From positions 79,147 to 143,146 of the forward strand of contig CANSLJ010000002.1 of NCBI GenBank assembly GCA_947647735.1: a DNA stretch of 64,000 bases. Direction: 5' to 3'. The position numbers were made by a program, and so were the translations under genes. Below the pieces are notes generated by a model, which saw only the letters and a program-made list of their open reading frames with translations, made no database searches and had not been told where the DNA came from. The DNA is from an uncultured bacterium. Lineage in GTDB: Bacteria; Bacillota; Clostridia; Lachnospirales; Lachnospiraceae. Positions 1-64,000 of this stretch are shown in pieces (the first letter of the stretch is position 1; each line of letters opens with the position of its first letter).

Positions 1-1276
1 ACCCCAGCCGCCAGTTGTCCGGTTCTTTTGCATAAGAAGATGCCACTTCCTCTGCTATCGTATTTACATAATGCTCATCCCTGCCTCGCAGTGTACTCAG
101 ATACAAATAATAGCACCATACTGCATTATCCATGTCTTTACTCTGCAAGATTGCATTACGTGCCTGATCCAGCATCCACCCCGCCTCGTTCATCCTGCCT
201 TCCGTGATCAGAAGATGCGCCCTGTACAGCTTTGGTTCCGGGTCAGTATTATTCATTTCTGTCCAACTGTCCATGATTTCATAATTCTTACTCAGCCAGG
301 TTCTTGTACTGATCTTCTTCATGCGGAAAGCCCCATAGTATTCCATCACTCTGACCAGCAGTTCCTGTCTTTTCCTGTGCTGCAAATCCTGCTTATATAC
401 TTCATCTTCCACTTTAACTTCGATCGGAACAGAAGTTTCCATAAAGCTATTGTAAAAACGCAGGAAACCATAATTTATGCCCTTATGCAGCTTACTACTA
501 TCCACATAATAATAGAAAAGGCAGCGATTCCCGAGGAAATCATCATCGCTGAGCACCGGCTTATCCACAGAAAGAAAGTCACCCTTTATCTCCACCTGCA
601 AGTGGGTATAACCCCATCCGTTCTTAGTAAGGAGTACCTCATGGCGTCCTATGCCCTCTGCTACATCATCAAGGCGCAGTTTATCCTCATCAATAATATA
701 ATTTATTTTCTGTTTCTTATGGATGGCAATCAGGAACTCTTCCACGTTCCGCTCATTACCATAATATTTTGAGAGTCCTCGATATAAGTTTTTATATTTC
801 CGGTCGCTCCCCTCAAAGAGTACTTCAAAACCAGGATTATAAAAAAGTTGTACAGCCTCCGCCCAGTTACTCTTCGCCAGATTTGCAAAATGGAACAGAT
901 TCTTTATGGCTCCCATACTTGTTCCCAGCGTCTTCTGAGAAACCATCACAACAAAAGGAAGGGCATATTCCCCCTGATTACTGACAACGTAAAAATTCCC
1001 CTGCAGCACATCACCGTTTTCCATGCCTTTTCCATGGAATATGTAGCCAATCTCCTCACCTGTTCCAAAAAACTCTCCTGTCAGGCATTCCATCCTGACA
1101 TCAGATGTATAGATAAAGCCCTTCGTGATGTGTCCGGGTTTTCCAAGCAAATGAAAACTTCCCTCGTAGTTAGCGCCCGCCTGCAGTCTAATCTCAATTC
1201 TGCTCTCGGAGAACTCCAGTCCGGCTCTTTCATATTCAAATTTTCCGTCTAAAATTCTGTCAATAGCCTCTCTCAT
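1..1276 (-). CDS. DUF5717-family protein, N-terminal part (runs off left edge)
   Basis: The minus frame is open from an ATG at 1276 to the window edge, about 425 codons, so the C-terminal part is missing. It begins MREAIDRILDGKFEYER and continues with a beta-rich N-terminal region (near residue 90, NQGEYALPFVVMVSQKTLG). Around residue 120 it contains a stretch reading IKNLFHFANLAKSNWAEAV, followed by tryptophan- and tyrosine-rich helical segments. This matches my memory of the large Lachnospiraceae DUF5717 proteins, which are of unknown function. A GAGGG lies about 10 nt before the ATG. In-frame codons without a stop continue a short way upstream, so the start is probable rather than certain. 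There is no signal peptide, so the protein is likely cytoplasmic. Plus-strand open frames here are shadows. Confidence 0.75.
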   Translation of the reverse strand, partial: MREAIDRILDGKFEYERAGLEFSESRIEIRLQAGANYEGSFHLLGKPGHITKGFIYTSDVRMECLTGEFFGTGEEIGYIFHGKGMENGDVLQGNFYVVSNQGEYALPFVVMVSQKTLGTSMGAIKNLFHFANLAKSNWAEAVQLFYNPGFEVLFEGSDRKYKNLYRGLSKYYGNERNVEEFLIAIHKKQKINYIIDEDKLRLDDVAEGIGRHEVLLTKNGWGYTHLQVEIKGDFLSVDKPVLSDDDFLGNRCLFYYYVDSSKLHKGINYGFLRFYNSFMETSVPIEVKVEDEVYKQDLQHRKRQELLVRVMEYYGAFRMKKISTRTWLSKNYEIMDSWTEMNNTDPEPKLYRAHLLITEGRMNEAGWMLDQARNAILQSKDMDNAVWCYYLYLSTLRGRDEHYVNTIAEEVASSYAKEPDNWRLG

Positions 1277-1437
1277 ATCTCTGATATCCCTCTGTGTTAA
1301 GTATATATCAAGGGAACTGGTTTCGCAATAAGGAAAGTTGGAGGGTTTTGTGAGATAGCATCACGAGGAGGAGATCCTGTTCATAACGCGACATTATCGA
1401 AAACTTGAATGCGCCAAAATTTGTATGAAAAAAACAG

Positions 1438-1465
1438 TTGACAAACTTGCAGTTTCCTATATTAT
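1438..1465 (+). promoter_or_regulatory. Sigma-A-type promoter for potD-like gene
   Basis: A perfect -35 TTGACA at 1438-1443 is followed by TATTAT at 1460-1465 with a 16-bp spacer. Transcription would start near 1472, giving a 5' leader of about 170 nt before the ATG at 1646. Confidence 0.7.
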
Positions 1466-1516
1466 ATACATGATACATTTATTTATGCGAAACCGAAATC
1501 AGCATAAGCTCGGACA

Positions 1517-1628
1517 GTGCACAAGACGATTTTCTGATGCGGATGCAGCAGGAAATTGTCTTAGACCATGGTGTACTGGGATAGGGCAAATGCATCGCAT
1601 AATGCGATGCATCGCGGAACTGGAATAG
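1517..1628 (+). promoter_or_regulatory. Structured leader element of the potD-like gene
   Basis: GTGCAC (1517-1522) can pair with GTGTAC (1571-1576). Inside it, AAGACGATTT (1523-1532) pairs with AAATTGTCTT (1553-1562), using G-U pairs. A perfect 11-bp inverted repeat (ATGCATCGCAT, 1-nt centre, ATGCGATGCAT) occupies 1590-1612. It is followed at once by GCGGAACTGGAATAG (1614-1628) and then the ribosome-binding site. A related structure and the same 3' sequence occur before the kinase at 50534. It could be a cis-regulatory RNA or a dispersed extragenic repeat. Confidence 0.6.
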
Positions 1629-1645
1629 AAAATAGGAGGACTAAG

Positions 1646-2749
1646 ATGAAACGTACTTTCGCACTACTTGCGGCAGGTATTTTAACTCTGGGATGCGCCT
1701 GCGCACTTTCAGGCTGCGGCGGCAGCGGGGATTCTTCATCAGAGGACAAGGACGGAAACGGCTACGCTGATGAAATCTATCTTTATAACTGGTCGGAATA
1801 CATGACACAGGACATTCTGGATCAGTTTGAGGAAGAATATGGGATCAAGGTTATTGAAACCACCTATGAATCCAACGATGAACTGCTGGCAAAACTGATC
1901 GCCGGCAAAGAGGGCGAATATGATATAGCTGTTCCCACAAATACATATATTCAGGCATTTAAGGACAATGATCTCCTCGAACCTTTTGACGAGGGCGCCA
2001 TCACCAACTTAGGCAATATCGATGATGCCTACCTTGGCCTTATTTACGATCCTGAAAACGAGTATACCGTTCCCTATATGGGCACGATCAACGTTGCACT
2101 CGCCAATAAACCGATGATGGATGAACTGGGTATCACGGTAAATACCGCGGAAGACCTGTTAAATCCCGCTCTGGAAAATAATCTCCTGATCTTTGATGAC
2201 ATCGAGAGCAATATCACGCTGGCACTGCAGGGCAGCGGTATCGATCCTGTGACCACGGATCTTGCGGCCCTTGATACGGCGAAAGAATTCCTGCTGCAGC
2301 TTAACCCCAACCTGAAATCCTACTCCCAGATCGCGGATGAGCGGATCTCCATCACAAGAGGGGAAGTTGCGCTGGCTTATATCTACAGCGGCGACGCCAT
2401 CCAGGCTATGCGCGAGAACAGCGAGCTGGAGGTTGTCATGAAACAGGAACAGTTCCCTCTGACCATCGACAATCTTGTGATCTTAAAGGGAACAAGGCAT
2501 AAAAAAGAAGCGCAGCTCTTTATCGATTTCCTGCTCCGCCCGGAAATCTCCGCTGAACTGTTATCCGAGTTTTCCTATGTTTGCTTCAACGAGGCTGCCA
2601 CGGAATACCTTCCGCAGGATCTTGTGGATATGGAAGTCTGCGTTCTTTCCGATGAGATCAAAAACAATCTTGTGGTGATCAATGAGAAGGACGGCGAGAT
2701 GCTGGATAAGATGGTGACGGTTATGACGGAAGTGAAGTCCGCAAAATAA
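1646..2749 (+). CDS. potD: PotD-like spermidine/putrescine ABC transporter substrate-binding lipoprotein
   Basis: The 367-residue protein starts at the ATG after AGGAGG (1635-1640). A longer frame open from 1568 lacks such a site and runs through a hairpin. The N-terminus is a lipoprotein signal with lipobox LSGC near residue 24, followed by a Ser/Gly/Asp linker. The mature part matches the PotD/PotF class of solute-binding proteins (LYNWSEYMTQDILDQFEEEYGIKV and an SNDELLAKL segment). It should capture a polyamine-like cation outside the membrane. Normally potD lies in a potABCD operon. Here no ATPase or permease is adjacent, and the gene has its own promoter and terminator, so partner subunits must be elsewhere or the protein is a stand-alone sensor. 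Confidence 0.88.
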   Translation: MKRTFALLAAGILTLGCACALSGCGGSGDSSSEDKDGNGYADEIYLYNWSEYMTQDILDQFEEEYGIKVIETTYESNDELLAKLIAGKEGEYDIAVPTNTYIQAFKDNDLLEPFDEGAITNLGNIDDAYLGLIYDPENEYTVPYMGTINVALANKPMMDELGITVNTAEDLLNPALENNLLIFDDIESNITLALQGSGIDPVTTDLAALDTAKEFLLQLNPNLKSYSQIADERISITRGEVALAYIYSGDAIQAMRENSELEVVMKQEQFPLTIDNLVILKGTRHKKEAQLFIDFLLRPEISAELLSEFSYVCFNEAATEYLPQDLVDMEVCVLSDEIKNNLVVINEKDGEMLDKMVTVMTEVKSAK

Positions 2750-2769
2750 AAGCACTTACTTATACAATA

Positions 2770-2800
2770 AGCCCGGACTGTACGGTCCGGGCTCTATTTA
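2770..2800 (+). terminator. Intrinsic terminator after potD-like gene
   Basis: A perfect 9-bp stem AGCCCGGAC/GTCCGGGCT with a 6-nt loop (2770-2793) is followed by a short T-rich tail. It lies between convergent potD and cutC and may serve both. Confidence 0.75.
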
Positions 2801-2839
2801 TGTTCGGTTTATGCTTCAGTTTGTGAACGGATGGCCTTT

Positions 2840-3574
2840 TTACCGTACCGCCCTCACCAGCTTTCTCACTTTCTCCAAAGACACCACATCATAGCACTCC
2901 CCATAGGGCGCCGGCAGATAGGAATAGGAAACATTTCCCCTTGTTGTCGTCACATCTCTCCGATAGTCTTTACAGGACGAATGCACCTGCCGGATCCCGG
3001 TATATTCCATCAGTTCCCTGGCATTCTCATCATTCACACCGCCGCCCGCCAGTATCTGGATACGTGCTCCGTAAGTCATCTGCAGCCTTTTCAGGAGTTC
3101 CTTTCCCTCCACCGCCTTCGCCTGCTGCCCGGAACTCAGCACCCGGTCAATCCCCAAAGAGATCAAAGTTTCCATCGACGCGTCCACATCCCTGCACACA
3201 TCAAACGCCCGGTGAAACACCGCCTGTTTTTTCCTCTGATGGATCAGATCTGTCATCCTCGCCGTATTTTCCCTGTCGATACTGCCGTCCTCCCCTAAAA
3301 ATCCGAAAGCGATCCCGTCCGCGCCATGGGCAAGGAGCAGCTCCGCCTCCTCAAACATCAGCTCCGTTTCTTTCTCGCTGTAGCAAAATCCTGCCGCCCG
3401 CGGGCGCACCATACAGATCACCTCCAGCGCCGTATCCTGTTTTACCCGCTTCAGCGCCGTTATGCCCGGCGTCAGGCCGCCGACGCTCAAAGCCGCATTC
3501 AATTCCACCCTGTCCGCTCCGCCCAGCGCCGCATTGACGCAGTCCTCATAGCTTCCGGCACATATCTCGATCAT
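2840..3574 (-). CDS. cutC: CutC family protein
   Basis: The 244-residue protein starts MIEICAGSYEDCVNAALGGADRVELN, the typical CutC N-terminus. It carries the (beta/alpha)8 barrel signatures MVRPRAAGFCYSEKE and ILAGGGVNDENA. The ATG at 3574 has GGAGAG 7 nt upstream. An upstream ATG at 3643 would add 23 residues with no family match. CutC was first linked to copper homeostasis, but its enzymatic role is not established. The gene starts inside the 3' end of the upstream esterase gene (29-bp overlap), so the two are probably translationally coupled. Confidence 0.9.
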   Translation of the reverse strand: MIEICAGSYEDCVNAALGGADRVELNAALSVGGLTPGITALKRVKQDTALEVICMVRPRAAGFCYSEKETELMFEEAELLLAHGADGIAFGFLGEDGSIDRENTARMTDLIHQRKKQAVFHRAFDVCRDVDASMETLISLGIDRVLSSGQQAKAVEGKELLKRLQMTYGARIQILAGGGVNDENARELMEYTGIRQVHSSCKDYRRDVTTTRGNVSYSYLPAPYGECYDVVSLEKVRKLVRAVR

Positions 3575-4478
3575 TGTCTCTCTCCTCACAAAATCCCCTG
3601 AAAAACGCACACTCCTCATCGTTACATCTCTGTCCCGCATCACTTCGCATATCTACATGAAATACATGGTGCAGCGGCTCTTCCTTCGTCCCGTAAAGCC
3701 TAAATACATAGGGCACTTTCTCCGCCTTCAACGCTTCCTCCAGATAAGCCGCCTGCGGCCTGCAGAAATCCTCCGTTGCCGTCATAAAAAACACCGGCGG
3801 AAAAGCTGACGTGATATGCCCTGTCAGATCTATCAGCTCAGCCTCCTCCTTCGTTCCGCCCTCCGGCATCAGTTCCTTCGGCAGTTCATCCACCTGCTCA
3901 TTCTCCGACGGCGGAACCTCCCTTGTGGGAAGCGGCATATAGACACCGCAATTCAGCGCCAGTGCTCTTGGCACAAAACCCTCCGGAACTCTGAACGGAT
4001 AGCCGGCAGCATAGCCGGCATTCGTACAGATACAACTGTAAATGCCCGCCAGATGAGCTCCGGCGGAATCCCCCGCCAGAAAAATATGTTCCCTGTCAAA
4101 CCCATACTGCTCCCCCTGCCGAAGCACCCATTCCATCACCCGGTTGACATCTTCCAGTTGTGCCGGGTACTTATGCTCCGGCGCCAGCCGGTACGTGAAG
4201 TTTACGACCGCAAACCCTCTCTGCGCCAGGCTCATGCAATAAAACTGATACAGTTCCTTATCGCCATATACCCAGCCGCCTCCATGCACACTGACAATGA
4301 CCGGCAGCGGCCCTGCTTCCTTTTTCGGGCGGTATACATCCAAAACATTCCATTTCGCATCCGGTCCGTACTGTATATCGTCAAACCGCTCCACATCCTC
4401 CGGCGTCGTCAGCCCCGCATCTCTTACCATATCACTCACTTTGCAATCCTGTCTGAATTTCTCAGCTAAAGCACTCAT
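3546..4478 (-). CDS. Alpha/beta hydrolase, HSL/acetyl-esterase type
   Basis: About 310 residues of a hormone-sensitive-lipase-like esterase. The oxyanion-hole motif HGGGWVYG and the nucleophile elbow GDSAGAHLAG are clear. A late Asp in TATEDFCRPQ and a His in EPLHHVFH complete a plausible triad. There is no signal peptide, so it is cytoplasmic and likely cleaves small acyl or carboxyl esters. The chosen start, MSALAEKF, follows AAGGGGG at 8-nt spacing. An ATG at 4505 would add nine residues but has a weaker site. The 3' end overlaps cutC by 29 bp in another frame, which is unusually long. Confidence 0.85.
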   Translation of the reverse strand: MSALAEKFRQDCKVSDMVRDAGLTTPEDVERFDDIQYGPDAKWNVLDVYRPKKEAGPLPVIVSVHGGGWVYGDKELYQFYCMSLAQRGFAVVNFTYRLAPEHKYPAQLEDVNRVMEWVLRQGEQYGFDREHIFLAGDSAGAHLAGIYSCICTNAGYAAGYPFRVPEGFVPRALALNCGVYMPLPTREVPPSENEQVDELPKELMPEGGTKEEAELIDLTGHITSAFPPVFFMTATEDFCRPQAAYLEEALKAEKVPYVFRLYGTKEEPLHHVFHVDMRSDAGQRCNDEECAFFRGFCEERDNDRDMCRKL

Positions 4479-4568
4479 ACAGCCTACCCCCTTCTCTTCT
4501 TCCATTTTACACCTTTATACCCGCTGGTCAATCCATATATCTAAAATCATCCCCCGCAATATAACAAA

Positions 4569-4605
4569 CCGGAATAAAAATATGTTCAAAATATTTTTAC
4601 TCCGG
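4569..4605 (-). terminator. Terminator-like hairpin after ABC permease gene
   Basis: A 15-bp nearly perfect inverted repeat (CCGGAATAAAAATAT / ATATTTTTACTCCGG, 7-nt loop) lies just downstream of the permease stop at 4621. A T-rich segment follows on the minus strand. Confidence 0.6.
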
Positions 4606-4620
4606 CATTCATAAGGTTAT

Positions 4621-7278
4621 TTACATCTCATCCTTCAACGCGTCAATAATATTCTCCTTCCGGATCTTTCCTGTCGCATACACCATCGTGACAAACACGA
4701 TACAGAACACGCCCAGCACGCTGATACCCATAGCACCCCACGGAAAGGAAAACGCCACATCCTCCACCTTCTCCGCCGAGGTGATCCCCCTGTGGATCAG
4801 CCAGGAAAGCCCCGCCGAGACCGGTATGCCAAGCAGCAATGTCCGCATCCCGTAAAAAGCACACTCGAACCGCATCATCCTGTTAAAGCCCTTATCCGAC
4901 ATCCCCACCGAACGCAGCATCGCCAGTTCCCGGCGCCTGAGCCTGATATTGGTGGAGATCGTATTGAACACATTGGCTACGGCGATCAATGAGATCATCA
5001 CTGTAAACGCAACGGTAAACACATCGATCACAAAGCCGGTGCTGCGAAATACCTCAAACGCACGGGAGAGATTATACAGCTCATAATCCGCCATAACCTC
5101 CTCCTCCACAAGATACTCCTGTATCTCCCTTACTATCTGCGTCGGCATACCGGTCCAGAAGAGCGCGCCGAGATGTACACAGCCATCTATGGTTTCTATC
5201 CCCTCAAACTGCGGTTTCATGGACAATGGCGCTGTCACGATAAAAACATAGACTGCATCCTTCTCCAGTATATATGCACCGTCCAACGGATAGGTATCTT
5301 CAAAGGTCGCGCAGATCTCCTTCGCATCACTGCCCGATGGAGAGGAAATCGTAAAATGCATGGTCTCCCCGGCAAAATAGGTGGTATGTTCTTCGCTGTT
5401 CACCCCGCATATAAAAACTTTACCATTTTCGCCGGTATATTCCTCCACCGGAAGCCCAAGTTCCTCTACGAAGTCACAGTATATGTCATCCTCAATAAAC
5501 TGCGTATATAGCGTTAACTTCTGCCGTTCTGATACCTGTCCTCCCTGCCGCTGATCGTTTCCCGCCGCAGCATCCTCCCCTGAAGCCTTCCTGTACTCCT
5601 CCAGAAAATCCTCCGGCATCTCGTCCGTCTCCCCGGCATAAAAACAGTCCGCCTGCCAGGTACTGCGCTGAATATCCTCCATGCTTTTTATCCTGTCATA
5701 AAATCTGCCAAACTCCTCTTCCGTCATATCCTGCGTCATAAAAGCCACATCGCCGTCCGCCTCCTGTCCCAGATGTCCCCCGGCTACCTTTTTGATCGAT
5801 GTGCCAAAAGCGCTGCCTGCCACCATAAGAACAATGCTCAGCGTCAGGGAAAACACAACGCTGCGGTAACGCTTTTTGTTCCGCTTAAAATTTTTCAGCG
5901 CAAGGCTTCCCTCCAGCCCGTACAGCTTCCATGCAGATCTTCCGATCCTGACCGCCTCTGCCCCGGTCTTTATCTCACCGTTCTGGCGGATACAGTCCAT
6001 GATCGGCATCGCCGCCGCCTTTCTCGCCGGAATATATGCCGAGATCAGGATCGTCACCATGCTGACCAGCGCGGAAAACAGAACAGCCCGGACCGACACT
6101 GCCAGCGTAAGGGTTTCCCCGTAGGATATCTGTGTCGCAAACATCCTCGATACCACCGGCAGAAACGGAACGACACAACCGATCCCCAGCAGGATGCCAA
6201 GGGGAATGCCGATACAGCCGATACAGACTCCCTCGAACAGCACCATCCCCCGCAGCTGTTTCGCGGTGGCTCCCACCGACATGAAAATACCATACTGATG
6301 CACCCGCTCATTCAGCGAAATATAAAAGGAATTATAGATCAAAAGGACTGATCCCGCCATGATGATCAGCGCAAGCACTCCGCCGATGGTATACAAAAAG
6401 GCGTTAAAGATCTTATTGCTCGAAATGCCCATAAACCTGAGCAGCTCTTCGTTTATACCGTAAGCGCTGACCTCCTTTTTACTCTCCCCGTAAACCTGAG
6501 ACTGCCGGGGATCTTTCAGGGCGATATACAGACTGTAACTGTCAGATATCTCCTCCCCCTCCGCCTTTGTGATCAGTGTATAGCCCGGTGAGGAAGGCAT
6601 CTCAAATCCTGTTTTTTCAAAAGTTCCCACCACTGTATACGACTGCTCCTTCGTATGGATCAGAGATTCCCCCTCTGTATAAGGATCACACTGCGTCAGG
6701 CTCTTACCGCCGCCTTCCCGCTCTCCCACCGTAAGCGCCAACGTATCCTTAACCGAGATCCGCACCCCCGCCTTTGCCGCAATACTGTCGGCAGGCACCA
6801 GCACCTCACTGCCGTTCTCGGGCTTCCTGCCGGAAACCAGCCTCACCGGAAGCTTTTCAAACGCCTCGTCGGAAAACCCCGCCAGAAAAACATAGGGCTT
6901 CCCCCCACTCGTTTCCTCCGCGCCCGGAAGCAGCGCATATCCGATATTTTCATAGGATACCGTATCTGCCACCTGGCTCTCCCCCGCCCACTCCTGTTTC
7001 TGTGCAGCGGAGACACCGGAAAACATCACATGCCAGTTGCCGCCCTTTGCGATCTCCGATCGGACCATATAGGCGATCAGGGATGTGCCGAAGGTTGCAA
7101 CCCCCGTGAACAGCGCGGCGGAGAGCATCACGCCGATCACGGTGACAAGGGTTCTTGTCCGGTTATTCTTCAACCCCCTCAGGGCCGCTTTATAAAAGAT
7201 CGGACCATTCCACTGCCGGGACTTTCTTCGCCCGTCCCGATTCTCTGTACGCTTTGCCGCATGATCTCTGCTCTTCAT
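4621..7278 (-). CDS. FtsX/MacB-type ABC transporter permease (module 1)
   Basis: The 885-residue membrane protein has a first transmembrane helix near residues 43-65 (TLVTVIGVMLSAALFTGV), a large extracellular region, then a three-helix FtsX block around residues 290-430. A second permease half follows, with a helix near 470-490, another extracellular region and a final FtsX block with NIRLRRRELAMLRSVGMS. This duplicated layout is typical of the permeases that pair with LolD/MacB ATPases and of BceB/VexAB-like exporters. Its ATG overlaps the ATPase stop by 4 bp (ATGA), so both subunits are made together. Substrate is not deducible. Neighbouring sensor genes suggest a response to cell-envelope stress or peptides. 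Confidence 0.88.
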   Translation of the reverse strand: MKSRDHAAKRTENRDGRRKSRQWNGPIFYKAALRGLKNNRTRTLVTVIGVMLSAALFTGVATFGTSLIAYMVRSEIAKGGNWHVMFSGVSAAQKQEWAGESQVADTVSYENIGYALLPGAEETSGGKPYVFLAGFSDEAFEKLPVRLVSGRKPENGSEVLVPADSIAAKAGVRISVKDTLALTVGEREGGGKSLTQCDPYTEGESLIHTKEQSYTVVGTFEKTGFEMPSSPGYTLITKAEGEEISDSYSLYIALKDPRQSQVYGESKKEVSAYGINEELLRFMGISSNKIFNAFLYTIGGVLALIIMAGSVLLIYNSFYISLNERVHQYGIFMSVGATAKQLRGMVLFEGVCIGCIGIPLGILLGIGCVVPFLPVVSRMFATQISYGETLTLAVSVRAVLFSALVSMVTILISAYIPARKAAAMPIMDCIRQNGEIKTGAEAVRIGRSAWKLYGLEGSLALKNFKRNKKRYRSVVFSLTLSIVLMVAGSAFGTSIKKVAGGHLGQEADGDVAFMTQDMTEEEFGRFYDRIKSMEDIQRSTWQADCFYAGETDEMPEDFLEEYRKASGEDAAAGNDQRQGGQVSERQKLTLYTQFIEDDIYCDFVEELGLPVEEYTGENGKVFICGVNSEEHTTYFAGETMHFTISSPSGSDAKEICATFEDTYPLDGAYILEKDAVYVFIVTAPLSMKPQFEGIETIDGCVHLGALFWTGMPTQIVREIQEYLVEEEVMADYELYNLSRAFEVFRSTGFVIDVFTVAFTVMISLIAVANVFNTISTNIRLRRRELAMLRSVGMSDKGFNRMMRFECAFYGMRTLLLGIPVSAGLSWLIHRGITSAEKVEDVAFSFPWGAMGISVLGVFCIVFVTMVYATGKIRKENIIDALKDEM

Positions 7279-7964
7279 ATCCTGCCCACCTGCCTTTCAT
7301 CCCGCACGATCCTGCCGTCTGCGATGGTGATGATCCGGTCCGCCTGCAGAGCGATATTTTCATCGTGGGTGACGAGCAGCAGCGTCTGCCCGTACAGCCT
7401 GTTGCTCTTTTTCAGCAGATAAATGATCTCTTTCCCGTTACGGCTATCCAGGCTCCCTGTCGGCTCGTCCGCCAGCATCACCTGCGGGGCGTTCATCAGC
7501 GCCCTGCCGATCGCCACTCTCTGCTGCTGCCCGCCGGAGAGCTGGTTCGGCAGATGATCTCTCCGCTCCGCCAGCCCCAGCAGGTCAAGCAGGTCGTTTA
7601 ACCGTTCTCTATTGACCTTCCGCCTGTCCATCAGGATCGGCAACGTGATATTTTCCACCACGTTCAGGGTGGGGATCAGATTGTGAAACTGGTAGATCAG
7701 CCCCACCTGACGCCGGCGGAAGATCGCCAGCCTTTCACTGTTCTGGGCATAGATATCCTGTCCGTCCAGATAGATCTTTCCGCCGGTGGGAACATCCACC
7801 CCCGCGATACAGTGCAGCAGCGTGGACTTCCCGGAGCCGGAAGAGCCGATGATCGCCGTAAATTCTCCCTTCTCCACCGTGAGAGAGACATGGTCCAGCG
7901 CCGTCACCCGATTTTCGTCCTTTCCGTAAACCTTGCACAGATTTTCAACTGTTAAAAATTCCAT
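7275..7964 (-). CDS. ABC transporter ATPase, LolD/MacB type (module 1)
   Basis: The 229-residue nucleotide-binding subunit has Walker [10 protein letters not shown] at 40-48, a Q-loop (YQFHNLIP), signature LSGGQQQR at about 142-149 and Walker [13 protein letters not shown]. The start has AAGGAGATG 8 nt upstream. It energises the permease that follows with a 4-bp overlap. Upstream lie three 5-mers at 11-bp spacing that may bind the nearby response regulator. The next co-directional genes upstream encode the histidine kinase and regulator, the usual order for antimicrobial-peptide or envelope-stress modules. Confidence 0.92.
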
Positions 7965-7992
7965 TGTTTTCCATCTCCTTGATCTGACTTTT

Positions 7993-8042
7993 ATGAAAAT
8001 CCCGGTAAATGGCCTGACAACTCGTTCATCCGGGTTTTCATA
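7993..8042 (-). promoter_or_regulatory. Leader hairpin before ABC module 1
   Basis: ATGAAAATCCCGG (7993-8005) and CCGGGTTTTCATA (8030-8042) form an inverted repeat with one bulge and a 24-nt loop, in the leader between the promoter region and the ATPase gene. It may modulate read-through from the histidine kinase gene or protect the mRNA. Confidence 0.4.
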
Positions 8043-8064
8043 TGTCCATCATACCTCTGCCCGG

Positions 8065-8091
8065 CTTACAATCCCGTGACTTTCAGGTGAC
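8065..8091 (-). promoter_or_regulatory. Response-regulator boxes at ABC module 1 promoter
   Basis: Reading the minus strand, GTCAC (8091-8087), GTCAC (8080-8076) and GTAAG (8069-8065) recur at exactly 11-bp spacing. A candidate -10 TATGAT lies further downstream. OmpR/PhoB-class regulators bind such one-turn direct repeats. The equivalent promoter of module 2 has GTAAG boxes with the same period. Confidence 0.5.
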
Positions 8092-8098
8092 AATTTCG

Positions 8099-9088
8099 TC
8101 ACTTTGGAAAACATATGGAAAACAGAGCGCCCCCCTGCGGATGATTTTTTGCGGTGATCGTCCCTCCCTGCCCTTTGATGATGGTTCTGGAAAGCGCCAG
8201 CCCGATCCCGTAACCTGTGGCGCCCTCCTTTTTGCCCCGATAAAATCTGTCAAATATATGATGCAGTTCCTCTGCCTCAAAACCTGCGCCGTTATCATGG
8301 ATCGTAATCTCCGTAAACAGCACTGTATCCCTGCAGGCGATCTCGATCCGCCCGCCGTCCTTTGTCTTTTCCATACAGTTTTTCACGATATTCTGTATCG
8401 CCTCCGAAAGCCATCCGAAGTCGCCTTCCAGAAAAACATCCGATGGAATTTTCTTCTCCAGCGTGATCCCGTGCAGTTCCATGGAGATCAAAAAAGGGCG
8501 AAGCGCCGCTTCCAACAGACTGTCCACCCCGATCGTTTCCCTTTGAAAAACAATGATCCCCGCATCCAGCCTGGATAGTTTCAATAAAGAAGTAAGAAGC
8601 CAGTCCGTCTGCGCGAAAAGCCCCTCCGCCTCCCGCAAAAGCTTTTTCCGCTCCTTCTCCTCCGGTTCATTCTCCAAAAGCGGCAGGATCAGTGCTGCGG
8701 AAGTAAGCGGCGTCCGAAGCTGATGGGCGACATCCGCCAGAGAATCCGCCAGATGCTTCTTCTCCTGTCTCAGCGCATCGTTCTGCTCCCGGATGCGTCT
8801 GGTCATCTTTGTGATCTCACTCTGCAGAATGGACAGCTCCCCCTCTTCCTCCTGACTGATATTGACGCGCTCCCCGTAGTGGAGCACAAGGTCGATCTCC
8901 TCCGAGAGTTTTGCGATCCTCCGGTATCTGGCTCCTGTAAAGAGGAAAAACAGGATGCCAAAAGCGGCGGCCAAAGCCAGAACAAGGCTTCCTGCCGCCG
9001 GATCAATCCTAAAACCTGCTATGGCGCCGATCAGGGTTATGATGCCAAACCCGATCGACAACCGTCTGATTTCTTTATTGCGGAACAT
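8099..9088 (-). CDS. Sensor histidine kinase (module 1)
   Basis: The 329-residue kinase has two N-terminal transmembrane helices (about 11-27 and 33-50) separated by only a few residues. It has no real extracellular sensor, as in intramembrane-sensing kinases. HAMP-like and coiled-coil residues lead to the HisKA box ADVAHQLRTPLTS, with the phospho-acceptor at H122. The N box (QNIVKNCMEKT), G1 (DNGAGF) and G2 (GYGIGLALS) follow. Intramembrane kinases commonly take their signal from a partner ABC transporter, which fits the ABC genes just downstream. The response regulator gene is immediately upstream with a 10-bp gap. Confidence 0.9.
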   Translation of the reverse strand: MFRNKEIRRLSIGFGIITLIGAIAGFRIDPAAGSLVLALAAAFGILFFLFTGARYRRIAKLSEEIDLVLHYGERVNISQEEEGELSILQSEITKMTRRIREQNDALRQEKKHLADSLADVAHQLRTPLTSAALILPLLENEPEEKERKKLLREAEGLFAQTDWLLTSLLKLSRLDAGIIVFQRETIGVDSLLEAALRPFLISMELHGITLEKKIPSDVFLEGDFGWLSEAIQNIVKNCMEKTKDGGRIEIACRDTVLFTEITIHDNGAGFEAEELHHIFDRFYRGKKEGATGYGIGLALSRTIIKGQGGTITAKNHPQGGALFSICFPK

Positions 9089-9098
9089 ATTTTACCTC

Positions 9099-9770
9099 TC
9101 AGGCCCCCAGCCGGTATCCCATCCCGCGGACCGTCAAAATGAACTTCGGCTCCGAGGGATCATCCTCGATCTTCTCCCTCAGCCTTTTTATGTATACCGT
9201 CAGCGTATTGTCATTGACAAACTCCCCCGCCGCGTCCCACAGCTCGTCCAGCAGCCTCTCCCTCGTGATGATCTTTTCGGGATTGTTGATAAACACCAGC
9301 AAAAGACGGTATTCCAGCGCTGAGAGAAATATTTCCCTGTCATCCTTTTTTACGATGCCGCCCGTCGTATCCACGAGAAGGGTGCCGATCCGGAACGCCG
9401 AAGCCGCCGATCCGCTTTTCCGGAGCGCCGCCCTGATGCGCGCTATAAGCTCCCTCGGACGAAAGGGCTTCGTGATATAATCATCCGCCCCCATGTTAAG
9501 TCCCGTCACAACGCTGGCCTCATCGCCGGAAGCGGTCAGAAAGATCACAGGAATCCCCTGCTGCTCCTTTATTTCCGTACAGACCGCATAACCGTTTCCG
9601 TCGGGCAGGGCGATATCCACCAGCGCCAGATCGTATTTCTGCCCGGAAAGCTTCTCTGCCGCTTCGTTTTTTGTTCCTGCGTGAGTCGTTGTAAATCCCT
9701 CTGCGCTCAGCAGGCGGGATAGATTCTTTGCTATTTCTTTGTCGTCTTCCACCAGAAATATCCGTTTCAT
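9099..9770 (-). CDS. OmpR-family response regulator (module 1)
   Basis: The 223-residue regulator has a receiver domain with phospho-acceptor D52 (LALVDIALPDGNGY), conserved T (FLTASGD) and K (TKPFRPREL). A winged-helix Trans_reg_C domain follows (LSALEYRLLLVF...RERLLDELW...TLTVYIKRLREKIEDD). I place the start at MKRIFLVEDD. Its ATG overlaps the upstream hydrolase stop (ATGA) and is preceded by GAGGCG. An ATG five codons earlier is possible. It should activate the ABC genes through the 11-bp-spaced boxes at 8065-8091. Confidence 0.9.
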   Translation of the reverse strand: MKRIFLVEDDKEIAKNLSRLLSAEGFTTTHAGTKNEAAEKLSGQKYDLALVDIALPDGNGYAVCTEIKEQQGIPVIFLTASGDEASVVTGLNMGADDYITKPFRPRELIARIRAALRKSGSAASAFRIGTLLVDTTGGIVKKDDREIFLSALEYRLLLVFINNPEKIITRERLLDELWDAAGEFVNDNTLTVYIKRLREKIEDDPSEPKFILTVRGMGYRLGA

Positions 9771-10705
9771 TTCCGCGCCTCGCACCAGTTCAGCACATCC
9801 TGATAAACCACATCCCGGTCCGTCTCATTCAGGATCTCATGCCGGTCGCCCAGGTACAGCTTGCAGGAGAGATCCTTTATCCCCGCCTTCTTAAACTGCT
9901 TTTCAACCCTCAGCACACCTTTTCCCAGATCCCCCACCGGATCATTATCGCCGGACAACAGAATGATCGGCAGATCTTTCGGGATCCTCGCCGTATACCT
10001 CGCCTGATTGTCAAAATAAACCACTTTCATCACATTATAAAAACCGTTCAGCGTAAAGTGGAACGAACATTTCGGCTCCCCATAATACTGTCTCACCAGC
10101 TCCAGATCTTTGCTCAGCCAGTTGTTTTCCGGATTCTCCCTCCCCAGACTGAACTTCCGGAAAGAGCCGGAGAAAAACAGCCGTTCCATAAACCGGCTTC
10201 TGTAGCGCCATCCCTTCACGGCGGCGATGGACTTTGCCACCTTCATACCTGTCTTTGTGGCAACATCCGGCACGGAACCTGTTCCCACGATCAGCGCCCC
10301 GGCAAGCCCCTCACCATATCTCGTAATATACTTTCTTAATAAATAGGAACCCATACTGTGTCCCAGCATAAAATAGGGCAGTCCGGGGTTTTCTTTTGCT
10401 GTCATCCGCCTTACCTTGTTCATATCAGCGATCATATACTGCTCGCCTCTCTCGTCAGAAATATATCCCCAGTCATCCGGACTCTCCACAGAGTCGCCAT
10501 GCCCCAGATGATCGTGTCCCACCACCAGATAACCGTGATCCGTCATAAACTCCGCAAACGCCTGATACCGCTCCACATACTCTGTCATACCGTGGGCGAT
10601 CTGCAATACCGCATGATATACGCCCGATTCCGGTATCCATCTTACGCCGTGGATCGTCGCCTTTTTGTTGCTGGATAAAAATGTAAAGATTTCTTTTTTT
10701 GCCAT
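9767..10705 (-). CDS. Alpha/beta hydrolase, monoacylglycerol-lipase/lysophospholipase-like
   Basis: The 312-residue cytoplasmic hydrolase has oxyanion-strand HGMTEYVERYQAF, the GHDHLGHGDS segment and nucleophile elbow LGHSMGSYLLR. A late acid in LLSGDNDPVGD and a His in LGDRHEILNE complete the triad. This matches the Hydrolase_4 (monoacylglycerol lipase/lysophospholipase) group, so lipid or lysolipid esters are likely substrates. Its stop overlaps the response regulator start by 4 bp. A lipid hydrolase at the head of an envelope-sensing operon is suggestive but not proof of a shared job. Confidence 0.88.
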   Translation of the reverse strand: MAKKEIFTFLSSNKKATIHGVRWIPESGVYHAVLQIAHGMTEYVERYQAFAEFMTDHGYLVVGHDHLGHGDSVESPDDWGYISDERGEQYMIADMNKVRRMTAKENPGLPYFMLGHSMGSYLLRKYITRYGEGLAGALIVGTGSVPDVATKTGMKVAKSIAAVKGWRYRSRFMERLFFSGSFRKFSLGRENPENNWLSKDLELVRQYYGEPKCSFHFTLNGFYNVMKVVYFDNQARYTARIPKDLPIILLSGDNDPVGDLGKGVLRVEKQFKKAGIKDLSCKLYLGDRHEILNETDRDVVYQDVLNWCEARK

Positions 10706-10730
10706 ACCCTGTTATCTCCTTTTTTTACGG

Positions 10731-11264
10731 CTATTCCACTTTTATGGTAACATCCTCATAAATCCCTACCGGCACATCCGTCCCGAAAGGATACTCCTCC
10801 ACGCATTCTTTTTCAAAAAAGTAAACGGTAACCCGCTGTTTTATCGGATCTACGATCCAATACTCCCTGACACCGGCAGTGCGGTATTTAAACAGCTTTG
10901 TAAAATAATCCATAGCCTTGCTGCCCGGTGAAACAACTTCGATCACCCAATCGGGGGCACCACTGCAGCCCTTATCGTCAAGTTTATTTTTGTCACAGAT
11001 AACAGATATATCCGGTTCCACATAATTGCTGTCATCCTCATTCAAAAAGACGGCAAACGGGGCCAGATACACTTTACACCTGCCATTTTGAGAATCAATA
11101 TAATCCGCTATTTTCCGTGACAACGAAAAAATGATATCCTGGTGCATTCTACTCGGCGGAGACATATAATAAATTTTCCCATCGATCAGCTCAGCACGTT
11201 CCCCATCCGGCAGAGCATATATGTCATCAATTGTATGCATTTCATCTCTTTTTAATACTTCCAT
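10731..11264 (-). CDS. Uma2 family (DUF820) putative endonuclease
   Basis: The 177-residue protein has the Uma2 pattern: an N-terminal ALPDGERAELIDGKIYYM, then YVEPDISVICD, then APDWVIEVVSPGSKAMDYFTKLFKYRTAGVREYWIVDP. The Asp and the Glu-x-Val acidic residues form the restriction-endonuclease-like catalytic core. Uma2 proteins are abundant in some bacteria, and their biological role is unknown. The gene ends 25 bp before the hydrolase gene on the same strand and could be co-transcribed. Confidence 0.88.
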   Translation of the reverse strand: MEVLKRDEMHTIDDIYALPDGERAELIDGKIYYMSPPSRMHQDIIFSLSRKIADYIDSQNGRCKVYLAPFAVFLNEDDSNYVEPDISVICDKNKLDDKGCSGAPDWVIEVVSPGSKAMDYFTKLFKYRTAGVREYWIVDPIKQRVTVYFFEKECVEEYPFGTDVPVGIYEDVTIKVE

Positions 11265-11452
11265 ACGATCACCTGCTTTCCGGTAATATTATATACCGAT
11301 CCGTCCCATCGCTCTCCATTATTATCTCTCAATTTTACCACAATCCTGATGCGTTTTCCATACCGATCAAAACTTACCGGTCAAGCCATTTTTAATGAAA
11401 TTACGGCAAGCGGCTTCTCCTTTTGTTCGCTATTACTTCCAGACATTAAGAA

Positions 11453-11486
11453 ACCGCAATCCCTTGATTTCTCAAAGGATTGCGGT
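11453..11486 (-). terminator. Intrinsic terminator downstream of tuf remnant
   Basis: A perfect 10-bp stem ACCGCAATCC/GGATTGCGGT with a 14-nt loop is followed on the minus strand by TTTCTT. It lies 34 bp beyond the stop of the EF-Tu remnant, as a genuine tuf terminator would. Confidence 0.7.
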
Positions 11487-11519
11487 GCTTATTTTAGTTA
11501 TTTGGCTCTATATCACTGA

Positions 11520-11582
11520 TTACTCAATGATAGTAGCAACCCTGCCGTAACCAACTGTTCTACCACCCTCACGATACTTCAA
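11520..11582 (-). pseudogene. EF-Tu (tuf) C-terminal remnant
   Basis: The minus strand encodes LKYREGGRTVGYGRVATIIE followed by TAA. This closely matches the invariant C-terminus of bacterial elongation factor Tu (REGGRTVGSG-V-TIIE). Homology stops about 20 codons before the stop, and no upstream tuf sequence exists here, so it is a 3' fragment. It may be left by recombination or by an integrative element that used the tuf 3' end as its attachment site. Confidence 0.7.
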
Positions 11583-11748
11583 TAGCGTTTTTTGTGGTAT
11601 TTTCTATTTTTTTCTTATATAAAAGTAGCATAAAATCGTTGTTTTTATATGATGTATTTTTATTTGCATGATTTCTTGGCACCGTTTTGGCACCGAAAAC
11701 AAACCTTATCTTTTATAAAAATTACTTGCATCCTATTTGAAAATAACC

Positions 11749-12378
11749 CTACACAAAAATTCCTGATATAAATTTATAATGCCTATTGTTATATGGTGTG
11801 CCTATGCTAACAACCAAAAGAGCTACATCATATAATACCCCATTAGGCACAGAGTAAAAATTTGGATCTGTCACCGACACCATTTGATAATGCTCTCCTT
11901 GATAGTCAAAACTAGCCTTTGTCTTTGGTTTCCCTTCTGGTGTTTCCACCTGATGAATTTCCAAATTTTCCACTTCTACCAGTGCCAATGAATATCCTAC
12001 ATTCCTCACTCGCTGTTCTGTAATATAAGAATATATGTTTCCTAAAATATCTCTTCTCACTTCAGCCGGATGAATATTTAAGACATCAGAGAGATTAGCT
12101 TTTCCTTCTATCATTATGTATTTTGATGTATCTATTAATACATTTTCTGGCTGTATTTCATCTCCGCATTTCCGTATAACAGGTACCCTTACAACATCTA
12201 ATACATTACATTTCCTACCATCTGCACATATTAAATCTTCATTCGAGATAGCACCATGCGTACTTTCATCGTTGCTAACTAGCCTTACCCACTCCCCATT
12301 ATCAACATTTATTCCCGCAACACATTTACCCGAAAATTTTGATGACTCTGTCATTATAATAATTCGCATATCTCCCAT
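11749..12378 (-). CDS. Dual-OB-domain (DuOB) protein of DUF488 operon
   Basis: The 209-residue protein starts MGDMRIIIMTESSKFSGKCVAGINVDNGEWVRLVS and has IQPENVLIDTSKY further on. This matches the family called dual OB domain-containing (SKK-GRCIAG...WVRPVS...QPEN), predicted to bind nucleic acids or nucleotides and experimentally uncharacterised as far as I know. An AGGAGG site lies 8 nt upstream. It is the last gene of a tight three-gene operon with two DUF488 proteins (12-bp gap). It is AT-rich compared with surrounding DNA, which suggests horizontal gain. A role in defence or nucleic-acid repair is inference only. Confidence 0.7.
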   Translation of the reverse strand: MGDMRIIIMTESSKFSGKCVAGINVDNGEWVRLVSNDESTHGAISNEDLICADGRKCNVLDVVRVPVIRKCGDEIQPENVLIDTSKYIMIEGKANLSDVLNIHPAEVRRDILGNIYSYITEQRVRNVGYSLALVEVENLEIHQVETPEGKPKTKASFDYQGEHYQMVSVTDPNFYSVPNGVLYDVALLVVSIGTPYNNRHYKFISGIFV

Positions 12379-12390
12379 AACCTTTTCCTC

Positions 12391-12828
12391 CTAAATGTGA
12401 ATTATATTACAATCTAATTTTTTCTCTAAATATTCTGCCAACAAACGTCTATGACAATGTTCTGGTGTTGGTTCAGAACATAATAATAATACTCTTGAAT
12501 ATAATGCATATTTCTCTTTAAAAAAAATAGCCACTTTTCTTTTATCAATCAACTCATTATACTCTTTTTCATACTCCGCCCACTCAATTTCATTCTTTTT
12601 ATACCGTTGTAAAATCTCCTTTGTAGGAGCGTACACAATATTGTGGTCATATTTACAATCACATATTTTGTCCAAAAAATATGCCAAATCCTTTCCCTTA
12701 GTAAAGCCTGCCAGTTGTGACTGATTATTTAAACGTACATCAATCAATATTTCAATTTCATTTTTTCTAATATTTTCAAAAAATTGTTCTGCTCTTTTTT
12801 GAGTAAAACCCATCGTGTATATATACAT
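12391..12828 (-). CDS. DUF488 family protein (short form)
   Basis: The 145-residue protein has the DUF488 hallmarks: MYIYTMGFTQKRAEQFFENI (TIGHS-like start), IDVRLNNQSQLAGF (vDVR-P-S), and a C-terminal LLLCSEPTPEHCHRRLLAEYL, the conserved C-x-E...CHRR motif. The function of the family is unknown. The conserved Cys/His/Arg set suggests a catalytic site. The gene sits 10 bp after the other DUF488 gene and 12 bp before the DuOB gene, so all three are one transcript. Low GC marks it as part of the island. Confidence 0.82.
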   Translation of the reverse strand: MYIYTMGFTQKRAEQFFENIRKNEIEILIDVRLNNQSQLAGFTKGKDLAYFLDKICDCKYDHNIVYAPTKEILQRYKKNEIEWAEYEKEYNELIDKRKVAIFFKEKYALYSRVLLLCSEPTPEHCHRRLLAEYLEKKLDCNIIHI

Positions 12829-12838
12829 ATTCTACCTC

Positions 12839-13465
12839 TTAAATTGCTACAACTGCCTTTCGCTCAATTCGATATCCAATTTCCTCATTTCGTTTATGAT
12901 ATGCCTGAGTTAAATAATCTTCCTCACTTATGCTGTCCTTATAATTAAAAATTGATAATTGCCCTCTATCTGGAAAATATAATTCTAATAATCTATTATC
13001 TAATTCTTTCTGCGTTTGAACAGTTCCATTCGAAAGTATATGACTAACTTTAATCCCATTTTTATCAAAAGCTCTTGATACCATAATCGCTCTATGACAA
13101 TCTATAGGATCCTTTTCTGTACACATTAAAGCAATTCTATTATCTCTCTCCAATCCTAAAATCACACTTTGCATACCTTTATTAAATCTCTCAGATTGTG
13201 CAACTTTTTCAAAATCTAAATATCCCTCTGCACTATATAAAAACGATTCTGTCGGACGTGCGCCAAAAAATTTCCCCATAAACGAATACTGTATGCCAAC
13301 CTTTTCTAATAATAAAAATATATTTTCTTTATTAAACTGTTCTGCATATTTGGAATATGGCGTACTTCTCACATCAAGCACATAATTTATATTATATTTT
13401 TTTAATAATGCAACAAATTTGTCTTGTGTATGTTGTGAATGTCCTATTGTAAATAAATCTCCCAT
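12839..13465 (-). CDS. DUF488 family protein (long form)
   Basis: The 208-residue protein begins MGDLFTIGHSQHTQDKF, then VLDVRSTPYSKYAEQFN, a FMGKFFGARP loop, and IALMCTEKDPIDCHRAIMV. All are canonical DUF488 motifs including the CHR triad. The C-terminal 60 residues extend past the core and may carry specificity. A strong AAGGAGGT precedes the ATG. It is the first gene of the DUF488-DUF488-DuOB operon. The two DUF488 proteins are divergent, so they may form a heteromer rather than being a recent duplication. Confidence 0.85.
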   Translation of the reverse strand: MGDLFTIGHSQHTQDKFVALLKKYNINYVLDVRSTPYSKYAEQFNKENIFLLLEKVGIQYSFMGKFFGARPTESFLYSAEGYLDFEKVAQSERFNKGMQSVILGLERDNRIALMCTEKDPIDCHRAIMVSRAFDKNGIKVSHILSNGTVQTQKELDNRLLELYFPDRGQLSIFNYKDSISEEDYLTQAYHKRNEEIGYRIERKAVVAI

Positions 13466-13699
13466 AGCATGACCTCCTTTTCAACATCTAATATCTCTCT
13501 TTGTTATAACACATTCTTTCATTCTAAGATATTAAATTTCTATCCATTGTATTAAATGCCCTTTTCTGCTTATATATTTCAAATGCCAAACATTCACATC
13601 TACATAGATATATTTTATTATATTCCATTCTGTCTGCCAAAACAATTATTTTGTAATTATCTCAGATAAATTACCGGTCAGACCCGAATCAACCACTCA

Positions 13700-14458
13700 C
13701 TATTCTAGTCCCCCCTTCACAAACACATACTTCCCCTCGTCCGAAAACTCCTCCCTGTACCGATACCCAAGCCCCTCAAATCTTTTCATCTCCTCCGGAT
13801 CCTCTATCCCGTTCTCCGCCAGAAAACGCACCATCTCTCCCCTTGCCATCTTCGCGAAAGTCCCCTTCTGTTTCAACTTCCCACCCACTTCCTCCTCAAA
13901 GGAAACCGTGATAAAACGGCAGGGTGGCTCCACATAAGGCTCCACAGCGCTGAAATATTCCCTGGAAGCAAGATTCAAAATAATACCGTCTTTATTATCC
14001 TCCATCAGCTTTCGGTAAAGCCGCTCTCCCCAAAACGCATACAGATCCTTCTTTCCGTTCACAGAAAGCCTCGCCTGCATCTCCAGACGATAGGGAACCA
14101 CGCCGTCAAAGGGTTTCAACACACCGTAAAACCCCGATAAGATCCGCAGATGTTCCCCTATGTAACGAAGCGCCCTGTCCGTAAATACCCCCGGCGCCAT
14201 ATGCTGATATTGTAATCCCTCATAGGAGATGACTGCCGGCGTCAGGCATCTCTCCGGATCCATCTCGGCAAACCGCCTAAAATTAAGTTCCGCTAGTTTG
14301 TCATTACATCTCCACAACGCCTTCGCCTCCGCCAGAGACAGCTTTTTAATCTCTGTCATCAACACTTTCGTATCTTCAAGAAAACAGGGCATTCCCTGTA
14401 TTTCAAAGGAATCCCTGTCAATATTCATTTTCTTTGCCGGTGAAATGATGATCTTCAT
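13700..14458 (-). CDS. yaaA: Peroxide stress protein YaaA
   Basis: The 252-residue protein starts MKIIISPAKKMNID, the diagnostic YaaA (DUF328/UPF0246) start, and contains LSGFYGVLKPFDGVVPYRLEM and LASREYF typical of the family. E. coli YaaA limits intracellular iron and DNA damage during peroxide stress. Length is normal. An AAGGAG site lies upstream. The peroxiredoxin gene 82 bp upstream on the same strand gives a coherent oxidative-defence pair. Confidence 0.93.
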   Translation of the reverse strand: MKIIISPAKKMNIDRDSFEIQGMPCFLEDTKVLMTEIKKLSLAEAKALWRCNDKLAELNFRRFAEMDPERCLTPAVISYEGLQYQHMAPGVFTDRALRYIGEHLRILSGFYGVLKPFDGVVPYRLEMQARLSVNGKKDLYAFWGERLYRKLMEDNKDGIILNLASREYFSAVEPYVEPPCRFITVSFEEEVGGKLKQKGTFAKMARGEMVRFLAENGIEDPEEMKRFEGLGYRYREEFSDEGKYVFVKGGLE

Positions 14459-14540
14459 ACCGGTTTTCTCCTTATGTCCTTATATATTCCCCAATATATA
14501 TTTTTCTCGTCAACTGCCTGATGCATACAAAGCCTGACCG

Positions 14541-14993
14541 TTACAGTACATCCAGCATCTGCCCCGGGTTTTCTTCCGCCTTCACCTTCCCGAACGCCTT
14601 CTCGATCACACCGTTCTCGTCGATCAGATAGGTTGTCCGCACAACGCCCATGCTCTTCTTCCCGTAATTCATTTTCTCCTGCCACACATCATAAGCCTGT
14701 ATACAGGAAAGCTCCGGATCGGAAAGCAATGTAAAGGGCAGGTTATACTTTTCCTCAAATTTCTTGTGGGACGCCACGGAATCCTTGCTGACTCCGATCA
14801 CCACCGCGCCCTTCTCCGTAAACTGCGGGTACAGCGTCCCAAAATTGCATGCCTGCTTCGTACAGCCCGGCGTATTGTCCTTCGGGTAAAAATAGAGGAT
14901 GACTTTCTTTCCCTTATATTCCTCCAGTGTATGCATATCCCCGTTCTGATCCGGCAGTTCAAATGCCGGTGCCTTTGTTCCAACTTCCAACAT
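14541..14993 (-). CDS. bcp: Thiol peroxidase Bcp (peroxiredoxin Q)
   Basis: The 150-residue peroxiredoxin has the active-site segment FYPKDNTPGCTKQACNF, with peroxidatic Cys and a second Cys four residues later, the usual BCP pattern. It also has YDVWQEKMNYGKKSMGVVRTTYLID. It reduces hydrogen and organic peroxides using thioredoxin. The ATG has AAGGAG about 9 nt upstream. Probably co-transcribed with yaaA. Confidence 0.94.
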   Translation of the reverse strand: MLEVGTKAPAFELPDQNGDMHTLEEYKGKKVILYFYPKDNTPGCTKQACNFGTLYPQFTEKGAVVIGVSKDSVASHKKFEEKYNLPFTLLSDPELSCIQAYDVWQEKMNYGKKSMGVVRTTYLIDENGVIEKAFGKVKAEENPGQMLDVL

Positions 14994-15126
14994 CTCTGTA
15001 AACTCCTTTCAAAATTTTTATTTCACATCTACAGTATTTCCCTGTTTTCATTTATTACTATTGTCTGACCGGATATTTTCTCCAGGCAGCGCTGAGAGTT
15101 CTGACTACTGTTTATCCTATCAAAAA

Positions 15127-15160
15127 AATACCGCCTAATCAATCACAATTAAGCAGTATT
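15127..15160 (-). terminator. Intrinsic terminator after GyrI-like gene
   Basis: A 13-bp stem with two wobble positions (AATACCGCCTAAT / ATTAAGCAGTATT) is followed on the minus strand by seven T residues, 13 bp past the stop codon at 15173. Confidence 0.75.
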
Positions 15161-15172
15161 TTCCATCCCGTA

Positions 15173-15805
15173 TCACAGTTTTCTCACCGGATGCCGGATC
15201 ACCGTCTTCCATTTTTCCGGTGCCACCCTCCGCGCATCCGACAGATAGATTTCGTGGTGAAGCCGTCCTTCCCCGAAATCATTTTCGTATCCTTTCTCCA
15301 AAAGATACTGATCCATCTTTGCCACCGTCGCCGGTTCCTCATCAAAAGCCCCGATATGCATGCACTGTACGCAGAGCCCCTCCTTCAAGGTCAAAAATTC
15401 CACCCTGGAAAAATCCGTTTTTTTCTTTCTCTCCGCCTCGCCCACAGCCCATTCAAAATCCGCCTTTGTCACAAAATCAGGCAATCGGATCACGGAGATC
15501 CACTGAAAAGTTTCCTTCCGGGTATAATCGATCCCTTCTATCCCCTCCTGCCGCCAGAATCCCTCCAGAGGCGGCACGACATAGTCGAAATATCCTTCTA
15601 TAGCGTGATCTCCCTTCTTGCTCATCTTTATCGTGAAGGCGATGCCGTACAGCAGTCCGATGGACGCCTTATACGCCCCGCCCTCCTCGTTGGGATCTCC
15701 CGTTCCACGGACCGCGATAAAATTCATCTCCGGCACATCCACTATCTGTGGCTTGTTTTTCGGCATATAAAATTCTTTGTATTCCTTCTTATAGTCAAAC
15801 GCCAT
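15173..15805 (-). CDS. GyrI-like small-molecule-binding domain protein
   Basis: The 210-residue protein contains the GyrI-like/effector-binding fold: MPKNKPQIVDVPEMNFIAVRGTGDPN at the start, LYGIAFTIKM, YFDYVVPPLEGFW, and a C-terminal YLSDARRVAPEKWKTVIRHPV. It has no DNA-binding domain. Stand-alone GyrI-like proteins may bind or hydrolyse small hydrophobic compounds. It is the last gene of the operon begun by the WYL regulator at 17106, separated by 45 bp from the TfoX gene. Confidence 0.85.
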   Translation of the reverse strand: MAFDYKKEYKEFYMPKNKPQIVDVPEMNFIAVRGTGDPNEEGGAYKASIGLLYGIAFTIKMSKKGDHAIEGYFDYVVPPLEGFWRQEGIEGIDYTRKETFQWISVIRLPDFVTKADFEWAVGEAERKKKTDFSRVEFLTLKEGLCVQCMHIGAFDEEPATVAKMDQYLLEKGYENDFGEGRLHHEIYLSDARRVAPEKWKTVIRHPVRKL

Positions 15806-15850
15806 AATAAAATTTCCTCTCCTGCTTTCCGCTCCTGTCTCTCTGCCGGA

Positions 15851-16186
15851 TCAAGACTTCTTCTCCGCTTTCTTCACCTTCTTCTTCGGCAGCGGCAGTT
15901 CCTCATAGATCGCCTCAAAAAGTCCCGTCAGATACTCCCTGCTGTCCACATCCTCCACCAAAAGCATATCCTTTGCCCCCTCGTAGGGCGGCTCAAAAGT
16001 CCCGTCAGGGATATACTTCTTCGCCGCTTCCACAGGCTTTACAAGCAGCCTCTCATCGCAGACGTACGCCGCGATCCTCTCCTTATAATAAATGATATAC
16101 TCTCCCATCATGGACCTGCATGTGATCCCCTCCAGATCCGATAACTGATCCAGAATATAGTTGATAAACTCCTTACTTGTCGCCAT
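15851..16186 (-). CDS. TfoX/Sxy N-terminal-domain protein
   Basis: The 111-residue protein has the TfoX N-terminal pattern ITCRSMMGEYIIYYKERIAAYVCDERLLVKPV. A lysine-rich tail follows. TfoX/Sxy regulates competence in gammaproteobacteria, but single-domain clostridial members are not characterised and need not act in competence. Its ATG shares one base with the stop of the upstream regulator (TAATG), indicating translational coupling. Confidence 0.85.
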   Translation of the reverse strand: MATSKEFINYILDQLSDLEGITCRSMMGEYIIYYKERIAAYVCDERLLVKPVEAAKKYIPDGTFEPPYEGAKDMLLVEDVDSREYLTGLFEAIYEELPLPKKKVKKAEKKS

Positions 16187-17106
16187 TACCTATCCTCCTT
16201 GTAAATCTCCACCACACGTTCCGCGATCTCAAGCAATTCCCGCCTGACCGCCTCCGGTTCCAGCACTCTCACCTGATCTCCGAATGTCAAAAACCATTGT
16301 ATCATATTTTCCCTGTTGGTATACTCGCACTGAAACAGCAGGTTTCCATCCTCCCGCACCGTAAAACACGCCGGACCAAACTCCTCCACCAGACGCCACC
16401 TCATCCCGGGCTTAAAAACCGCCTTCACCCTGATCTTCCCCGGAAATATCCTCTCGTTTGACAGATCCGGCATCGGCACCTCCCTGACGCCGCAGTGATC
16501 CTCCGACAAGCTGAGCCTGTCCATGCGGTTTAATTTAAACAGCCGGAAATCCTCCTTCTCACAGCACCATCCCCACACATACCAGCTTGACCATTTAAAG
16601 ATCAGATAACAGGGTTCGATCTTCCTTGTGCTCTCCCCTCCCGGCGCATAATACACAAAACCGAGAAACCGCCGCTCCTCGATCCCGGTCTGTATCAGCT
16701 CGATCTTCGGCGCCAGCGAATCCTTATACCAGGAGGAAAGATCGATCAAAATGGAATCTCTGCCGCTCACAAAATCCGAAGAGCCCGCCTTGATCTTTTC
16801 CATAAGCTGCCCGTAGTAATGACTCCCGCTCACGCTGTCAAGGCTTCGCAGCCCTGCCAGAATGGTACGCATATCCTTCGATGTCAGGAGCGTTTTGTCC
16901 ATCCGGTAACCGTCCATGATGCTGATGCCGCCGCCTGCCCCCTGCTCCGTCCGGACAGGAATGCCCGCCCTGCAAAGGTCCTCTATGTCCCTGTTGATGG
17001 TTCTGCGCGATACCTCAAATTTCTCCGCAAGCTCCGGCGCAGTCACCTTTTCTTCCTGCAACAATACGGAAAGTATTCCGATCAACCTGTCTATCTTCAT
17101 TTTCAC
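16186..17106 (-). CDS. YafY/YobV-type HTH and WYL-domain regulator
   Basis: The 306-residue regulator has an N-terminal HTH_11 winged helix (VTAPELAEKFEVSRRTINRDIEDLCRAGIPV). A long linker and a WYL domain follow, with KWSSWYVWGWCCEKEDFRLFKLNRM near residue 185. WYL domains sense nucleic acids or small ligands. It heads an operon with the TfoX and GyrI-like genes and is divergent from blaI across 231 bp. Confidence 0.9.
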   Translation of the reverse strand: MKMKIDRLIGILSVLLQEEKVTAPELAEKFEVSRRTINRDIEDLCRAGIPVRTEQGAGGGISIMDGYRMDKTLLTSKDMRTILAGLRSLDSVSGSHYYGQLMEKIKAGSSDFVSGRDSILIDLSSWYKDSLAPKIELIQTGIEERRFLGFVYYAPGGESTRKIEPCYLIFKWSSWYVWGWCCEKEDFRLFKLNRMDRLSLSEDHCGVREVPMPDLSNERIFPGKIRVKAVFKPGMRWRLVEEFGPACFTVREDGNLLFQCEYTNRENMIQWFLTFGDQVRVLEPEAVRRELLEIAERVVEIYKEDR

Positions 17107-17266
17107 TCCCTGTCTTTCCCATCATAGCAAAACAAACACGACAGCTATATGTCATGTTCAGTATACCATAATCATACTTTGTTTAAAACCTGATATTGTA
17201 ACTATTCAGCCTTTGGCTTCATAATTTGAACTGTTACATGATATTCCAGGAACTGTAACCCTGAAA

Positions 17267-17311
17267 TTGACATTTCCATACAGACCGCCTATACTATATA
17301 CTACATTTGTA
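17267..17311 (+). promoter_or_regulatory. blaI promoter and BlaI-type operator
   Basis: TTGACA (17267-17272) and TATACT (17290-17295) are 17 bp apart. TACATTTGTA at 17302-17311 fits the TACA-n2-TGTA operator core of BlaI/MecI and lies at the expected transcription start, consistent with autorepression. Confidence 0.75.
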
Positions 17312-17337
17312 ATATCAAAAACACCGGGAGAACCAAA

Positions 17338-17715
17338 ATGAAAAAATTACCCCAGATTTCCGAAGCCGAATATGAAGTGATGAAGATCGTATGGAAACAT
17401 GCGCCGATCAACACCAATGAGATAACAGAAAAACTGCTGAAGACCACCTCCTGGAGCCCCAAGACGATACAGACACTGATCAAACGCCTCGTCACAAAGG
17501 GCGCGCTCACCTATGAAAAGGAAGGCCGGGTTTTCGTCTACACGCCCCTTGTAAAGGAACATGAATATATCGATCAGGAGAGCAGTTCCTTCCTGAACCG
17601 CTTTTACAACGGGGATATCACCGCCATGCTTTCCTCCTATCTGGATAAAGAGAGGCTCTCCGAAACAGAGATCGCAAAACTTCGTTCCCTGCTCTCCGAA
17701 AAAGAGAATCCCTGA
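17338..17715 (+). CDS. blaI: BlaI/MecI/CopY family repressor
   Basis: The 125-residue protein is a winged-helix repressor: LPQISEAEYEVMKIVWKHAPINTNEI, then TTSWSPKTIQTLIKRLVTKGALTYEKEGRVFVYTPLV, then a dimerisation tail. In BlaI/MecI the repressor is inactivated by proteolysis after BlaR1 senses a beta-lactam. Here blaR1 follows 80 bp downstream on the same strand, and a BlaI-type operator overlaps the blaI promoter. No beta-lactamase gene lies nearby. Two further operator-like sites precede the lipoprotein gene at 23128. Confidence 0.93.
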   Translation: MKKLPQISEAEYEVMKIVWKHAPINTNEITEKLLKTTSWSPKTIQTLIKRLVTKGALTYEKEGRVFVYTPLVKEHEYIDQESSSFLNRFYNGDITAMLSSYLDKERLSETEIAKLRSLLSEKENP

Positions 17716-17795
17716 ACCTAAAAACAGGAAAAATGACCTGTTCGAATACATCCTGAAAATATTACAGCAAACCTCAGAAAAGGAGTTCTGACCGC

Positions 17796-19598
17796 ATGCC
17801 CGATTTCACAATACATTTTTTACTGTGCAATATACTGCTCAGCATGATCACCGGAATTTTTCTGACGCTCAGAAGGCTTTTCCGAAATATCCTCCCGCCC
17901 CGCACGCGGTATAATCTGTGGTTTCTACTGGCAGGGCTCCTGATCGTTCCTTTTCTGCCCCTTCCCCGATCCGGTTTCCGGCAGTTTTTTTCTCTGCTCA
18001 AAAGACTGCGCTATCTTCCGGCATCCTCCCCCGAAAGCAGCGCCATGATAACCGGACTCTCCGACACCGCCGGAGCCCCTGGCGTAAACCGGATCTATGA
18101 CCTCGCCCTTTCCGTCAACCGCCGGACGCCTCTCATCGGGCTTATCCTGTCCTGTATCTGGATCGCCGGCATGCTCGTGATGCTCCTCTTTCTGATCAGA
18201 TCCGCACAACGCCTGCATACCCTGAAGCGCTCCTCCCTTCCGCTTCAAAACCCGGAAGTCCGCCGGTCATATCAACTCTGCCTGAGAGAGATGGGCATCA
18301 CCAGACCCCTCCCCATACACGGCAGCGCTTTTTTGAGATCGCCCGTGATCGCCGGATTCTGGAAACCCTGTATTTATCTGCCGCTTCACCTGATCTCGGA
18401 CTGTGATCCGGACAGCCTGCGCTACATGCTGCTGCATGAATTACAGCACTATAAACATAAAGATGTCCCCGCAGGTTTCCTTTGCAATATGATCAGCGTC
18501 GTCTACTGGTTTAACCCCATTATTCTGTATGCCCTGAAAGAGATGCGCACCGACAAAGAGATTGCCTGTGACACTTCCGTTTTACAGCTTTTGCCGGAGA
18601 CAGATCATGCCGGATACGGCAGCACGCTGATCGATCTGGCGGAAAAAATTTCCTCATCACCTTTTCCTTTCGCCGCCGGCATCAGCGGGAACAGGAAGCA
18701 GATACAACAGCGCATTTTAAATATTGTTTCCTATAAAAAATTTACCGGCAGACAAAAACTGAAAAGCATTGCCGCTTTTCTTCTGACCGTCCTTGTGCTC
18801 TCCGCCTTTATCCCGGCGCTCTCCCTCCGTGCGGCGGATGCCGATCACTATCGCCGGGAGCCCTCCCCCGAAGACATGGTTGTCGAAAAAGACCTCTCCG
18901 CATACTTCGGCGCATACGAGGGAAGCTTTGTCTTATATAGCCTGAAACAGGATTCCTGGCATATTTACAATAGGGAGCGCGCATCCCTCCGGGTTTCTCC
19001 GGACTCCACCTACAAAATATACGATGCCCTGTTTGCTCTGGAAGAAGGCATCATCACCCCCGCCGCTTCTTCGCGCACATGGAACGGTGAAACCTATCCT
19101 TTTGCGGCATGGAACACGGACCAGACGCTGGACTCCGCTTTGACTTATTCGGTCAACTGGTACTTTCAATTGCTGGACCACCAGCTTGGAACTGCTGCCA
19201 TTGACCGCTATGTTCAAAAGATCGGATACGGAAATCAGGATATCACGGGTCCTCTCTCCTCCTACTGGATGGAATCCTCGTTAAAGATCTCTCCCGTTGA
19301 ACAGGTTGAACTTCTGACGAAATTATACACGAATGATCTCGGCTTTGCCCCGGAAAACACCGCTGCCGTAAAAAATGCCCTCCGGATCTCATCCACGGAA
19401 AACGGCACGCTCTATGGAAAAACCGGCACCGGAAGCATAAACGGCAGAGACAGGAACGGATGGTTTATCGGATTTGTGGAAACAAAAGACGATACCTGCT
19501 TTTTTGCCGTAAATATCACAGGCGATGACAGGGCGAACGGCAGCAGTGCCTCCGATATCGCCCTGTCGCTGCTGTCGGCAGAAGGAATCCTGTACTGA
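17796..19598 (+). CDS. blaR1: BlaR1/MecR1-type beta-lactam sensor metalloprotease
   Basis: The 600-residue membrane sensor has helices near 5-25, 38-55 and 113-135, then an M56 zinc-protease domain with HELQH (214-218) and a fourth helix near 325-343. The extracellular penicillin-binding sensor domain carries STYK (404-407; active Ser 404), YSVN (about 451-454) and KTGTGS (about 535). All motifs are present, so it looks functional. Acylation by a beta-lactam should trigger cleavage of BlaI. AAGGAG lies 10 nt upstream of the ATG. Its last 187 bp are overlapped antisense by the convergent lipoprotein gene. Confidence 0.93.
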   Translation: MPDFTIHFLLCNILLSMITGIFLTLRRLFRNILPPRTRYNLWFLLAGLLIVPFLPLPRSGFRQFFSLLKRLRYLPASSPESSAMITGLSDTAGAPGVNRIYDLALSVNRRTPLIGLILSCIWIAGMLVMLLFLIRSAQRLHTLKRSSLPLQNPEVRRSYQLCLREMGITRPLPIHGSAFLRSPVIAGFWKPCIYLPLHLISDCDPDSLRYMLLHELQHYKHKDVPAGFLCNMISVVYWFNPIILYALKEMRTDKEIACDTSVLQLLPETDHAGYGSTLIDLAEKISSSPFPFAAGISGNRKQIQQRILNIVSYKKFTGRQKLKSIAAFLLTVLVLSAFIPALSLRAADADHYRREPSPEDMVVEKDLSAYFGAYEGSFVLYSLKQDSWHIYNRERASLRVSPDSTYKIYDALFALEEGIITPAASSRTWNGETYPFAAWNTDQTLDSALTYSVNWYFQLLDHQLGTAAIDRYVQKIGYGNQDITGPLSSYWMESSLKISPVEQVELLTKLYTNDLGFAPENTAAVKNALRISSTENGTLYGKTGTGSINGRDRNGWFIGFVETKDDTCFFAVNITGDDRANGSSASDIALSLLSAEGILY

Positions 19599-22500
19599 TA
19601 TTCCGGTATATTCTCCGCTCCCCGCAGGATCTTATTCCCCAGATACTGAAAACCGCCATCCTCCGCAAACCGCACCGTCAGCTCATGGACAATGACCGCA
19701 TCGTCACAGATCACCGTATCGCACACCGCATGCACCGTCAGCGTGAGAGTCCCGTCCCCGTTCTCCCTGACATCCGTGACCTCCGGCAGAGAAGTCTCGA
19801 AAAAATTCAGCACATAGCTCCCTCCCCTCAGATATCCCCACTCATAGACCTGCTCTTTCTCATCAAACACCGCATACTCCCGTATCTGCTCCGCTGTCAC
19901 CGGAAGATACTCCATGATCAGGCTCTCAAACTCCTCCGCCCCGATCCCCTCCCGGTAATCCTCCACCGGAAACTCTGCCTGCTCTTTCCGGTAATCTTCC
20001 ATCTGAAACTCTACCTGACCTGTCCGCTCCTCCCGCCTCTTCATCCTGTACAGATATTCGTACAGCCCGTTGTAATCCAACTCCTCCATATGTTCCGCAT
20101 CCCAGTCCGAACAAAGAAGATTATTCCCGCTGTAGCCTGGTTCCCTCACACACTTCTCCGACAATTCCCGCAGCTCCTCTTCCATTGGCCTTACCCTGAC
20201 CAGACAGCTCCCGTCCACGATCTCCGTCACTTCCGGATACTCAGGAACACATACCCGGTAGGCAAACCACCCGTTCTCCGTGTAATCCCACTCCTCTATC
20301 TTCGCACGGGAAATGTAGGATAGCTTCGGCTTATCTCCCGCACCCCACACCGCATTTGCCGTCAGCACATACATATCCTTTCCGTCAAAAACAAACCTGC
20401 TCCGCCCGATACCGCCGTCATAACGGATCCTGTAGATCGTCAGAGAGCCCCTTTTCCCCCTTTTACACGCCTTCAGAAAATACTCCGCCCGCCCATAATT
20501 TTCCATATCCGAATACAGGACCGCCGTTGTGACGGGCACGCCCCTCTCCTTCAGCCTTTCCTGCATCTGAAAGACCTGCTCATCAGAGAGGATCACATCG
20601 GACAGCTCCTCCCTCTCCACCTGCCCGTAAATATCGGAAACAAGTTCCATCATCCTGCCGCAGTCATCCTCCGCCGCCTTTCTCTCTTTAGCGCTGACCG
20701 GAAGATCATAGTCCCTCTTCGCTTTTATGACAGACGGGTAATTTTCCTCTCCACCTTTTCGCCTGACATATATGTCATTTTCTTTCCTCATCCCCGCCGT
20801 CGGAATCTCCAGTTCCTTCTCCTCGATCACATTGGAAAGATACCGAAACCTCCCGTCCTTCGACGGCATGACCACAACCGTATTCTGAAAAGCACAGTCA
20901 GAACCATAATCCGCCCACACCCCGTCCACCGTCAAAGTTATCGTGCCATCCCTGTTTTCCGTATAACCCACAACCTCCCCAAAGGGCGGATACTGCCTGC
21001 CCAGGATCATCTCATAGGGATAAGCGTCACGCCTCTCATCATACCCGCAGCAGTCCCTGACCTGCTCCACCGAAACCGGAAAATATGCAGTCATGATCTC
21101 CTCGTATACATCCGCCGGGATCCACCCGTTTTCCGTTTTCAGGTTTTCCCCTGTATCCATGCGATAGATATCCTCAAACATGCAGGGCATCAGAATATCC
21201 TCCACATTACTGCCATCCCAGTCTGTCACAAGCACGTTATAGTTTACATAGCTTAACCCGGCAATATACTTTTCCGTCAGCTCCCTGCACCTGTCAGAGA
21301 GCGGCTTTACCCGCCAGTACCGGCGCAGACAGGAATGAGGCATACTGTTCTCATACTGATAGATAAAATATCCCTTCTCCGTCAGTCTTATTTCTTTCAG
21401 ATCATTTATGGAAGTATTTCTCACCTCGGGAACCCCTCCCTCCTTCCACCCAATCTCGATATAATAAACCTGCAGCCTGTCCTTTCGATGCCGTATCGTC
21501 TTTACACCGATCAGCCCGTCCTGCTGTACCTCAAACACTGTAAATTCCGCATCCTGTTTTTCCTGATACGCCCTGTAAAACGCCTCGACCTTCTCCGGAT
21601 TTTCCATATTGCAATGCTCTGTGACGCTGGTAAACCCCGCATTTCCGAGCGCGGAAACTGCCGCCCTGCACTGCTCCCATGTAAAGTTCTTAATGTTCGA
21701 GGCAAAGGAAGGCCCCTCCTCCAGCTCTATATCCCGATAGACCTCCGCCGCCTCCACCGCCGCTCTCAGAGCCGTCTCCTGCAGCTTTTCCCTTTCTCTC
21801 TCCGTGATCAGGTCCTTCTCTCTATATACCGCTTCCCATTCCTCCTCAGACAACCTCTCCGTATGCCACCGCATACCAGGATCATCCTCCACCGAAAGCA
21901 CCTGATTCGCCACATATCTGAAACCTCCGCCCTCCAGAACCCGTATCACTGTTTTATGCTGAAACGCCCTCGAAGTACCCTCCTTCGGATACACCGCATT
22001 GACGATAAGCGTGACCAGATCTCCCTCCTCCGTACAACTCACCACCTCCGGATACGGTATGTCAAAATCCTCCACCTCATAAAACCCTCTGGGCCTGTAC
22101 TCATAAGTTCCATACTCCGGAAAATATACAGTTTCCGACCGTAAAACCTCCGGATCGACCTCAAAATATTTCAAAAGAACGCCCTCAAATATATCCTCCG
22201 GAATCTCATAAACCGCTCCGACATTCAGATCCTCGTCCGCCTCATAGGGAACCTGCTGCCCGCACACAACCGGATAAAGCCGGTCAAACGCATCATAAAA
22301 ATCCAATTCTCCGAAATCTCCCTCACTCCAGTCAGAAAGAAATATATCATTCTTTCCGTAACCTACCGGCAGCATATATTTCCGATTTAATTCCCTGCAT
22401 CTTTCATCCAGCGCCTGTACGCGCCACGCCGTATATTCCTCGGCTTCCCCCGACACAAGGACATACATCTCCTCCGAGAACCACTTTCCCGAAAACATCA

Positions 22501-23128
22501 GATAACCATCCTCCGTATACCGCCAGTGTTCCGCCGTATAATTGTCCTCACACACTTTTTTCATCGCCCCGTTTTCATACACATAACGGCTCCTTACCAC
22601 ACTCACGCTCCCGCCCTCCGTCCGCAGTTCATACACTTTGAACCCTTCCAGCCCGGTTATCTCCACAACCGCCGTTTCCGCTGTTTCCCCCGCCTCCACC
22701 ACCTCGCAAAAACGAAGGATCTGTTCCGCCTCCGTCATATCCACCTGATTTTCACTGTCAACAGCAGTATATCCCTCCGCTCCGAAGCGGCATACGATCT
22801 CTCTCGCCGCCTCCAAATCATCTGCTTTGTTTTTATTCACAGCATTTTCATAAGCATCAAGATATATCTCCATCATCCTTTCTTCATCCACCTGCTCATC
22901 CTGCGAAGATTCCTGCATTCCACTTTTTGCATCCATCTGTCCATCCTGCGAGTATTTCTGTCTTCCACTCCCCGCCTGTCTGTCCTGTGAACATCCCTGC
23001 ATTCCACGCTCCGTCTCCTGCATCTCCGCCACAGATTCGCCTCCGCACCCTCCGATAGCGCACAGTAAAACAACTCCCGCTATCATAAACACACCTTTTC
23101 TCACCAGAATCATTTTCTCCGACCACAT
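19412..23128 (-). CDS. Giant three-module lipoprotein, putative BlaI-regulon member
   Basis: A 1238-residue secreted lipoprotein from the ATG at 23128 (AGAGG site). It has signal helix GVFMIAGVVLLCAIGGC, lipobox Cys 28, and a low-complexity Gln/Ser/Asp linker with short repeats. Three copies of a module of about 370 residues follow, each with a WRV/VRP...LSDRCREL-like helix, a Y-NN-L-SDW-G segment, a PYP/P-EV...GD-TLTV strand pair and an ending GGFRYLGN. I do not recognise a characterised family. About 60 C-terminal residues after the third module are read antisense through blaR1 and lack a counterpart in modules 1 and 2, suggesting a lost stop codon. Two BlaI-like operators lie upstream. Confidence 0.8.
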   Translation of the reverse strand: MWSEKMILVRKGVFMIAGVVLLCAIGGCGGESVAEMQETERGMQGCSQDRQAGSGRQKYSQDGQMDAKSGMQESSQDEQVDEERMMEIYLDAYENAVNKNKADDLEAAREIVCRFGAEGYTAVDSENQVDMTEAEQILRFCEVVEAGETAETAVVEITGLEGFKVYELRTEGGSVSVVRSRYVYENGAMKKVCEDNYTAEHWRYTEDGYLMFSGKWFSEEMYVLVSGEAEEYTAWRVQALDERCRELNRKYMLPVGYGKNDIFLSDWSEGDFGELDFYDAFDRLYPVVCGQQVPYEADEDLNVGAVYEIPEDIFEGVLLKYFEVDPEVLRSETVYFPEYGTYEYRPRGFYEVEDFDIPYPEVVSCTEEGDLVTLIVNAVYPKEGTSRAFQHKTVIRVLEGGGFRYVANQVLSVEDDPGMRWHTERLSEEEWEAVYREKDLITEREREKLQETALRAAVEAAEVYRDIELEEGPSFASNIKNFTWEQCRAAVSALGNAGFTSVTEHCNMENPEKVEAFYRAYQEKQDAEFTVFEVQQDGLIGVKTIRHRKDRLQVYYIEIGWKEGGVPEVRNTSINDLKEIRLTEKGYFIYQYENSMPHSCLRRYWRVKPLSDRCRELTEKYIAGLSYVNYNVLVTDWDGSNVEDILMPCMFEDIYRMDTGENLKTENGWIPADVYEEIMTAYFPVSVEQVRDCCGYDERRDAYPYEMILGRQYPPFGEVVGYTENRDGTITLTVDGVWADYGSDCAFQNTVVVMPSKDGRFRYLSNVIEEKELEIPTAGMRKENDIYVRRKGGEENYPSVIKAKRDYDLPVSAKERKAAEDDCGRMMELVSDIYGQVEREELSDVILSDEQVFQMQERLKERGVPVTTAVLYSDMENYGRAEYFLKACKRGKRGSLTIYRIRYDGGIGRSRFVFDGKDMYVLTANAVWGAGDKPKLSYISRAKIEEWDYTENGWFAYRVCVPEYPEVTEIVDGSCLVRVRPMEEELRELSEKCVREPGYSGNNLLCSDWDAEHMEELDYNGLYEYLYRMKRREERTGQVEFQMEDYRKEQAEFPVEDYREGIGAEEFESLIMEYLPVTAEQIREYAVFDEKEQVYEWGYLRGGSYVLNFFETSLPEVTDVRENGDGTLTLTVHAVCDTVICDDAVIVHELTVRFAEDGGFQYLGNKILRGAENIPEYQYRIPSADSSDRAISEALLPFALSSPVIFTAKKQVSSFVSTNPINHPFLSLPFMLPVPVFP

Positions 23129-23211
23129 ACTTTTTCCTCTCTGCTGCCGCAATATATTTATGGTTGATCTCCTGTACATCCAATACAGAACTATCTGTTT
23201 TTTTACTCTCC

Positions 23212-23221
23212 TACAATTGTA
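23212..23221 (-). promoter_or_regulatory. BlaI-type operator, proximal copy
   Basis: TACAATTGTA, a perfect palindrome fitting TACA-n2-TGTA, lies in the leader of the lipoprotein gene. It sits in a segment of about 22 bp repeated around 23286-23310 (CTACA-n2-TGTAAGATTTAAA...GTCAA). Confidence 0.65.
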
Positions 23222-23281
23222 AGATTTAAAGTCAAAAAATTTCCTGCCTTTCCATTTCTGTCATACTACCCAGATTTTATA

Positions 23282-23310
23282 ATACTACATCTGTAAGATT
23301 TAAATGTCAA
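23282..23310 (-). promoter_or_regulatory. Lipoprotein promoter with BlaI-type operator
   Basis: On the minus strand TTGACA (23310-23305) and TAGTAT (23287-23282) are 17 bp apart. TACATCTGTA (23286-23295) overlaps the -10 and the spacer, so bound BlaI would block RNA polymerase. Confidence 0.7.
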
Positions 23311-23322
23311 GTATATAAGATC

Positions 23323-23358
23323 GTGTTGCGCTCACACCCTTACAGTGAAGCGCAACAC
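23323..23358 (-). terminator. Hairpin downstream of MFS gene
   Basis: GTGTTGCGCTCAC and GTGAAGCGCAACAC form a long stem with one bulge and a short loop, 16 bp past the MFS stop. The T-tract is weak, so termination is likely but not certain. Confidence 0.5.
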
Positions 23359-23373
23359 GCCTGTCAATCATAT

Positions 23374-24672
23374 TCAATCCATCTTCTGCCCTTCCGTATA
23401 CCGATATCTCTGCAGGATCCTCCCGAAAAACAGACAGATCGCAGTCCCCATAACGCCGAGGATAAACATCATCATCGCCGCCCCGGAGCCCTTTCCATCT
23501 CCGAAGCACATCCGCAGAAGGCCGCCCGCAGGCGCCCCTGCCATCACAGGCTCGCAGAACTCATCCACCAGATATCCGCCGAAAAAGAACCCCAGCGGGA
23601 TCGTAAAAAACTGTAATGTGTTTCTGCAGGAATACACCCGCCCCTGCATCTCCACAGGGATCGTCTCCCGCAGGATCACATCCAGATTCGCGCTCATCAC
23701 CGGCACAAGCAGCCATCCGATCACCTGCGCCGCGCACCACAAAACCGGCTCCCCTGTAAAAGCCAGCAGGAAATTTTCCGTACTCAGCGAGATCAGCATC
23801 GTCACATAGATCACCCTGACGCGATCCCGCGGCGCAGGAAGCACTGACACAATAAGACTCCCCGCCAGCATCGCAATACCTGCACAGGACGTCACAGCTC
23901 CCAGCACTGCCTCCCCGCCGTTTTCCCTAGGCAGCACAAACGCTGGAAGCACGGCATCAAAAGCGGAAGCCACCAGATTCACGCCCGCCAGAAAAAGGAT
24001 CAGAATGAGGATCAGCCGGTTCCTCCCCAGATAGCCAAGCCCTGTCCTTACCGTCCGCAAAAACGGCTCTTTTCCCGCCCTCTCCTTAGAGACAGCAGGA
24101 ATCCTGATAAACAACAGCAATGTCACGAACGCCGCCCCGAAGGTGATCAGATCCGTATAGATCACCGCCTCCAGCCCCGCCAGCGCAAATAAAGCCGTGG
24201 CGAACACCGGATTTAAGATCGTCACCAGTGAATTGGAAAAAGACCGCATCCCGCTGGTCTTCTGGTAATGCTCCTTCGGCGTGATCAGCGTCATCGCCAC
24301 ATCCCCCGCCGGTTGCTGCACCGTATTCATCAGCCCGTTCACCGCATTCAGCACATACATGTGTACCGGCATCAGCCGCCCTGACTTTAATAGCACCAGC
24401 ACGCCCACCGTACAGCACGCCGCAAACGTATCACAGACAAGCATCGTCTTTTTCTTGTCCCATCTGTCGCTCAACGCACCGGCAAAAATGCTCATCACCA
24501 CATAGGGCGCATAGGAACAGATCGACAAAAGCGCCGTCTGCAGCGCGGAACCAGTCTTCTGATACAGCCATAGCGTCAACGCAAAATTTGTCATCGCACT
24601 GCCGAGCTGCGACAGCGACTGTGTACTCCAGAGAATCAAAAACGTCTTTAACTCTTTTATTGTATTTTTCAT
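23374..24672 (-). CDS. MFS transporter, MFS_3 (macrolide-efflux-like) type
   Basis: The 432-residue protein has about 12 predicted membrane helices. It has the N-terminal WSTQSLSQLGSAMTNFALTLWLYQKTGSALQTALL and the loop GALSDRWDKKKTML typical of the MefA/enterobactin-exporter MFS_3 group. The RVYSCRNTLQFFTIPLG segment in the second half is also family-like. The likely role is drug or small-molecule efflux, but the substrate cannot be read from sequence. AAGGAG lies upstream of the ATG. The gene follows no operon partner. Confidence 0.88.
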   Translation of the reverse strand: MKNTIKELKTFLILWSTQSLSQLGSAMTNFALTLWLYQKTGSALQTALLSICSYAPYVVMSIFAGALSDRWDKKKTMLVCDTFAACCTVGVLVLLKSGRLMPVHMYVLNAVNGLMNTVQQPAGDVAMTLITPKEHYQKTSGMRSFSNSLVTILNPVFATALFALAGLEAVIYTDLITFGAAFVTLLLFIRIPAVSKERAGKEPFLRTVRTGLGYLGRNRLILILILFLAGVNLVASAFDAVLPAFVLPRENGGEAVLGAVTSCAGIAMLAGSLIVSVLPAPRDRVRVIYVTMLISLSTENFLLAFTGEPVLWCAAQVIGWLLVPVMSANLDVILRETIPVEMQGRVYSCRNTLQFFTIPLGFFFGGYLVDEFCEPVMAGAPAGGLLRMCFGDGKGSGAAMMMFILGVMGTAICLFFGRILQRYRYTEGQKMD

Positions 24673-25132
24673 ATTATCACTTTGCTCCTTTGAAAATGAA
24701 CTGTCCTTGTCTCAAATCAAGTCGCAAAGTCCGAGGACTACAGCCCAAAACGGCTATCTACCCTCCATGCATCGTCCTCAAACCCTGCATGGAGCTTCTG
24801 CAATTTCCAGTTCTATGATCATCATGCCTTCTCCCTTCTTCCTTTATTTATTTCAACGCAGCGCAGGCATAAACTTTGCAAACAAACACAATCCCTCCGG
24901 TCCCGCATGAACTTCATGCGTTTCCAGCTGAGTTTCGTGAATATGGTTCCCGATACAGCCTTTGAACTTCCTTCTTTCAGCCAAAAATTATGGCAAATTT
25001 AAAATCCGATTCCAAAAATCCGATTTCAAATTTGCCATAATCCTATCATATAACATATGTTTTTTCAATATTTATTCACCCTGCCCGCAAACAGCCCTGT
25101 TGAAACCTCCTTTCGTTGTACGTTCTTCCACT
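24673..25132. other. Intergenic region between MFS and feoB genes
   Basis: No supported gene in this 460-bp stretch. It holds a 9-bp hairpin CTCCATGCA/TGCATGGAG (24763-24794) in the MFS 5' region and the feoB terminator. A 43-codon minus frame at about 24860-24985 without an ATG could be a decayed gene but is too short to call. Confidence 0.5.
24988..25040 (-). terminator. Intrinsic terminator after feoB
   Basis: A 19-bp stem with one mismatch (TTATGGCAAATTTAAAATC / GATTTCAAATTTGCCATAA) and a 15-nt loop is followed on the minus strand by TTTTTGG, 93 bp past the feoB stop. Confidence 0.75.
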
Positions 25133-27514
25133 TTATACAAATCCTAAAACACTCCCTGCACTATGTACGATAAACGCAGCTGCCCAGGCGATCAAACACT
25201 GCACCACCACCGTTCCAACCGCCGCCTTTACGCCTCCCATTTCCCGTTTCACGGTCGCAACTGCCGCAACACATGGTGTATACAGCAATGTAAACACAAG
25301 AAATACAAATGCGGTAAAAGGCGTAAACAATGTTCCAAGCGATGATACATCCCCGCCCAAAAGAACCGTCAGCGTAGACACAACGCTTTCCTTTGCAGTA
25401 AATCCGGTGATCAATGCGGTGGAAACTCTCCAGTCTCCAAATCCCAACGGCGCAAACAGAGGAGCCGCCATCCCTCCCAGCAATGCCAACAGGCTTTCCT
25501 CCGCGGAAGCCGCCACATTCAGCCGTACATCAAAGGTCTGCAGAAACCATATGATAAGGGACGCCACAAAAATGATCGTAAACGCTTTCTTCGCAAAGCC
25601 TTTCGCCTTCTCCACAATAAGCTGCCACACGCTTTTTACCGAAGGAAACCGATAATTGGGCAGCTCCATCACAAAAGGCACCGGCTCCCCCTTATATTTT
25701 GTTCCCTTTAAGAACAACGCATATAAAATGCCGCAGGCAATCCCCATCGCATACAATCCGATCATGATGAGCGCCTGATACCTTCTCGGAAAAAATGCAC
25801 TGACCATCAGGGTATAGATCGGCAGCTTGGCAGTACAGCTCATAAAGGGAACCAGAAGGATCGTCATCTTATGATCCCGTTCACTGGAAAGCGTTCTGGC
25901 AGCCATGATCGCAGGAACGGAACATCCAAAGCCGATCAGCATGGGAACGATACTTCTCCCGGAAAGACCGATCTTGCGGAGCAGCCTGTCCATAACAAAG
26001 GCCACCCTTGCGATATATCCTGTGTCCTCCAAAATGGAAAGGAAGAAAAACATGGTCACGATCGTCGGCAATAAACTAAGTACACTCCCCACACCGCTGC
26101 AGATACCGTCAATCACAAGGGAATGCACCACCGGATTCACCTGTGCTTTTGCGAGCAGACCATCCAGCACCGCAACTACCGCGTCAATCCCCATTCCCAT
26201 CAGATCAGATAGCGCTGCGCCGATAAAGCTGAATGTCATAACGAATACAAGCGCCATAATTCCAACAAAGCAGGGAATTGCCGTATATTTTCCCGTTAAA
26301 ATGCGGTCTATCGCCATGCTGCGCTTATGTTCTCTGCTCTCATGGGGACGGACAACGGTTTTTGCACACAGGGCTTCAATAAATGAAAACCTCATATTGG
26401 CAAGCGCTGCCTCCCTGTCAAGCCCTGTTTCTTTTTCCAGCACAGACACCAGATGTTCAAACGTATCCATCTTTTCAGGAGAAATGGCAAGTTTCTCTTT
26501 CATCAGACGGTCATTCTCCACCAGCTTTGTGGCGGTAAAGCGGACAGGCAGGCCTTTCGCTTTTGCTTCCGGCTCTAAAATATGTACCGCCGCATGGATA
26601 CACCGGTGCACCGCACCTACGGAATCATGTTCATCGTTACTTGCCGGACAGAAATCCACCCTGCCGGGAGTTTCTCTGTGTTTCGCCACATGGATCGCAT
26701 GGTCTATCAGTTCTTCAATCCCTTCATTTTTAGCTGCCGAAATCGGAACGACCGGAATACCAAGAATATCCTCCAGCTCATTCACCCGTACAGAACCGCC
26801 GTTTGCCCTGACTTCATCCATCATATTCAGCGCAAGCACCATTGGAATACCAAGCTCCATAAGCTGCATGGTAAGATACAGATTCCTTTCCATATTGGTT
26901 GCGTCAACAATATTGATGATCCCGTCCGGGTGTGTATCCATCAGAAAATCCCTTGTCACGATCTCCTCGCTGGAATAGGGGGAAAGGGAATAGATCCCCG
27001 GCAGATCGGTGACAACCGCTTCCGCATGTTTACGGATCGTACCATCCTTACGGTCAACCGTCACGCCGGGGAAATTCCCCACGTGCTGGTTTGCCCCCGT
27101 AAGCTGGTTAAATAAAGTCGTCTTCCCACAGTTCTGATTCCCCGCCAGCGCAAAAGTGATTTTTGCGCCTTCAGGGATCTTATTCGCCGCATCATGGGCG
27201 TGATAGCTTTTTGCCCTGCCCAGCTCACCGACTCCCGGATGTTCCACCGCTGACATTCTTTGCGCAGTATGAGCTTTTGGAGCCTTGCTATGAACCCTCT
27301 CCACCGTGATCTTTTGTGCCTCATTGAGCCGCAATGTCAATTCATATCCTCTTAACTCAATCTGCACCGGATCGCCCATCGGCGCGATCTTTTGAAGTGT
27401 AACCTCTGTTTTTGGCGTAAGCCCCATATCCAGTAAATGATGCCGAAGCGCGCCCGTTCCTCCCACGGAACAGATAAAGGCGCTTTGTTTTGGTTTCAAT
27501 TCATCCATTGTCAT
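25133..27514 (-). CDS. feoB: FeoA-FeoB fusion ferrous iron transporter
   Basis: The 793-residue protein joins an N-terminal FeoA (SH3-like) domain, residues about 3-75, to a full FeoB. The G-protein domain shows G1 GNQNCGKTT (125-133), G3 DLPGIYSLSPYS and G4 NMMD. The membrane part has two Gate motifs (FIGAALSDLMG..., IVPMLIGFGCSVPAIMAARTL) and the Cys in GCSVP. It imports Fe2+ across the cytoplasmic membrane. Fusion of FeoA to FeoB occurs in some clostridia. It starts 38 bp after the Zn/Cd-type ATPase gene, so both are probably on one mRNA, which is an unusual import/efflux pairing. Confidence 0.94.
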   Translation of the reverse strand: MTMDELKPKQSAFICSVGGTGALRHHLLDMGLTPKTEVTLQKIAPMGDPVQIELRGYELTLRLNEAQKITVERVHSKAPKAHTAQRMSAVEHPGVGELGRAKSYHAHDAANKIPEGAKITFALAGNQNCGKTTLFNQLTGANQHVGNFPGVTVDRKDGTIRKHAEAVVTDLPGIYSLSPYSSEEIVTRDFLMDTHPDGIINIVDATNMERNLYLTMQLMELGIPMVLALNMMDEVRANGGSVRVNELEDILGIPVVPISAAKNEGIEELIDHAIHVAKHRETPGRVDFCPASNDEHDSVGAVHRCIHAAVHILEPEAKAKGLPVRFTATKLVENDRLMKEKLAISPEKMDTFEHLVSVLEKETGLDREAALANMRFSFIEALCAKTVVRPHESREHKRSMAIDRILTGKYTAIPCFVGIMALVFVMTFSFIGAALSDLMGMGIDAVVAVLDGLLAKAQVNPVVHSLVIDGICSGVGSVLSLLPTIVTMFFFLSILEDTGYIARVAFVMDRLLRKIGLSGRSIVPMLIGFGCSVPAIMAARTLSSERDHKMTILLVPFMSCTAKLPIYTLMVSAFFPRRYQALIMIGLYAMGIACGILYALFLKGTKYKGEPVPFVMELPNYRFPSVKSVWQLIVEKAKGFAKKAFTIIFVASLIIWFLQTFDVRLNVAASAEESLLALLGGMAAPLFAPLGFGDWRVSTALITGFTAKESVVSTLTVLLGGDVSSLGTLFTPFTAFVFLVFTLLYTPCVAAVATVKREMGGVKAAVGTVVVQCLIAWAAAFIVHSAGSVLGFV

Positions 27515-27552
27515 TTTAAATTCGCCTCAACTTTAACGTTTCAGAATATGTC

Positions 27553-29571
27553 CTACAGTTTTTTCACAAACAGACAGCGGATCGCATTCAGCACCGCGAG
27601 GATCATAACCCCTACATCCGCAAAGATCGCCAGATACATATTCGCGATTCCCACAGCACCCAGTGCAAGGCAGGCAAATTTCACCACAAGCGCCATTGTA
27701 ATATTCTGGTAAACGATCCGCAGGCACTTCCTTGAAATCTTGATCGCCTTTGCGATCTTGATCGGATCATCATCCATCAGTACAATATCCGCCGCCTCGA
27801 TTGCCGCATCCGAGCCCATTGCTCCCATAGCGATACCGATGTCCGCTCTGGATAACACAGGCGCGTCATTGATACCGTCGCCCACAAACGCCAGCTTTGC
27901 TTTGCCGATCTTCACCCTCAAAAGTTCCTCAACCTTATCCACCTTGTCACCCGGAAGAAGTTCACTGTAAACCTCATCAATACCAAGTGACGCGGCAACC
28001 TGGTCTGCCACCTTTTTCGCATCGCCGGTCAGCATGACTGATCTTTCCACACCCGCCTTCTTTAATTCCGCGATTGCCGCCTTGGAATGAGGTTTTATGA
28101 TATCGGAAATCACGATATGCCCCGCATACTTTCCATTGATCGCCATGTGAATGATCGTCCCGGTCTGATGACAGTCCTGATAAGGAATGTTCAGATGCCT
28201 CATCAGTTTATCATTCCCGGCAGCCACCTCCATACCGTCCACTTTTGCTGTCACACCATTCCCGCTGATCTCCTGTATATCTGCCACACGGCTTCTGTCA
28301 ATCTCCTTTCCGTACGCCCGCTGCAGGCTCTTGCTGATCGGGTGGGAAGAAGCGCTCTCCGCCAATGCCGCATACTCCAACAGTTTCTCATTCTCTATGG
28401 TAGAATGATGAATGCCATTTACCTCAAAGACACCCTTTGTCATGGTCCCGGTCTTGTCAAACACAACATATTTCGTCTGTGAAAGGATTTCCAGATAGTT
28501 GGAGCCTTTCACCAGCACGCCCTCTTTGCTCGCGCCTCCGATCCCCGCAAAGAAACTCAAAGGAATACTGATGACCAAAGCACATGGACAGCTGATAACA
28601 AGGAACGTCAACGCCCGGTAGATCCAGACGCCCCAGTCTGCCGACAGTCCCATGAAAAGCATACGGACAACCGGAGGAAGGAACGCCAGCGCCAATGCCG
28701 CATAGCAGACAGCCGGCGTGTAGACCTTTGCAAACTTTGAGATAAAATCCTCTGACTTTGATTTCCGGGAGCTTGCATTTTCCACCAGATCCAAAATCTT
28801 GGAGACGGTAGATTCCCCGAACTCCTTTGTTGTCTGTATCTTCAATACGCCTGTCATACTGATACATCCGCTGATCACTTCATCGCCGGCTTTCACCTCC
28901 CTCGGCAGGCTTTCACCGGTCAGGGCACTGGTGTTTAAACTGGAGGAACCTTCAACAACCATTCCGTCAATCGGCACCTTCTCCCCCGGTTGAACAACGA
29001 TCACGCTGCCGATCCCTACCTCATCGGGATCTACCTGCTCCAGTTTCCCGTTTCTCTCCACATTCGCATAATCGGGACGGATATCCATCAGATTGCTGAT
29101 ATTACGGCGGCTCTTACCCACCGCATAGCCCTGAAACCACTCCCCGACCTGATAAAACAACATAACGGCAATCGCCTCCAGATACTCGCCATTCTCATAG
29201 ATGGCAAGCGCCAGAGCGCCGATGGTGGCAACCGCCATCAGGAAATTTTCATCAAACACCTGTCTGTTCAAAATGCCCTTTACCGCTTTTCTCAAAATAT
29301 CATATCCAATGATAAAGTAATCCACCAGATAACATAACAGACGCGCGATGCGCCCTGCCTGGGGGAACAGATAACCGTCAAGCCGGTCAAACATATCCAC
29401 CGAAACAGACTGCAGCGCTAAAAGCAGCGCCGCCGCGATCAGAATACGAACCAGCATGACCTTCTGTTTTCTGGTCATTTTCCCGTTTTTTCCATTTCCC
29501 ACAATAAAAAGAAATATTGCTGCCGTTGCGATCACGACAACGAGCAACACATTGATGATCAGTTCCTGCAT
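27553..29571 (-). CDS. P1B-type heavy-metal ATPase, Zn/Cd/Pb class
   Basis: The 672-residue pump has two N-terminal extra helices, an actuator motif TGES (218-221), CPC (328-330) in the metal-translocation helix, phosphorylated D372 in DKTGTMTKG, the HP motif (SASSHPISKSL) and hinge GDGINDAPVL. The last helices have MALVVKFACL with Lys, and the Asp in LAIFADVGV, which mark the Zn/Cd/Pb subclass as in ZntA. The N-terminal HMA domain is absent, and a stand-alone HMA protein is encoded just upstream. It exports metal ions. A terminator separates it from the HMA gene and an AT-rich operator-like sequence precedes it. Confidence 0.93.
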   Translation of the reverse strand: MQELIINVLLVVVIATAAIFLFIVGNGKNGKMTRKQKVMLVRILIAAALLLALQSVSVDMFDRLDGYLFPQAGRIARLLCYLVDYFIIGYDILRKAVKGILNRQVFDENFLMAVATIGALALAIYENGEYLEAIAVMLFYQVGEWFQGYAVGKSRRNISNLMDIRPDYANVERNGKLEQVDPDEVGIGSVIVVQPGEKVPIDGMVVEGSSSLNTSALTGESLPREVKAGDEVISGCISMTGVLKIQTTKEFGESTVSKILDLVENASSRKSKSEDFISKFAKVYTPAVCYAALALAFLPPVVRMLFMGLSADWGVWIYRALTFLVISCPCALVISIPLSFFAGIGGASKEGVLVKGSNYLEILSQTKYVVFDKTGTMTKGVFEVNGIHHSTIENEKLLEYAALAESASSHPISKSLQRAYGKEIDRSRVADIQEISGNGVTAKVDGMEVAAGNDKLMRHLNIPYQDCHQTGTIIHMAINGKYAGHIVISDIIKPHSKAAIAELKKAGVERSVMLTGDAKKVADQVAASLGIDEVYSELLPGDKVDKVEELLRVKIGKAKLAFVGDGINDAPVLSRADIGIAMGAMGSDAAIEAADIVLMDDDPIKIAKAIKISRKCLRIVYQNITMALVVKFACLALGAVGIANMYLAIFADVGVMILAVLNAIRCLFVKKL

Positions 29572-29631
29572 GATCTTCTCCTTTCCGATATTCCCTGTCT
29601 TCTCAGATCATTCTCTTTATCTCTTATATTA

Positions 29632-29661
29632 TTTAACAATTAAGCAATCATTTATTTGTTT
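29632..29661 (-). promoter_or_regulatory. Candidate ArsR operator before the P-type ATPase gene
   Basis: A 30-bp AT-rich sequence beginning TTTAACAATTAAG resembles the palindromic site at 30049-30078 at about 21 of 30 positions. It lies about 60-90 bp upstream of the ATPase start, consistent with a second site for the same metal-sensing repressor. Confidence 0.45.
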
Positions 29662-29671
29662 GTTTCAAAAA

Positions 29672-29731
29672 ACATCCGCCAAAACAAACTGATCATATCC
29701 TGATCAATACTATTCCTGTTTCGGCGGATGT
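29672..29731 (-). terminator. Intrinsic terminator after the HMA gene
   Basis: ACATCCGCC (29672-29680) pairs with GGCGGATGT (29723-29731), extended inward by AAAACA/TGTTT. A run of six T follows on the minus strand. It separates HMA transcription from the ATPase-feoB unit. Confidence 0.75.
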
Positions 29732-29795
29732 GCCTAAAAACTTTCAGGCAGCTTTGACTGTCTCATGTACAGCCTCCTGCACCGGCAGATCCGGC

Positions 29796-30014
29796 TCAAA
29801 GGAAAATCTCGCAGTCCGGCTCAACCTTCTTGCAGGCTTTCAAAACATCCTCCATAACTGTCTTCGGCTCTTTTCCTTCCTCAAACTCCACGATCATCTT
29901 CTGTGTCATAAAATTCACAGTGGCGCTCTGTACGCCGGAAGTCTTGCGGGCCGCATCCTCCATCAGGTTTGCACAGTTGGCACAGTCTACCTCGATTTTG
30001 TAAGTCTTTTTCAT
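29796..30014 (-). CDS. Stand-alone heavy-metal-associated (HMA) domain protein
   Basis: The 72-residue ferredoxin-like HMA domain has metal-binding CANC (Cys 11 and 14), the beta-alpha-beta-beta-alpha-beta pattern, and an extra Cys near the end. It probably delivers or buffers metal for the neighbouring ATPase, which lacks this domain. AAGGAGG lies upstream. It is divergent from the arsR-type gene across a palindromic operator. Confidence 0.9.
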   Translation of the reverse strand: MKKTYKIEVDCANCANLMEDAARKTSGVQSATVNFMTQKMIVEFEEGKEPKTVMEDVLKACKKVEPDCEIFL

Positions 30015-30050
30015 GGAAATGATTCCTCCTTTTAAATAGATTATATAATT

Positions 30051-30078
30051 TAATAATTAAGTACTTGTTTAATTATTA
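30051..30078. promoter_or_regulatory. Palindromic operator between HMA and ArsR genes
   Basis: Perfect 10-bp arms TAATAATTAA and TTAATTATTA are separated by 8 bp (GTACTTGT), in the divergent promoter region. The size and AT-richness fit an ArsR/SmtB-family operator. Confidence 0.6.
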
Positions 30079-30183
30079 TGGTTGCAGTATAATATCCTCA
30101 GCAGCAAAAGTCAATGCTTTCAAAGCACACCCTGCCAAACAGGCGAAAAGCATTTCTGTTCGGGCGAAAACGGAGGAACTTAC

Positions 30184-30549
30184 ATGATAAAAGAAACACT
30201 GCCTCACTATCACGGGGAAGGAAAAGAGACATCCGGTATACGGAAACAGTTAAATAATATTGAAGATTTTCAGACCATCGCGGAAATTTTCAAGCAGCTC
30301 GGGGATACGACCAGGATCCGTATCTTCTTCCTGCTGTGCCACTGCGAAGAATGCGTGATCAACATTTCCGCCATGCTGGATATGTCCAGCCCCGCGGTAT
30401 CCCACCACCTGCGTCCGCTGCGCAACAGCGGTCTGATCGTCAGCCGACGGGACGGAAAAGAAGTCTACTACCGGGCATCCGATACGCCCCAGAGCAGGCT
30501 TCTCCATCAGATGATCGAACAGGTGATGGAAATTGCCTGTCCCAAATAA
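30184..30549 (+). CDS. ArsR/SmtB-family metal-sensing repressor
   Basis: The 121-residue winged-helix regulator has LGDTTRIRIFFLLCHCEECVINISAMLDMSSPAVSHHLRPLRNSGLIVSRRDGKEVYYR. The start at 30184 follows GGAGG; the frame is open further upstream without a site. Cysteines 52, 54 and 57 near the alpha-3/alpha-4 region and one near the C-terminus are candidate soft-metal ligands, as in CadC/CmtR. Metal binding should release the operator at 30051-30078 and permit expression of the HMA gene and, through the second site, the ATPase. Confidence 0.9.
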   Translation: MIKETLPHYHGEGKETSGIRKQLNNIEDFQTIAEIFKQLGDTTRIRIFFLLCHCEECVINISAMLDMSSPAVSHHLRPLRNSGLIVSRRDGKEVYYRASDTPQSRLLHQMIEQVMEIACPK

Positions 30550-30582
30550 AATATCAGAAAATGAATAAAGGGGAGATTCACA

Positions 30583-31485
30583 ATGATACCTGAATTAGCT
30601 GACATCAGAAATTCTCTTTCTGATCAGAACGGACTAAAACCAATAAAAGCAGTTGCATTATATCCCGGCATCGAATTATCCTGCTTCACCCTAAAGGCGG
30701 ATAACCTCTCCGTGCATCATGCCGCCTTGGACCATATCCTCGAGATCAACTACTGCCGCCAAGGGCGCATCGGTTGGAAAATGAGCAGCGGAAACAGTGT
30801 CTATCTCGGACAAAGGGATTTCTCCCTGCATACCCTGAAGGCCTGCGCCGATTCCACAATGTTCCTGCCTGACGGGATCTATGAGGGGCTTACCATCAGC
30901 ATTGATCTGAGAATGCTTAACGATGATCCCCCTGAGATCCTCTCCGGTACAGGGATCACAGGAACCTTCTTATATGATAAATTCTGCAAAAACACATGCC
31001 TGACCTCCCTTGCGGGAAATGAACAGACGGAACATATCTTTTCCGCCTTTTATGACCAGTCGGAGCCCTTTTGCCTTTCCTGGCAGAAAATAAAGGTGCT
31101 GGAACTTCTGTTGTATCTCGGCACCTTAAAAATCGACGCGAAAAACCGCCTGTCGGAATATCAGGCGGAGCAGATCGAAACGATACGGGCGATCCATGAA
31201 CAGCTTACGGAACATATGGAACAGCGGTTTACGATCGATGAATTGTCAAAACAATACCTGATGAACCCGACCACACTGAAGACCATGTTCAAATCCGTCT
31301 ACGGAACCTCCATTGCCGCCCACATAAAAGAACACCGCATGGAACAGGCGGCAAAGCTGCTCCGGGAAACAGATCTGAGCATTGCCGAGATCGCCTGCCG
31401 CGTGGGATACGACAGCCAGAGCCGATTTACAGCGGCATTTAAAAAATACAGCGGCAGCCTTCCAAAAGACTACCGCGTTGATTGA
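30583..31485 (+). CDS. AraC-family regulator (PchR-like)
   Basis: The 300-residue protein has an N-terminal ligand-binding half and a C-terminal AraC double HTH (FTIDELSKQYLMNPTTLKTMFKSVYGTSIAAHIKEHRMEQAAKLLRETDLSIAEIACRVGYDSQSRFTAAFKK). The layout recalls PchR-type regulators of iron uptake. It is 33 bp downstream of the arsR-type gene on the same strand, so it is probably co-transcribed and metal-responsive. Linking it to feoB regulation is inference from location. Confidence 0.88.
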   Translation: MIPELADIRNSLSDQNGLKPIKAVALYPGIELSCFTLKADNLSVHHAALDHILEINYCRQGRIGWKMSSGNSVYLGQRDFSLHTLKACADSTMFLPDGIYEGLTISIDLRMLNDDPPEILSGTGITGTFLYDKFCKNTCLTSLAGNEQTEHIFSAFYDQSEPFCLSWQKIKVLELLLYLGTLKIDAKNRLSEYQAEQIETIRAIHEQLTEHMEQRFTIDELSKQYLMNPTTLKTMFKSVYGTSIAAHIKEHRMEQAAKLLRETDLSIAEIACRVGYDSQSRFTAAFKKYSGSLPKDYRVD

Positions 31486-31497
31486 CTGTCTGCTATT

Positions 31498-34918
<3,421 letters not shown>

Positions 34919-34973
34919 CTAATTTTAGTTTCGCAGCAATCCTTCCAGTTCCGTACCGCTTTTTGTTATCCCG

Positions 34974-35031
34974 ACTATAGCATACCGGAAATTTCCTCTC
35001 AATATTTCCCAAAGCGATAGGTTCATCGTTT
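34974..35031 (-). promoter_or_regulatory. bglP promoter with operator-like inverted repeat
   Basis: On the minus strand TTGAGA (35002-34997) and TATAGT (34979-34974) are 17 bp apart. Upstream, AAGCGAT-n6-ATCGTTT (35012-35031) is a near-palindrome placed to bind the neighbouring RpiR regulator. Confidence 0.6.
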
Positions 35032-35050
35032 CAGAAACAGGCAAAAAAAG

Positions 35051-35073
35051 ACCGCTGCTTTTGAAACAGCGGT
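35051..35073 (-). terminator. Intrinsic terminator after the rpiR-type gene
   Basis: ACCGCTG/CAGCGGT stem with 9-nt loop, followed on the minus strand by CTTTTTTT. Confidence 0.8.
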
Positions 35074-35089
35074 ACAATATATGGTCTCT

Positions 35090-35965
35090 TCAGTCTTCCT
35101 TCTCTCCCTCAGCTACTGTTTTTTCCAGAAGCAGATCGTTGTGCAGGAGCATCTCCAGCGAAGATTTTGCATGCTCATTATAACGCCCTGATAAGAGCAG
35201 GGCAAAAAAGATATCCATCACATAGGTTGCTGCCGAAAAGGAAGTGATCACATCAAGGCTCACCAGCGAATCCCTGTTCGGAATCTCCACGATCTCGTGG
35301 CACCACCTCCGGATCACCTCATTGTGCGGCCCCATGACGCCCACCACATAGTTGTTCGTCGCCTTCCGCAGATACTCCGCCGCCCGGATCATCGTCCGGT
35401 TTGCGCCGGTAAAACTGATCAGGAAGGTGATCGTCTTCTTGTTCCTTCTCGCCGCCAGATAGTGCCCGTTGATGCTTTCGTAAGCCGAACTCTCCATGCC
35501 CAGTGTGGCAAACTTAAACGCTGCCGACTGGGCGATGATGTAGCTTATCCCGGCGCCGTATATGTCGATGCACTCCGCCTTCTGCAGCACATTGTTGATC
35601 CTGTTCATGCTGTTTTTATCCAGCGAAAGGCGGGTGTTGGTCACCGCCTTGTCGTAGAGCACCGGCAGCGTACCGATAATGTCCGCATAGGTGCTCCTAT
35701 CATGGATCGGTTCCCCCTCCAGCATCCGGGAGAGCCGGTTTTTCTGGTTCATCTCCTCCACCAGTTTTAAACGCAGCTCCTGATACCCGGAAAGCCCCAG
35801 CTTCTGGGCAAGGCGCACCACTGTTGCCTTGCTGGTAAAGGAAGCCCGCGCCAACTCTGTGGATGACATGCCCGGAACCTTCTCCGGATTGTCCAGGATA
35901 TAACGGGCAACCTCTTTTTCATTGTTGGTAAAATTTTCTCCCTGTTCCAACCTTTCTATCAGCAT
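35090..35965 (-). CDS. MurR/RpiR family sugar-phosphate regulator
   Basis: The 291-residue protein has an N-terminal HTH_6 (NNEKEVARYILDNPEKVPGMSSTELARASFTSKATVVRLAQKLGLSGYQEL). A C-terminal SIS domain follows (IDIYGAGISYIIAQSAAFKFATLG, ITFLISFTGANRTMIRAAEYLRK). SIS domains sense phospho-sugars, fitting control of the adjacent beta-glucoside PTS and 6-phospho-beta-glucosidase genes. It has its own terminator, so the PTS genes are transcribed separately from the promoter at 34974-35002. Confidence 0.92.
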   Translation of the reverse strand: MLIERLEQGENFTNNEKEVARYILDNPEKVPGMSSTELARASFTSKATVVRLAQKLGLSGYQELRLKLVEEMNQKNRLSRMLEGEPIHDRSTYADIIGTLPVLYDKAVTNTRLSLDKNSMNRINNVLQKAECIDIYGAGISYIIAQSAAFKFATLGMESSAYESINGHYLAARRNKKTITFLISFTGANRTMIRAAEYLRKATNNYVVGVMGPHNEVIRRWCHEIVEIPNRDSLVSLDVITSFSAATYVMDIFFALLLSGRYNEHAKSSLEMLLHNDLLLEKTVAEGEKED

Positions 35966-35990
35966 GACTCCTCCTGTTTATCGGCAAGTA

Positions 35991-36755
35991 TTATAGAAAC
36001 AGTTCGTTTTTCTTATGGCCGCTGCACGCCTTTTTCATCGCCACGCTCCCTGCTGCCACAACCGCTTTATTGAGATGGCGCGCCTTCTGCGGGCAGACCG
36101 AGATACAGCGCATACAGGAGATACATTCCTTCGTGTCCGTTTTGGAAGGATCATCCGCCGGGATTGCTCCCACAGGGCACTGCCCTGCACAAAGCCCGCA
36201 GCGTACACACTCTTTCCCAGCCTGCGGTTTCATCGGCACACCGCCGTATTCACGGTACGGACGGTTTCCGGGCAGTTTCAGTTCACTGGTCATTTCCCAT
36301 ACATCCAGTTCACAGCGGATGCGGACCGCAAATCTCTGCAGTTCCTTTCTGTCCTCCTCGTCCGGACGTCCCGCCCCGAACTGCCTCATAATAGAATGCT
36401 CCGCTACAGCCGCCACACCGGCTCTGCATATAAAACCTGCACTCTGCAGTACATCCTGCAATTCTACAAAGGTATCATCGTAGTCCCTGTTTCCGTATAC
36501 TACGATCATCACGGCTTCCGCACCGTTCCCTTTCATCTGCGCAAGCCGTGATACTGCCGCAGCGGGAACCCTTCCGCCATAGGAGGGCACGGATACGATG
36601 CAGACATCATCCTGGTCGAAACAGTACGATGAAAAATCGATACTGCGGTCAGTCAGGTCGATATAGGTACTTTCCGGCCTGTAGGCTTCTGTAAAGATAT
36701 CTGATACTTTTTTTGTTCCGCCGGTGGGGCTGAAGGTGATTTCGTAGATAGACAT
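35991..36755 (-). CDS. EFR1-type flavodoxin plus 2x[4Fe-4S] ferredoxin protein
   Basis: The 254-residue protein has an N-terminal flavodoxin-like domain (ITFSPTGGTKKVSDIF, VSVPSYGGRVPAAAV) and two C-terminal [4Fe-4S] motifs, CVRCGLCAGQCPVGAIP and CISCMRCISVCP. This is the EFR1-family ferrodoxin architecture common in clostridia, presumably an electron carrier using FMN and two clusters. The partner enzyme is unknown. AAAGGAG lies upstream. It is transcribed toward the rpiR gene with a 25-bp gap, so read-through is possible. Confidence 0.9.
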   Translation of the reverse strand: MSIYEITFSPTGGTKKVSDIFTEAYRPESTYIDLTDRSIDFSSYCFDQDDVCIVSVPSYGGRVPAAAVSRLAQMKGNGAEAVMIVVYGNRDYDDTFVELQDVLQSAGFICRAGVAAVAEHSIMRQFGAGRPDEEDRKELQRFAVRIRCELDVWEMTSELKLPGNRPYREYGGVPMKPQAGKECVRCGLCAGQCPVGAIPADDPSKTDTKECISCMRCISVCPQKARHLNKAVVAAGSVAMKKACSGHKKNELFL

Positions 36756-36894
36756 TCCGATACTCCTTTCATTGTATTACATTTTACTTTATCGTCAGAG
36801 GCGACGACTGGGAACTGACACCCCAGCTTAAAAATATGCTGAAAAATCATTGTTGCGATCACCCAAATGATTCCTATAATCTTTTTATTAAAAA

Positions 36895-36920
36895 GCAGCA
36901 TGGCCTTCAAACCATGCCGC
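36895..36920 (-). terminator. Intrinsic terminator of the sugar-acid operon
   Basis: GCAGCATGG/CCATGCCGC stem with an 8-nt loop. The minus strand then reads CTTTTTAAT. It closes the operon that ends with the KDG kinase gene. Confidence 0.8.
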
Positions 36921-36935
36921 CTTTCAAATAACCTT

Positions 36936-38033
36936 CTATCTCTGCACTCTCGCGCCCGCGCCGCCCATGATCGCTTCCACTTCTTTTTTGCTCGCCATGG
37001 TCGTATCGCCCGGTGTTGTCATTGCCAGCGCGCCGTGTGCCGCACCGTAGTTGACAGCCAGCTCCGCATCCGCCGTCGTCATCAGCCCGTAGATCAATCC
37101 GGAAGCAAAGGAATCTCCGCCGCCTACCCGGTCCATGATCTCCAGTCCCTTATAATCTTTTGCTTTGTAGATCTCTCCGTCTGCCCAGCAGATCGCACTC
37201 CAGTCATTCACTGTAGCAGTCTTTACCTCTCGCAGGGTTGTTGCCACCGCCTTGAAATTCGAATAGGTCTTTGCCGCTTCGTTGATCATCTTCTTGTAAC
37301 CGTCCAGATTCAGTTCCTTCAGGTTCTCATCATTTCCCTCGATCTCAAAGCCAAGACATGCTGTAAAGTCCTCCTCGTTTCCGATCATCACATCCACATA
37401 CTTCGCCACTTCCTTGTTGACTTCCTGTGCCTTTTCCTTACCGCCGATCGCACTCCACATGGAGGGACGGTAATTCAGATCGTAGGATACCACCGTACCG
37501 TATTTCTTCGCCGTCTTGATCGCCGCCAGCACTGTCTCACAGGACTGCTCGGAGAGCGCCGCATAGATACCGCCCGTATGAAGCCAGCGCACGCCCAACT
37601 CGCCGAAAATATAGTCAAAATCAAAATCCTCCGGCGTCGCCTTGGATATCGCCGTGTTCGCCCTGTCGGAACAGCCCACCGCACCGCGGATGCCAAAACC
37701 CCGCTCTGTAAAATTAATGCCGTTTCTGCAGATACGGCCGATACCGTCCGTCTTCATCCATTTGATCAGGGATGTATCCACCCCGCCCTGCAGAATGAAA
37801 TCCTCCATCAGTTTGCCCACTTCGTTATCCGCAAAGGCAGTGATCACACCGGTCTTCATCCCGAAACATCTCCGAAGCCCGCGCACAACATTGTACTCGC
37901 CGCCGCCCTCCCAGGCGCGGAACTGCCTCGCCGTCCTGATCCTTCCCTCGCCCGGATCCAGCCGCAGCATCACCTCTCCCAGAGATACCGCATCGTACCT
38001 GCATTCGCTCTCAGGCCTTAAATTTAAATTCAT
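36936..38033 (-). CDS. kdgK: PfkB-family 2-keto-3-deoxy-sugar-acid kinase
   Basis: The 365-residue ribokinase-fold enzyme has VSLGEVMLRLDPGEGRIR, WEGGGEYNVVRGL, SYDLNYRPSMW and catalytic VGGGDSFASGLIYGL. It best fits 2-keto-3-deoxygluconate kinases (ATP + KDG to KDPG). It is the last gene of the nine-gene operon and directly follows the KDPG aldolase gene by 57 bp, completing the lower pathway. Its leader has a GC-rich hairpin followed by the 19-mer that also precedes the second kinase gene. It ends RVQR like the paralogue at 49512-50534. Confidence 0.9.
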   Translation of the reverse strand: MNLNLRPESECRYDAVSLGEVMLRLDPGEGRIRTARQFRAWEGGGEYNVVRGLRRCFGMKTGVITAFADNEVGKLMEDFILQGGVDTSLIKWMKTDGIGRICRNGINFTERGFGIRGAVGCSDRANTAISKATPEDFDFDYIFGELGVRWLHTGGIYAALSEQSCETVLAAIKTAKKYGTVVSYDLNYRPSMWSAIGGKEKAQEVNKEVAKYVDVMIGNEEDFTACLGFEIEGNDENLKELNLDGYKKMINEAAKTYSNFKAVATTLREVKTATVNDWSAICWADGEIYKAKDYKGLEIMDRVGGGDSFASGLIYGLMTTADAELAVNYGAAHGALAMTTPGDTTMASKKEVEAIMGGAGARVQR

Positions 38034-38038
38034 ATGAT

Positions 38039-38084
38039 CCTCCTATTCCAGTTCCGCAAGCGCCCGGACAGTGCCCGGGCGCTT
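38039..38084 (-). promoter_or_regulatory. Hairpin plus conserved ribosome-binding leader of kdgK
   Basis: On the minus strand a perfect 10-bp stem (AAGCGCCCGG/CCGGGCGCTT, 7-nt loop, 38058-38084) is followed directly by GCGGAACTGGAATAGGAGG (38057-38039), which contains the Shine-Dalgarno sequence. The same 19-mer occurs at 50561-50543. Confidence 0.7.
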
Positions 38085-38090
38085 ACTGAT

Positions 38091-38726
38091 TTACTCTGCG
38101 TTTGCAAGTGCTACCGCTTCCTTTGTCAGCTCCCTGATCTTGTCAAACTCTCCCGCCTCGATCAGATCCTTCTTCACCATCCAGCTCCCGCCGCACGCCA
38201 CGATAGGCTTGCATGCCAGATACTCTTTCAGGTTCTTCGCGCTGACGCCGCCGGTAGGCATAAACTTCAATCCCACATAAGGCGCAGACAATGCCTTGAT
38301 CGTCGCCACACCGCCAAACTGTTCCGCCGGGAAGAACTTCACGACACGAAGCCCCCTCTTCACCGCCTGAGCAACCTCGGAAGGTGTGATGCACCCCGGA
38401 AATACCGGAATCTCTTTCTCCAGACAGTAATCCACGATCTCCGGATCAAAGCCGGGACTTACGATAAATTTCGCCCCCGCCTCCACAGCACTGTCCACCT
38501 GCTCCTTCGTCAGAACAGTGCCTGCGCCGACCAGCATCTCCGGATAAGCCTCGCTCATCGCTTTAATGCTGTCCTTAGCCGCCGCCGTCCTGAACGTAAC
38601 CTCCGCACAGGGCAGCCCGCCCTCGCAGAGCGCCTTCGCAAGCGGAGCCGCATCCTTCGCATCCTCCAGAACAACCACCGGAACCACCTTCAATTCCGCA
38701 ATCTTCTCTTCCATCTGCTTACTCAT
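38091..38726 (-). CDS. eda: Bifunctional KDPG/KHG aldolase
   Basis: The 211-residue class I aldolase has VPVVVLEDAKDAAPLAKALCEGGLPCAEVTFRT (with the conserved Glu), VGAGTVLTKEQVDSAVEAGAKFIVSPG, and RVVKFFPAEQFGG with the Schiff-base Lys. It cleaves 2-keto-3-deoxy-6-phosphogluconate into pyruvate and glyceraldehyde-3-phosphate. It sits between the dehydratase and KDG kinase genes. A second aldolase gene lies at 50665. Confidence 0.93.
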   Translation of the reverse strand: MSKQMEEKIAELKVVPVVVLEDAKDAAPLAKALCEGGLPCAEVTFRTAAAKDSIKAMSEAYPEMLVGAGTVLTKEQVDSAVEAGAKFIVSPGFDPEIVDYCLEKEIPVFPGCITPSEVAQAVKRGLRVVKFFPAEQFGGVATIKALSAPYVGLKFMPTGGVSAKNLKEYLACKPIVACGGSWMVKKDLIEAGEFDKIRELTKEAVALANAE

Positions 38727-38810
38727 ACTGATACCTCTTTTCTCTTTACTTTATCTCTTTTTATTTCATTTCATCTCATGGATTAACATCACCCGGCAAG
38801 CCAACTCCCA

Positions 38811-38960
38811 GCCCGGAGAGAAATATCCCTGCAGCAACCCTGCTAAACGCCGGCACTTGGCGAGGTTCCTCACGAGCCTAGTACCGTTGCGTTTAGCCGG
38901 CTCTGTTTTTCAAGAGCCTGAGCGACTAGCGCGTTGCGTAAGGGATATTTCTCTCCGGGC
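38811..38960. repeat. 150-nt palindromic structured element
   Basis: The ends form a perfect 20-bp inverted repeat (GCCCGGAGAGAAATATCCCT at 38811-38830 and its complement at 38941-38960). It is extended across a 3x3 internal loop by GCAAC/GTTGC. Inside are a GCTAAACG/CGTTTAGC arm (38842-38897) and a GGCTCT/AGAGCC hairpin (38899-38918). It lies between the dehydratase and aldolase genes. It may be a MITE-like or REP-like repeat, or a processing element in the polycistronic mRNA. Confidence 0.7.
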
Positions 38961-38981
38961 GTCCTGGTTTTTCATCCAAGC

Positions 38982-40766
38982 TTAATCCATATAAGCCCCT
39001 TTCATGGCGCTGACCGCATGCTGGGCATACAGTTTCAACAGTCCGCGGTCATACTTGGAGGTAAACCCTTTCCAGTTCTTCCTCCTCTCCTCCAGCACTG
39101 CCGCCACTTCCTCCTCGGACATCTCCTGTCCATGAATGCCGATGATCGCCAGCTTTCTTGCCTCCACATCCAGCTCAATGATATCGCCCTCTTCCACCAG
39201 CGCAATGGGACCGCCCGCTGCCGCCTCGGGAGATACATGGCCTACCACCGGCCCTCTGGAGGCACCGGAGAACCTTCCGTCCGTGATCAGCGCCACGCTC
39301 GCCGCAAGCTCGGGATCGGAGCAGATCGCCTCACCGGTATAGAACATCTCAGGCATCCCTGTCCCTCTGGGGCCTTCATACCGAATAAAGATCGCATCGC
39401 CGGGCTTGATCTTTTTCTTCAATACCGCATCGATGGCTTCCTCCTCGCTGTCAAATGGCTTCGCGTTCAGCTTCGCCTTAAACATCACCTTCGGGCATGC
39501 CGTATGCTTGATCACAGCCCCCTCCGGTGCCAGATTGCCGCGCAGGATCGCAATGCTGCCGTCTGTCCCCAGAGCATGGTCAAAGTCTCGGATGATATCC
39601 GTATTTTTGATCTCCTTGCCGATCACTTTGCTCTTTTCCTGCAGGATCGCATCACAGTGCTCATAAAATCCGTTCTGCTTCATCTCCTCCAGATTCTCGC
39701 CCAGCGTCTTACCTGTCACCGTCATCACATCCAGATGCAGCACTTCCTTGATCTCTTCCATCACTCTCGGCACGCCGCCTGCATAATAGAAATACTGTGC
39801 CGGCCAGTCCCCCGCGGGACGGATATTGAGCAGGTAATGCGCCCCTCTGTGCAGCCGATCAAACGTATCCGCATCGATCTCAAAACCGAATTCATGGGCG
39901 ATAGCCGGAATGTGCATCACCGCATTGGTGGAACCGGAGATCGCCGCATGCACCATGATCGCATTCTCAAAACTCTTCATAGTCACGATGTCACTGGCTT
40001 TGATGCCTTTCTTCACCAGCTCCATCAACTGTTTTCCCGCTTTATATGCCGCCTCTTTCAGCTCCGGCGCGGTAGCGGGCATCAGAGCCGTACCCGGCAG
40101 CATCAGTCCTAACGCTTCCGCCATGATCTGCATCGTGGATGCCGTTCCCATAAAGGAACATGCGCCGCAGCTCGGGCAGGCATGCTGTTTATAATAGGTA
40201 AGCTGTTCTTCCGGGATCTCCCCTCTCTCAAACTGAGCGCTGAACTTCCCGATCTGCTCCAGCGTCAGCAGCTCATTGATCTTACAGCCCGGATCGTTCT
40301 CCACATACTCCGGCGTCACTACAGTGGCTTCCATAACGCCTCCCGTCACCACAATAGCGCTCATATCCTTGTTTCTGCCGATGCTCATCAGCATCGCCGG
40401 CATTGCCTTGTCACAGCTTGCCACAAAAACACCGCCGTCAAAAGTGGTGGCGCCGATCTGAGCCTCCACCAGATTCACGATGGCATCCCTGTGTGCCAGA
40501 GAATAATTAATGCCGTCATGTCCCTGCGCCATACCGTCACACATATCCGTCGCATAATAACGGGCAGCCTTTCCGCCGTTATCATCCACGCCCTTCACCG
40601 CTTCCTCCACAAAGGTATGCAGATGTCCGGAACCCGGATGGCTGTTGCCATATGTACTTTCTATGATGATCTGAGGTTTACCCAGATCCTCCACCTTCCA
40701 TCCCATCCCCATTCTCAGGGGGTCCATTTCCGGTGCTATCTTTCTGATCTCCTGACTCTTATACAT
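38982..40766 (-). CDS. IlvD/Edd-family sugar-acid dehydratase
   Basis: A 594-residue Fe-S dehydratase from MYKSQEIRKIAPEMDP (AAGGAG 9 nt upstream; an ATG at 40808 would overlap the regulator gene). Cluster cysteines appear in ATDMCDGMAQGHDG, VASCDKAMPAML and HACPSCGACSFMGTAS. Other motifs include GSTNAVMHIPAIAHE and TDGRFSGASRGPVVGHVSPEAAAGGPIA. The family includes dihydroxyacid, phosphogluconate, xylonate and gluconate dehydratases. With a KDPG aldolase and KDG kinase downstream, a sugar acid is the likely substrate rather than a branched-chain amino-acid intermediate. Confidence 0.88.
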   Translation of the reverse strand: MYKSQEIRKIAPEMDPLRMGMGWKVEDLGKPQIIIESTYGNSHPGSGHLHTFVEEAVKGVDDNGGKAARYYATDMCDGMAQGHDGINYSLAHRDAIVNLVEAQIGATTFDGGVFVASCDKAMPAMLMSIGRNKDMSAIVVTGGVMEATVVTPEYVENDPGCKINELLTLEQIGKFSAQFERGEIPEEQLTYYKQHACPSCGACSFMGTASTMQIMAEALGLMLPGTALMPATAPELKEAAYKAGKQLMELVKKGIKASDIVTMKSFENAIMVHAAISGSTNAVMHIPAIAHEFGFEIDADTFDRLHRGAHYLLNIRPAGDWPAQYFYYAGGVPRVMEEIKEVLHLDVMTVTGKTLGENLEEMKQNGFYEHCDAILQEKSKVIGKEIKNTDIIRDFDHALGTDGSIAILRGNLAPEGAVIKHTACPKVMFKAKLNAKPFDSEEEAIDAVLKKKIKPGDAIFIRYEGPRGTGMPEMFYTGEAICSDPELAASVALITDGRFSGASRGPVVGHVSPEAAAGGPIALVEEGDIIELDVEARKLAIIGIHGQEMSEEEVAAVLEERRKNWKGFTSKYDRGLLKLYAQHAVSAMKGAYMD

Positions 40767-40804
40767 GACATCATCTCCTTCACTTCTGTTATTAGTTTCC
40801 CCGT

Positions 40805-41509
40805 TCATGCATCATACATAACGCCGCGCCTGATCGCTTCCCGTCTCAGCTCCTGACTGTTATAAGTCAGGTGCATCAGCATCATATCCTTCGCCCACTG
40901 CGGATCATGAGCCTCCAGCGCCTCCAGAATATCACGGTGTTTCGCCGTGGATTCCGGCGTCGCCTCCCTGTGGGTATATTTGATGAACAATTCCACCCCC
41001 TGCCGCAGTACCGGTATCAGCTTCGGCGCCACAAGGTTACCGCTGCTCTCCGCCAGAACGATATGGAATTCCACGTCCAGAGGCATACGCTCTCTTCTCT
41101 GCGCAGAGAGGCGTTCCATCTCGTCACACATCTCCCGCAGTTTTCCAAGCTGTTCCTCCGTTATATTCTTTGCCGCCATATAGGCGATCTCCGGCTCCAG
41201 CAACATCCGTATCTCATGCAGGTCCCATGTCAGCTTGAACTGATCCTGGATCAGTTCGAGCCCCAGCGGATCTCCTGCCAGCGGCGCTTTTCCGTCCGAT
41301 ACATAAGTACCGGAACCCTGACGCACCTCAAGCACGTTCCGAAACACCAGTATCTTGATCGCTCCCCGCACCGTTCCCCGGCTCACGCCCATGCGTTTCG
41401 CCATCTCCATCTCCGTCCCCAGACGGTCTCCCGGCTGCAGGTTGTTCTCCTTGATATACTCCACGATCTTCTCAAGCACCTGTTCTGTTAATGTTGCCTC
41501 TACATTCAA
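40805..41509 (-). CDS. GntR-family regulator with FCD domain
   Basis: The 234-residue regulator has an N-terminal GntR winged helix (GDRLGTEMEMAKRMGVSRGTVRGAIKILVFRNVLEVRQGSGTYVSDG). An all-helical FCD domain follows, with likely metal ligands in FHIVLAESSGN and later His residues. FCD regulators of this kind control sugar-acid and amino-acid genes and bind sites of the type TnGTnnnACnA. Two such sites lie in the SSS/dgoD divergent region. The gene is embedded in the operon it probably controls. Confidence 0.9.
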   Translation of the reverse strand: MNVEATLTEQVLEKIVEYIKENNLQPGDRLGTEMEMAKRMGVSRGTVRGAIKILVFRNVLEVRQGSGTYVSDGKAPLAGDPLGLELIQDQFKLTWDLHEIRMLLEPEIAYMAAKNITEEQLGKLREMCDEMERLSAQRRERMPLDVEFHIVLAESSGNLVAPKLIPVLRQGVELFIKYTHREATPESTAKHRDILEALEAHDPQWAKDMMLMHLTYNSQELRREAIRRGVMYDA

Positions 41510-41581
41510 ATTTTGATCACCTCTGCCTTAAAATTATGTCATCTAATCCCGGATGTCCTGAAACTCGCAAACCCGCGGTCA

Positions 41582-42712
41582 TTATATCGTAATCTTCCGA
41601 TTCCTCGCAGTCACCTGCCACCAGTCCACCAGTTTCCCGTCAGATACCACCGGCACCTCCGGATAAAGCGCGCTGGTAGGACACACATGCATCGGGATCG
41701 CAAACAGCACATCCCCCACTTCTGGAATGTCTCCCGCATGCTCCGGCGGCACTTCCACCACCCAGTGCTCCTCATTCTGCAATACGGTTTTCGCATACTC
41801 CATGCCCGAAAGGACCGCCCTCTCAGGCGCAGGATCTGTCGCCACCGCCTTGGTTCCCATATCCAGCGTAAAGGTATTGTTACCCTGCACGCTGACTACT
41901 CTGGTCAACACCGCCGCCCCGGGTACAAAATCGAGATCCCGATAAGCCGCCTGATATCCCGCATCCTGAATGATACAGGTTCCGGGACTTAAATACTCCT
42001 CGTTCAGTTTCTGATGGCACGGGAAAGAAGGCGTTCCCCCCATGATCAGAATACCACAGTCAAGCTCTGATGCAAGAAGCCTTTCCTTGATCCCCGCTAT
42101 CTTCTCATCCACCGCCGTCACTTCCCGGTTGCGGACTTCATAGTCGGATTCATGCCGGTGCCCGTCATAGCAGTGCAGCCCCCGCATCGCAATGCCGGAA
42201 ACCTCAGCCCACGCCCGGTAATCTTCCTCCACCTTCTCCATCGAAACACCGGTTCTGTGCTGTCCCGTGTCCACATCCATCAGAAGGTTTACGGATACGC
42301 CCTTTTCACAGGCAGCCGCTCCGATCAGTTCCACCTGCTTTGTACAGTCGGAAACCGCAAAAAATTCCGTCTCCGGATAGGCTTCCATCAAACGCAGAAA
42401 GCGTTCTATATTCGGTCCCACAAGAGGATAGGCAAGGGTTACCTTCGCTGCCCCGGCATTTCCGCACATCTCCGCCTCGGCGATGGTGGCGCATTTAAAT
42501 TTATCAATCCCCTTCGCCATCATCAGCTTTACGACTTCGATCATCTTATGGGTCTTCACATGAGGCCAGAGGCGCCTCGTGCCCCCGGCCAATGTGATCA
42601 TTTTTTCGATATTGTCAGCTATGATATCCTTATAATATACAAGCTGAGGAGATATCACAGCCTCCTGTCCCTCGAATGTGTATGTCATTTTGATAACCAG
42701 ATCCTTTCCCAT
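41582..42712 (-). CDS. D-threonine-aldolase-fold PLP enzyme (DSD/D-glucosaminate dehydratase-like)
   Basis: Up to 376 residues; an ATG at 42688 (MTYTFEGQEAV) is an alternative start. The alanine-racemase-type N-terminal domain has the PLP lysine in WPHVKTHKMIEV. The C-terminal D-serine-dehydratase-like domain has the metal-ligand motif PMHVCPTSALYPEV. The fold covers D-threonine aldolases, D-serine dehydratases and, as I recall, the Pseudomonas D-glucosaminate dehydratase that makes 2-keto-3-deoxygluconate. Sandwiched among deacylase, ridA and KDG genes, dehydration/deamination of an amino-sugar acid is the most coherent role. D-threonine cleavage remains possible. Confidence 0.82.
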   Translation of the reverse strand: MGKDLVIKMTYTFEGQEAVISPQLVYYKDIIADNIEKMITLAGGTRRLWPHVKTHKMIEVVKLMMAKGIDKFKCATIAEAEMCGNAGAAKVTLAYPLVGPNIERFLRLMEAYPETEFFAVSDCTKQVELIGAAACEKGVSVNLLMDVDTGQHRTGVSMEKVEEDYRAWAEVSGIAMRGLHCYDGHRHESDYEVRNREVTAVDEKIAGIKERLLASELDCGILIMGGTPSFPCHQKLNEEYLSPGTCIIQDAGYQAAYRDLDFVPGAAVLTRVVSVQGNNTFTLDMGTKAVATDPAPERAVLSGMEYAKTVLQNEEHWVVEVPPEHAGDIPEVGDVLFAIPMHVCPTSALYPEVPVVSDGKLVDWWQVTARNRKITI

Positions 42713-42718
42713 TGTGAG

Positions 42719-42840
42719 CTAGCTTCACTCACATTGTGCTTCCCTATAGCATCGAATACTCAGCTTCGCTCACAATGCGAGATTCGCTTCGCGAACTCGG
42801 AGTGATTCCTTATAACATAGAATACTCAGCTTCGCTCACA
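42719..42840. repeat. Tandem repeats between ridA and the PLP-enzyme gene
   Basis: A 21-bp perfect direct repeat starting GAATACTCAGCTTCGCTCAC occurs at 42754-42774 and 42820-42840. A weaker third unit (AGCTTCACTCACATTGTG) is near 42721. The second copy abuts the ridA stop codon exactly. A related sequence, CTTCGCTCA-n4-TGCGAGATTC, recurs near 54478 before the second two-component system. Confidence 0.75.
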
Positions 42841-43302
42841 TCATTCGTACTCCACCAGCACTTCGATCTCCACCGCAATGCCGCCCGGCGTCGCGTTGGT
42901 GCCGATCGCCGTACGAGCGGGAAGCCCCTTCTCCTCTCCGAACAGATCCAGAATGAGCTGGGAACCGCCGTTGATCACCTGCGGCTGCTGTGTAAAATCA
43001 TCCGCGCTGTGTACAAAACCCAGCACCTTTACAAAGCGTTTGATCTTATTTAGATCACCCAGTTTTGCATCCAGATTCGCCAGAAGGTTCAGCACGCAGT
43101 TATAAGCCGCCTTCTGTCCCTCTTCCAGTGTCAGGTCTTTCCCGACCTTACCGATCACGTTCTCACTGCCGATCGCAGGGCCGCAGCCGCTGCAGTAAAG
43201 CAGCTTATCGCCAAACTCCATAACAGGCGTGTAGATACCGCCCTTTGCCGGAGGCTCCGGCAGTGTGATTCCCATCTCTTTTAACTTAGCATATACGTCC
43301 AT
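42841..43302 (-). CDS. RidA family enamine/imine deaminase
   Basis: The 153-residue YjgF/YER057c/UK114-like protein has LYCSGCGPAIG, NLLANLDAKLGDLNKIKRFVKVLGFV, the conserved Arg in GLPARTAIGTNATPGGIAVEIEVLVEY and the Glu near the end. RidA proteins hydrolyse reactive enamines released by PLP-dependent dehydratases. Its position next to the PLP dehydratase-like gene suggests the same here. It is of the longer subfamily (about 150 residues). Confidence 0.9.
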   Translation of the reverse strand: MDVYAKLKEMGITLPEPPAKGGIYTPVMEFGDKLLYCSGCGPAIGSENVIGKVGKDLTLEEGQKAAYNCVLNLLANLDAKLGDLNKIKRFVKVLGFVHSADDFTQQPQVINGGSQLILDLFGEEKGLPARTAIGTNATPGGIAVEIEVLVEYE

Positions 43303-43326
43303 TATTCTGTCCTCCTGATAATATAT

Positions 43327-44463
43327 TTATTTTGTCAGCCACTTCATGGCTTTCCTAAGTCTCTCCGCTTCCTCCGGGCAATCCTTCACAAACGGACTGT
43401 GGTACAGATCCTGATACAGCTTCTCCACATTTTCCTCTGTAGGCTCAATGCCGATATCCTTCAGAGTCAACGGCATATTAAAGGTTTTCATCATCTCCCT
43501 CAGCGCCGGGATCTGATCCTCCTGTCCGTTGAAGGAGAGCTGCATGCACTGTCCTACGGCAACGATCTCGCCGTGGATGAAATCTTTTGCTTCCTGTGTA
43601 AAGTGGGTGCGGATCAGCTCGTAGCACTCATGCCCCAGAGCCGTCTGCCCGAAGCCCTTGCTGCAGCCGCTGATAATGCCTGCCACAGCGATATTCAGAT
43701 AGGCGATATCCTCCACCGCTTTAGTCAGCTTCTTATCCGCCACATCCTGCACCGCCTGCATGCCGCGGTTTCTGTAGGTTTCCATCGTATACTTCGCCAG
43801 TGTGAATGCAGTCACCAGCCCCACATCAAACTCTTCAATATCAATGTGGTCATGCCCGTTCTGCATCTCCACCATCTTTGACATACCGTCTAAAATACCG
43901 CTTGCCACATATCTGGGCGGCTCCGCCGCGATCACATCCATATCCACAATGATCGCATCCATCTCAAAGTTATGCCGCAGGCTCCCGAGGGAAGCCCCTT
44001 CCTCCGTATACATGACGCTCAGCGGAGCAAAGGCCGCACAGGTTGCAATACTGGTAGGCACCTGCACCACCGGCATATGACCTCTCGGCAGGGAAAGCTG
44101 CACACCTCCGAAATAAGCCGCCGCCTTGGACTGATCCATGATCCGTCCGCCGCCCACGCCCATGATCACATCACAGCCGGCGTCGATTGCCTTCGCCGCA
44201 TGCTCCTTCGCTTTCTCATAGGTATTCTGCCCCGGATAAATGGATAACTCGTAAGAAATCCCCGCTTCTTTCAAGGTTTTCTCTATCCTGCCTTCCGTTG
44301 CTTCCCATGCCCGCGGCCCCGCAATGATATACGGCTTTTTCCCCAGCCTGCCCACTTCTTCCGCTATGGTTTCCAGTGCCTGCCTCTGCTGAATATAACG
44401 CCCTGCCCCGAATTTATAGGCGTTGTCCAGTTTGATCTCATCCAATGTTCTTGCTTCTGCCAT
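43327..44463 (-). CDS. Iron-containing alcohol dehydrogenase (glycerol-dehydrogenase-like)
   Basis: The 378-residue group III dehydrogenase has NAD-binding GVGGGRIMDQSKAAA, VPTSIATCAAFAPLSV and the metal-site segments DMDVIAAEPPRYVASGILDG and HGEIVAVGQCMQL. It resembles GldA and sugar-alcohol dehydrogenases. In this operon it may reduce or oxidise a sugar-derived intermediate; the substrate is unknown. It is 24 bp upstream of ridA on the same strand. Confidence 0.86.
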   Translation of the reverse strand: MAEARTLDEIKLDNAYKFGAGRYIQQRQALETIAEEVGRLGKKPYIIAGPRAWEATEGRIEKTLKEAGISYELSIYPGQNTYEKAKEHAAKAIDAGCDVIMGVGGGRIMDQSKAAAYFGGVQLSLPRGHMPVVQVPTSIATCAAFAPLSVMYTEEGASLGSLRHNFEMDAIIVDMDVIAAEPPRYVASGILDGMSKMVEMQNGHDHIDIEEFDVGLVTAFTLAKYTMETYRNRGMQAVQDVADKKLTKAVEDIAYLNIAVAGIISGCSKGFGQTALGHECYELIRTHFTQEAKDFIHGEIVAVGQCMQLSFNGQEDQIPALREMMKTFNMPLTLKDIGIEPTEENVEKLYQDLYHSPFVKDCPEEAERLRKAMKWLTK

Positions 44464-44548
44464 TACATATCTCCCTTGTTTTCAATCCCGCCGTCCCTCT
44501 CCGGGCCCGGCATTTCAATTACACCGAAGTTCTCCCCATCCTCGGCCT

Positions 44549-46159
44549 TCAGCTTTCAGCCAGCAGAAGCACTCCGTTGTGCGCCTCCTCAAGCCACTCG
44601 TCCTGCCGGATCGTCAGTTTTCCGTTTAAGAACAGATAATCCAATCCGGTTGCCATCTTTGCCGGGTCCTGGAACGTGGCGTGATCGGTGAATTTCTGCG
44701 GATCAAATACCAGAATATCCGCATAATTTCCCTCTTTCAACACACCTCTTCCCTCCAGTTTCATCCGCGCCGCAGGCAGTCCCGTCATCTTATGGATCGC
44801 CTCCTCCAGCGTGTAGAATCCGCGCTCCTTCACGTACTCCCGGATCACCTTCGGAAAAGCACCGAACATCCTCGGATGAGGCGTATCCGTCGCCGCATAG
44901 ATCGCATCGGATATGATATTGGAATAAGGAAGCTTTGCCACCGTGTCAATGTCATCCTGACACATGCTCATATTGATGATGGCAGTCTTTCCATTCTCCT
45001 CGTGCATCAGAGCCGCCGCAAGCGCCTCGGCATCCGCATAGCCGAACTTCTCCGCCGCTTCCGTCACTGTCATGCCCAGCATGGGTTTAAACTTCTCTTC
45101 TGTTACACCACTGATTATAATACGTTCCCATCCCAAAGTCACGCAGAAGTTGTCCCAGTCATCGTAGGGTATCCGGCTGCTGGCACGAAACTCCTCCACG
45201 CCCTCCGGCGTGCCCAGACGCTCTAAGGCCCTTGTCATATCTCCCGCCACAAATACCGGCGGTAACATAGTGGTCAGCGCCGTGCTTCCGCCCTCATAGG
45301 GATAAAAGTCACAGGTCACATCCTGCCCTTCGCTCCTCGCCTTCTCGATCAGCGCGATCGCCTCGTGGATCTGCTTTCCCCAGTTGTTCACGCCGCAGCT
45401 CTTGAAATGGCTGATCTCCAGCGCACATCCCGCCTTCTTCGCGATCTCGATCACTTCCCGGATGCTCTCCACCATGCTGTCGCCCTCGCCCCTGATGTGG
45501 GTGGCGATCACACGTCCGTACCGTCCCACCGGCTCCAGAATATAGGCGAACTCATCCGTACTGGAATAGCATTCCGGCAGATACATGATGCCCAGAGATA
45601 CACCCGCGGCGCCCCGTTTCATCGCATCTTCGATCAGTGCTCTCGCCGCATCCAGTTCCTCCTGCGTGAAAGGCGTATCCGCAAAGCCCTTCACCGTGAT
45701 CTTCACAGCGCCCGTTCCGACCATCGAAGCAAAGTTTAACGCCAGCGGCGTCTTTTCAAGGGCCCTGATATAATCTTCATAGCTTCTGGGCAGCCCCAGC
45801 TCCATAGGCCCCATCACAGCCTCATCGAAATCGTACATCCCCCTGGCGCCTGCATCCTCCTGCGGACAGGGCGTTAAGGAGATCCCGCACTGACCGACCA
45901 CGGTTGTCGTGATCCCCTGTGCCAGCTCCCGCTTTCCGAAAGCAGGATCATTTAAGGGTTTTGCGTCACAATGTCTGTGAATATCCACAAACCCGGGACA
46001 GACCACCTTCCCGGCGGCATCGATCACCTGGTCGGCTTCGACTCCCTCCAGAGAACCGATCTTCTCGATCTTATCATCTTTTATCAACACATCGCCGGCA
46101 CAGCCCGGATTTCCGAGCCCGTCATAAATGACACCGTTCTTTAACAATATTGTGCTCAT
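44549..46159 (-). CDS. N-acyl-D-amino-acid deacylase family amidohydrolase
   Basis: The 536-residue amidohydrolase has LLKNGVIYDGLGNPGCAGDVLI, the metal motif CPGFVDIHRHCDAKPL, a Cys in VVGQCGISL, EISHFKSCG and a C-terminal YADILVFDPQKF beta domain. D-aminoacylases of this family release the acyl group from N-acyl-D-amino acids, and relatives deacetylate N-acetylated sugar acids. The symporter gene lies upstream and the PLP enzyme gene downstream, so it likely makes the free amine for the next step. No signal peptide, so cytoplasmic. Confidence 0.88.
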   Translation of the reverse strand: MSTILLKNGVIYDGLGNPGCAGDVLIKDDKIEKIGSLEGVEADQVIDAAGKVVCPGFVDIHRHCDAKPLNDPAFGKRELAQGITTTVVGQCGISLTPCPQEDAGARGMYDFDEAVMGPMELGLPRSYEDYIRALEKTPLALNFASMVGTGAVKITVKGFADTPFTQEELDAARALIEDAMKRGAAGVSLGIMYLPECYSSTDEFAYILEPVGRYGRVIATHIRGEGDSMVESIREVIEIAKKAGCALEISHFKSCGVNNWGKQIHEAIALIEKARSEGQDVTCDFYPYEGGSTALTTMLPPVFVAGDMTRALERLGTPEGVEEFRASSRIPYDDWDNFCVTLGWERIIISGVTEEKFKPMLGMTVTEAAEKFGYADAEALAAALMHEENGKTAIINMSMCQDDIDTVAKLPYSNIISDAIYAATDTPHPRMFGAFPKVIREYVKERGFYTLEEAIHKMTGLPAARMKLEGRGVLKEGNYADILVFDPQKFTDHATFQDPAKMATGLDYLFLNGKLTIRQDEWLEEAHNGVLLLAES

Positions 46160-46226
46160 GATTCATTTCCTCTTATTTCTTTTTATATTATCTGCATACT
46201 TTCCGCATTCCTGCTTTTTCCTGCCA

Positions 46227-46259
46227 AAACGGGAGTGAAGAAAGCCTCCACCCCCGTTT
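46227..46259 (-). terminator. Hairpin between symporter and deacylase genes
   Basis: AAACGGGAGTG/CACCCCCGTTT with one mismatch and an 11-nt loop. The minus strand then reads TTTTGG. It may attenuate transcription after the symporter gene rather than stop it, as all downstream genes are co-directional. Confidence 0.5.
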
Positions 46260-46339
46260 ATATGGAATATCTATATTTTTTCCTGTAACCTGTAACAGTA
46301 CGGGAATCTTCCCGATCAGCTACGTTGATCAGAAATCAG

Positions 46340-47827
46340 TTATTTACCAGCACGTGCATCAAATACAGCTTTCACACGCTCTTCGTCCGGTGTATTGTCA
46401 ACCGGTGTAACAAGGCTTACTACCACGCCAAATACCAGAGAGATAATGGTTGCCGGAACAGCAGCACCGCCGAGTACGGAATCTACCCAACCGCTGAGAG
46501 CGGGGATCAACAGGTAAAGAAGGCCGAAACCTGTACCGGAAATGATACAAGCCATACCACCCTGCCATGTTGCACGTTTCCAGAAACGTCCCATGAACAT
46601 ACAGATCGCAAGACCCGGAAGAAGGGAACCTACTACCTTCTGGATATATGTAATAACGTCGTTTACAAACAGTGTGATCAGGAAAGCAACGCCGAGGGTT
46701 ACCACCAGAGCGATCCTGGAATACTTCGGATAATCTTCCTCTTTGATCGTCTTGCCTGTTACGCTGGGATATACGTCTGTCAGCAGGATCGTGATACCGG
46801 AGATGGCATCGGAGTCACCTGAGGACATGGTAGCGGACAGACCTGCGATCATCAGCACCAGACCGAATACAGGACCAAGTACGTGAGTTGCCATGAAGGA
46901 GAACGCATAGTCAGCGGATTCCAGTGTTACGCCCTGGCCGTTTGCGATCGTGAATGCGCTCATACCGATGATAGCTGTTACAAAGCTCCAGAAGAACAGC
47001 ATGATACCGGAAGTAAGGAATGCCTTGCGGGCTGTCTGTTCATTTGCAGCCGTATAAATTCTTGTACGGTGTGTCGGTGTACCGATAACGCCCATGTAGG
47101 TGGACAGAACCAGTGCGATAGCAGGCATAAGACCGTACTGTGCCAGGCCGTAGAAGCCCATAGCGCCGGGTTTGCCGACAGCTTCAAAAGTAGCTGCGAT
47201 ATTTGCATAACCGCCTGCCGCCGGAATAGCCTTGATCGCGATCAGCGCGAAACCTGCAACGATAACACAGAACTGAACCGCGTCAGTAACAACTACCGCA
47301 AGATAACCGCCGATAAATACATAAACTGCGAATGCCAGCACGGTGATGACTTTACAGATCACATCATCAAGACCTGTGATGTAAGCCAGATACTTGGAAC
47401 CGCCGTTCATGTGGTTGCCCAGCCAGATGATCTCAACAACGAACATCATGAAGCCCATTGTCTGACGAACGATCTTTTTACCACCGTAATAGTACTGTGC
47501 CTCCTCCGACATGGTGAGGAACTTTTTATCACGGATCTTAACAAACATTAACATGGAGAGAATACCGGTACATGCACCTAATCCGTAGATCGCGCCTGCC
47601 CAGCCGCCGTTATAGCCGTTGGCGATAGCGCCCATGGAAGAACCGGTACCGATCATTGTTGCACCTACGGTACAGAAGATAAGGAAGAATCCCAGATTCG
47701 CACCACCTGTCAGGAAGTTGGAACCGCTGGTCTTTCCTCTTGTTGAAAGTACGCCTACCAGGATCATGATCGCAATGTAGGCGAGGAAGCCGCCGATAAA
47801 CAACGGCACATACCTTGAGTCTAGCAT
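46340..47827 (-). CDS. Sodium:solute symporter (SSS family)
   Basis: The 495-residue protein has about 13 predicted helices and SSS signatures: GGANLGFFLIFCTVGATMIGTGSSMGA, an SGDSDAISGITILLTDVYPS segment in the conserved C-terminal region, and VGSLLPGLAICMF. It would import an organic solute with Na+. As the first gene of the sugar-acid operon it probably supplies the substrate. AAGGAGG precedes the start. It diverges from dgoD across 394 bp containing operator-like sites. Confidence 0.9.
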   Translation of the reverse strand: MLDSRYVPLFIGGFLAYIAIMILVGVLSTRGKTSGSNFLTGGANLGFFLIFCTVGATMIGTGSSMGAIANGYNGGWAGAIYGLGACTGILSMLMFVKIRDKKFLTMSEEAQYYYGGKKIVRQTMGFMMFVVEIIWLGNHMNGGSKYLAYITGLDDVICKVITVLAFAVYVFIGGYLAVVVTDAVQFCVIVAGFALIAIKAIPAAGGYANIAATFEAVGKPGAMGFYGLAQYGLMPAIALVLSTYMGVIGTPTHRTRIYTAANEQTARKAFLTSGIMLFFWSFVTAIIGMSAFTIANGQGVTLESADYAFSFMATHVLGPVFGLVLMIAGLSATMSSGDSDAISGITILLTDVYPSVTGKTIKEEDYPKYSRIALVVTLGVAFLITLFVNDVITYIQKVVGSLLPGLAICMFMGRFWKRATWQGGMACIISGTGFGLLYLLIPALSGWVDSVLGGAAVPATIISLVFGVVVSLVTPVDNTPDEERVKAVFDARAGK

Positions 47828-47882
47828 ATGAATATCTCCTCCTTAGATTTTTATAGTATCCGACAACCTCGGTTCGTACAAG

Positions 47883-47893
47883 TTGTCGAACAA
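47883..47893. promoter_or_regulatory. FCD-GntR operator candidate 1
   Basis: TTGTCGAACAA fits TnGTnnnACnA. It lies upstream of the symporter gene and beside the CGACAAC/GTTGTCG repeat. Confidence 0.5.
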
Positions 47894-48021
47894 ATTTGAT
47901 ATAACACAAATTTACCATCCCTTTACATATTTGTCAATCGAAAAAGCCTTTTCTTTTATTTGGCAGGCGTTTTTTTATGTTTTGCACAATTTTTCATTCT
48001 TGTTTTGTGCACATTGTCCTA

Positions 48022-48049
48022 TTGCATTTGTTCAACAATGTTATATAAT
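48022..48049 (+). promoter_or_regulatory. dgoD promoter with embedded FCD-GntR operator candidate 2
   Basis: TTGCAT (48022-48027) and TATAAT (48044-48049) are 16 bp apart. TTGTTCAACAA (48028-48038), a palindrome fitting TnGTnnnACnA, occupies the spacer, ideal for repression. Confidence 0.6.
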
Positions 48050-48221
48050 TATCGTAAATTATTATTTTCAGACAAATACCAGCCGTTGTCAATTTGAACG
48101 GCGGTTTTTCCAAAACCGGTTTTTCGGCTCGTTTTTGTCTATCAACTTTATTGAATGTTTTAATTTTTTATATTTTTTTCATTATTCTAATCATTCTTAT
48201 TTTAAAAGGAGGCTGCATGCT

Positions 48222-49370
48222 ATGAAAATCACTGAAGTAAACACTTACACCGTCCGCCCCCGCTGGGGTTTTGTGGAGATCATCACGGACGAAGGGATCA
48301 CCGGATGGGGCGAACCCGTGCTGGAGGGACACTGCAGTACCGTTCTCGCCTGCGTACAGGAGATGAAGGACTATCTGATCGGTGCTGATCCCGGAAATAT
48401 CGAGGACATCTGGAGCACTCTTTACCGTGCAGGCTTCTACAGAGGCGGCGGCGTGCTGATGAGCGCCATCTCCGGTATCGATCAGGCTCTGTGGGATATC
48501 AAGGGAAAGGCTCTGGGCGTACCCGTATATGAACTGATGGGAGGCGCCTGCCATACAAAGATGAAAGTTTACAGCTGGATCGGCGGAGACCGTCCCAGCG
48601 ATGTGGGTGCTGCAGCCCTCGAGAAGAAAAATGCGGGCTTCAAGGCGATCAAGATGAATGCTACCGAGGAACTGCAGATGGTTGATTCCTATGACAAGGT
48701 AGATGCTGTATTGGAGCGTGTTGCGGCGATCCGTGAATCCTGCGGCAAGTATTTCGGCATTGCCATCGACTTCCACGGCCGTGTGCATAAACCCATGGCG
48801 AAGATCCTTGCCAAAAAGCTGGAAGAATTTGATCCCATGTTTATCGAGGAGCCCGTGCTGTGCGAAAACATGGAATATTTCCCTGAGATCGCGGCAGCCT
48901 GCAATATTCCGATTGCTACGGGCGAACGTCTCTTCAGCAAATATGATTTCAAGCGCCTTCTGCAGACCGGCGGTGTGGATATCATTCAGCCCGACTTAAG
49001 CCACGCGGGCGGCCTTACCGAGGTGAAGAAGATCGGCGCTATGGCGGAAGCTTACGATGTGGCGCTGGCTCCCCACTGCCCTCTCGGACCGATTGCACTG
49101 GCAAGCTGCCTGAACGTGGACGCTACCTGCTACAACGCAGTCATTCAGGAACAGAGCATGGGTATCCATTACAATGTGGGCAAGAGCGTTCTGGATTATG
49201 TTAACAACAAAGAAGATTTCGAGTTTATTGACGGTTATGTAAATCTGCCGAAGCTCCCGGGACTTGGTGTGGATGTGAACAAGGAACTGGTGCTGGAGGA
49301 GGCCAAGGTGAACCATAACTGGAAGAATCCTGTCTGGAGACATGAGGATGGATCTATCGCGGAGTGGTAA
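48222..49370 (+). CDS. dgoD: D-galactonate dehydratase-like enolase-superfamily enzyme
   Basis: The 382-residue protein has the same length as E. coli DgoD and is similar throughout: [73 protein letters not shown]-type segment, [15 protein letters not shown], and a C-terminal [10 protein letters not shown]. Mg ligands (Asp, Glu, Glu) and catalytic His residues are present. It dehydrates D-galactonate to 2-keto-3-deoxygalactonate. AAAGGAGG precedes the ATG. The frame is open upstream to 47883 but lacks any start context. A second kinase/aldolase pair is convergent downstream. Confidence 0.93.
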
Positions 49371-49440
49371 ACAAACGCCGTCACTCTTCGCGAGCCAGCT
49401 TATTGAAAAAAACAGTTATAAAAAGGACGTAAGAAGGCAA

Positions 49441-49472
49441 AAGCCCTCACAGTTTAATTGCTGTGAGGGCTT
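49441..49472. terminator. Bidirectional terminator between dgoD and kinase gene
   Basis: Perfect 12-bp stem AAGCCCTCACAG/CTGTGAGGGCTT with an 8-nt loop lies between the convergent genes. A short A-run on one side and T-run on the other extend the pairing. Confidence 0.8.
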
Positions 49473-49511
49473 TCCACATTATTATATCGTTATATTCTTA
49501 CTTTTCTGATG

Positions 49512-50534
49512 CTACCTCTGCACACGCCCGGATGCGTTGCCGCCGGCGAGGGAGAGAACTTCCGCCTCCGATACGAGATTGAAGTCATGCTCGATGGTGT
49601 GCTTTAAGCAGGAAGCCGCCACCGCAAAGTTGATGGCATCCTGCTGGCTCATGCCTTTTCTCAGGGCATGGATCAGGCCGCCGCCGAAGGAGTCGCCGCC
49701 GCCCACACGGTCAACGATATGTACCAGATATTCCGGCGAGAAGCATGCTTCGCCGTCCTTGTAGAGCATACCTGCCCACTTGTTGTCCGTAGCGGAGATG
49801 CTTCCGCGCAGGGTGATCGCAACATACTCGCAGCCGAAACGGTCGGAAAGCTGTTTTGCCACGCCGATATATCCCTCACGGCTGATCTTGCCGGTGTTGA
49901 TGTCGGTTCCTTCCGCATGGATGCCGAATACGTCCGCCGCATCTTCCTCATTGGCAATGCATACATCCACATAGGGCATCAGTTCGCCCATCACTTTTCC
50001 TGCCTGTTCGCTGGTCCAAAGTTTTTTACGGAAATTTAAGTCACAGCTTATCTTCACGCCCTTTGCCTTTGCCGCCTTGCAGGCATCCAGACAGATCTCC
50101 GGATTCTCGCCGCCGAGTGCCGGTGTGATCCCTGTGAAATGGAACCAGTCCGCTCCCTCAAAGATCTTATCCCAGTCAAAGTCTTCCCGTTTTGCCAGAG
50201 CGATGGAAGAACCCGCACGGTCATAGATCACCTTGGAGGGACGCTGGGAAGCACCCTTCTCCACAAAATAGATACCGAGACGCGGTCCGCCGATCACGAT
50301 ATCGCCGGTGTCCACGCCAAACTGGCGCAGGGAATTGATGGCGCTCTGCCCGATATCATTGTTCGGAAGCTTTGTCACAAAAGACGCCTCATTTCCATAA
50401 TTGACGAGAGATACGGAAACGTTTGCCTCTCCTCCCGCATAAGATGCCTCAAATCTTCCCGCCTGTACGAATCTCAGATATCCTTCCGGATTCAGGCGCA
50501 TCATAATTTCACCAAAACATACTACTTTAGACAT
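49512..50534 (-). CDS. Second PfkB-family 2-keto-3-deoxy-sugar-acid kinase
   Basis: The 340-residue ribokinase-fold kinase has VVCFGEIMMRLNPEGYLRF, YAGGEANVSVSL, SCDLNFRKKLW and catalytic VDRVGGGDSFGGGLIHAL. It is a paralogue of the kinase at 36936 (both end RVQR). Next to dgoD and an aldolase gene it probably phosphorylates 2-keto-3-deoxygalactonate, the DgoK role, though by a PfkB-type enzyme. The leader contains a long structured element and the 19-mer with the Shine-Dalgarno sequence. Confidence 0.88.
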   Translation of the reverse strand: MSKVVCFGEIMMRLNPEGYLRFVQAGRFEASYAGGEANVSVSLVNYGNEASFVTKLPNNDIGQSAINSLRQFGVDTGDIVIGGPRLGIYFVEKGASQRPSKVIYDRAGSSIALAKREDFDWDKIFEGADWFHFTGITPALGGENPEICLDACKAAKAKGVKISCDLNFRKKLWTSEQAGKVMGELMPYVDVCIANEEDAADVFGIHAEGTDINTGKISREGYIGVAKQLSDRFGCEYVAITLRGSISATDNKWAGMLYKDGEACFSPEYLVHIVDRVGGGDSFGGGLIHALRKGMSQQDAINFAVAASCLKHTIEHDFNLVSEAEVLSLAGGNASGRVQR

Positions 50535-50542
50535 TAAAATAT

Positions 50543-50649
50543 CCTCCTATTCCAGTTCCGCATCTGTTCTTCCAGTACACCTATACCGAGGACAAATTTC
50601 CAGCTGCTTTGCATCTGCAAATTGTCCTGTGCACTTTCAGAACAGATGC
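50543..50649 (-). promoter_or_regulatory. Structured leader element of the second kinase gene
   Basis: GCATCTGTTCT (50560-50570) pairs perfectly with AGAACAGATGC (50639-50649). Nested inside are GTACAC/GTGCAC (50575-50580, 50629-50634) and AGGACAAATTT/AAATTGTCCT (50589-50599, 50619-50628). On the minus strand it is followed by GCGGAACTGGAATAGGAGG (50561-50543). The order and stems match the potD leader at 1517-1628, with base-pair-preserving changes. Confidence 0.65.
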
Positions 50650-50664
50650 TGTTTTGTTTTATTT

Positions 50665-51327
50665 TTATGCTTCCTTCGCATTCGTTACAAATTCCTTCGC
50701 AAGCGCCGTGATCTTATCGAACTCGCCGTTCCTAATCCACTCCGCGTTTACCAGATTGCCGCCTACGCCTGCTCCGATGGCGCCGGCACGGATAAACTCC
50801 GCAATATTCTTTTCATTGACGCCCCCCACTGCCAGCACGGGAATATGGCTCATCGGCGCTTTCACCGCCTTTACATAAGCCGCGCCCAGATTGCCTACCG
50901 GGAATATCTTCACAAAGTCCGCCCCCGCCTCATAAGCCGTCTCAATCTCAGTGGGCGTCATGGCGCCGGGCATTGTCACAAGTCCCTGCTCCTTTGCATA
51001 ACGGATCACATCCGGTTTGGTGGACGGTGTGATGATATAGAGTGCCCCCGCCTCCTTTGCCAGATCCACCTGTTCTTTGCTCAGCACTGTGCCTGCGCCT
51101 ACCATTACCTTACCTTCAAGCTGCTCGCTGATGGCACGGATGGCTTTTGTTGTCGCCTCATAATGGTCCGTGCTCTTCTGATTGAATGTGATCTCCACCA
51201 TATTGATGCCGCCCTCGCAGAGCGCTTCCGCCAGCTTCACGCAGTATTCCGGTTCCATCCCGCGGACGATCGCGATCAGCTTGTTGTCATACACATTCTG
51301 AATGATCTCTTCTCTGGTTGGTTTCAT
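50665..51327 (-). CDS. Second KDPG/KDPGal-type aldolase
   Basis: The 220-residue class I aldolase has LIAIVRGMEPEYCVKLAEALCEGGINMVEITFNQ (conserved Glu), VGAGTVLSKEQVDLAKEAGALYIITPS and FVKIFPVGNLG with the Schiff-base Lys. In context of dgoD it should cleave 2-keto-3-deoxy-6-phosphogalactonate (DgoA role) to pyruvate and glyceraldehyde-3-phosphate. First gene of a two-gene operon with the kinase, preceded by an 18-bp palindrome. Confidence 0.9.
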   Translation of the reverse strand: MKPTREEIIQNVYDNKLIAIVRGMEPEYCVKLAEALCEGGINMVEITFNQKSTDHYEATTKAIRAISEQLEGKVMVGAGTVLSKEQVDLAKEAGALYIITPSTKPDVIRYAKEQGLVTMPGAMTPTEIETAYEAGADFVKIFPVGNLGAAYVKAVKAPMSHIPVLAVGGVNEKNIAEFIRAGAIGAGVGGNLVNAEWIRNGEFDKITALAKEFVTNAKEA

Positions 51328-51346
51328 ACCCCATTTCTCCTTTCTT

Positions 51347-51364
51347 TGTTCGTATTTACGAACA
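51347..51364. promoter_or_regulatory. Palindromic operator before the second aldolase gene
   Basis: TGTTCGTATTTACGAACA has perfect 8-bp arms around TT. A further GAACGTTC palindrome is at 51378-51385. The regulator may be the IclR protein encoded at 53685 or another factor; it does not fit TnGTnnnACnA. Confidence 0.55.
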
Positions 51365-51432
51365 CGTTCTTATATTGGAACGTTCTATGCTTATAACCTA
51401 TCACAAAAACCCCTGTCTGTCAAGTATTATCA

Positions 51433-51464
51433 GGCTTTTGTTTATGTATTCTCTTCTTGTCAAA
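51433..51464. repeat. Short dispersed repeat, copy A
   Basis: GGCTTTTGTTTATG...TTGTCAAA is about 27/32 identical to 52895-52924 in the ribU leader. It overlaps the stop codon of the chromate-transporter gene. Confidence 0.55.
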
Positions 51465-52023
51465 TGACAGAGTACATCAATACTCCCGCCGCACCTGCTC
51501 CCAGCATTACATAGACAGGATTCACTTTCCATCTCCTCAGGACCAAAAAGCTGACTGCAAAAATGATCACGGAAACCACATTGATCCCGCTCAAATCTAC
51601 GGGCAGGTTTTTCTCACCGTAAAAAGACATGATCACCAGGGATATGCCCGCAGACGCAATCATAGCGATAACAGCTGGCCGAAGGCCCGCAAGTATCCCC
51701 TGCACCATTTTCAGTTCCCGAAAGCGATAATAAATATATGCAAGCGTCATCACAATAAAACAGGACGGAAGAACACAGCCTATTGTAGCAACCACTGCTC
51801 CCGGAATCCCCGCAACCTGAATCCCTACAAAGGTTGCGGAATTGATAGCGATCGGGCCGGGTGTCATTTCAGCGATCGTCATGATATCCGCAAATTGGGC
51901 CATTGTCAGCCACGAATGAATATCTACGACCTGATCCTGGATCAGCGGCATAGCCGCATAGCCGCCGCCTATGCTGAATAAACCGATCTGAAAAAAGCTC
52001 CACAGCAATTCAAGATAGATCAT
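51460..52023 (-). CDS. Chromate transporter (CHR) family half-protein, second subunit
   Basis: The 187-residue single-CHR-domain membrane protein has the family motif FFQIGLFSIGGGYAAMPLIQDQVV and MTPGPIAINSATFVG. ChrA proteins often have two fused CHR domains; here they are encoded as two short genes overlapping by 4 bp (ATGA), so they should form a heterodimer. Clostridial versions may move anions other than chromate. Confidence 0.9.
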   Translation of the reverse strand: MIYLELLWSFFQIGLFSIGGGYAAMPLIQDQVVDIHSWLTMAQFADIMTIAEMTPGPIAINSATFVGIQVAGIPGAVVATIGCVLPSCFIVMTLAYIYYRFRELKMVQGILAGLRPAVIAMIASAGISLVIMSFYGEKNLPVDLSGINVVSVIIFAVSFLVLRRWKVNPVYVMLGAGAAGVLMYSVI

Positions 52024-52592
52024 AATGCCGCTCCCCCTCTCTTACTCTGATACATCGTATCGATCGCTCCGATCACGGCGCAGACCAGGATAACCAATAT
52101 GATGTTGACAGCCCAAAAACGAACCGCTGTAAATGATGCCGCTAAAACAGCAACCGGCAGAATCCGCTTCTTTTGAAAAACACTCTTTCCCATCGTGATC
52201 ACCACATCACAGATCACAGCAGCTACCCCTGCCAGCATACCTGTCATCGCCATATCAACAATCACATTATCCCGAAAAGCGGTGTAGAAAAAGGATATAA
52301 CAGAGATGATCATAAGGGGCGGCAGCACCGTTCCCAATACCGTTACCAACGCTCCGATCACCCCCGCCACATGATACCCCACAAGAATAGAGGCATTTAC
52401 AGCGATCGCGCCGGGAGAGGATTGGGCGATCGCTGTCAAGTCGATCATTTCCTGTTCCTCTATCCAGTGCAGTTCTTCAACAAACTTTTTACGCATCAAT
52501 GGTATGATAACAAAACCGCCTCCAAACGTACAGGCGCTCAACTGAAACGTAGATAAAAACAGCTTTATAAACACCTTTTTGTCATATTTCAA
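52020..52592 (-). CDS. Chromate transporter (CHR) family half-protein, first subunit
   Basis: The 190-residue CHR-domain protein has FLSTFQLSACTFGGGFVIIPLMRKKFVEEL and AIAQSSPGAIAVNASILVGY, with about six helices. It overlaps the next CHR gene by 4 bp. The divergent ribU unit starts 81 bp away. Confidence 0.9.
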   Translation of the reverse strand: MKYDKKVFIKLFLSTFQLSACTFGGGFVIIPLMRKKFVEELHWIEEQEMIDLTAIAQSSPGAIAVNASILVGYHVAGVIGALVTVLGTVLPPLMIISVISFFYTAFRDNVIVDMAMTGMLAGVAAVICDVVITMGKSVFQKKRILPVAVLAASFTAVRFWAVNIILVILVCAVIGAIDTMYQSKRGGAAL

Positions 52593-52672
52593 TGTGCTTC
52601 CCTCCTTATGTCCATAAGTATATCACTTTCATTTTTCCGTGTCAGGATATGATCGAGGGGAAAGTCCAAAAT

Positions 52673-52701
52673 TTGACTTTCTTTTTCTTTCATGTTACAA
52701 T
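52673..52701 (+). promoter_or_regulatory. ribU promoter
   Basis: TTGACT (52673-52678) and TACAAT (52696-52701) with a 17-bp spacer, about 25 bp before the aptamer. Confidence 0.65.
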
Positions 52702-52727
52702 CCTTCAAACAACTGAATAAGATAAAT

Positions 52728-52870
52728 GTCTTCAGGGCAGGGTGACTCTTCTTAAGCAACACCTGTTTAAGATTGAGAATTCCCGATCGGCGGTGAAAGT
52801 CCGCGGGCGCGAAAGCGCGGGGTCCGGTGAAATTCTGGAACCGACGGTATAGTCCGGATTAAAGAAGGTG
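52728..52870 (+). promoter_or_regulatory. FMN riboswitch (RFN element)
   Basis: The conserved RFN segments appear in order: CTTCAGGGCAGGGTGA, AATTCCCGATCGGCGGT, GAAAGTCCGCG, GGTCCGGTGAAATTCTGGAACCGACGGTATAGTCCGGAT and the closing AAAGAAGG of P1. FMN binding normally lowers expression of riboflavin synthesis or uptake genes; here the target is the ECF S component 150 bp downstream. Confidence 0.95.
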
Positions 52871-52954
52871 TATTGAAACTGTCAGAAAAAATCTGGCTTT
52901 TGTTTATGCACTCTTTTTTGTCAAACTGCTCTGTACACATTTTCAATACACCTT
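52865..52954. repeat. Inverted-repeat segment inside the riboswitch expression platform
   Basis: AAGGTGTATTGAAA (52865-52878) and its exact complement (52941-52954) bound a 90-bp segment containing a repeat shared with 51433-51464 (here 52895-52924). The left arm overlaps the P1 strand of the aptamer. It could be a small MITE-like insertion or a bona fide alternative stem. Confidence 0.6.
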
Positions 52955-52961
52955 AGAAAAC

Positions 52962-53003
52962 AACATCTGAACGGCATTTTCGCTATTCAGATGTTAATTT
53001 TTT
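52962..53003 (+). terminator. Riboswitch-controlled terminator
   Basis: Perfect AACATCTGAA/TTCAGATGTT stem with a 14-nt loop followed by AATTTTTTT, just before the ribU Shine-Dalgarno sequence. Confidence 0.8.
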
Positions 53004-53019
53004 TAAGGAGGTATTCCAG

Positions 53020-53586
53020 ATGAATATCAGTAAAACAAAGAAACTCGCAACAACAGCCATGCTGTGCACCCTCTCCTACGCCGCGGCCGTCTTCGGGCGC
53101 GTCCCCGTCGTACTTTTCCTGCGGTATGATCCCAAGGATGTCATCATCGCCATCGGCGGACTGATCTTCGGTCCGCTCACCGCCCTTTGGATCACCCTGA
53201 TCGTTTCCATCCTGCAGCTGTTTACGACCAGCGCAACAGGCATTTTGGGGGCTCTGATGAACATCATCTCGAGCTGTGCCTTCGCCTGTCCCGCCGCCTG
53301 GATCTATCGAAGGAAACGCAGGTTGTCCGGCGCCGTATCTGGGCTTCTTGCCGGCGTATGCTGTCAGGTTTCGGTGATGATGCTCTGGAACTATCTGATC
53401 GCGCCGCTTTATATGGGGATTTCCAGAGAAGCCGCCGCGGAGCTCCTTCTTCCGGCGTTCCTGCCCTTTAATCTGATCAAAGGCGGATTGAACGCCGCTT
53501 TCACCATGCTTTTGTACAAGCCGGTCATCACGGCTCTGCGGCGCGCAAACCTGATAGATCCGGCACCCGGCTCCGCAAACCCGTAG
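53020..53586 (+). CDS. ribU: Riboflavin ECF transporter S component
   Basis: The 188-residue membrane protein has about six helices and the RibU-like segment VPVVLFLRYDPKDVIIAIGGLIFGPLTALW. The FMN riboswitch directly upstream makes riboflavin the likely ligand. The shared ECF ATPases and T component are not in the window. AAGGAGG lies 9 nt upstream of the ATG. The low-identity tail LIDPAPGSANP is probably cytoplasmic. Confidence 0.92.
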   Translation: MNISKTKKLATTAMLCTLSYAAAVFGRVPVVLFLRYDPKDVIIAIGGLIFGPLTALWITLIVSILQLFTTSATGILGALMNIISSCAFACPAAWIYRRKRRLSGAVSGLLAGVCCQVSVMMLWNYLIAPLYMGISREAAAELLLPAFLPFNLIKGGLNAAFTMLLYKPVITALRRANLIDPAPGSANP

Positions 53587-53684
53587 GTCCTGAGCATTTC
53601 CTGCTTGTCTCCCCCGGTTTATGCTGTTAAAATGGGAAATAATCAAATCAATAAGATAGAATAAAGAAGATCAGGAGAACACCC

Positions 53685-54467
53685 ATGAACAATACAGAAC
53701 ACCGCTCCACCTCCAGAGTTCTGGATATACTGGAACTGCTGTCCCAAAAACGCGCCGGCTATACGATGGCAGAGATCTCAAGATATCTGGATGCCCCGAA
53801 GAGCAGCCTGTTTCCGATTCTGCATACGATGGAGGCGAGAGGCTTTCTGCGCCTTGACAATACCTCCCAGCGCTACTGCATCGGACAGCAGGCTTTTCTC
53901 ACCGGCAGCGCCTACGAGAGCACAAGGCCCGTGTACGACTATATCAGCGGCCTGATGGACGGGATCGTCAAGGAATGTCAGGAGACCTGCCATCTCGGCA
54001 TCCTCACCGGCAGCAGTATTCTCTATATCGCCAAAAAGGAGGCGCCGAACCCGATCATGCTGCGCTCCCATATCGGCCAGCGCCTGCCCGCCTACTGTAC
54101 CGGCATCGGCAAGGCCCTTTTGTCAAGGCACAGCAGGGAGGAGATCGCCACCATGTATCCGGAACCCTGGGAGCGCTATACGGCGAACACCCTGCCGGAT
54201 CTGAACAGCCTGTTTCAGGAACTGGATAAAACCCGGGAGACCGGCTTCGCCTATGAATGGGCGGAACTGACGGAAGATATCTGCTGTGTGGCGGTCCCCT
54301 TATGCTGTCAGGAAAAGGTGATCGCCGCCCTCAGCGTCTGTGTGCCGCAGTTCCGCGCCGCGGAGGATGTGCTCGCCCGTATCCGGGATCTGCTCGCTGA
54401 AAGCCGCAGCGATGCAGAACATTATTTTGAGGAATTTCATATTTACGACAGCAGTTATCTTCTCTAA
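53685..54467 (+). CDS. IclR-family transcriptional regulator
   Basis: The 260-residue regulator has an N-terminal winged helix (STSRVLDILELLSQKRAGYTMAEISRYLDAPKSSLFPILHTMEARGFLR). An IclR effector domain follows (CHLGILTGSSILYIAKKEAP, LPAYCTGIGKALLS, FAYEWAELTEDICCVAVPL). IclR proteins often control sugar-acid genes such as the KDG regulon, so the dgoD and kinase/aldolase genes nearby are candidate targets. AGGAG precedes the ATG. Confidence 0.93.
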   Translation: MNNTEHRSTSRVLDILELLSQKRAGYTMAEISRYLDAPKSSLFPILHTMEARGFLRLDNTSQRYCIGQQAFLTGSAYESTRPVYDYISGLMDGIVKECQETCHLGILTGSSILYIAKKEAPNPIMLRSHIGQRLPAYCTGIGKALLSRHSREEIATMYPEPWERYTANTLPDLNSLFQELDKTRETGFAYEWAELTEDICCVAVPLCCQEKVIAALSVCVPQFRAAEDVLARIRDLLAESRSDAEHYFEEFHIYDSSYLL

Positions 54468-54470
54468 CAT

Positions 54471-54512
54471 AGTGAACTTCGCTCATATTGCGAGATTCAC
54501 TTTGCGGGCTCA
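54471..54512. repeat. Dispersed repeat related to 42754-42812
   Basis: GAACTTCGCTCA-n4-TGCGAGATTCAC-TTGCGGGCTC parallels CAGCTTCGCTCA-n4-TGCGAGATTCGC-TCGCGAACTC at 42761-42798. It fills the gap between the iclR-type stop and the response regulator gene. Confidence 0.6.
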
Positions 54513-54524
54513 AAAGGAAAAACC

Positions 54525-55217
54525 ATGAACACAAACATCTTATTGCTGGAAGATGACGAAAACCTCCGCCGCGCCATCAGCCTGAAGCTTTCCAAAGAAA
54601 ACTATACGGTTTACGCCGCGGCGGATATCAAAACGGCAGCTTCCTTCTATCAACAACACCAGATACCTCTGATCATATGCGATATCAACCTGCCCGACGG
54701 GAACGGGCTTGATTTCTGCCGGCGTATCCGGCAGGAAAGCAGCGTCTTTTTTCTGTTTCTGACAGCCTATGACACGGAAGCAGATATGATAAGAGGCTAT
54801 GAGGCGGGCGCCGACGATTATATCGCCAAGCCCTTCTCCCTCCCGGTACTGCTCTCCAAGGTAAACGCGCTGATGCGCCGCCTTTCGCCTGAAAAAGAAG
54901 AAACCGTTATCCGCTCCGGCGATATCGAACTGCTGCCGGATGAAAACCGCGCCAAAAAGAACGGGCAGTATCTGAATCTGACCGCCAATGAACTAAAACT
55001 CCTCTCCTGCTTTCTGCTAAACCCCATGCGCATCCTGTCCAAAAACCAGCTTCTGGAAGCCGTCTGGGATATCGACGGAAACTTTGTGGATGAAAACACG
55101 CTGGCGGTCAACATCCGGCGCCTGCGGGAAAAGATCGAAGACGATCCCTCCAGCCCCGCCTATCTGAAAAATGTGCGGGGACTGGGCTATCTCTGGCAGA
55201 AACCTGCCAAAAAGTGA
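54525..55217 (+). CDS. OmpR-family response regulator (module 2)
   Basis: The 230-residue regulator has receiver D53 (LIICDINLPDGNGLDF), T in FLTAYDTEAD and K in AKPFSLPVLL. A winged helix follows (LNLTANELKLLSCFLLNPMRILSKNQLLEAVWDIDGNFVDENTLAVNIRRLREKIEDD). The C-terminal domain closely resembles the module 1 regulator. It should act on the GTAAG boxes before the ABC genes at 56476. Confidence 0.93.
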   Translation: MNTNILLLEDDENLRRAISLKLSKENYTVYAAADIKTAASFYQQHQIPLIICDINLPDGNGLDFCRRIRQESSVFFLFLTAYDTEADMIRGYEAGADDYIAKPFSLPVLLSKVNALMRRLSPEKEETVIRSGDIELLPDENRAKKNGQYLNLTANELKLLSCFLLNPMRILSKNQLLEAVWDIDGNFVDENTLAVNIRRLREKIEDDPSSPAYLKNVRGLGYLWQKPAKK

Positions 55218-55225
55218 GGCATATC

Positions 55226-56464
55226 ATGAAAAAAACATTTATCCTTCTCACCCTGATACAGATGACCGGCACTGTCCTTTTTCTTTTTGTCAGCCTTGTC
55301 TATGCCAAAAATATTTCCCGCAGTGAACTGTATACCGTCCAAAACCTTGCCGGCGCCGTGATCTCCGATTTTCCTGACGCGGAACCCGTCTTTATCAAAG
55401 CGCTTCAAAATCCCGCCGAACAAAGCCGCCTTGCCGGAGAGCAGCTCCTCTCCTCCTACGGATATGACCGGCAGGAATATTCCCTCCTTTATCTTCACCA
55501 TATATCCTCCTGCATCGGTGTCTTTGGGATATGCCTCCTTTTGATCCTCCTCGCAGGCTTTCTCCTCTGCCATGCCGCAGACAAACAAAAAAAGGCGCAG
55601 GAACAGGCATTTCTCTCCCTTCTGGAGCGCTGCCTTGACGACGACTACAGCTTTCTGGATCAGAAGGATGCCCTTTTCTCTCCGCAGCCCTCACGCTTTG
55701 TCCCTTTCACAGCACAAACGGATATCTTCACAGACACCTTTCTGAAGCTGGCACAGAAGCTCCGTCTGAAGACAGAAGCTCTCGCCAAAGAAAGGGACAA
55801 CACCAAATCCCTTGTGACAGATATTTCCCATCAGATCAAAACGCCGCTCGCCGCGCTGAAAACCTGTTTTTCCCTCTATCTGGAAGCCGATACACCTGCG
55901 GAATCCGAAGAATTTCTGCTGCGGTGCAGATCTCAGATAGAAAAACTCGAGATACTGACCGCCTCCCTGATCGGCATCTCCCGTCTGGAGGCCGGCATGA
56001 TCTCTCTAAGTCCTGAAAAAAACTCCCTGACGGAAATTCTGGTCAGTGCCGTAAACGCCGTCTATGACAAAGCCGACACAAAACAGATCTCCATCGATAC
56101 GGAGGACTTTCGGGATATCAGGCTTATGCTGGATAAAAAATGGACGGCGGAAGCCCTTTTCAATCTGCTGGACAACGCCGTAAAATACTCACCTGACGGA
56201 AGCCGTATTCTGATCCGGGTGCAGGAGCTCTACAGTTTTGTGCGGATGGAGATAGAAGATCAGGGGATCGGCATCCCGAAAGAGGAGTATAACCGGATCT
56301 TCCGGCGGTTTTACCGCGGTGAAAATGAAACCGTGAAAAAGACGGAAGGCTCCGGCGTGGGGCTTTATCTTGCACGGAAGATTCTGGAGGAGCAGGGCGG
56401 TACGATCTCCGTGAAGGCGGCACGGGAGCGGGGATGTATTTTTGTGGTGCAGTTTCCATTATAA
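55226..56464 (+). CDS. Sensor histidine kinase (module 2)
   Basis: A 412-residue kinase from the ATG at 55226 (GAGG 7 nt upstream); a GTG at 55214 overlapping the regulator stop is a weaker alternative. Helix 1 (5-27) and helix 2 (about 93-114) enclose an extracytoplasmic segment of about 65 residues, unlike module 1. HisKA H202 lies in TDISHQIKTPLAA, with N box (FNLLDNAVKYS), G1 (DQGIGIP), F box and G2 (GSGVGLYLARKI). It partners the upstream response regulator and probably signals envelope or peptide stress to the downstream ABC genes. Confidence 0.92.
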   Translation: MKKTFILLTLIQMTGTVLFLFVSLVYAKNISRSELYTVQNLAGAVISDFPDAEPVFIKALQNPAEQSRLAGEQLLSSYGYDRQEYSLLYLHHISSCIGVFGICLLLILLAGFLLCHAADKQKKAQEQAFLSLLERCLDDDYSFLDQKDALFSPQPSRFVPFTAQTDIFTDTFLKLAQKLRLKTEALAKERDNTKSLVTDISHQIKTPLAALKTCFSLYLEADTPAESEEFLLRCRSQIEKLEILTASLIGISRLEAGMISLSPEKNSLTEILVSAVNAVYDKADTKQISIDTEDFRDIRLMLDKKWTAEALFNLLDNAVKYSPDGSRILIRVQELYSFVRMEIEDQGIGIPKEEYNRIFRRFYRGENETVKKTEGSGVGLYLARKILEEQGGTISVKAARERGCIFVVQFPL

Positions 56465-56475
56465 AATTTTAATCT

Positions 56476-56508
56476 TGTAAGCTTCCTGTAAGATTTCTGC
56501 CGTATATT
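56476..56508 (+). promoter_or_regulatory. ABC module 2 promoter with response-regulator boxes
   Basis: TGTAAG at 56476-56481 and 56487-56492 are spaced 11 bp, next to the -35 position of a TATATT -10 (56503-56508). Direct repeats of one helical turn are typical of OmpR-family activators. Confidence 0.6.
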
Positions 56509-56557
56509 AACAGTAGACAGCCGGACATATGGCGTTCAGACAGGAGGAATATATCGT

Positions 56558-57226
56558 ATGGCATCCATCATTTTAGAAACAAAAGCACTCTGCAAGTTTT
56601 ACAACGGCGGCGAAAATCTTGTAAAAGCCGTCGACCATGTGAATCTCCGGATTGCGCAGGGGGAGTTTGTGACCATCGTCGGCAAATCCGGCAGCGGCAA
56701 ATCCACACTGCTCCATCTTCTCGGCGGACTGGAAAATCCCACTTCCGGCGAGATCTTTATAGACGGGAAAAATATCGCAGGACTCTCGGAGCCTGAACTG
56801 GCGGCGCTCCGCAGGCGCAGGATCGGCTTTGTCTTTCAGGCTTTCAACCTGATCCCCTCCTTAAATGTATGGGAAAACATCGTTCTGCCTTTGGGGCTTG
56901 ATGGAAAGAAGGCGGACGAAGCCTTTGTCCGCGATATCCTGAAAACGCTGGATATGGAGTCCAAAGTAAACGCCCTGCCCAACACCCTCTCAGGAGGCCA
57001 GCAGCAGCGCACCGCGATCGCCCGTGCCATCGCGGCAAAGCCCTCCATCATTCTGGCAGACGAACCCACCGGAAATCTGGATACGCGGACCGGGGATGAA
57101 GTCATCTCCCTGTTAAAGCTTTCTGCCGCAAAATACGGGCAGACGCTGGTGGTGATCACACACAACGAAGACATCGCGCAGATGGCCGACAGAACCCTTA
57201 TCATGGAAGACGGACGGCTCATATAA
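56558..57226 (+). CDS. ABC transporter ATPase, LolD/MacB type (module 2)
   Basis: The 222-residue subunit has Walker A GKSGSGKST (42-50), a Q-loop in VFQAFNLIPS, signature [10 protein letters not shown], Walker B IILADEPTGNLD and H-loop VITHNED. AGGAGG precedes the ATG. It pairs with the permease 20 bp downstream. It is a paralogue of the module 1 ATPase. Confidence 0.93.
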   Translation: MASIILETKALCKFYNGGENLVKAVDHVNLRIAQGEFVTIVGKSGSGKSTLLHLLGGLENPTSGEIFIDGKNIAGLSEPELAALRRRRIGFVFQAFNLIPSLNVWENIVLPLGLDGKKADEAFVRDILKTLDMESKVNALPNTLSGGQQQRTAIARAIAAKPSIILADEPTGNLDTRTGDEVISLLKLSAAKYGQTLVVITHNEDIAQMADRTLIMEDGRLI

Positions 57227-57246
57227 ACCGGGAAAGGAGCATTATC

Positions 57247-59712
57247 ATGCATACAACCACAATTTCATCCCTTGCCGGAAGCAGGGTTTCTTACTATAAA
57301 AGCCGTTCCATCCTGACCGTCATTGCCATCATGCTGACAACCGCCCTGCTGGCGGGGCTTGTCACCGGCGGACTGGGGGTTTTTGATATCACCCGCCAGC
57401 AGGCAGCTGCACAGGGAAACTATCACGCCATCTTTAAAGAGCTCTCGGCAAAGCAGGTAGAACAGTTAAATCTCCATCTGGGCGTAGAATCACTTCAGGC
57501 TTTCTGTTCTTTTGCCACCGTCACTTACGACGGTATGAACGGCTTTCTGAGTTACCGGACAACTTATAAGGAGGGCATTTATCAGGGTACAGGCAACGTG
57601 GCAGAGGGCCGCCTCCCCGAGGCGCCGGATGAGATCTGCGCTCCGCCGTCCTTTTTTGAACGGATGGGCACGGAGCCTGTCGTCGGCAGTAAGGTCACGA
57701 TCCCCTTCCGTGTGGGAGGCAAAGGCCAGATACAGACAAGAGACTTCACCATTTGCGGCCTGATGACGCAGATCGATCTCTCCGGGATGGAGATCAGCGA
57801 CAGCCGCATTGTCTACAGCGCCCTTATTTCCGAAGCTCTGGCGGACGAATATTTATCTCCCGAAGACAGGACATACAATGCCCTTGTCAGAGTGTTTGGC
57901 GAAAGCAGCCTGAATTATGATGAGATAACAGACATGATCAAGGAAACTGCCGCAGACATTGGCTGCGATGAACCGTATATTTCCTTTCATACACAATATC
58001 TCACAACCATGACTGACCTCAGTATGCAGACAGCTCTCACAGTTCTTTTCATAGGGCTTATTGTCCTGTTCTTCTCCGCCCTTGTGATCTACAGCATTTA
58101 CTATGTCAGTGTGATCACGGACGTGCAGGAGCTGGGGAAGCTGAAAGCCCTCGGCGCCTCGGCAAAACAGGTGAAGAAGCTTCTCATATCGGAGAGTATG
58201 AGGCTTGCCGCCATCGCCATACCACCGGGACTGCTGCTGGGCTTTCTTATTCCTGCCGCAGGGCTTCCTCTGGTCATGAAATACATCAGTGAGAAGATAC
58301 CGACAGTTTCTGCCATCGGGAAGATCCATATGTTTTCTCCGCTTGCATTGACCGGAGTAGTTATTTCCGTGCTGCTCGCGATCCGGATCTCCCTGCAAAA
58401 GCCTCTGCGCATGGCAGGAAAAATTTCTCCGATGGAGGCCATCCGCTATCAGGAAAGCAGCGCCAAAGGCAGTGTGCGGAAAGGCTGCCGCAATGTGGGC
58501 CTGCTTCAACTGAGCTGCGCCAACCTGCTGCGGCATAAAAAACGCACCTTTGTCACCATACTTGCCATGGGGCTGAGCTGTGTCCTGTTTATCAGCCTCT
58601 CAGCGCTTTTGAGCAGTATGGATCCGGAAGATATCGCCAGAGTCCATCTTTCCCGCGGCGACTTCTGTCTGGCGCTGGCATGCAGCTGGAATGACAGAGA
58701 ATATCCGGAAAATAATTTTGACACACTCCAGCAAGAAAATCTGTTTGATGATGGCCTGATACGGAAGATAGAGAATATTGACGGTGTCACAAACGTCGAA
58801 CGGGCCGGCTATATACTGGCAGGCGGCGATCCTTCCATTCCGTTTTTTGCGGAATCACCCAAAAAAAGCCTCTCCCCCTTCTCCCAAGAGGATAGGGAAA
58901 CTCTTCAGAAAGCTGTTCTTTACGGGGAGATCGACTACGACAGGATGCTTGATGAAAACGGCGTGGTCTTTACCGCTGATCTACTGTGGAAAGATTCCGG
59001 GCTCGCCATCGGTGATGTGCTGTCTTTCACCCTGTATGACGGTGACAGACAGATCCCTTTTACCACCACGATCTCCGCCGTGATCAAAAGCGAAAATGAT
59101 TATGATTATTTTCTCCTGCCGGAAGAGATATGGGAAGAACTGGATCTGCAGTACGATACCACAAGCGATCTTTATATAGATGCCGAACCGGCAAAATACA
59201 GTACAGTAAAAGATGCCCTGCAGGAAATCACCGCAGGACAGGAACATTTTGACCTGTATTCCATAGACGAGGAGATCGCTCTGGGCCAAATGAGCATCAT
59301 CTTATTAAAACTCCCTGCCTACGTGATCCTGATCATGACCGCTGTCATCAGCTGTATCAATCTTGTCAATACGATGATCACCAGCATTGTCACCAGAAAG
59401 CGGGAGCTGGGCGTTCTGCAGGCTTTGGGCCTCTCCGGCAGACAGCTTAAACAGATGCTCTCGGGCGAGGGGCTTTTCTTCACTGCCGGCACGCTGCTGA
59501 CCGCGCTCACCGTGGGAAACCTGTTCGGTTATCTGTCCTTTCTTTGGGCAAAGTCCCATTACATCTCGGGCGTGAAGACATACCACTATCCCTTCTGGGA
59601 AACCGTCGGCCTCACCGCCCTGCTGATCATCGGACAGCTTCTGATCACCGGCATTATGAATAAGCGGCTGCAGCAGGAGAGCCTGATCGACAGGATACGG
59701 AGCGGGGAGTGA
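57247..59712 (+). CDS. FtsX/MacB-type ABC transporter permease (module 2)
   Basis: The 821-residue permease has helix 1 near 20-42 (ILTVIAIMLTTALLAGLVTGG), an extracellular region, an FtsX block at about 255-390, a second half with a helix near 435-455, another extracellular region, and a C-terminal FtsX block (ITSIVTRKRELGVLQALGLS). Same duplicated design as module 1 but shorter and clearly diverged. The likely role is removal of peptides or lipophilic compounds from the membrane, controlled by the upstream two-component system. GGAAAGGAG precedes the ATG. Confidence 0.9.
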   Translation: MHTTTISSLAGSRVSYYKSRSILTVIAIMLTTALLAGLVTGGLGVFDITRQQAAAQGNYHAIFKELSAKQVEQLNLHLGVESLQAFCSFATVTYDGMNGFLSYRTTYKEGIYQGTGNVAEGRLPEAPDEICAPPSFFERMGTEPVVGSKVTIPFRVGGKGQIQTRDFTICGLMTQIDLSGMEISDSRIVYSALISEALADEYLSPEDRTYNALVRVFGESSLNYDEITDMIKETAADIGCDEPYISFHTQYLTTMTDLSMQTALTVLFIGLIVLFFSALVIYSIYYVSVITDVQELGKLKALGASAKQVKKLLISESMRLAAIAIPPGLLLGFLIPAAGLPLVMKYISEKIPTVSAIGKIHMFSPLALTGVVISVLLAIRISLQKPLRMAGKISPMEAIRYQESSAKGSVRKGCRNVGLLQLSCANLLRHKKRTFVTILAMGLSCVLFISLSALLSSMDPEDIARVHLSRGDFCLALACSWNDREYPENNFDTLQQENLFDDGLIRKIENIDGVTNVERAGYILAGGDPSIPFFAESPKKSLSPFSQEDRETLQKAVLYGEIDYDRMLDENGVVFTADLLWKDSGLAIGDVLSFTLYDGDRQIPFTTTISAVIKSENDYDYFLLPEEIWEELDLQYDTTSDLYIDAEPAKYSTVKDALQEITAGQEHFDLYSIDEEIALGQMSIILLKLPAYVILIMTAVISCINLVNTMITSIVTRKRELGVLQALGLSGRQLKQMLSGEGLFFTAGTLLTALTVGNLFGYLSFLWAKSHYISGVKTYHYPFWETVGLTALLIIGQLLITGIMNKRLQQESLIDRIRSGE

Positions 59713-59883
59713 TATCCCCGCCTGTAATCTGCATATAAAAAGGTTTTATCCCAGATCCGTAAAACGCCCGAATCTGATACTGTAACCATACACAAGATAA
59801 CCGATTGTAACAATGCCGATTCCTTCTCTTTTATGAAAGAATCACTTCCCATTTTCCATGTAAACAATATGGTGAAACACTTT

Positions 59884-61032
59884 TTATTTCTTCCGAAACA
59901 GCATGATCCCCTCCGCATCCAGCCGGAAGCTGTGGAACATCACCCAGTCTATCCCGGTGCGTCCGAAGACGGAAACCGCCGCATCCAGCACCGCCTTTAA
60001 ATCCCAGGCAATAAAATCAAGATACCCGTAATAGACACCGGAAGCACCGCCGGTAAATAGAAAACTGTCCGGCCCCGCCGCCTCCTCTATCCCGTCCGCC
60101 ATATCATCACGGAAGTCCAGAATCTCCGTGCTCCTGCTATCTCCCTGGAAACCGTATAAAGGGTAACAGAAATATCCCGCCGCGATACCGTCATGATGCA
60201 TGGCATCCATCATCCGGGATTCCCCGCCCCAAAATTCATTTAACAGCGGCAGAAAACAGCTGCTCCCTGCATATACATCCCTGCGCAGGCCGTCCTGCGC
60301 CTCCTCATCCGGTTTCATCTGATAGCCTGCGTACAGCCGGCAGTACCGCTCCGCATCAGATAATTCCTCTCTGCTCAGAGAGAGATGTTCCATAAAATGC
60401 GGCAGAAGCTCTCGCAGCATCAGTGCCGTTTCCCCGGCAGGGCTTCTCAATATTTCCAGCTTCCGTATATACTTCATCTCCGCCAGCTCGCCGAGGGCAT
60501 AATCCAGCATCGTGTAAACAATCCAGTAAGCCGCACTCTCCTTTTTCTGTAAAAGCGCAAGGAGCTTCTCACAGTAAACAGATACCTCCGCCGCCTTCCC
60601 TTCCCATGTTGTCCAGATCTGGAAATCCTCCGCCGAAACCAGTCCCTCTTCTGTTTTCAGCTGATATTTCCCTATTTTTTCTTCCCTGGACTGCCTTCCC
60701 ACAAGGATATTCCAATTTTCGAGCACTTCTTCCGGCGCATGTCTCTTAAAATAGACCAGAGGAAACAGCCTCGACCAGTCTCCCTCCAGATTCAGGATCA
60801 GATCGTATTTTCCCTCATGAAAGCCGACTTCCGCATACACCACATCGAACACAGGCGCCAGCAGGATTTCCAGCTGTTCCCCGATCTTTTCACTGTCCGC
60901 ACGCCCATCGATCAGTTCCCGGAGTTTTATCTCCTCCCTTAAAAAATTATCCCAGCCTTCCTGCACTCTCTGCCGGAAAGGCCTGCCAAACAGGGGCAGG
61001 CTTATATCCTCTTTTTTGTGTTCTTCTGCCAT
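59884..61032 (-). CDS. Uncharacterised 382-residue protein
   Basis: I do not recognise this protein. It has no signal peptide or membrane helix and is rich in Glu, Trp and Tyr. Segments include a helical N-terminal third (FRQRVQEGWDNFLREEIKLRELIDG), VVYAEVGFHEGKYDLILNLEGDW, a central helical part (AYWIVYTMLDYALGELAEMKYIRKLEI) and a C-terminal FHSFRLDAEGIMLF. AAGGGAG precedes the ATG and codon use matches neighbours, so it is a real gene. No operon partners. Confidence 0.75.
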   Translation of the reverse strand: MAEEHKKEDISLPLFGRPFRQRVQEGWDNFLREEIKLRELIDGRADSEKIGEQLEILLAPVFDVVYAEVGFHEGKYDLILNLEGDWSRLFPLVYFKRHAPEEVLENWNILVGRQSREEKIGKYQLKTEEGLVSAEDFQIWTTWEGKAAEVSVYCEKLLALLQKKESAAYWIVYTMLDYALGELAEMKYIRKLEILRSPAGETALMLRELLPHFMEHLSLSREELSDAERYCRLYAGYQMKPDEEAQDGLRRDVYAGSSCFLPLLNEFWGGESRMMDAMHHDGIAAGYFCYPLYGFQGDSRSTEILDFRDDMADGIEEAAGPDSFLFTGGASGVYYGYLDFIAWDLKAVLDAAVSVFGRTGIDWVMFHSFRLDAEGIMLFRKK

Positions 61033-61176
61033 GATCTCTCCCTTCTTTTATCCGCTCCATTTAATTCCTACTGTTTATTTTATCCGATAGCTGTACATAA
61101 GGAAAATGTATTAAAGATATCGAACAACCTCCAGTAACCATTCAGTCCCCGCGCAGATCCTATTATCTGCCATTCC

Positions 61177-61989
61177 TCAAATAACCCCAAGCCTCACCAG
61201 CGCATTGAAAATCCCGTCCTGATCTATAGGATCTGTCACATGGTCCGCCGCATCCTTTGCAGCATCTGCGCCGTTCCCCATCGCCACGCCGATTCCGGCA
61301 AGCTTCAGCATGGAAATATCGTTCTCTGCATCCCCGAAAGCGATCACTTCCTCCGGTGTAATGCCGAGAGCCTCACATACGGCAAGAATGCCCTGTTCCT
61401 TGCCTCCTCCGGCAGGCAGAAAATCCACAACGCCCTCACCCCATCTTGTCAGCTTACAGGAAGGCAGAAGCCGAAGCAGTTCTTCCTCCTCCGCCTGATC
61501 TATAAAGGGCACCGCCTGCAGGATCTCCCGCTTTTCCAGGTCCTCTATCCCGCGCACCGGCGGTACCGCAGTGCCGATCCCTGCCTGCTCTTTTAAGATC
61601 CGTTCATCGATCAGATTGCAGTACATTGCATCCTTCTCCAGAAAAATGCAGCTCCTGCCGCGACTTGTCAGAAAATCCTTTAACAGTAAAAGCTGGTCCG
61701 CCGAAAAACAATTCTGTAATATACATTTTTTATCTAATTCGCAGAACTGCCCGGTCAGCCAGACCGCACCGTCAAAGGCAAGTCCCGGCAGGATATTCTC
61801 CTCCTCCACTTCCAGCGGATGCCGTCCCGTGGACAAGATACGCCGGATTCCTTTTTCTTCCAGCATTTTCAGCGCTTTTCTCGTGCTCTCCGGTATGACG
61901 TGCGTCTTCACTGCTGCCAGCGTTCCGTCTATGTCAAAAAAAGCTGCTTTGATATTTTCTGCCTTTCCCTTGTCTGATCGTTTCTGCAT
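61177..61989 (-). CDS. HAD-superfamily Cof-type phosphatase
   Basis: The 270-residue hydrolase has motif I AAFFDIDGTLAAVKTHVIP with the nucleophile Asp, motif II LSTGR, a C2 cap, motif III Lys near GGGKEQGILAVCEALGI and motif IV FGDAENDISMLKLAG. Cof/YidA-type enzymes dephosphorylate sugar phosphates or flavin/pyridoxal phosphates; the specific substrate is unclear. AAAGGAT precedes the ATG. Confidence 0.92.
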   Translation of the reverse strand: MQKRSDKGKAENIKAAFFDIDGTLAAVKTHVIPESTRKALKMLEEKGIRRILSTGRHPLEVEEENILPGLAFDGAVWLTGQFCELDKKCILQNCFSADQLLLLKDFLTSRGRSCIFLEKDAMYCNLIDERILKEQAGIGTAVPPVRGIEDLEKREILQAVPFIDQAEEEELLRLLPSCKLTRWGEGVVDFLPAGGGKEQGILAVCEALGITPEEVIAFGDAENDISMLKLAGIGVAMGNGADAAKDAADHVTDPIDQDGIFNALVRLGVI

Positions 61990-62043
61990 TTATTTCATCC
62001 TTTCCTGACATCTGTCTGAGATATAACTTTACCACTATATGTT

Positions 62044-62115
62044 TTCATCTGCCGGTCTGTCGTTTTTCATAATGATACTTCTTCCTCATCACAAGAAAGA
62101 TCATTGATATAACAT
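62044..62115 (-). pseudogene. MATE transporter C-terminal remnant
   Basis: The minus frame reads VISMIFLVMRKKYHYEKRQTGR then stop, nearly the same as the C-terminus of the intact MATE gene (IISMVFLAAMRKKYHY). A 22-bp stretch (62069-62090) is identical to 62814-62835. An in-frame stop lies a few codons upstream, so only the 3' end survives. Confidence 0.65.
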
Positions 62116-62199
62116 ACACTTATAACAACGAAACAGCAAAGATAAACCATATTCTCAAAAAATGGCCCATTCTTCACTGTTCCTGAAATCTTTTATCCA

Positions 62200-62481
62200 T
62201 TACATTTTAAATAGATCTGCATGCGTCCCTGTATCGATCAATGTTAATGTCAATATATCATCCTCAACCAGATAGATCAAAAGCCAGTCCGGTTGAATAT
62301 GACACTCCCTGAATCCATCCCATTTTCCTCTCAATGCATGATCTTTATACTTCTCACCCAGTGGAATTCCTTCACTCAATTTTGTAACAATCTCTTTCAG
62401 CAGATCGATATTCATCCCCCGCTTCTGAGCAAGCTTATAGCTCTTCTTAAATTTCCCACTATGCTTTACGGTATATTTCAC
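62200..62481 (-). CDS. YafQ-family mRNA interferase toxin
   Basis: The 93-residue RelE-superfamily toxin has YTVKHSGKFKKSYKLAQKRGMNIDLLKEIVTKLSEG, DHALRGKWDGFRECHIQPDWLLIYLVEDD and a C-terminal LTLIDTGTHADLF. The family cleaves mRNA on the ribosome; the His in DHAL, the His in ECHIQPDW and the last His-x-x-x-Phe are the expected catalytic positions. The start overlaps the antitoxin stop by 4 bp. Confidence 0.93.
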   Translation of the reverse strand: MKYTVKHSGKFKKSYKLAQKRGMNIDLLKEIVTKLSEGIPLGEKYKDHALRGKWDGFRECHIQPDWLLIYLVEDDILTLTLIDTGTHADLFKM

Positions 62482-62765
62482 GAATCCAGCTCCTCAAAAA
62501 GTTTATCAATATCCGTATATCCTTTTACCTTTGAATCTCTGCTGATGCGTTTTGCCTCTTCCATAGCCTCCATGACTTCCGGCTTAAACTCCCGCATGTC
62601 TTCGGGATAAGCTACCTCAAAAGGTATTCCTCTCCGCAGGATTACCTGACGCAGAAACATATTTACCGCATCTGAAAGATTTAATCCCAGTCCTTCCAAA
62701 AGTTCTACCGCCTGTTTTTTTGTATTTTCCTCTATCCTGATCTGCGTTGGTGTAGTGACTGCCAT
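62478..62765 (-). CDS. RelB/DinJ-family antitoxin
   Basis: The 95-residue protein has a ribbon-helix-helix N-terminus (TTPTQIRIEENTKKQAVELLEGLGLNLSDAVNMFLRQVILRRGIPFEV) for operator binding. An acidic helical tail follows that should wrap the toxin. AAAGGAGG precedes the ATG. It neutralises the YafQ-type toxin and represses its own promoter. Confidence 0.93.
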   Translation of the reverse strand: MAVTTPTQIRIEENTKKQAVELLEGLGLNLSDAVNMFLRQVILRRGIPFEVAYPEDMREFKPEVMEAMEEAKRISRDSKVKGYTDIDKLFEELDS

Positions 62766-62785
62766 ATGATAACCTCCTTTGTGCC

Positions 62786-62814
62786 ATTCTACTACTAACG
62801 GTATACATTGTCAA
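62786..62814 (-). promoter_or_regulatory. Toxin-antitoxin promoter
   Basis: On the minus strand TTGACA (62814-62809) and TAGAAT (62791-62786) are 17 bp apart. A GTATAC palindrome lies in the spacer. The -35 overlaps the stop codon of the MATE gene. Confidence 0.7.
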
Positions 62815-64000
62815 TAATGATACTTCTTCCTCATCGCCGCCAAAAAAACCATCGAAATGATAAACGCCATCACCTCCGCCACCGTCACTGCCCACCAGAT
62901 ACCATCGATCCCGAGAATCACCGGCAGCACCAGCACCGCGGCCGTCTGGAACACCAGCGTACGCAAAAAGGAGATAACCGCCGATACGCCGCCGTTGTTC
63001 AACGCGGTAAAAAACGAAGAAGTATAAATATTTACGCCGGACAGCAGATAGGAGCAGGCAAATATCACAAAAGCATGTTCTGTGATCGCTAAAAGCTCCT
63101 GATCATAGCCCACAAAAACGCCGGATAAGAAAGAAGCGCTCGCCTGTGCCGACAGCATCATGATAATGCCGGCTCCCAGCATGAAAATCAGGCTCTTCTG
63201 TCTCAGGCTCTTCATCTCCGCATGGTTTCCCGCACCGTAATGATAACTGACAACCGGCGCCGTCCCCACCGCATAACCGATAAAAATCGCGAAAAAGATC
63301 ATCTGTGTATACATCACAACGCCGTAAGCCGCGATCCCGTTCTCTCCGGCATATTTTATAAGCTGGAAATTATAGAGCATTCCCACCACTGATGCGGAAA
63401 TGTTGGACATCAGCTCGGAAGAACCGTTCCCGCAGGTCTTTAAAAAGATACTCATTTCCAGCTTTGTCTTAGTCAGATGCAGCAGGCTCGTGTTTTTCAC
63501 CGGCAGAAAGCTTTTTGCCGGTTTCCCCAGAAAATACAGCACCGGCAGGACACCGCCCACACACTGCCCGATCCCGGAAGCTATCGCCGCGCCCGCAATG
63601 CCCCAGCGAAATCCCGCAACAAAAACAGCATCCAGTACGATATTCGTAAGCCCCGCCGCCATAGTGATCCCAAAGCCCAGATTCGGTTTCTCCGCCGCCA
63701 CGAAAAAGCTCTGGAACAAAAACTGCAGCATAAACGCCGTATTAAACGCGGTTATGATGATCCCGTAGGTCATGCACTCCTTTATCATAGCGCCTTCCGC
63801 CCCTAAAAACAGAACGATCGGACGCATAAAAATAATGCTCAAAGCCGATATTGCCGCACCGAGTATCACCGTAAAGCACACCATCATCGTAAAATACTGA
63901 TTTGCCTTCTCCTTCTTTCCCTCGCCCAGCGTTCTGGCAACCAGCGCGCTGCCTCCCGTGCCGATCATAAACCCGAAACATCCCTCGATCATCAGAAAAG
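62811..64000 (-). CDS. MATE-family efflux transporter (5' end beyond right edge)
   Basis: The frame is open to the window edge. The ATG at 63992 is internal, because residues such as EGCFGFMIGTGGSALVARTLGEGK correspond to the region after helix 1-2 in MATE proteins, so roughly 55 residues are missing. About ten helices remain, including ALNNGGVSAVISFLRTLVFQTAAVLVLP. It exports drugs or metabolites with Na+ or H+. The stop codon coincides with the -35 of the toxin-antitoxin promoter. Confidence 0.9.
   Translation of the reverse strand, partial: FLMIEGCFGFMIGTGGSALVARTLGEGKKEKANQYFTMMVCFTVILGAAISALSIIFMRPIVLFLGAEGAMIKECMTYGIIITAFNTAFMLQFLFQSFFVAAEKPNLGFGITMAAGLTNIVLDAVFVAGFRWGIAGAAIASGIGQCVGGVLPVLYFLGKPAKSFLPVKNTSLLHLTKTKLEMSIFLKTCGNGSSELMSNISASVVGMLYNFQLIKYAGENGIAAYGVVMYTQMIFFAIFIGYAVGTAPVVSYHYGAGNHAEMKSLRQKSLIFMLGAGIIMMLSAQASASFLSGVFVGYDQELLAITEHAFVIFACSYLLSGVNIYTSSFFTALNNGGVSAVISFLRTLVFQTAAVLVLPVILGIDGIWWAVTVAEVMAFIISMVFLAAMRKKYHY

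Follow-up and report, generated by a model that had tools for sequence, protein, structure and literature searches.

What would a bacterium do with an operon that joins a sodium:solute symporter, an N-deacylase, a PLP enzyme and a RidA protein to genes for the breakdown of 2-keto-3-deoxy sugar acids? The question is raised by a locus in a window of 64,000 nucleotides (the whole stretch of DNA that was analysed) from an uncultured member of the Lachnospiraceae, a bacterium that is probably of gut type, judging from the names of its relatives. The nine co-directional genes that a preliminary description had placed on the minus strand, running from 47827 to 36936, are all present where it put them, and Pfam agrees with every family that it named (Table 1).

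We consider the following pathway, with a probability of roughly 0.6, to be the best explanation of the operon. The compound that enters the cell via an OngIT-type sodium symporter would be an N-acyl-2-amino-2-deoxy-hexonate, either N-acetyl-D-glucosaminate or the galacto epimer. A zinc deacylase of the D-aminoacylase fold would hydrolyse off the N-acyl group, and a fold-III PLP dehydratase, assisted by a metal, would eliminate water at C2-C3. RidA would help the hydrolysis of the released enamine/imine, giving ammonia and a 2-keto-3-deoxy-aldonate that the KDG kinase would phosphorylate and the KDPG aldolase would cleave, yielding pyruvate plus triose phosphate. Matching plain aldonates may be supplied to the same pool by IlvD and a divergently encoded DgoD, with Fe-ADH as an accessory enzyme. 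We infer both the substrate (gluco or galacto) and the order of steps.

Operon layout and gene-order conservation

Table 1. Features of the locus, with position in the window, strand and basis of assignment.
Intrinsic terminator after kinase gene	36890..36920	-	9-bp stem then T5; sequence reading and fold
PfkB kinase, predicted KDG/KDGal kinase	36936..38033	-	PF00294
KDPG/KHG aldolase	38091..38726	-	PF01081; PRK05718 282.6 bits vs cut-off 241
IlvD/Edd-type dehydratase, probably sugar-acid dehydratase	38982..40808	-	PF00920 + PF24877
GntR/FCD regulator	40805..41509	-	PF07729 + PF00392
Fold-type III PLP enzyme, predicted 2-amino-2-deoxy-aldonate dehydratase (deaminase)	41582..42712	-	Ala_racemase_N + D-ser_dehydrat
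RidA-family protein, predicted enamine/imine deaminase	42841..43302	-	PF14588 + PF01042
GldA-like Fe-ADH family dehydrogenase, accessory	43327..44463	-	PF00465
D-aminoacylase-fold N-deacylase, long subfamily, 536 aa	44549..46159	-	Amidohydro_3
Sodium:solute symporter, OngIT type, predicted N-acyl-hexosaminate importer	46340..47827	-	PF00474, search matches, tree
Candidate GntR operator TTTGTTCGACAA	47883..47894	-	motif conservation and window scan
Promoter-like site of operon	47909..47937	-	TTGACA-17-TAAATT
Divergent D-galactonate dehydratase (DgoD)	48192..49370	+	NCBIfam galactonate dehydratase 645.9 bits vs cut-off 311
Second PfkB kinase, KDG/KDGal type	49512..50534	-	NCBIfam relatives under cut-off
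Second KDPG/KDPGal-type aldolase	50665..51327	-	TIGR01182 178 bits vs cut-off 156

The operon had been described as ending in one terminator. A hairpin terminator does follow the kinase gene, found by reading and folding the sequence and absent from the output of a pattern scan, but further hairpins lie within the operon. One, with a TTTT end, occupies the gap between symporter and deacylase genes, and strong ones occupy both gaps flanking the aldolase gene, which leaves room for more than one transcript. Past the terminator, an RpiR-family gene (35090-35965) adjoins a PTS gene.

Within the promoter-like site, TTGACAAA is conserved in all 11 aligned upstream regions (the window counted), as is GTYNGACAA (11/11). 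The GntR protein probably regulates the operon. Its candidate operator has one-mismatch copies at 48027-48038 and 48065-48076, and the window scan returned six matches where 1.96 were expected. Genome-wide, three exact sites were found versus 11 for a reversed control, and thus no regulon is defined. A match on contig C7 falls within an ORF.

Related loci preserve the arrangement to different extents. Three (L025, L026 and L027) carry the complete nine-gene set plus the divergent DgoD, and two of these, L026 and L027, have small additional ORFs; L028-L030 (L030 being from the commensal Petralouisia muris NM01_1-7b) carry the first seven genes, and L033-L036 the same seven minus Fe-ADH. In L031 the genes are shuffled and GntR is missing, and L032 has deacylase and PLP enzyme only. 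This recurring gene order is not a product of chance. The preliminary description had named a lack of conserved association in related genomes as grounds for rejecting its proposal; the association was looked for and found, and the proposal is not refuted on this count.

The same data bear on whether the locus holds two independent units, symporter to PLP enzyme and GntR to kinase, whose functions are unrelated and which are adjacent by chance. The hairpins in several gaps, one with its TTTT end, would suit such a division, as would the many loci that have deacylase, PLP enzyme and RidA without the second half. However, 11 relatives (L025-L031, L033-L036) keep IlvD in one cluster with symporter, deacylase, RidA and PLP enzyme, and in remote clades KDG genes are once more neighbours of the PLP gene. 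We therefore regard two unrelated units as very improbable.

Importer, deacylase and PLP enzyme

By sequence comparison, the type of importer appears to be the strongest link to the ong cluster, which serves GlcNAc1A catabolism in Pseudoalteromonas. The ten best matches to the symporter in a plasmid collection all belong to the OngIT type. They come from Vibrio, Klebsiella and Pseudoalteromonas, score 262-366 bits and are 36-41% identical, and nine of them share a record with an adjoining OngB-type gene. The next match is 26% identical, and those beyond the top ten reach at most 100 bits among the matches listed. In a tree, a single clade (96/100) unites the window symporter with 19 others encoded close to PLP genes and adjoins the OngIT proteins.

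The deacylase has a complete catalytic site. Alignment with OngB identifies the subtype V metal site (Cys97, His222, His252), the catalytic Asp368, and His68 and His70; the bound metal is presumably zinc. The carboxylate/acetamide anchors Tyr194, Lys254, Tyr285, Ser291 and Arg379 are kept, and these are common to D-aminoacylases. OngB Glu226 is retained as well, and Leu116 and Leu370 of OngB are Val and Ile here. On the sugar side, OngB Ser290/Ser292 are replaced by Gly/Thr, and the specificity (insertion) region exceeds that of OngB by about 49 residues, the position of OngB Gln298 not being alignable there. Because the two serines are missing, it is genomic context and not residues that suggests N-acetyl-glucosaminate as substrate. 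Structure comparison is uninformative about the type of deacylase, since Z values to D-aminoacylases (57.0-57.5) and to PpOngB (56.3-56.4) are nearly equal, and no NCBIfam model exceeded its cut-off among the best 25 of 57. In 11 of the 15 family genomes that carry this deacylase, no more than 3 kb separate its gene from a fold-III PLP gene.

These residues invite another reading, in which ordinary N-acyl-D-amino acids, for example N-acetyl-D-serine or N-acetyl-D-threonine, are what symporter, deacylase, PLP enzyme and RidA break down, while IlvD, aldolase and kinase serve plain aldonates only and the operon is shared for convenience. The Thr at position 292 is the residue of characterised D-aminoacylases, and structure-based identity is higher to AfDam (34%) and BbDam (31%) than to PpOngB (29-30%). 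OngC, too, deaminates D-serine and D-threonine, according to Jiang 2022 (PMC9537276). Against this stands the importer, which clusters with OngIT and scores merely 70.8-85.8 bits against proline and pantothenate symporter models.

For the PLP enzyme, metal site and fold give good support to a dehydratase type. The metal site His-x-Cys (H342/C344) is present in 81 of 81 sequences, as in D-serine dehydratase. D-threonine aldolase and beta-hydroxyaspartate aldolase BhcC also count among the closest known systems, but the D-threonine aldolase of A. xylosoxidans uses His347/Asp349 (His-x-Asp) as metal ligands and His193 as base, a position held by Asp in 80 of the 81 sequences. We reject D-threonine aldolase activity as the main function, the metal ligand being different and the base missing. 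It counts against the proposed pathway that the nearest folds in structure comparison are aldolases. Identity is about 20% to OngC, which lies on the opposite side of the tree, and 20-23% to the Zn-dependent D-serine and D-threo-3-hydroxyaspartate dehydratases; neither of the two NCBIfam models shown reaches its cut-off.

The RidA protein, for which NCBIfam gave no model match, would act on the product of this enzyme. In 64 of 80 loci its gene is no more than 9 kb from the PLP gene.

Sugar-acid genes and their association with the PLP gene

Assignments are less specific among the sugar-acid genes. The IlvD/Edd protein falls under the cut-off of all eight NCBIfam models listed (DHAD and sugar-acid dehydratases), its closest solved relatives being DHAD, and the best NCBIfam relatives of the kinase, an aldolase/sugar-kinase fusion and KDG/KDGal kinases, are every one under cut-off. 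The genome has two PF01081 matches only, the aldolase genes at 38091-38726 and 50665-51327. Fe-ADH, whose best solved relatives are glycerol dehydrogenases, had been cast as a feeder step; it is missing from the syntenic loci L033-L036 and so is not a core step.

How often KDG genes accompany the PLP gene was counted in 80 loci, the best 80 of 222, a sample that consequently leans to window-like loci. A KDPG aldolase lies within 9 kb in 21 of them, and aldolase plus kinase in 20. After clustering, the aldolase remains in 9/52 clusters at 70% identity and 6/30 at 60% (binomial 6e-12 and 8e-9, respectively, for a chance rate of about 0.5% taken from 106 PF01081 matches in 120 family genomes, a family outside which many of the 80 loci fall). 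With L025-L036 removed, the aldolase is found at 11 of 68 loci, ten of them without IlvD or DgoD. Two loci (L065, on a short contig, and L069, on which Pfam was run) combine an amino-acid-type ABC importer, RidA, the PLP enzyme, a KDPG-type aldolase and DgoK, with no deacylase in view.

As a matched control we used a second fold-III PLP subfamily, comprising the bacterium's own paralogue on contig C18 and its relatives (13 loci, 6.8-20 kb read). Neither KDPG aldolase nor KDG kinase was found in any of the 13 stretches, which do contain a deacylase of either type (10/13), RidA (8/13) and a DgoD relative (2/13). At control locus G015 a KDPG aldolase lies 10.4 kb away, beyond the stretch read. 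Fisher's test of 0/13 against 21/80 gives p = 0.036; without the window-like loci the difference is not significant (p = 0.35, entered as 10/68, the correct count being 11/68), and the control is too small to decide the matter.

The 59 of 80 PLP loci without a KDPG aldolase within 9 kb count against the proposed pathway and agree with the degradation of ordinary N-acyl-D-amino acids. The recurrence of KDG/KDGal genes in six clusters at 60% identity, and at ten loci without any plain-aldonate dehydratase of the IlvD or DgoD kind, speaks against it; together with the importer, this makes us judge that alternative unlikely, although by no means far-fetched.

Among the 59 are L093 and L100, which adjoin MurQ, PTS and MupG genes. 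The substrate could accordingly be an oxidised amino sugar at the end of a fragment from peptidoglycan or a host glycan (e.g. a hexosaminate with lactyl or further sugars), free N-acetyl-hexosaminate being just one possible form. MurQ, BadF kinase or SIS genes at 8/80 loci, sugar ABC permeases at 17/80 and a GH9-type gene in L077, L086 and L099 (Pfam run on L086) fit this idea. The window operon itself, however, has no MurQ, PTS, MupG, BadF kinase, SIS, sugar ABC permease or GH9-type genes, and it uses an OngIT-type symporter, whose marine counterpart imports the free monosaccharide acid (PMC9537276). A fragment as substrate seems rather improbable to us.

Returning to the proposed pathway, sequence comparison lends good support to the core set out in the preliminary description, through an OngIT-type importer, an intact deacylase site, a dehydratase-type PLP enzyme and recurring RidA, kinase and aldolase genes; its choice of N-acetyl-glucosaminate draws on gene context.

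Comparison with the ong cluster and other known systems

Known systems resemble parts of this locus. Zn-dependent D-serine and D-threo-3-hydroxyaspartate dehydratases have the same fold and the same His-Cys metal site as the PLP enzyme, but act on small substrates. The D-galactonate (De Ley-Doudoroff) pathway has the DgoD, KDG/KDGal-type kinase and KDPG-type aldolase seen here, but removes no acyl or amino group.

The same chemistry has already been described for the ong cluster. In Jiang 2022 (PMC9537276), P. prydzensis knock-outs show that SSS OngIT, OngB, OngC, RidA OngD and KdgK are all required, assays demonstrate the steps of OngB, OngC and KdgK, and the complete pathway is reported in Gammaproteobacteria and one Betaproteobacterium. 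With genetics and enzymology of the route already available for marine Gammaproteobacteria, only the clostridial/spirochaete, partly non-orthologous version is new. No report of N-acetyl-hexosaminate catabolism in gut clostridia appeared among the matches listed from open-licence articles.

GlcNAc1A catabolism has so far been tied to oxygen-dependent chitin oxidation. If the proposed pathway is correct, a conserved counterpart without LPMO in Clostridia and Spirochaetes would imply a supply of N-acetyl-hexosaminates in anaerobic habitats, raising the question of who makes them there, and proteins named merely 'D-aminoacylase' or after D-threonine aldolase would gain a function. A broader suggestion, which we offer tentatively and at somewhat less than even odds, is that the PLP subfamily of Clostridia and Spirochaetes is a new hexosaminate ammonia-lyase class that was taken into this role separately from marine OngC. 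Working with RidA and with deacylases that can be exchanged (of the D-aminoacylase type, of the M20 type, or absent), it might form an oxygen-independent gut route for oxidised amino sugars, possibly derived from host oxidants or oxidised glycan/peptidoglycan ends.

The window operon and the ong cluster (PMC9537276, PMC12017989) share the type of SSS importer, a D-aminoacylase-fold deacylase with identical metal site, a fold-III PLP enzyme with H-x-C and, at the level of families, RidA and KDG-type kinase genes alongside; a putative KDG-6-P aldolase is likewise reported in the Vibrio, Klebsiella and Serratia clusters. In contrast, the window deacylase belongs to another subfamily with other specificity residues, the deaminase is not orthologous to OngC, and a GntR/FCD regulator takes the place of the RpiR protein OngR. 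No GH20 (OngA; PF00728) or LPMO (PF03067) match occurs in the window genome, which is 86.6% complete, and this lack of a source for the substrate counts against the proposed pathway; IlvD, DgoD and Fe-ADH are additions, and loci of the window type are found in Bacillota and Spirochaetota rather than in Proteobacteria. Plain orthology with the marine cluster is rejected on the OngC identity, the deacylase residues and the PLP tree.

A Klebsiella variant (L013) likewise places deacylase, PLP enzyme, RidA, kinase and aldolase together, with an SSS protein 40% identical to that of the window. Its deacylase, which matches PDB 9g5m in the aligned stretches shown, differs from the window enzyme in retaining Ser290/Ser292/Gln298, its kinase is annotated as 2-dehydro-3-deoxygalactonokinase, and its regulator is RpiR. 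Given the differing deacylase residues, the low identity to OngC and the lack of LPMO and GH20 matches, the operon, as judged from its sequence, is probably a mosaic variant of a known pathway in Clostridia and Spirochaetes and not a plain ong cluster: a route similar to that of marine chitin eaters seems here to be assembled in part from other enzymes and to occur in anaerobes.

Architecture and distribution of the operon

All nine co-directional genes named in the preliminary description were found, with correct family-level names. The single terminator claimed there stands in part: a hairpin with a T-run closes the operon, but further hairpins lie within it, one of which, after the symporter gene, ends in TTTT. 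Several transcripts are thus conceivable, and one transcript is not proven. Upstream of the operon start is a TTGACA-type promoter-like site; its TTGACAAA is conserved in all 11 upstream regions that were aligned (the window and ten relatives), each with GTYNGACAA directly 3' of it. The GntR/FCD gene is internal to the operon. DgoD, above the NCBIfam cut-off, is encoded upstream and divergently, followed by a second kinase/aldolase pair. The locus holds both of the KDPG aldolase genes that were detected in the 4.1-Mb assembly.

Features of the window and of related loci (window coordinates unless a locus is named)
Feature	Position	Strand	Detail
PTS EIIBCA permease, RpiR/SIS regulator, 4Fe-4S ferredoxin-domain protein	32933-36755	operon strand	past the terminator
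Terminator hairpin	ends at 36890		9-bp stem, T5
Eda-type aldolase	38091
Inverted repeat, IlvD-aldolase gap	38811-38960		28 nt, 94 nt between arms, within very stable fold; looks like an extragenic palindromic element
Direct repeats, RidA-PLP gene gap	42736-42840		two of 39 nt, 90% identical, 66 bp apart
FMN riboswitch	52724-52873	+	83.9 bits; sole Rfam gathering-level match in the window
Klebsiella 'D-acylase'	L013 6981-8420		matches PDB 9g5m
MurQ/MupG gene row	L093 3980-11585		Pfam run
Control-subfamily locus	L024 9588-16560		window's own genome, contig C18

Among 299 genomes of the family, including the window's own, the PLP enzyme occurs in eight (E≤1e-30), the symporter in two (E≤1e-60; both copies at the operon-type locus) and the deacylase in 15 (E≤1e-100). 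Seven of the eight genomes with the PLP enzyme also carry the deacylase, on a separate contig in G033 and G111. None of the three reaches these limits in G184, the sole sampled genome marked as belonging to the same genus, and the locus is therefore accessory. A scan of genome contigs yielded 222 PLP-enzyme relatives, the best 80 of which were kept as loci. The entire gene order recurs in L025, L026 and L027 (a [Clostridium] symbiosum MAG and two Lachnospiraceae), the first seven genes in L028-L030, Petralouisia muris among them, and these genes minus the Fe-ADH in L033-L036. The survey and the locus set are not independent because they share contigs (judged from contig coordinates and lengths, L036 is the L017 contig of G269; L082, L093 and L104 are contigs of G149, G217 and G111).

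Relation of the proteins to the ong pathway

As described in PMC9537276, Pseudoalteromonas prydzensis imports GlcNAc1A through OngIT (SSS) and deacetylates it with OngB; OngC converts glucosaminate to KDG and ammonia, KdgK then phosphorylates, and the RidA protein OngD is essential. Our comparison clusters were a Pseudoalteromonas ong cluster (L011) and a variant from Klebsiella (L013). Two Pseudoalteromonas symporters, one from Klebsiella and one from Vibrio share 36-41% identity with the window symporter. When the latter was searched against a plasmid collection, ten OngIT-type records scored 262-366 bits, against at most 100 for the remaining 15 rows listed. In a symporter tree, the window protein groups with 19 others encoded near PLP genes in a single supported clade adjoining the OngIT proteins. 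Rooting is weak because the outgroup branches are very long; the score gap is plain despite this.

The deacylase keeps metal, alpha-carboxylate and amide-binding residues (His68, His70, Cys97, Tyr194, His222 and Glu226 in PpOngB numbering, and likewise His252, Lys254, Tyr285, Ser291, Asp368 and Arg379), which makes an N-acyl compound bearing an alpha-carboxylate the expected substrate. On the sugar side it differs from PpOngB (Ser290 to Gly, Ser292 to Thr, Ala193 to Met, Ala256 to Cys, Gly348 to Ser), and its specificity region is extended by about 49 residues. The model (pLDDT 94.7) resembles D-aminoacylases and PpOngB to about the same degree. The Klebsiella 'D-acylase' has OngB's Ser290, Ser292 and Gln298 and lies in an ong-type cluster, and so may be a hexosaminate deacetylase. 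The long deacylase can be aligned at 34-37%, over 96-99% of its residues, with haloarchaeal plasmid-collection hits annotated D-aminoacylase (H2-H4, H6-H10, H12-H15, H20).

The PLP enzyme model (pLDDT 89.1) is nearest in fold to D-threonine aldolases, then to D-serine and D-hydroxyaspartate dehydratases. Whereas D-threonine aldolase has His-Asp plus a base, the window enzyme has His-Cys, with Asp at the base position; His-x-Cys is likewise present in OngC and the Klebsiella enzyme, which carry Glu at the base position. From the fold relation and these metal-site and base residues we infer, short of proof, that two distant branches of one fold apparently perform the same elimination.

Gene neighbourhoods of the PLP enzyme

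Neighbours were counted by BLAST label within 9 kb at the best 80 of the 222 loci; 18 of these 80 are flanked by less than 5 kb on one or both sides. RidA is present at 64/80 and a deacylase at 49/80 (D-aminoacylase-type 38, M20 15). A KDPG aldolase occurs at 21 loci, at 20 with a KDG or KDGal kinase. Symporters (19/80), sugar ABC permeases (17/80), DgoD (13/80), IlvD (11/80), Fe-ADH (8/80), MurQ/BadF/SIS (8/80), HpcH aldolase (5/80) and DgoK (5/80) are also found. Clustering at 70% identity leaves the aldolase in 9 of 52 clusters, and at 60% in 6 of 30. Because 120 family genomes hold 106 PF01081 matches, about 0.5% would be expected within 9 kb; the binomial tails are 6e-12 and 8e-9, with the caveat that the clusters lack strict independence and that many loci belong to other families. 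Aldolase presence requires at least eight changes on the PLP tree. With the window-like loci (L025-L036) set aside, it remains at 11/68 loci, ten of them without IlvD or DgoD. The most telling context is that of L065 and L069, which combine a family-3 (amino-acid type) ABC importer, RidA, the PLP enzyme, a KDPG-type aldolase and DgoK, with no deacylase in view (L065 spans only 7.8 kb): the needs of a free-hexosaminate route.

L093 and L100 have consecutive RpiR, MurQ, PTS, MupG (6-phospho-N-acetylmuramidase), deacylase, PLP enzyme and RidA genes, which suggests a connection with muropeptide sugar salvage.

As a control, 13 loci of a second fold-III PLP subfamily (L024 and L110-L121) carry no aldolase or KDG kinase within the stretch read; one has a KDPG aldolase at 10.4 kb, beyond it. 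The contrast with 21/80 is weak (p 0.036) and loses significance once the window-like loci are left out. Control loci have an M20 or D-aminoacylase-type deacylase (10/13), RidA (8/13) and sugar ABC transporters, some with GH9-like, SIS and BadF genes; that of the window's genome adjoins an alpha-L-fucosidase-family gene.

Substrate and comparison with the published pathway

DgoD, the DgoK genes of relatives and the Klebsiella KDGal kinase point to a galacto substrate, and the Eda-type aldolase and marine OngC to a gluco one. No LPMO or GH20 match was found in the 86.6% complete genome. The pathway first proposed, namely import, deacylation, deamination, phosphorylation and cleavage, is the best explanation, with a probability of about 0.62. 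It is a mosaic variant of the published pathway, not a separate new route. What is new here are the hosts, the use of other deacylase and deaminase subfamilies, and the link with dehydratases of plain aldonates.
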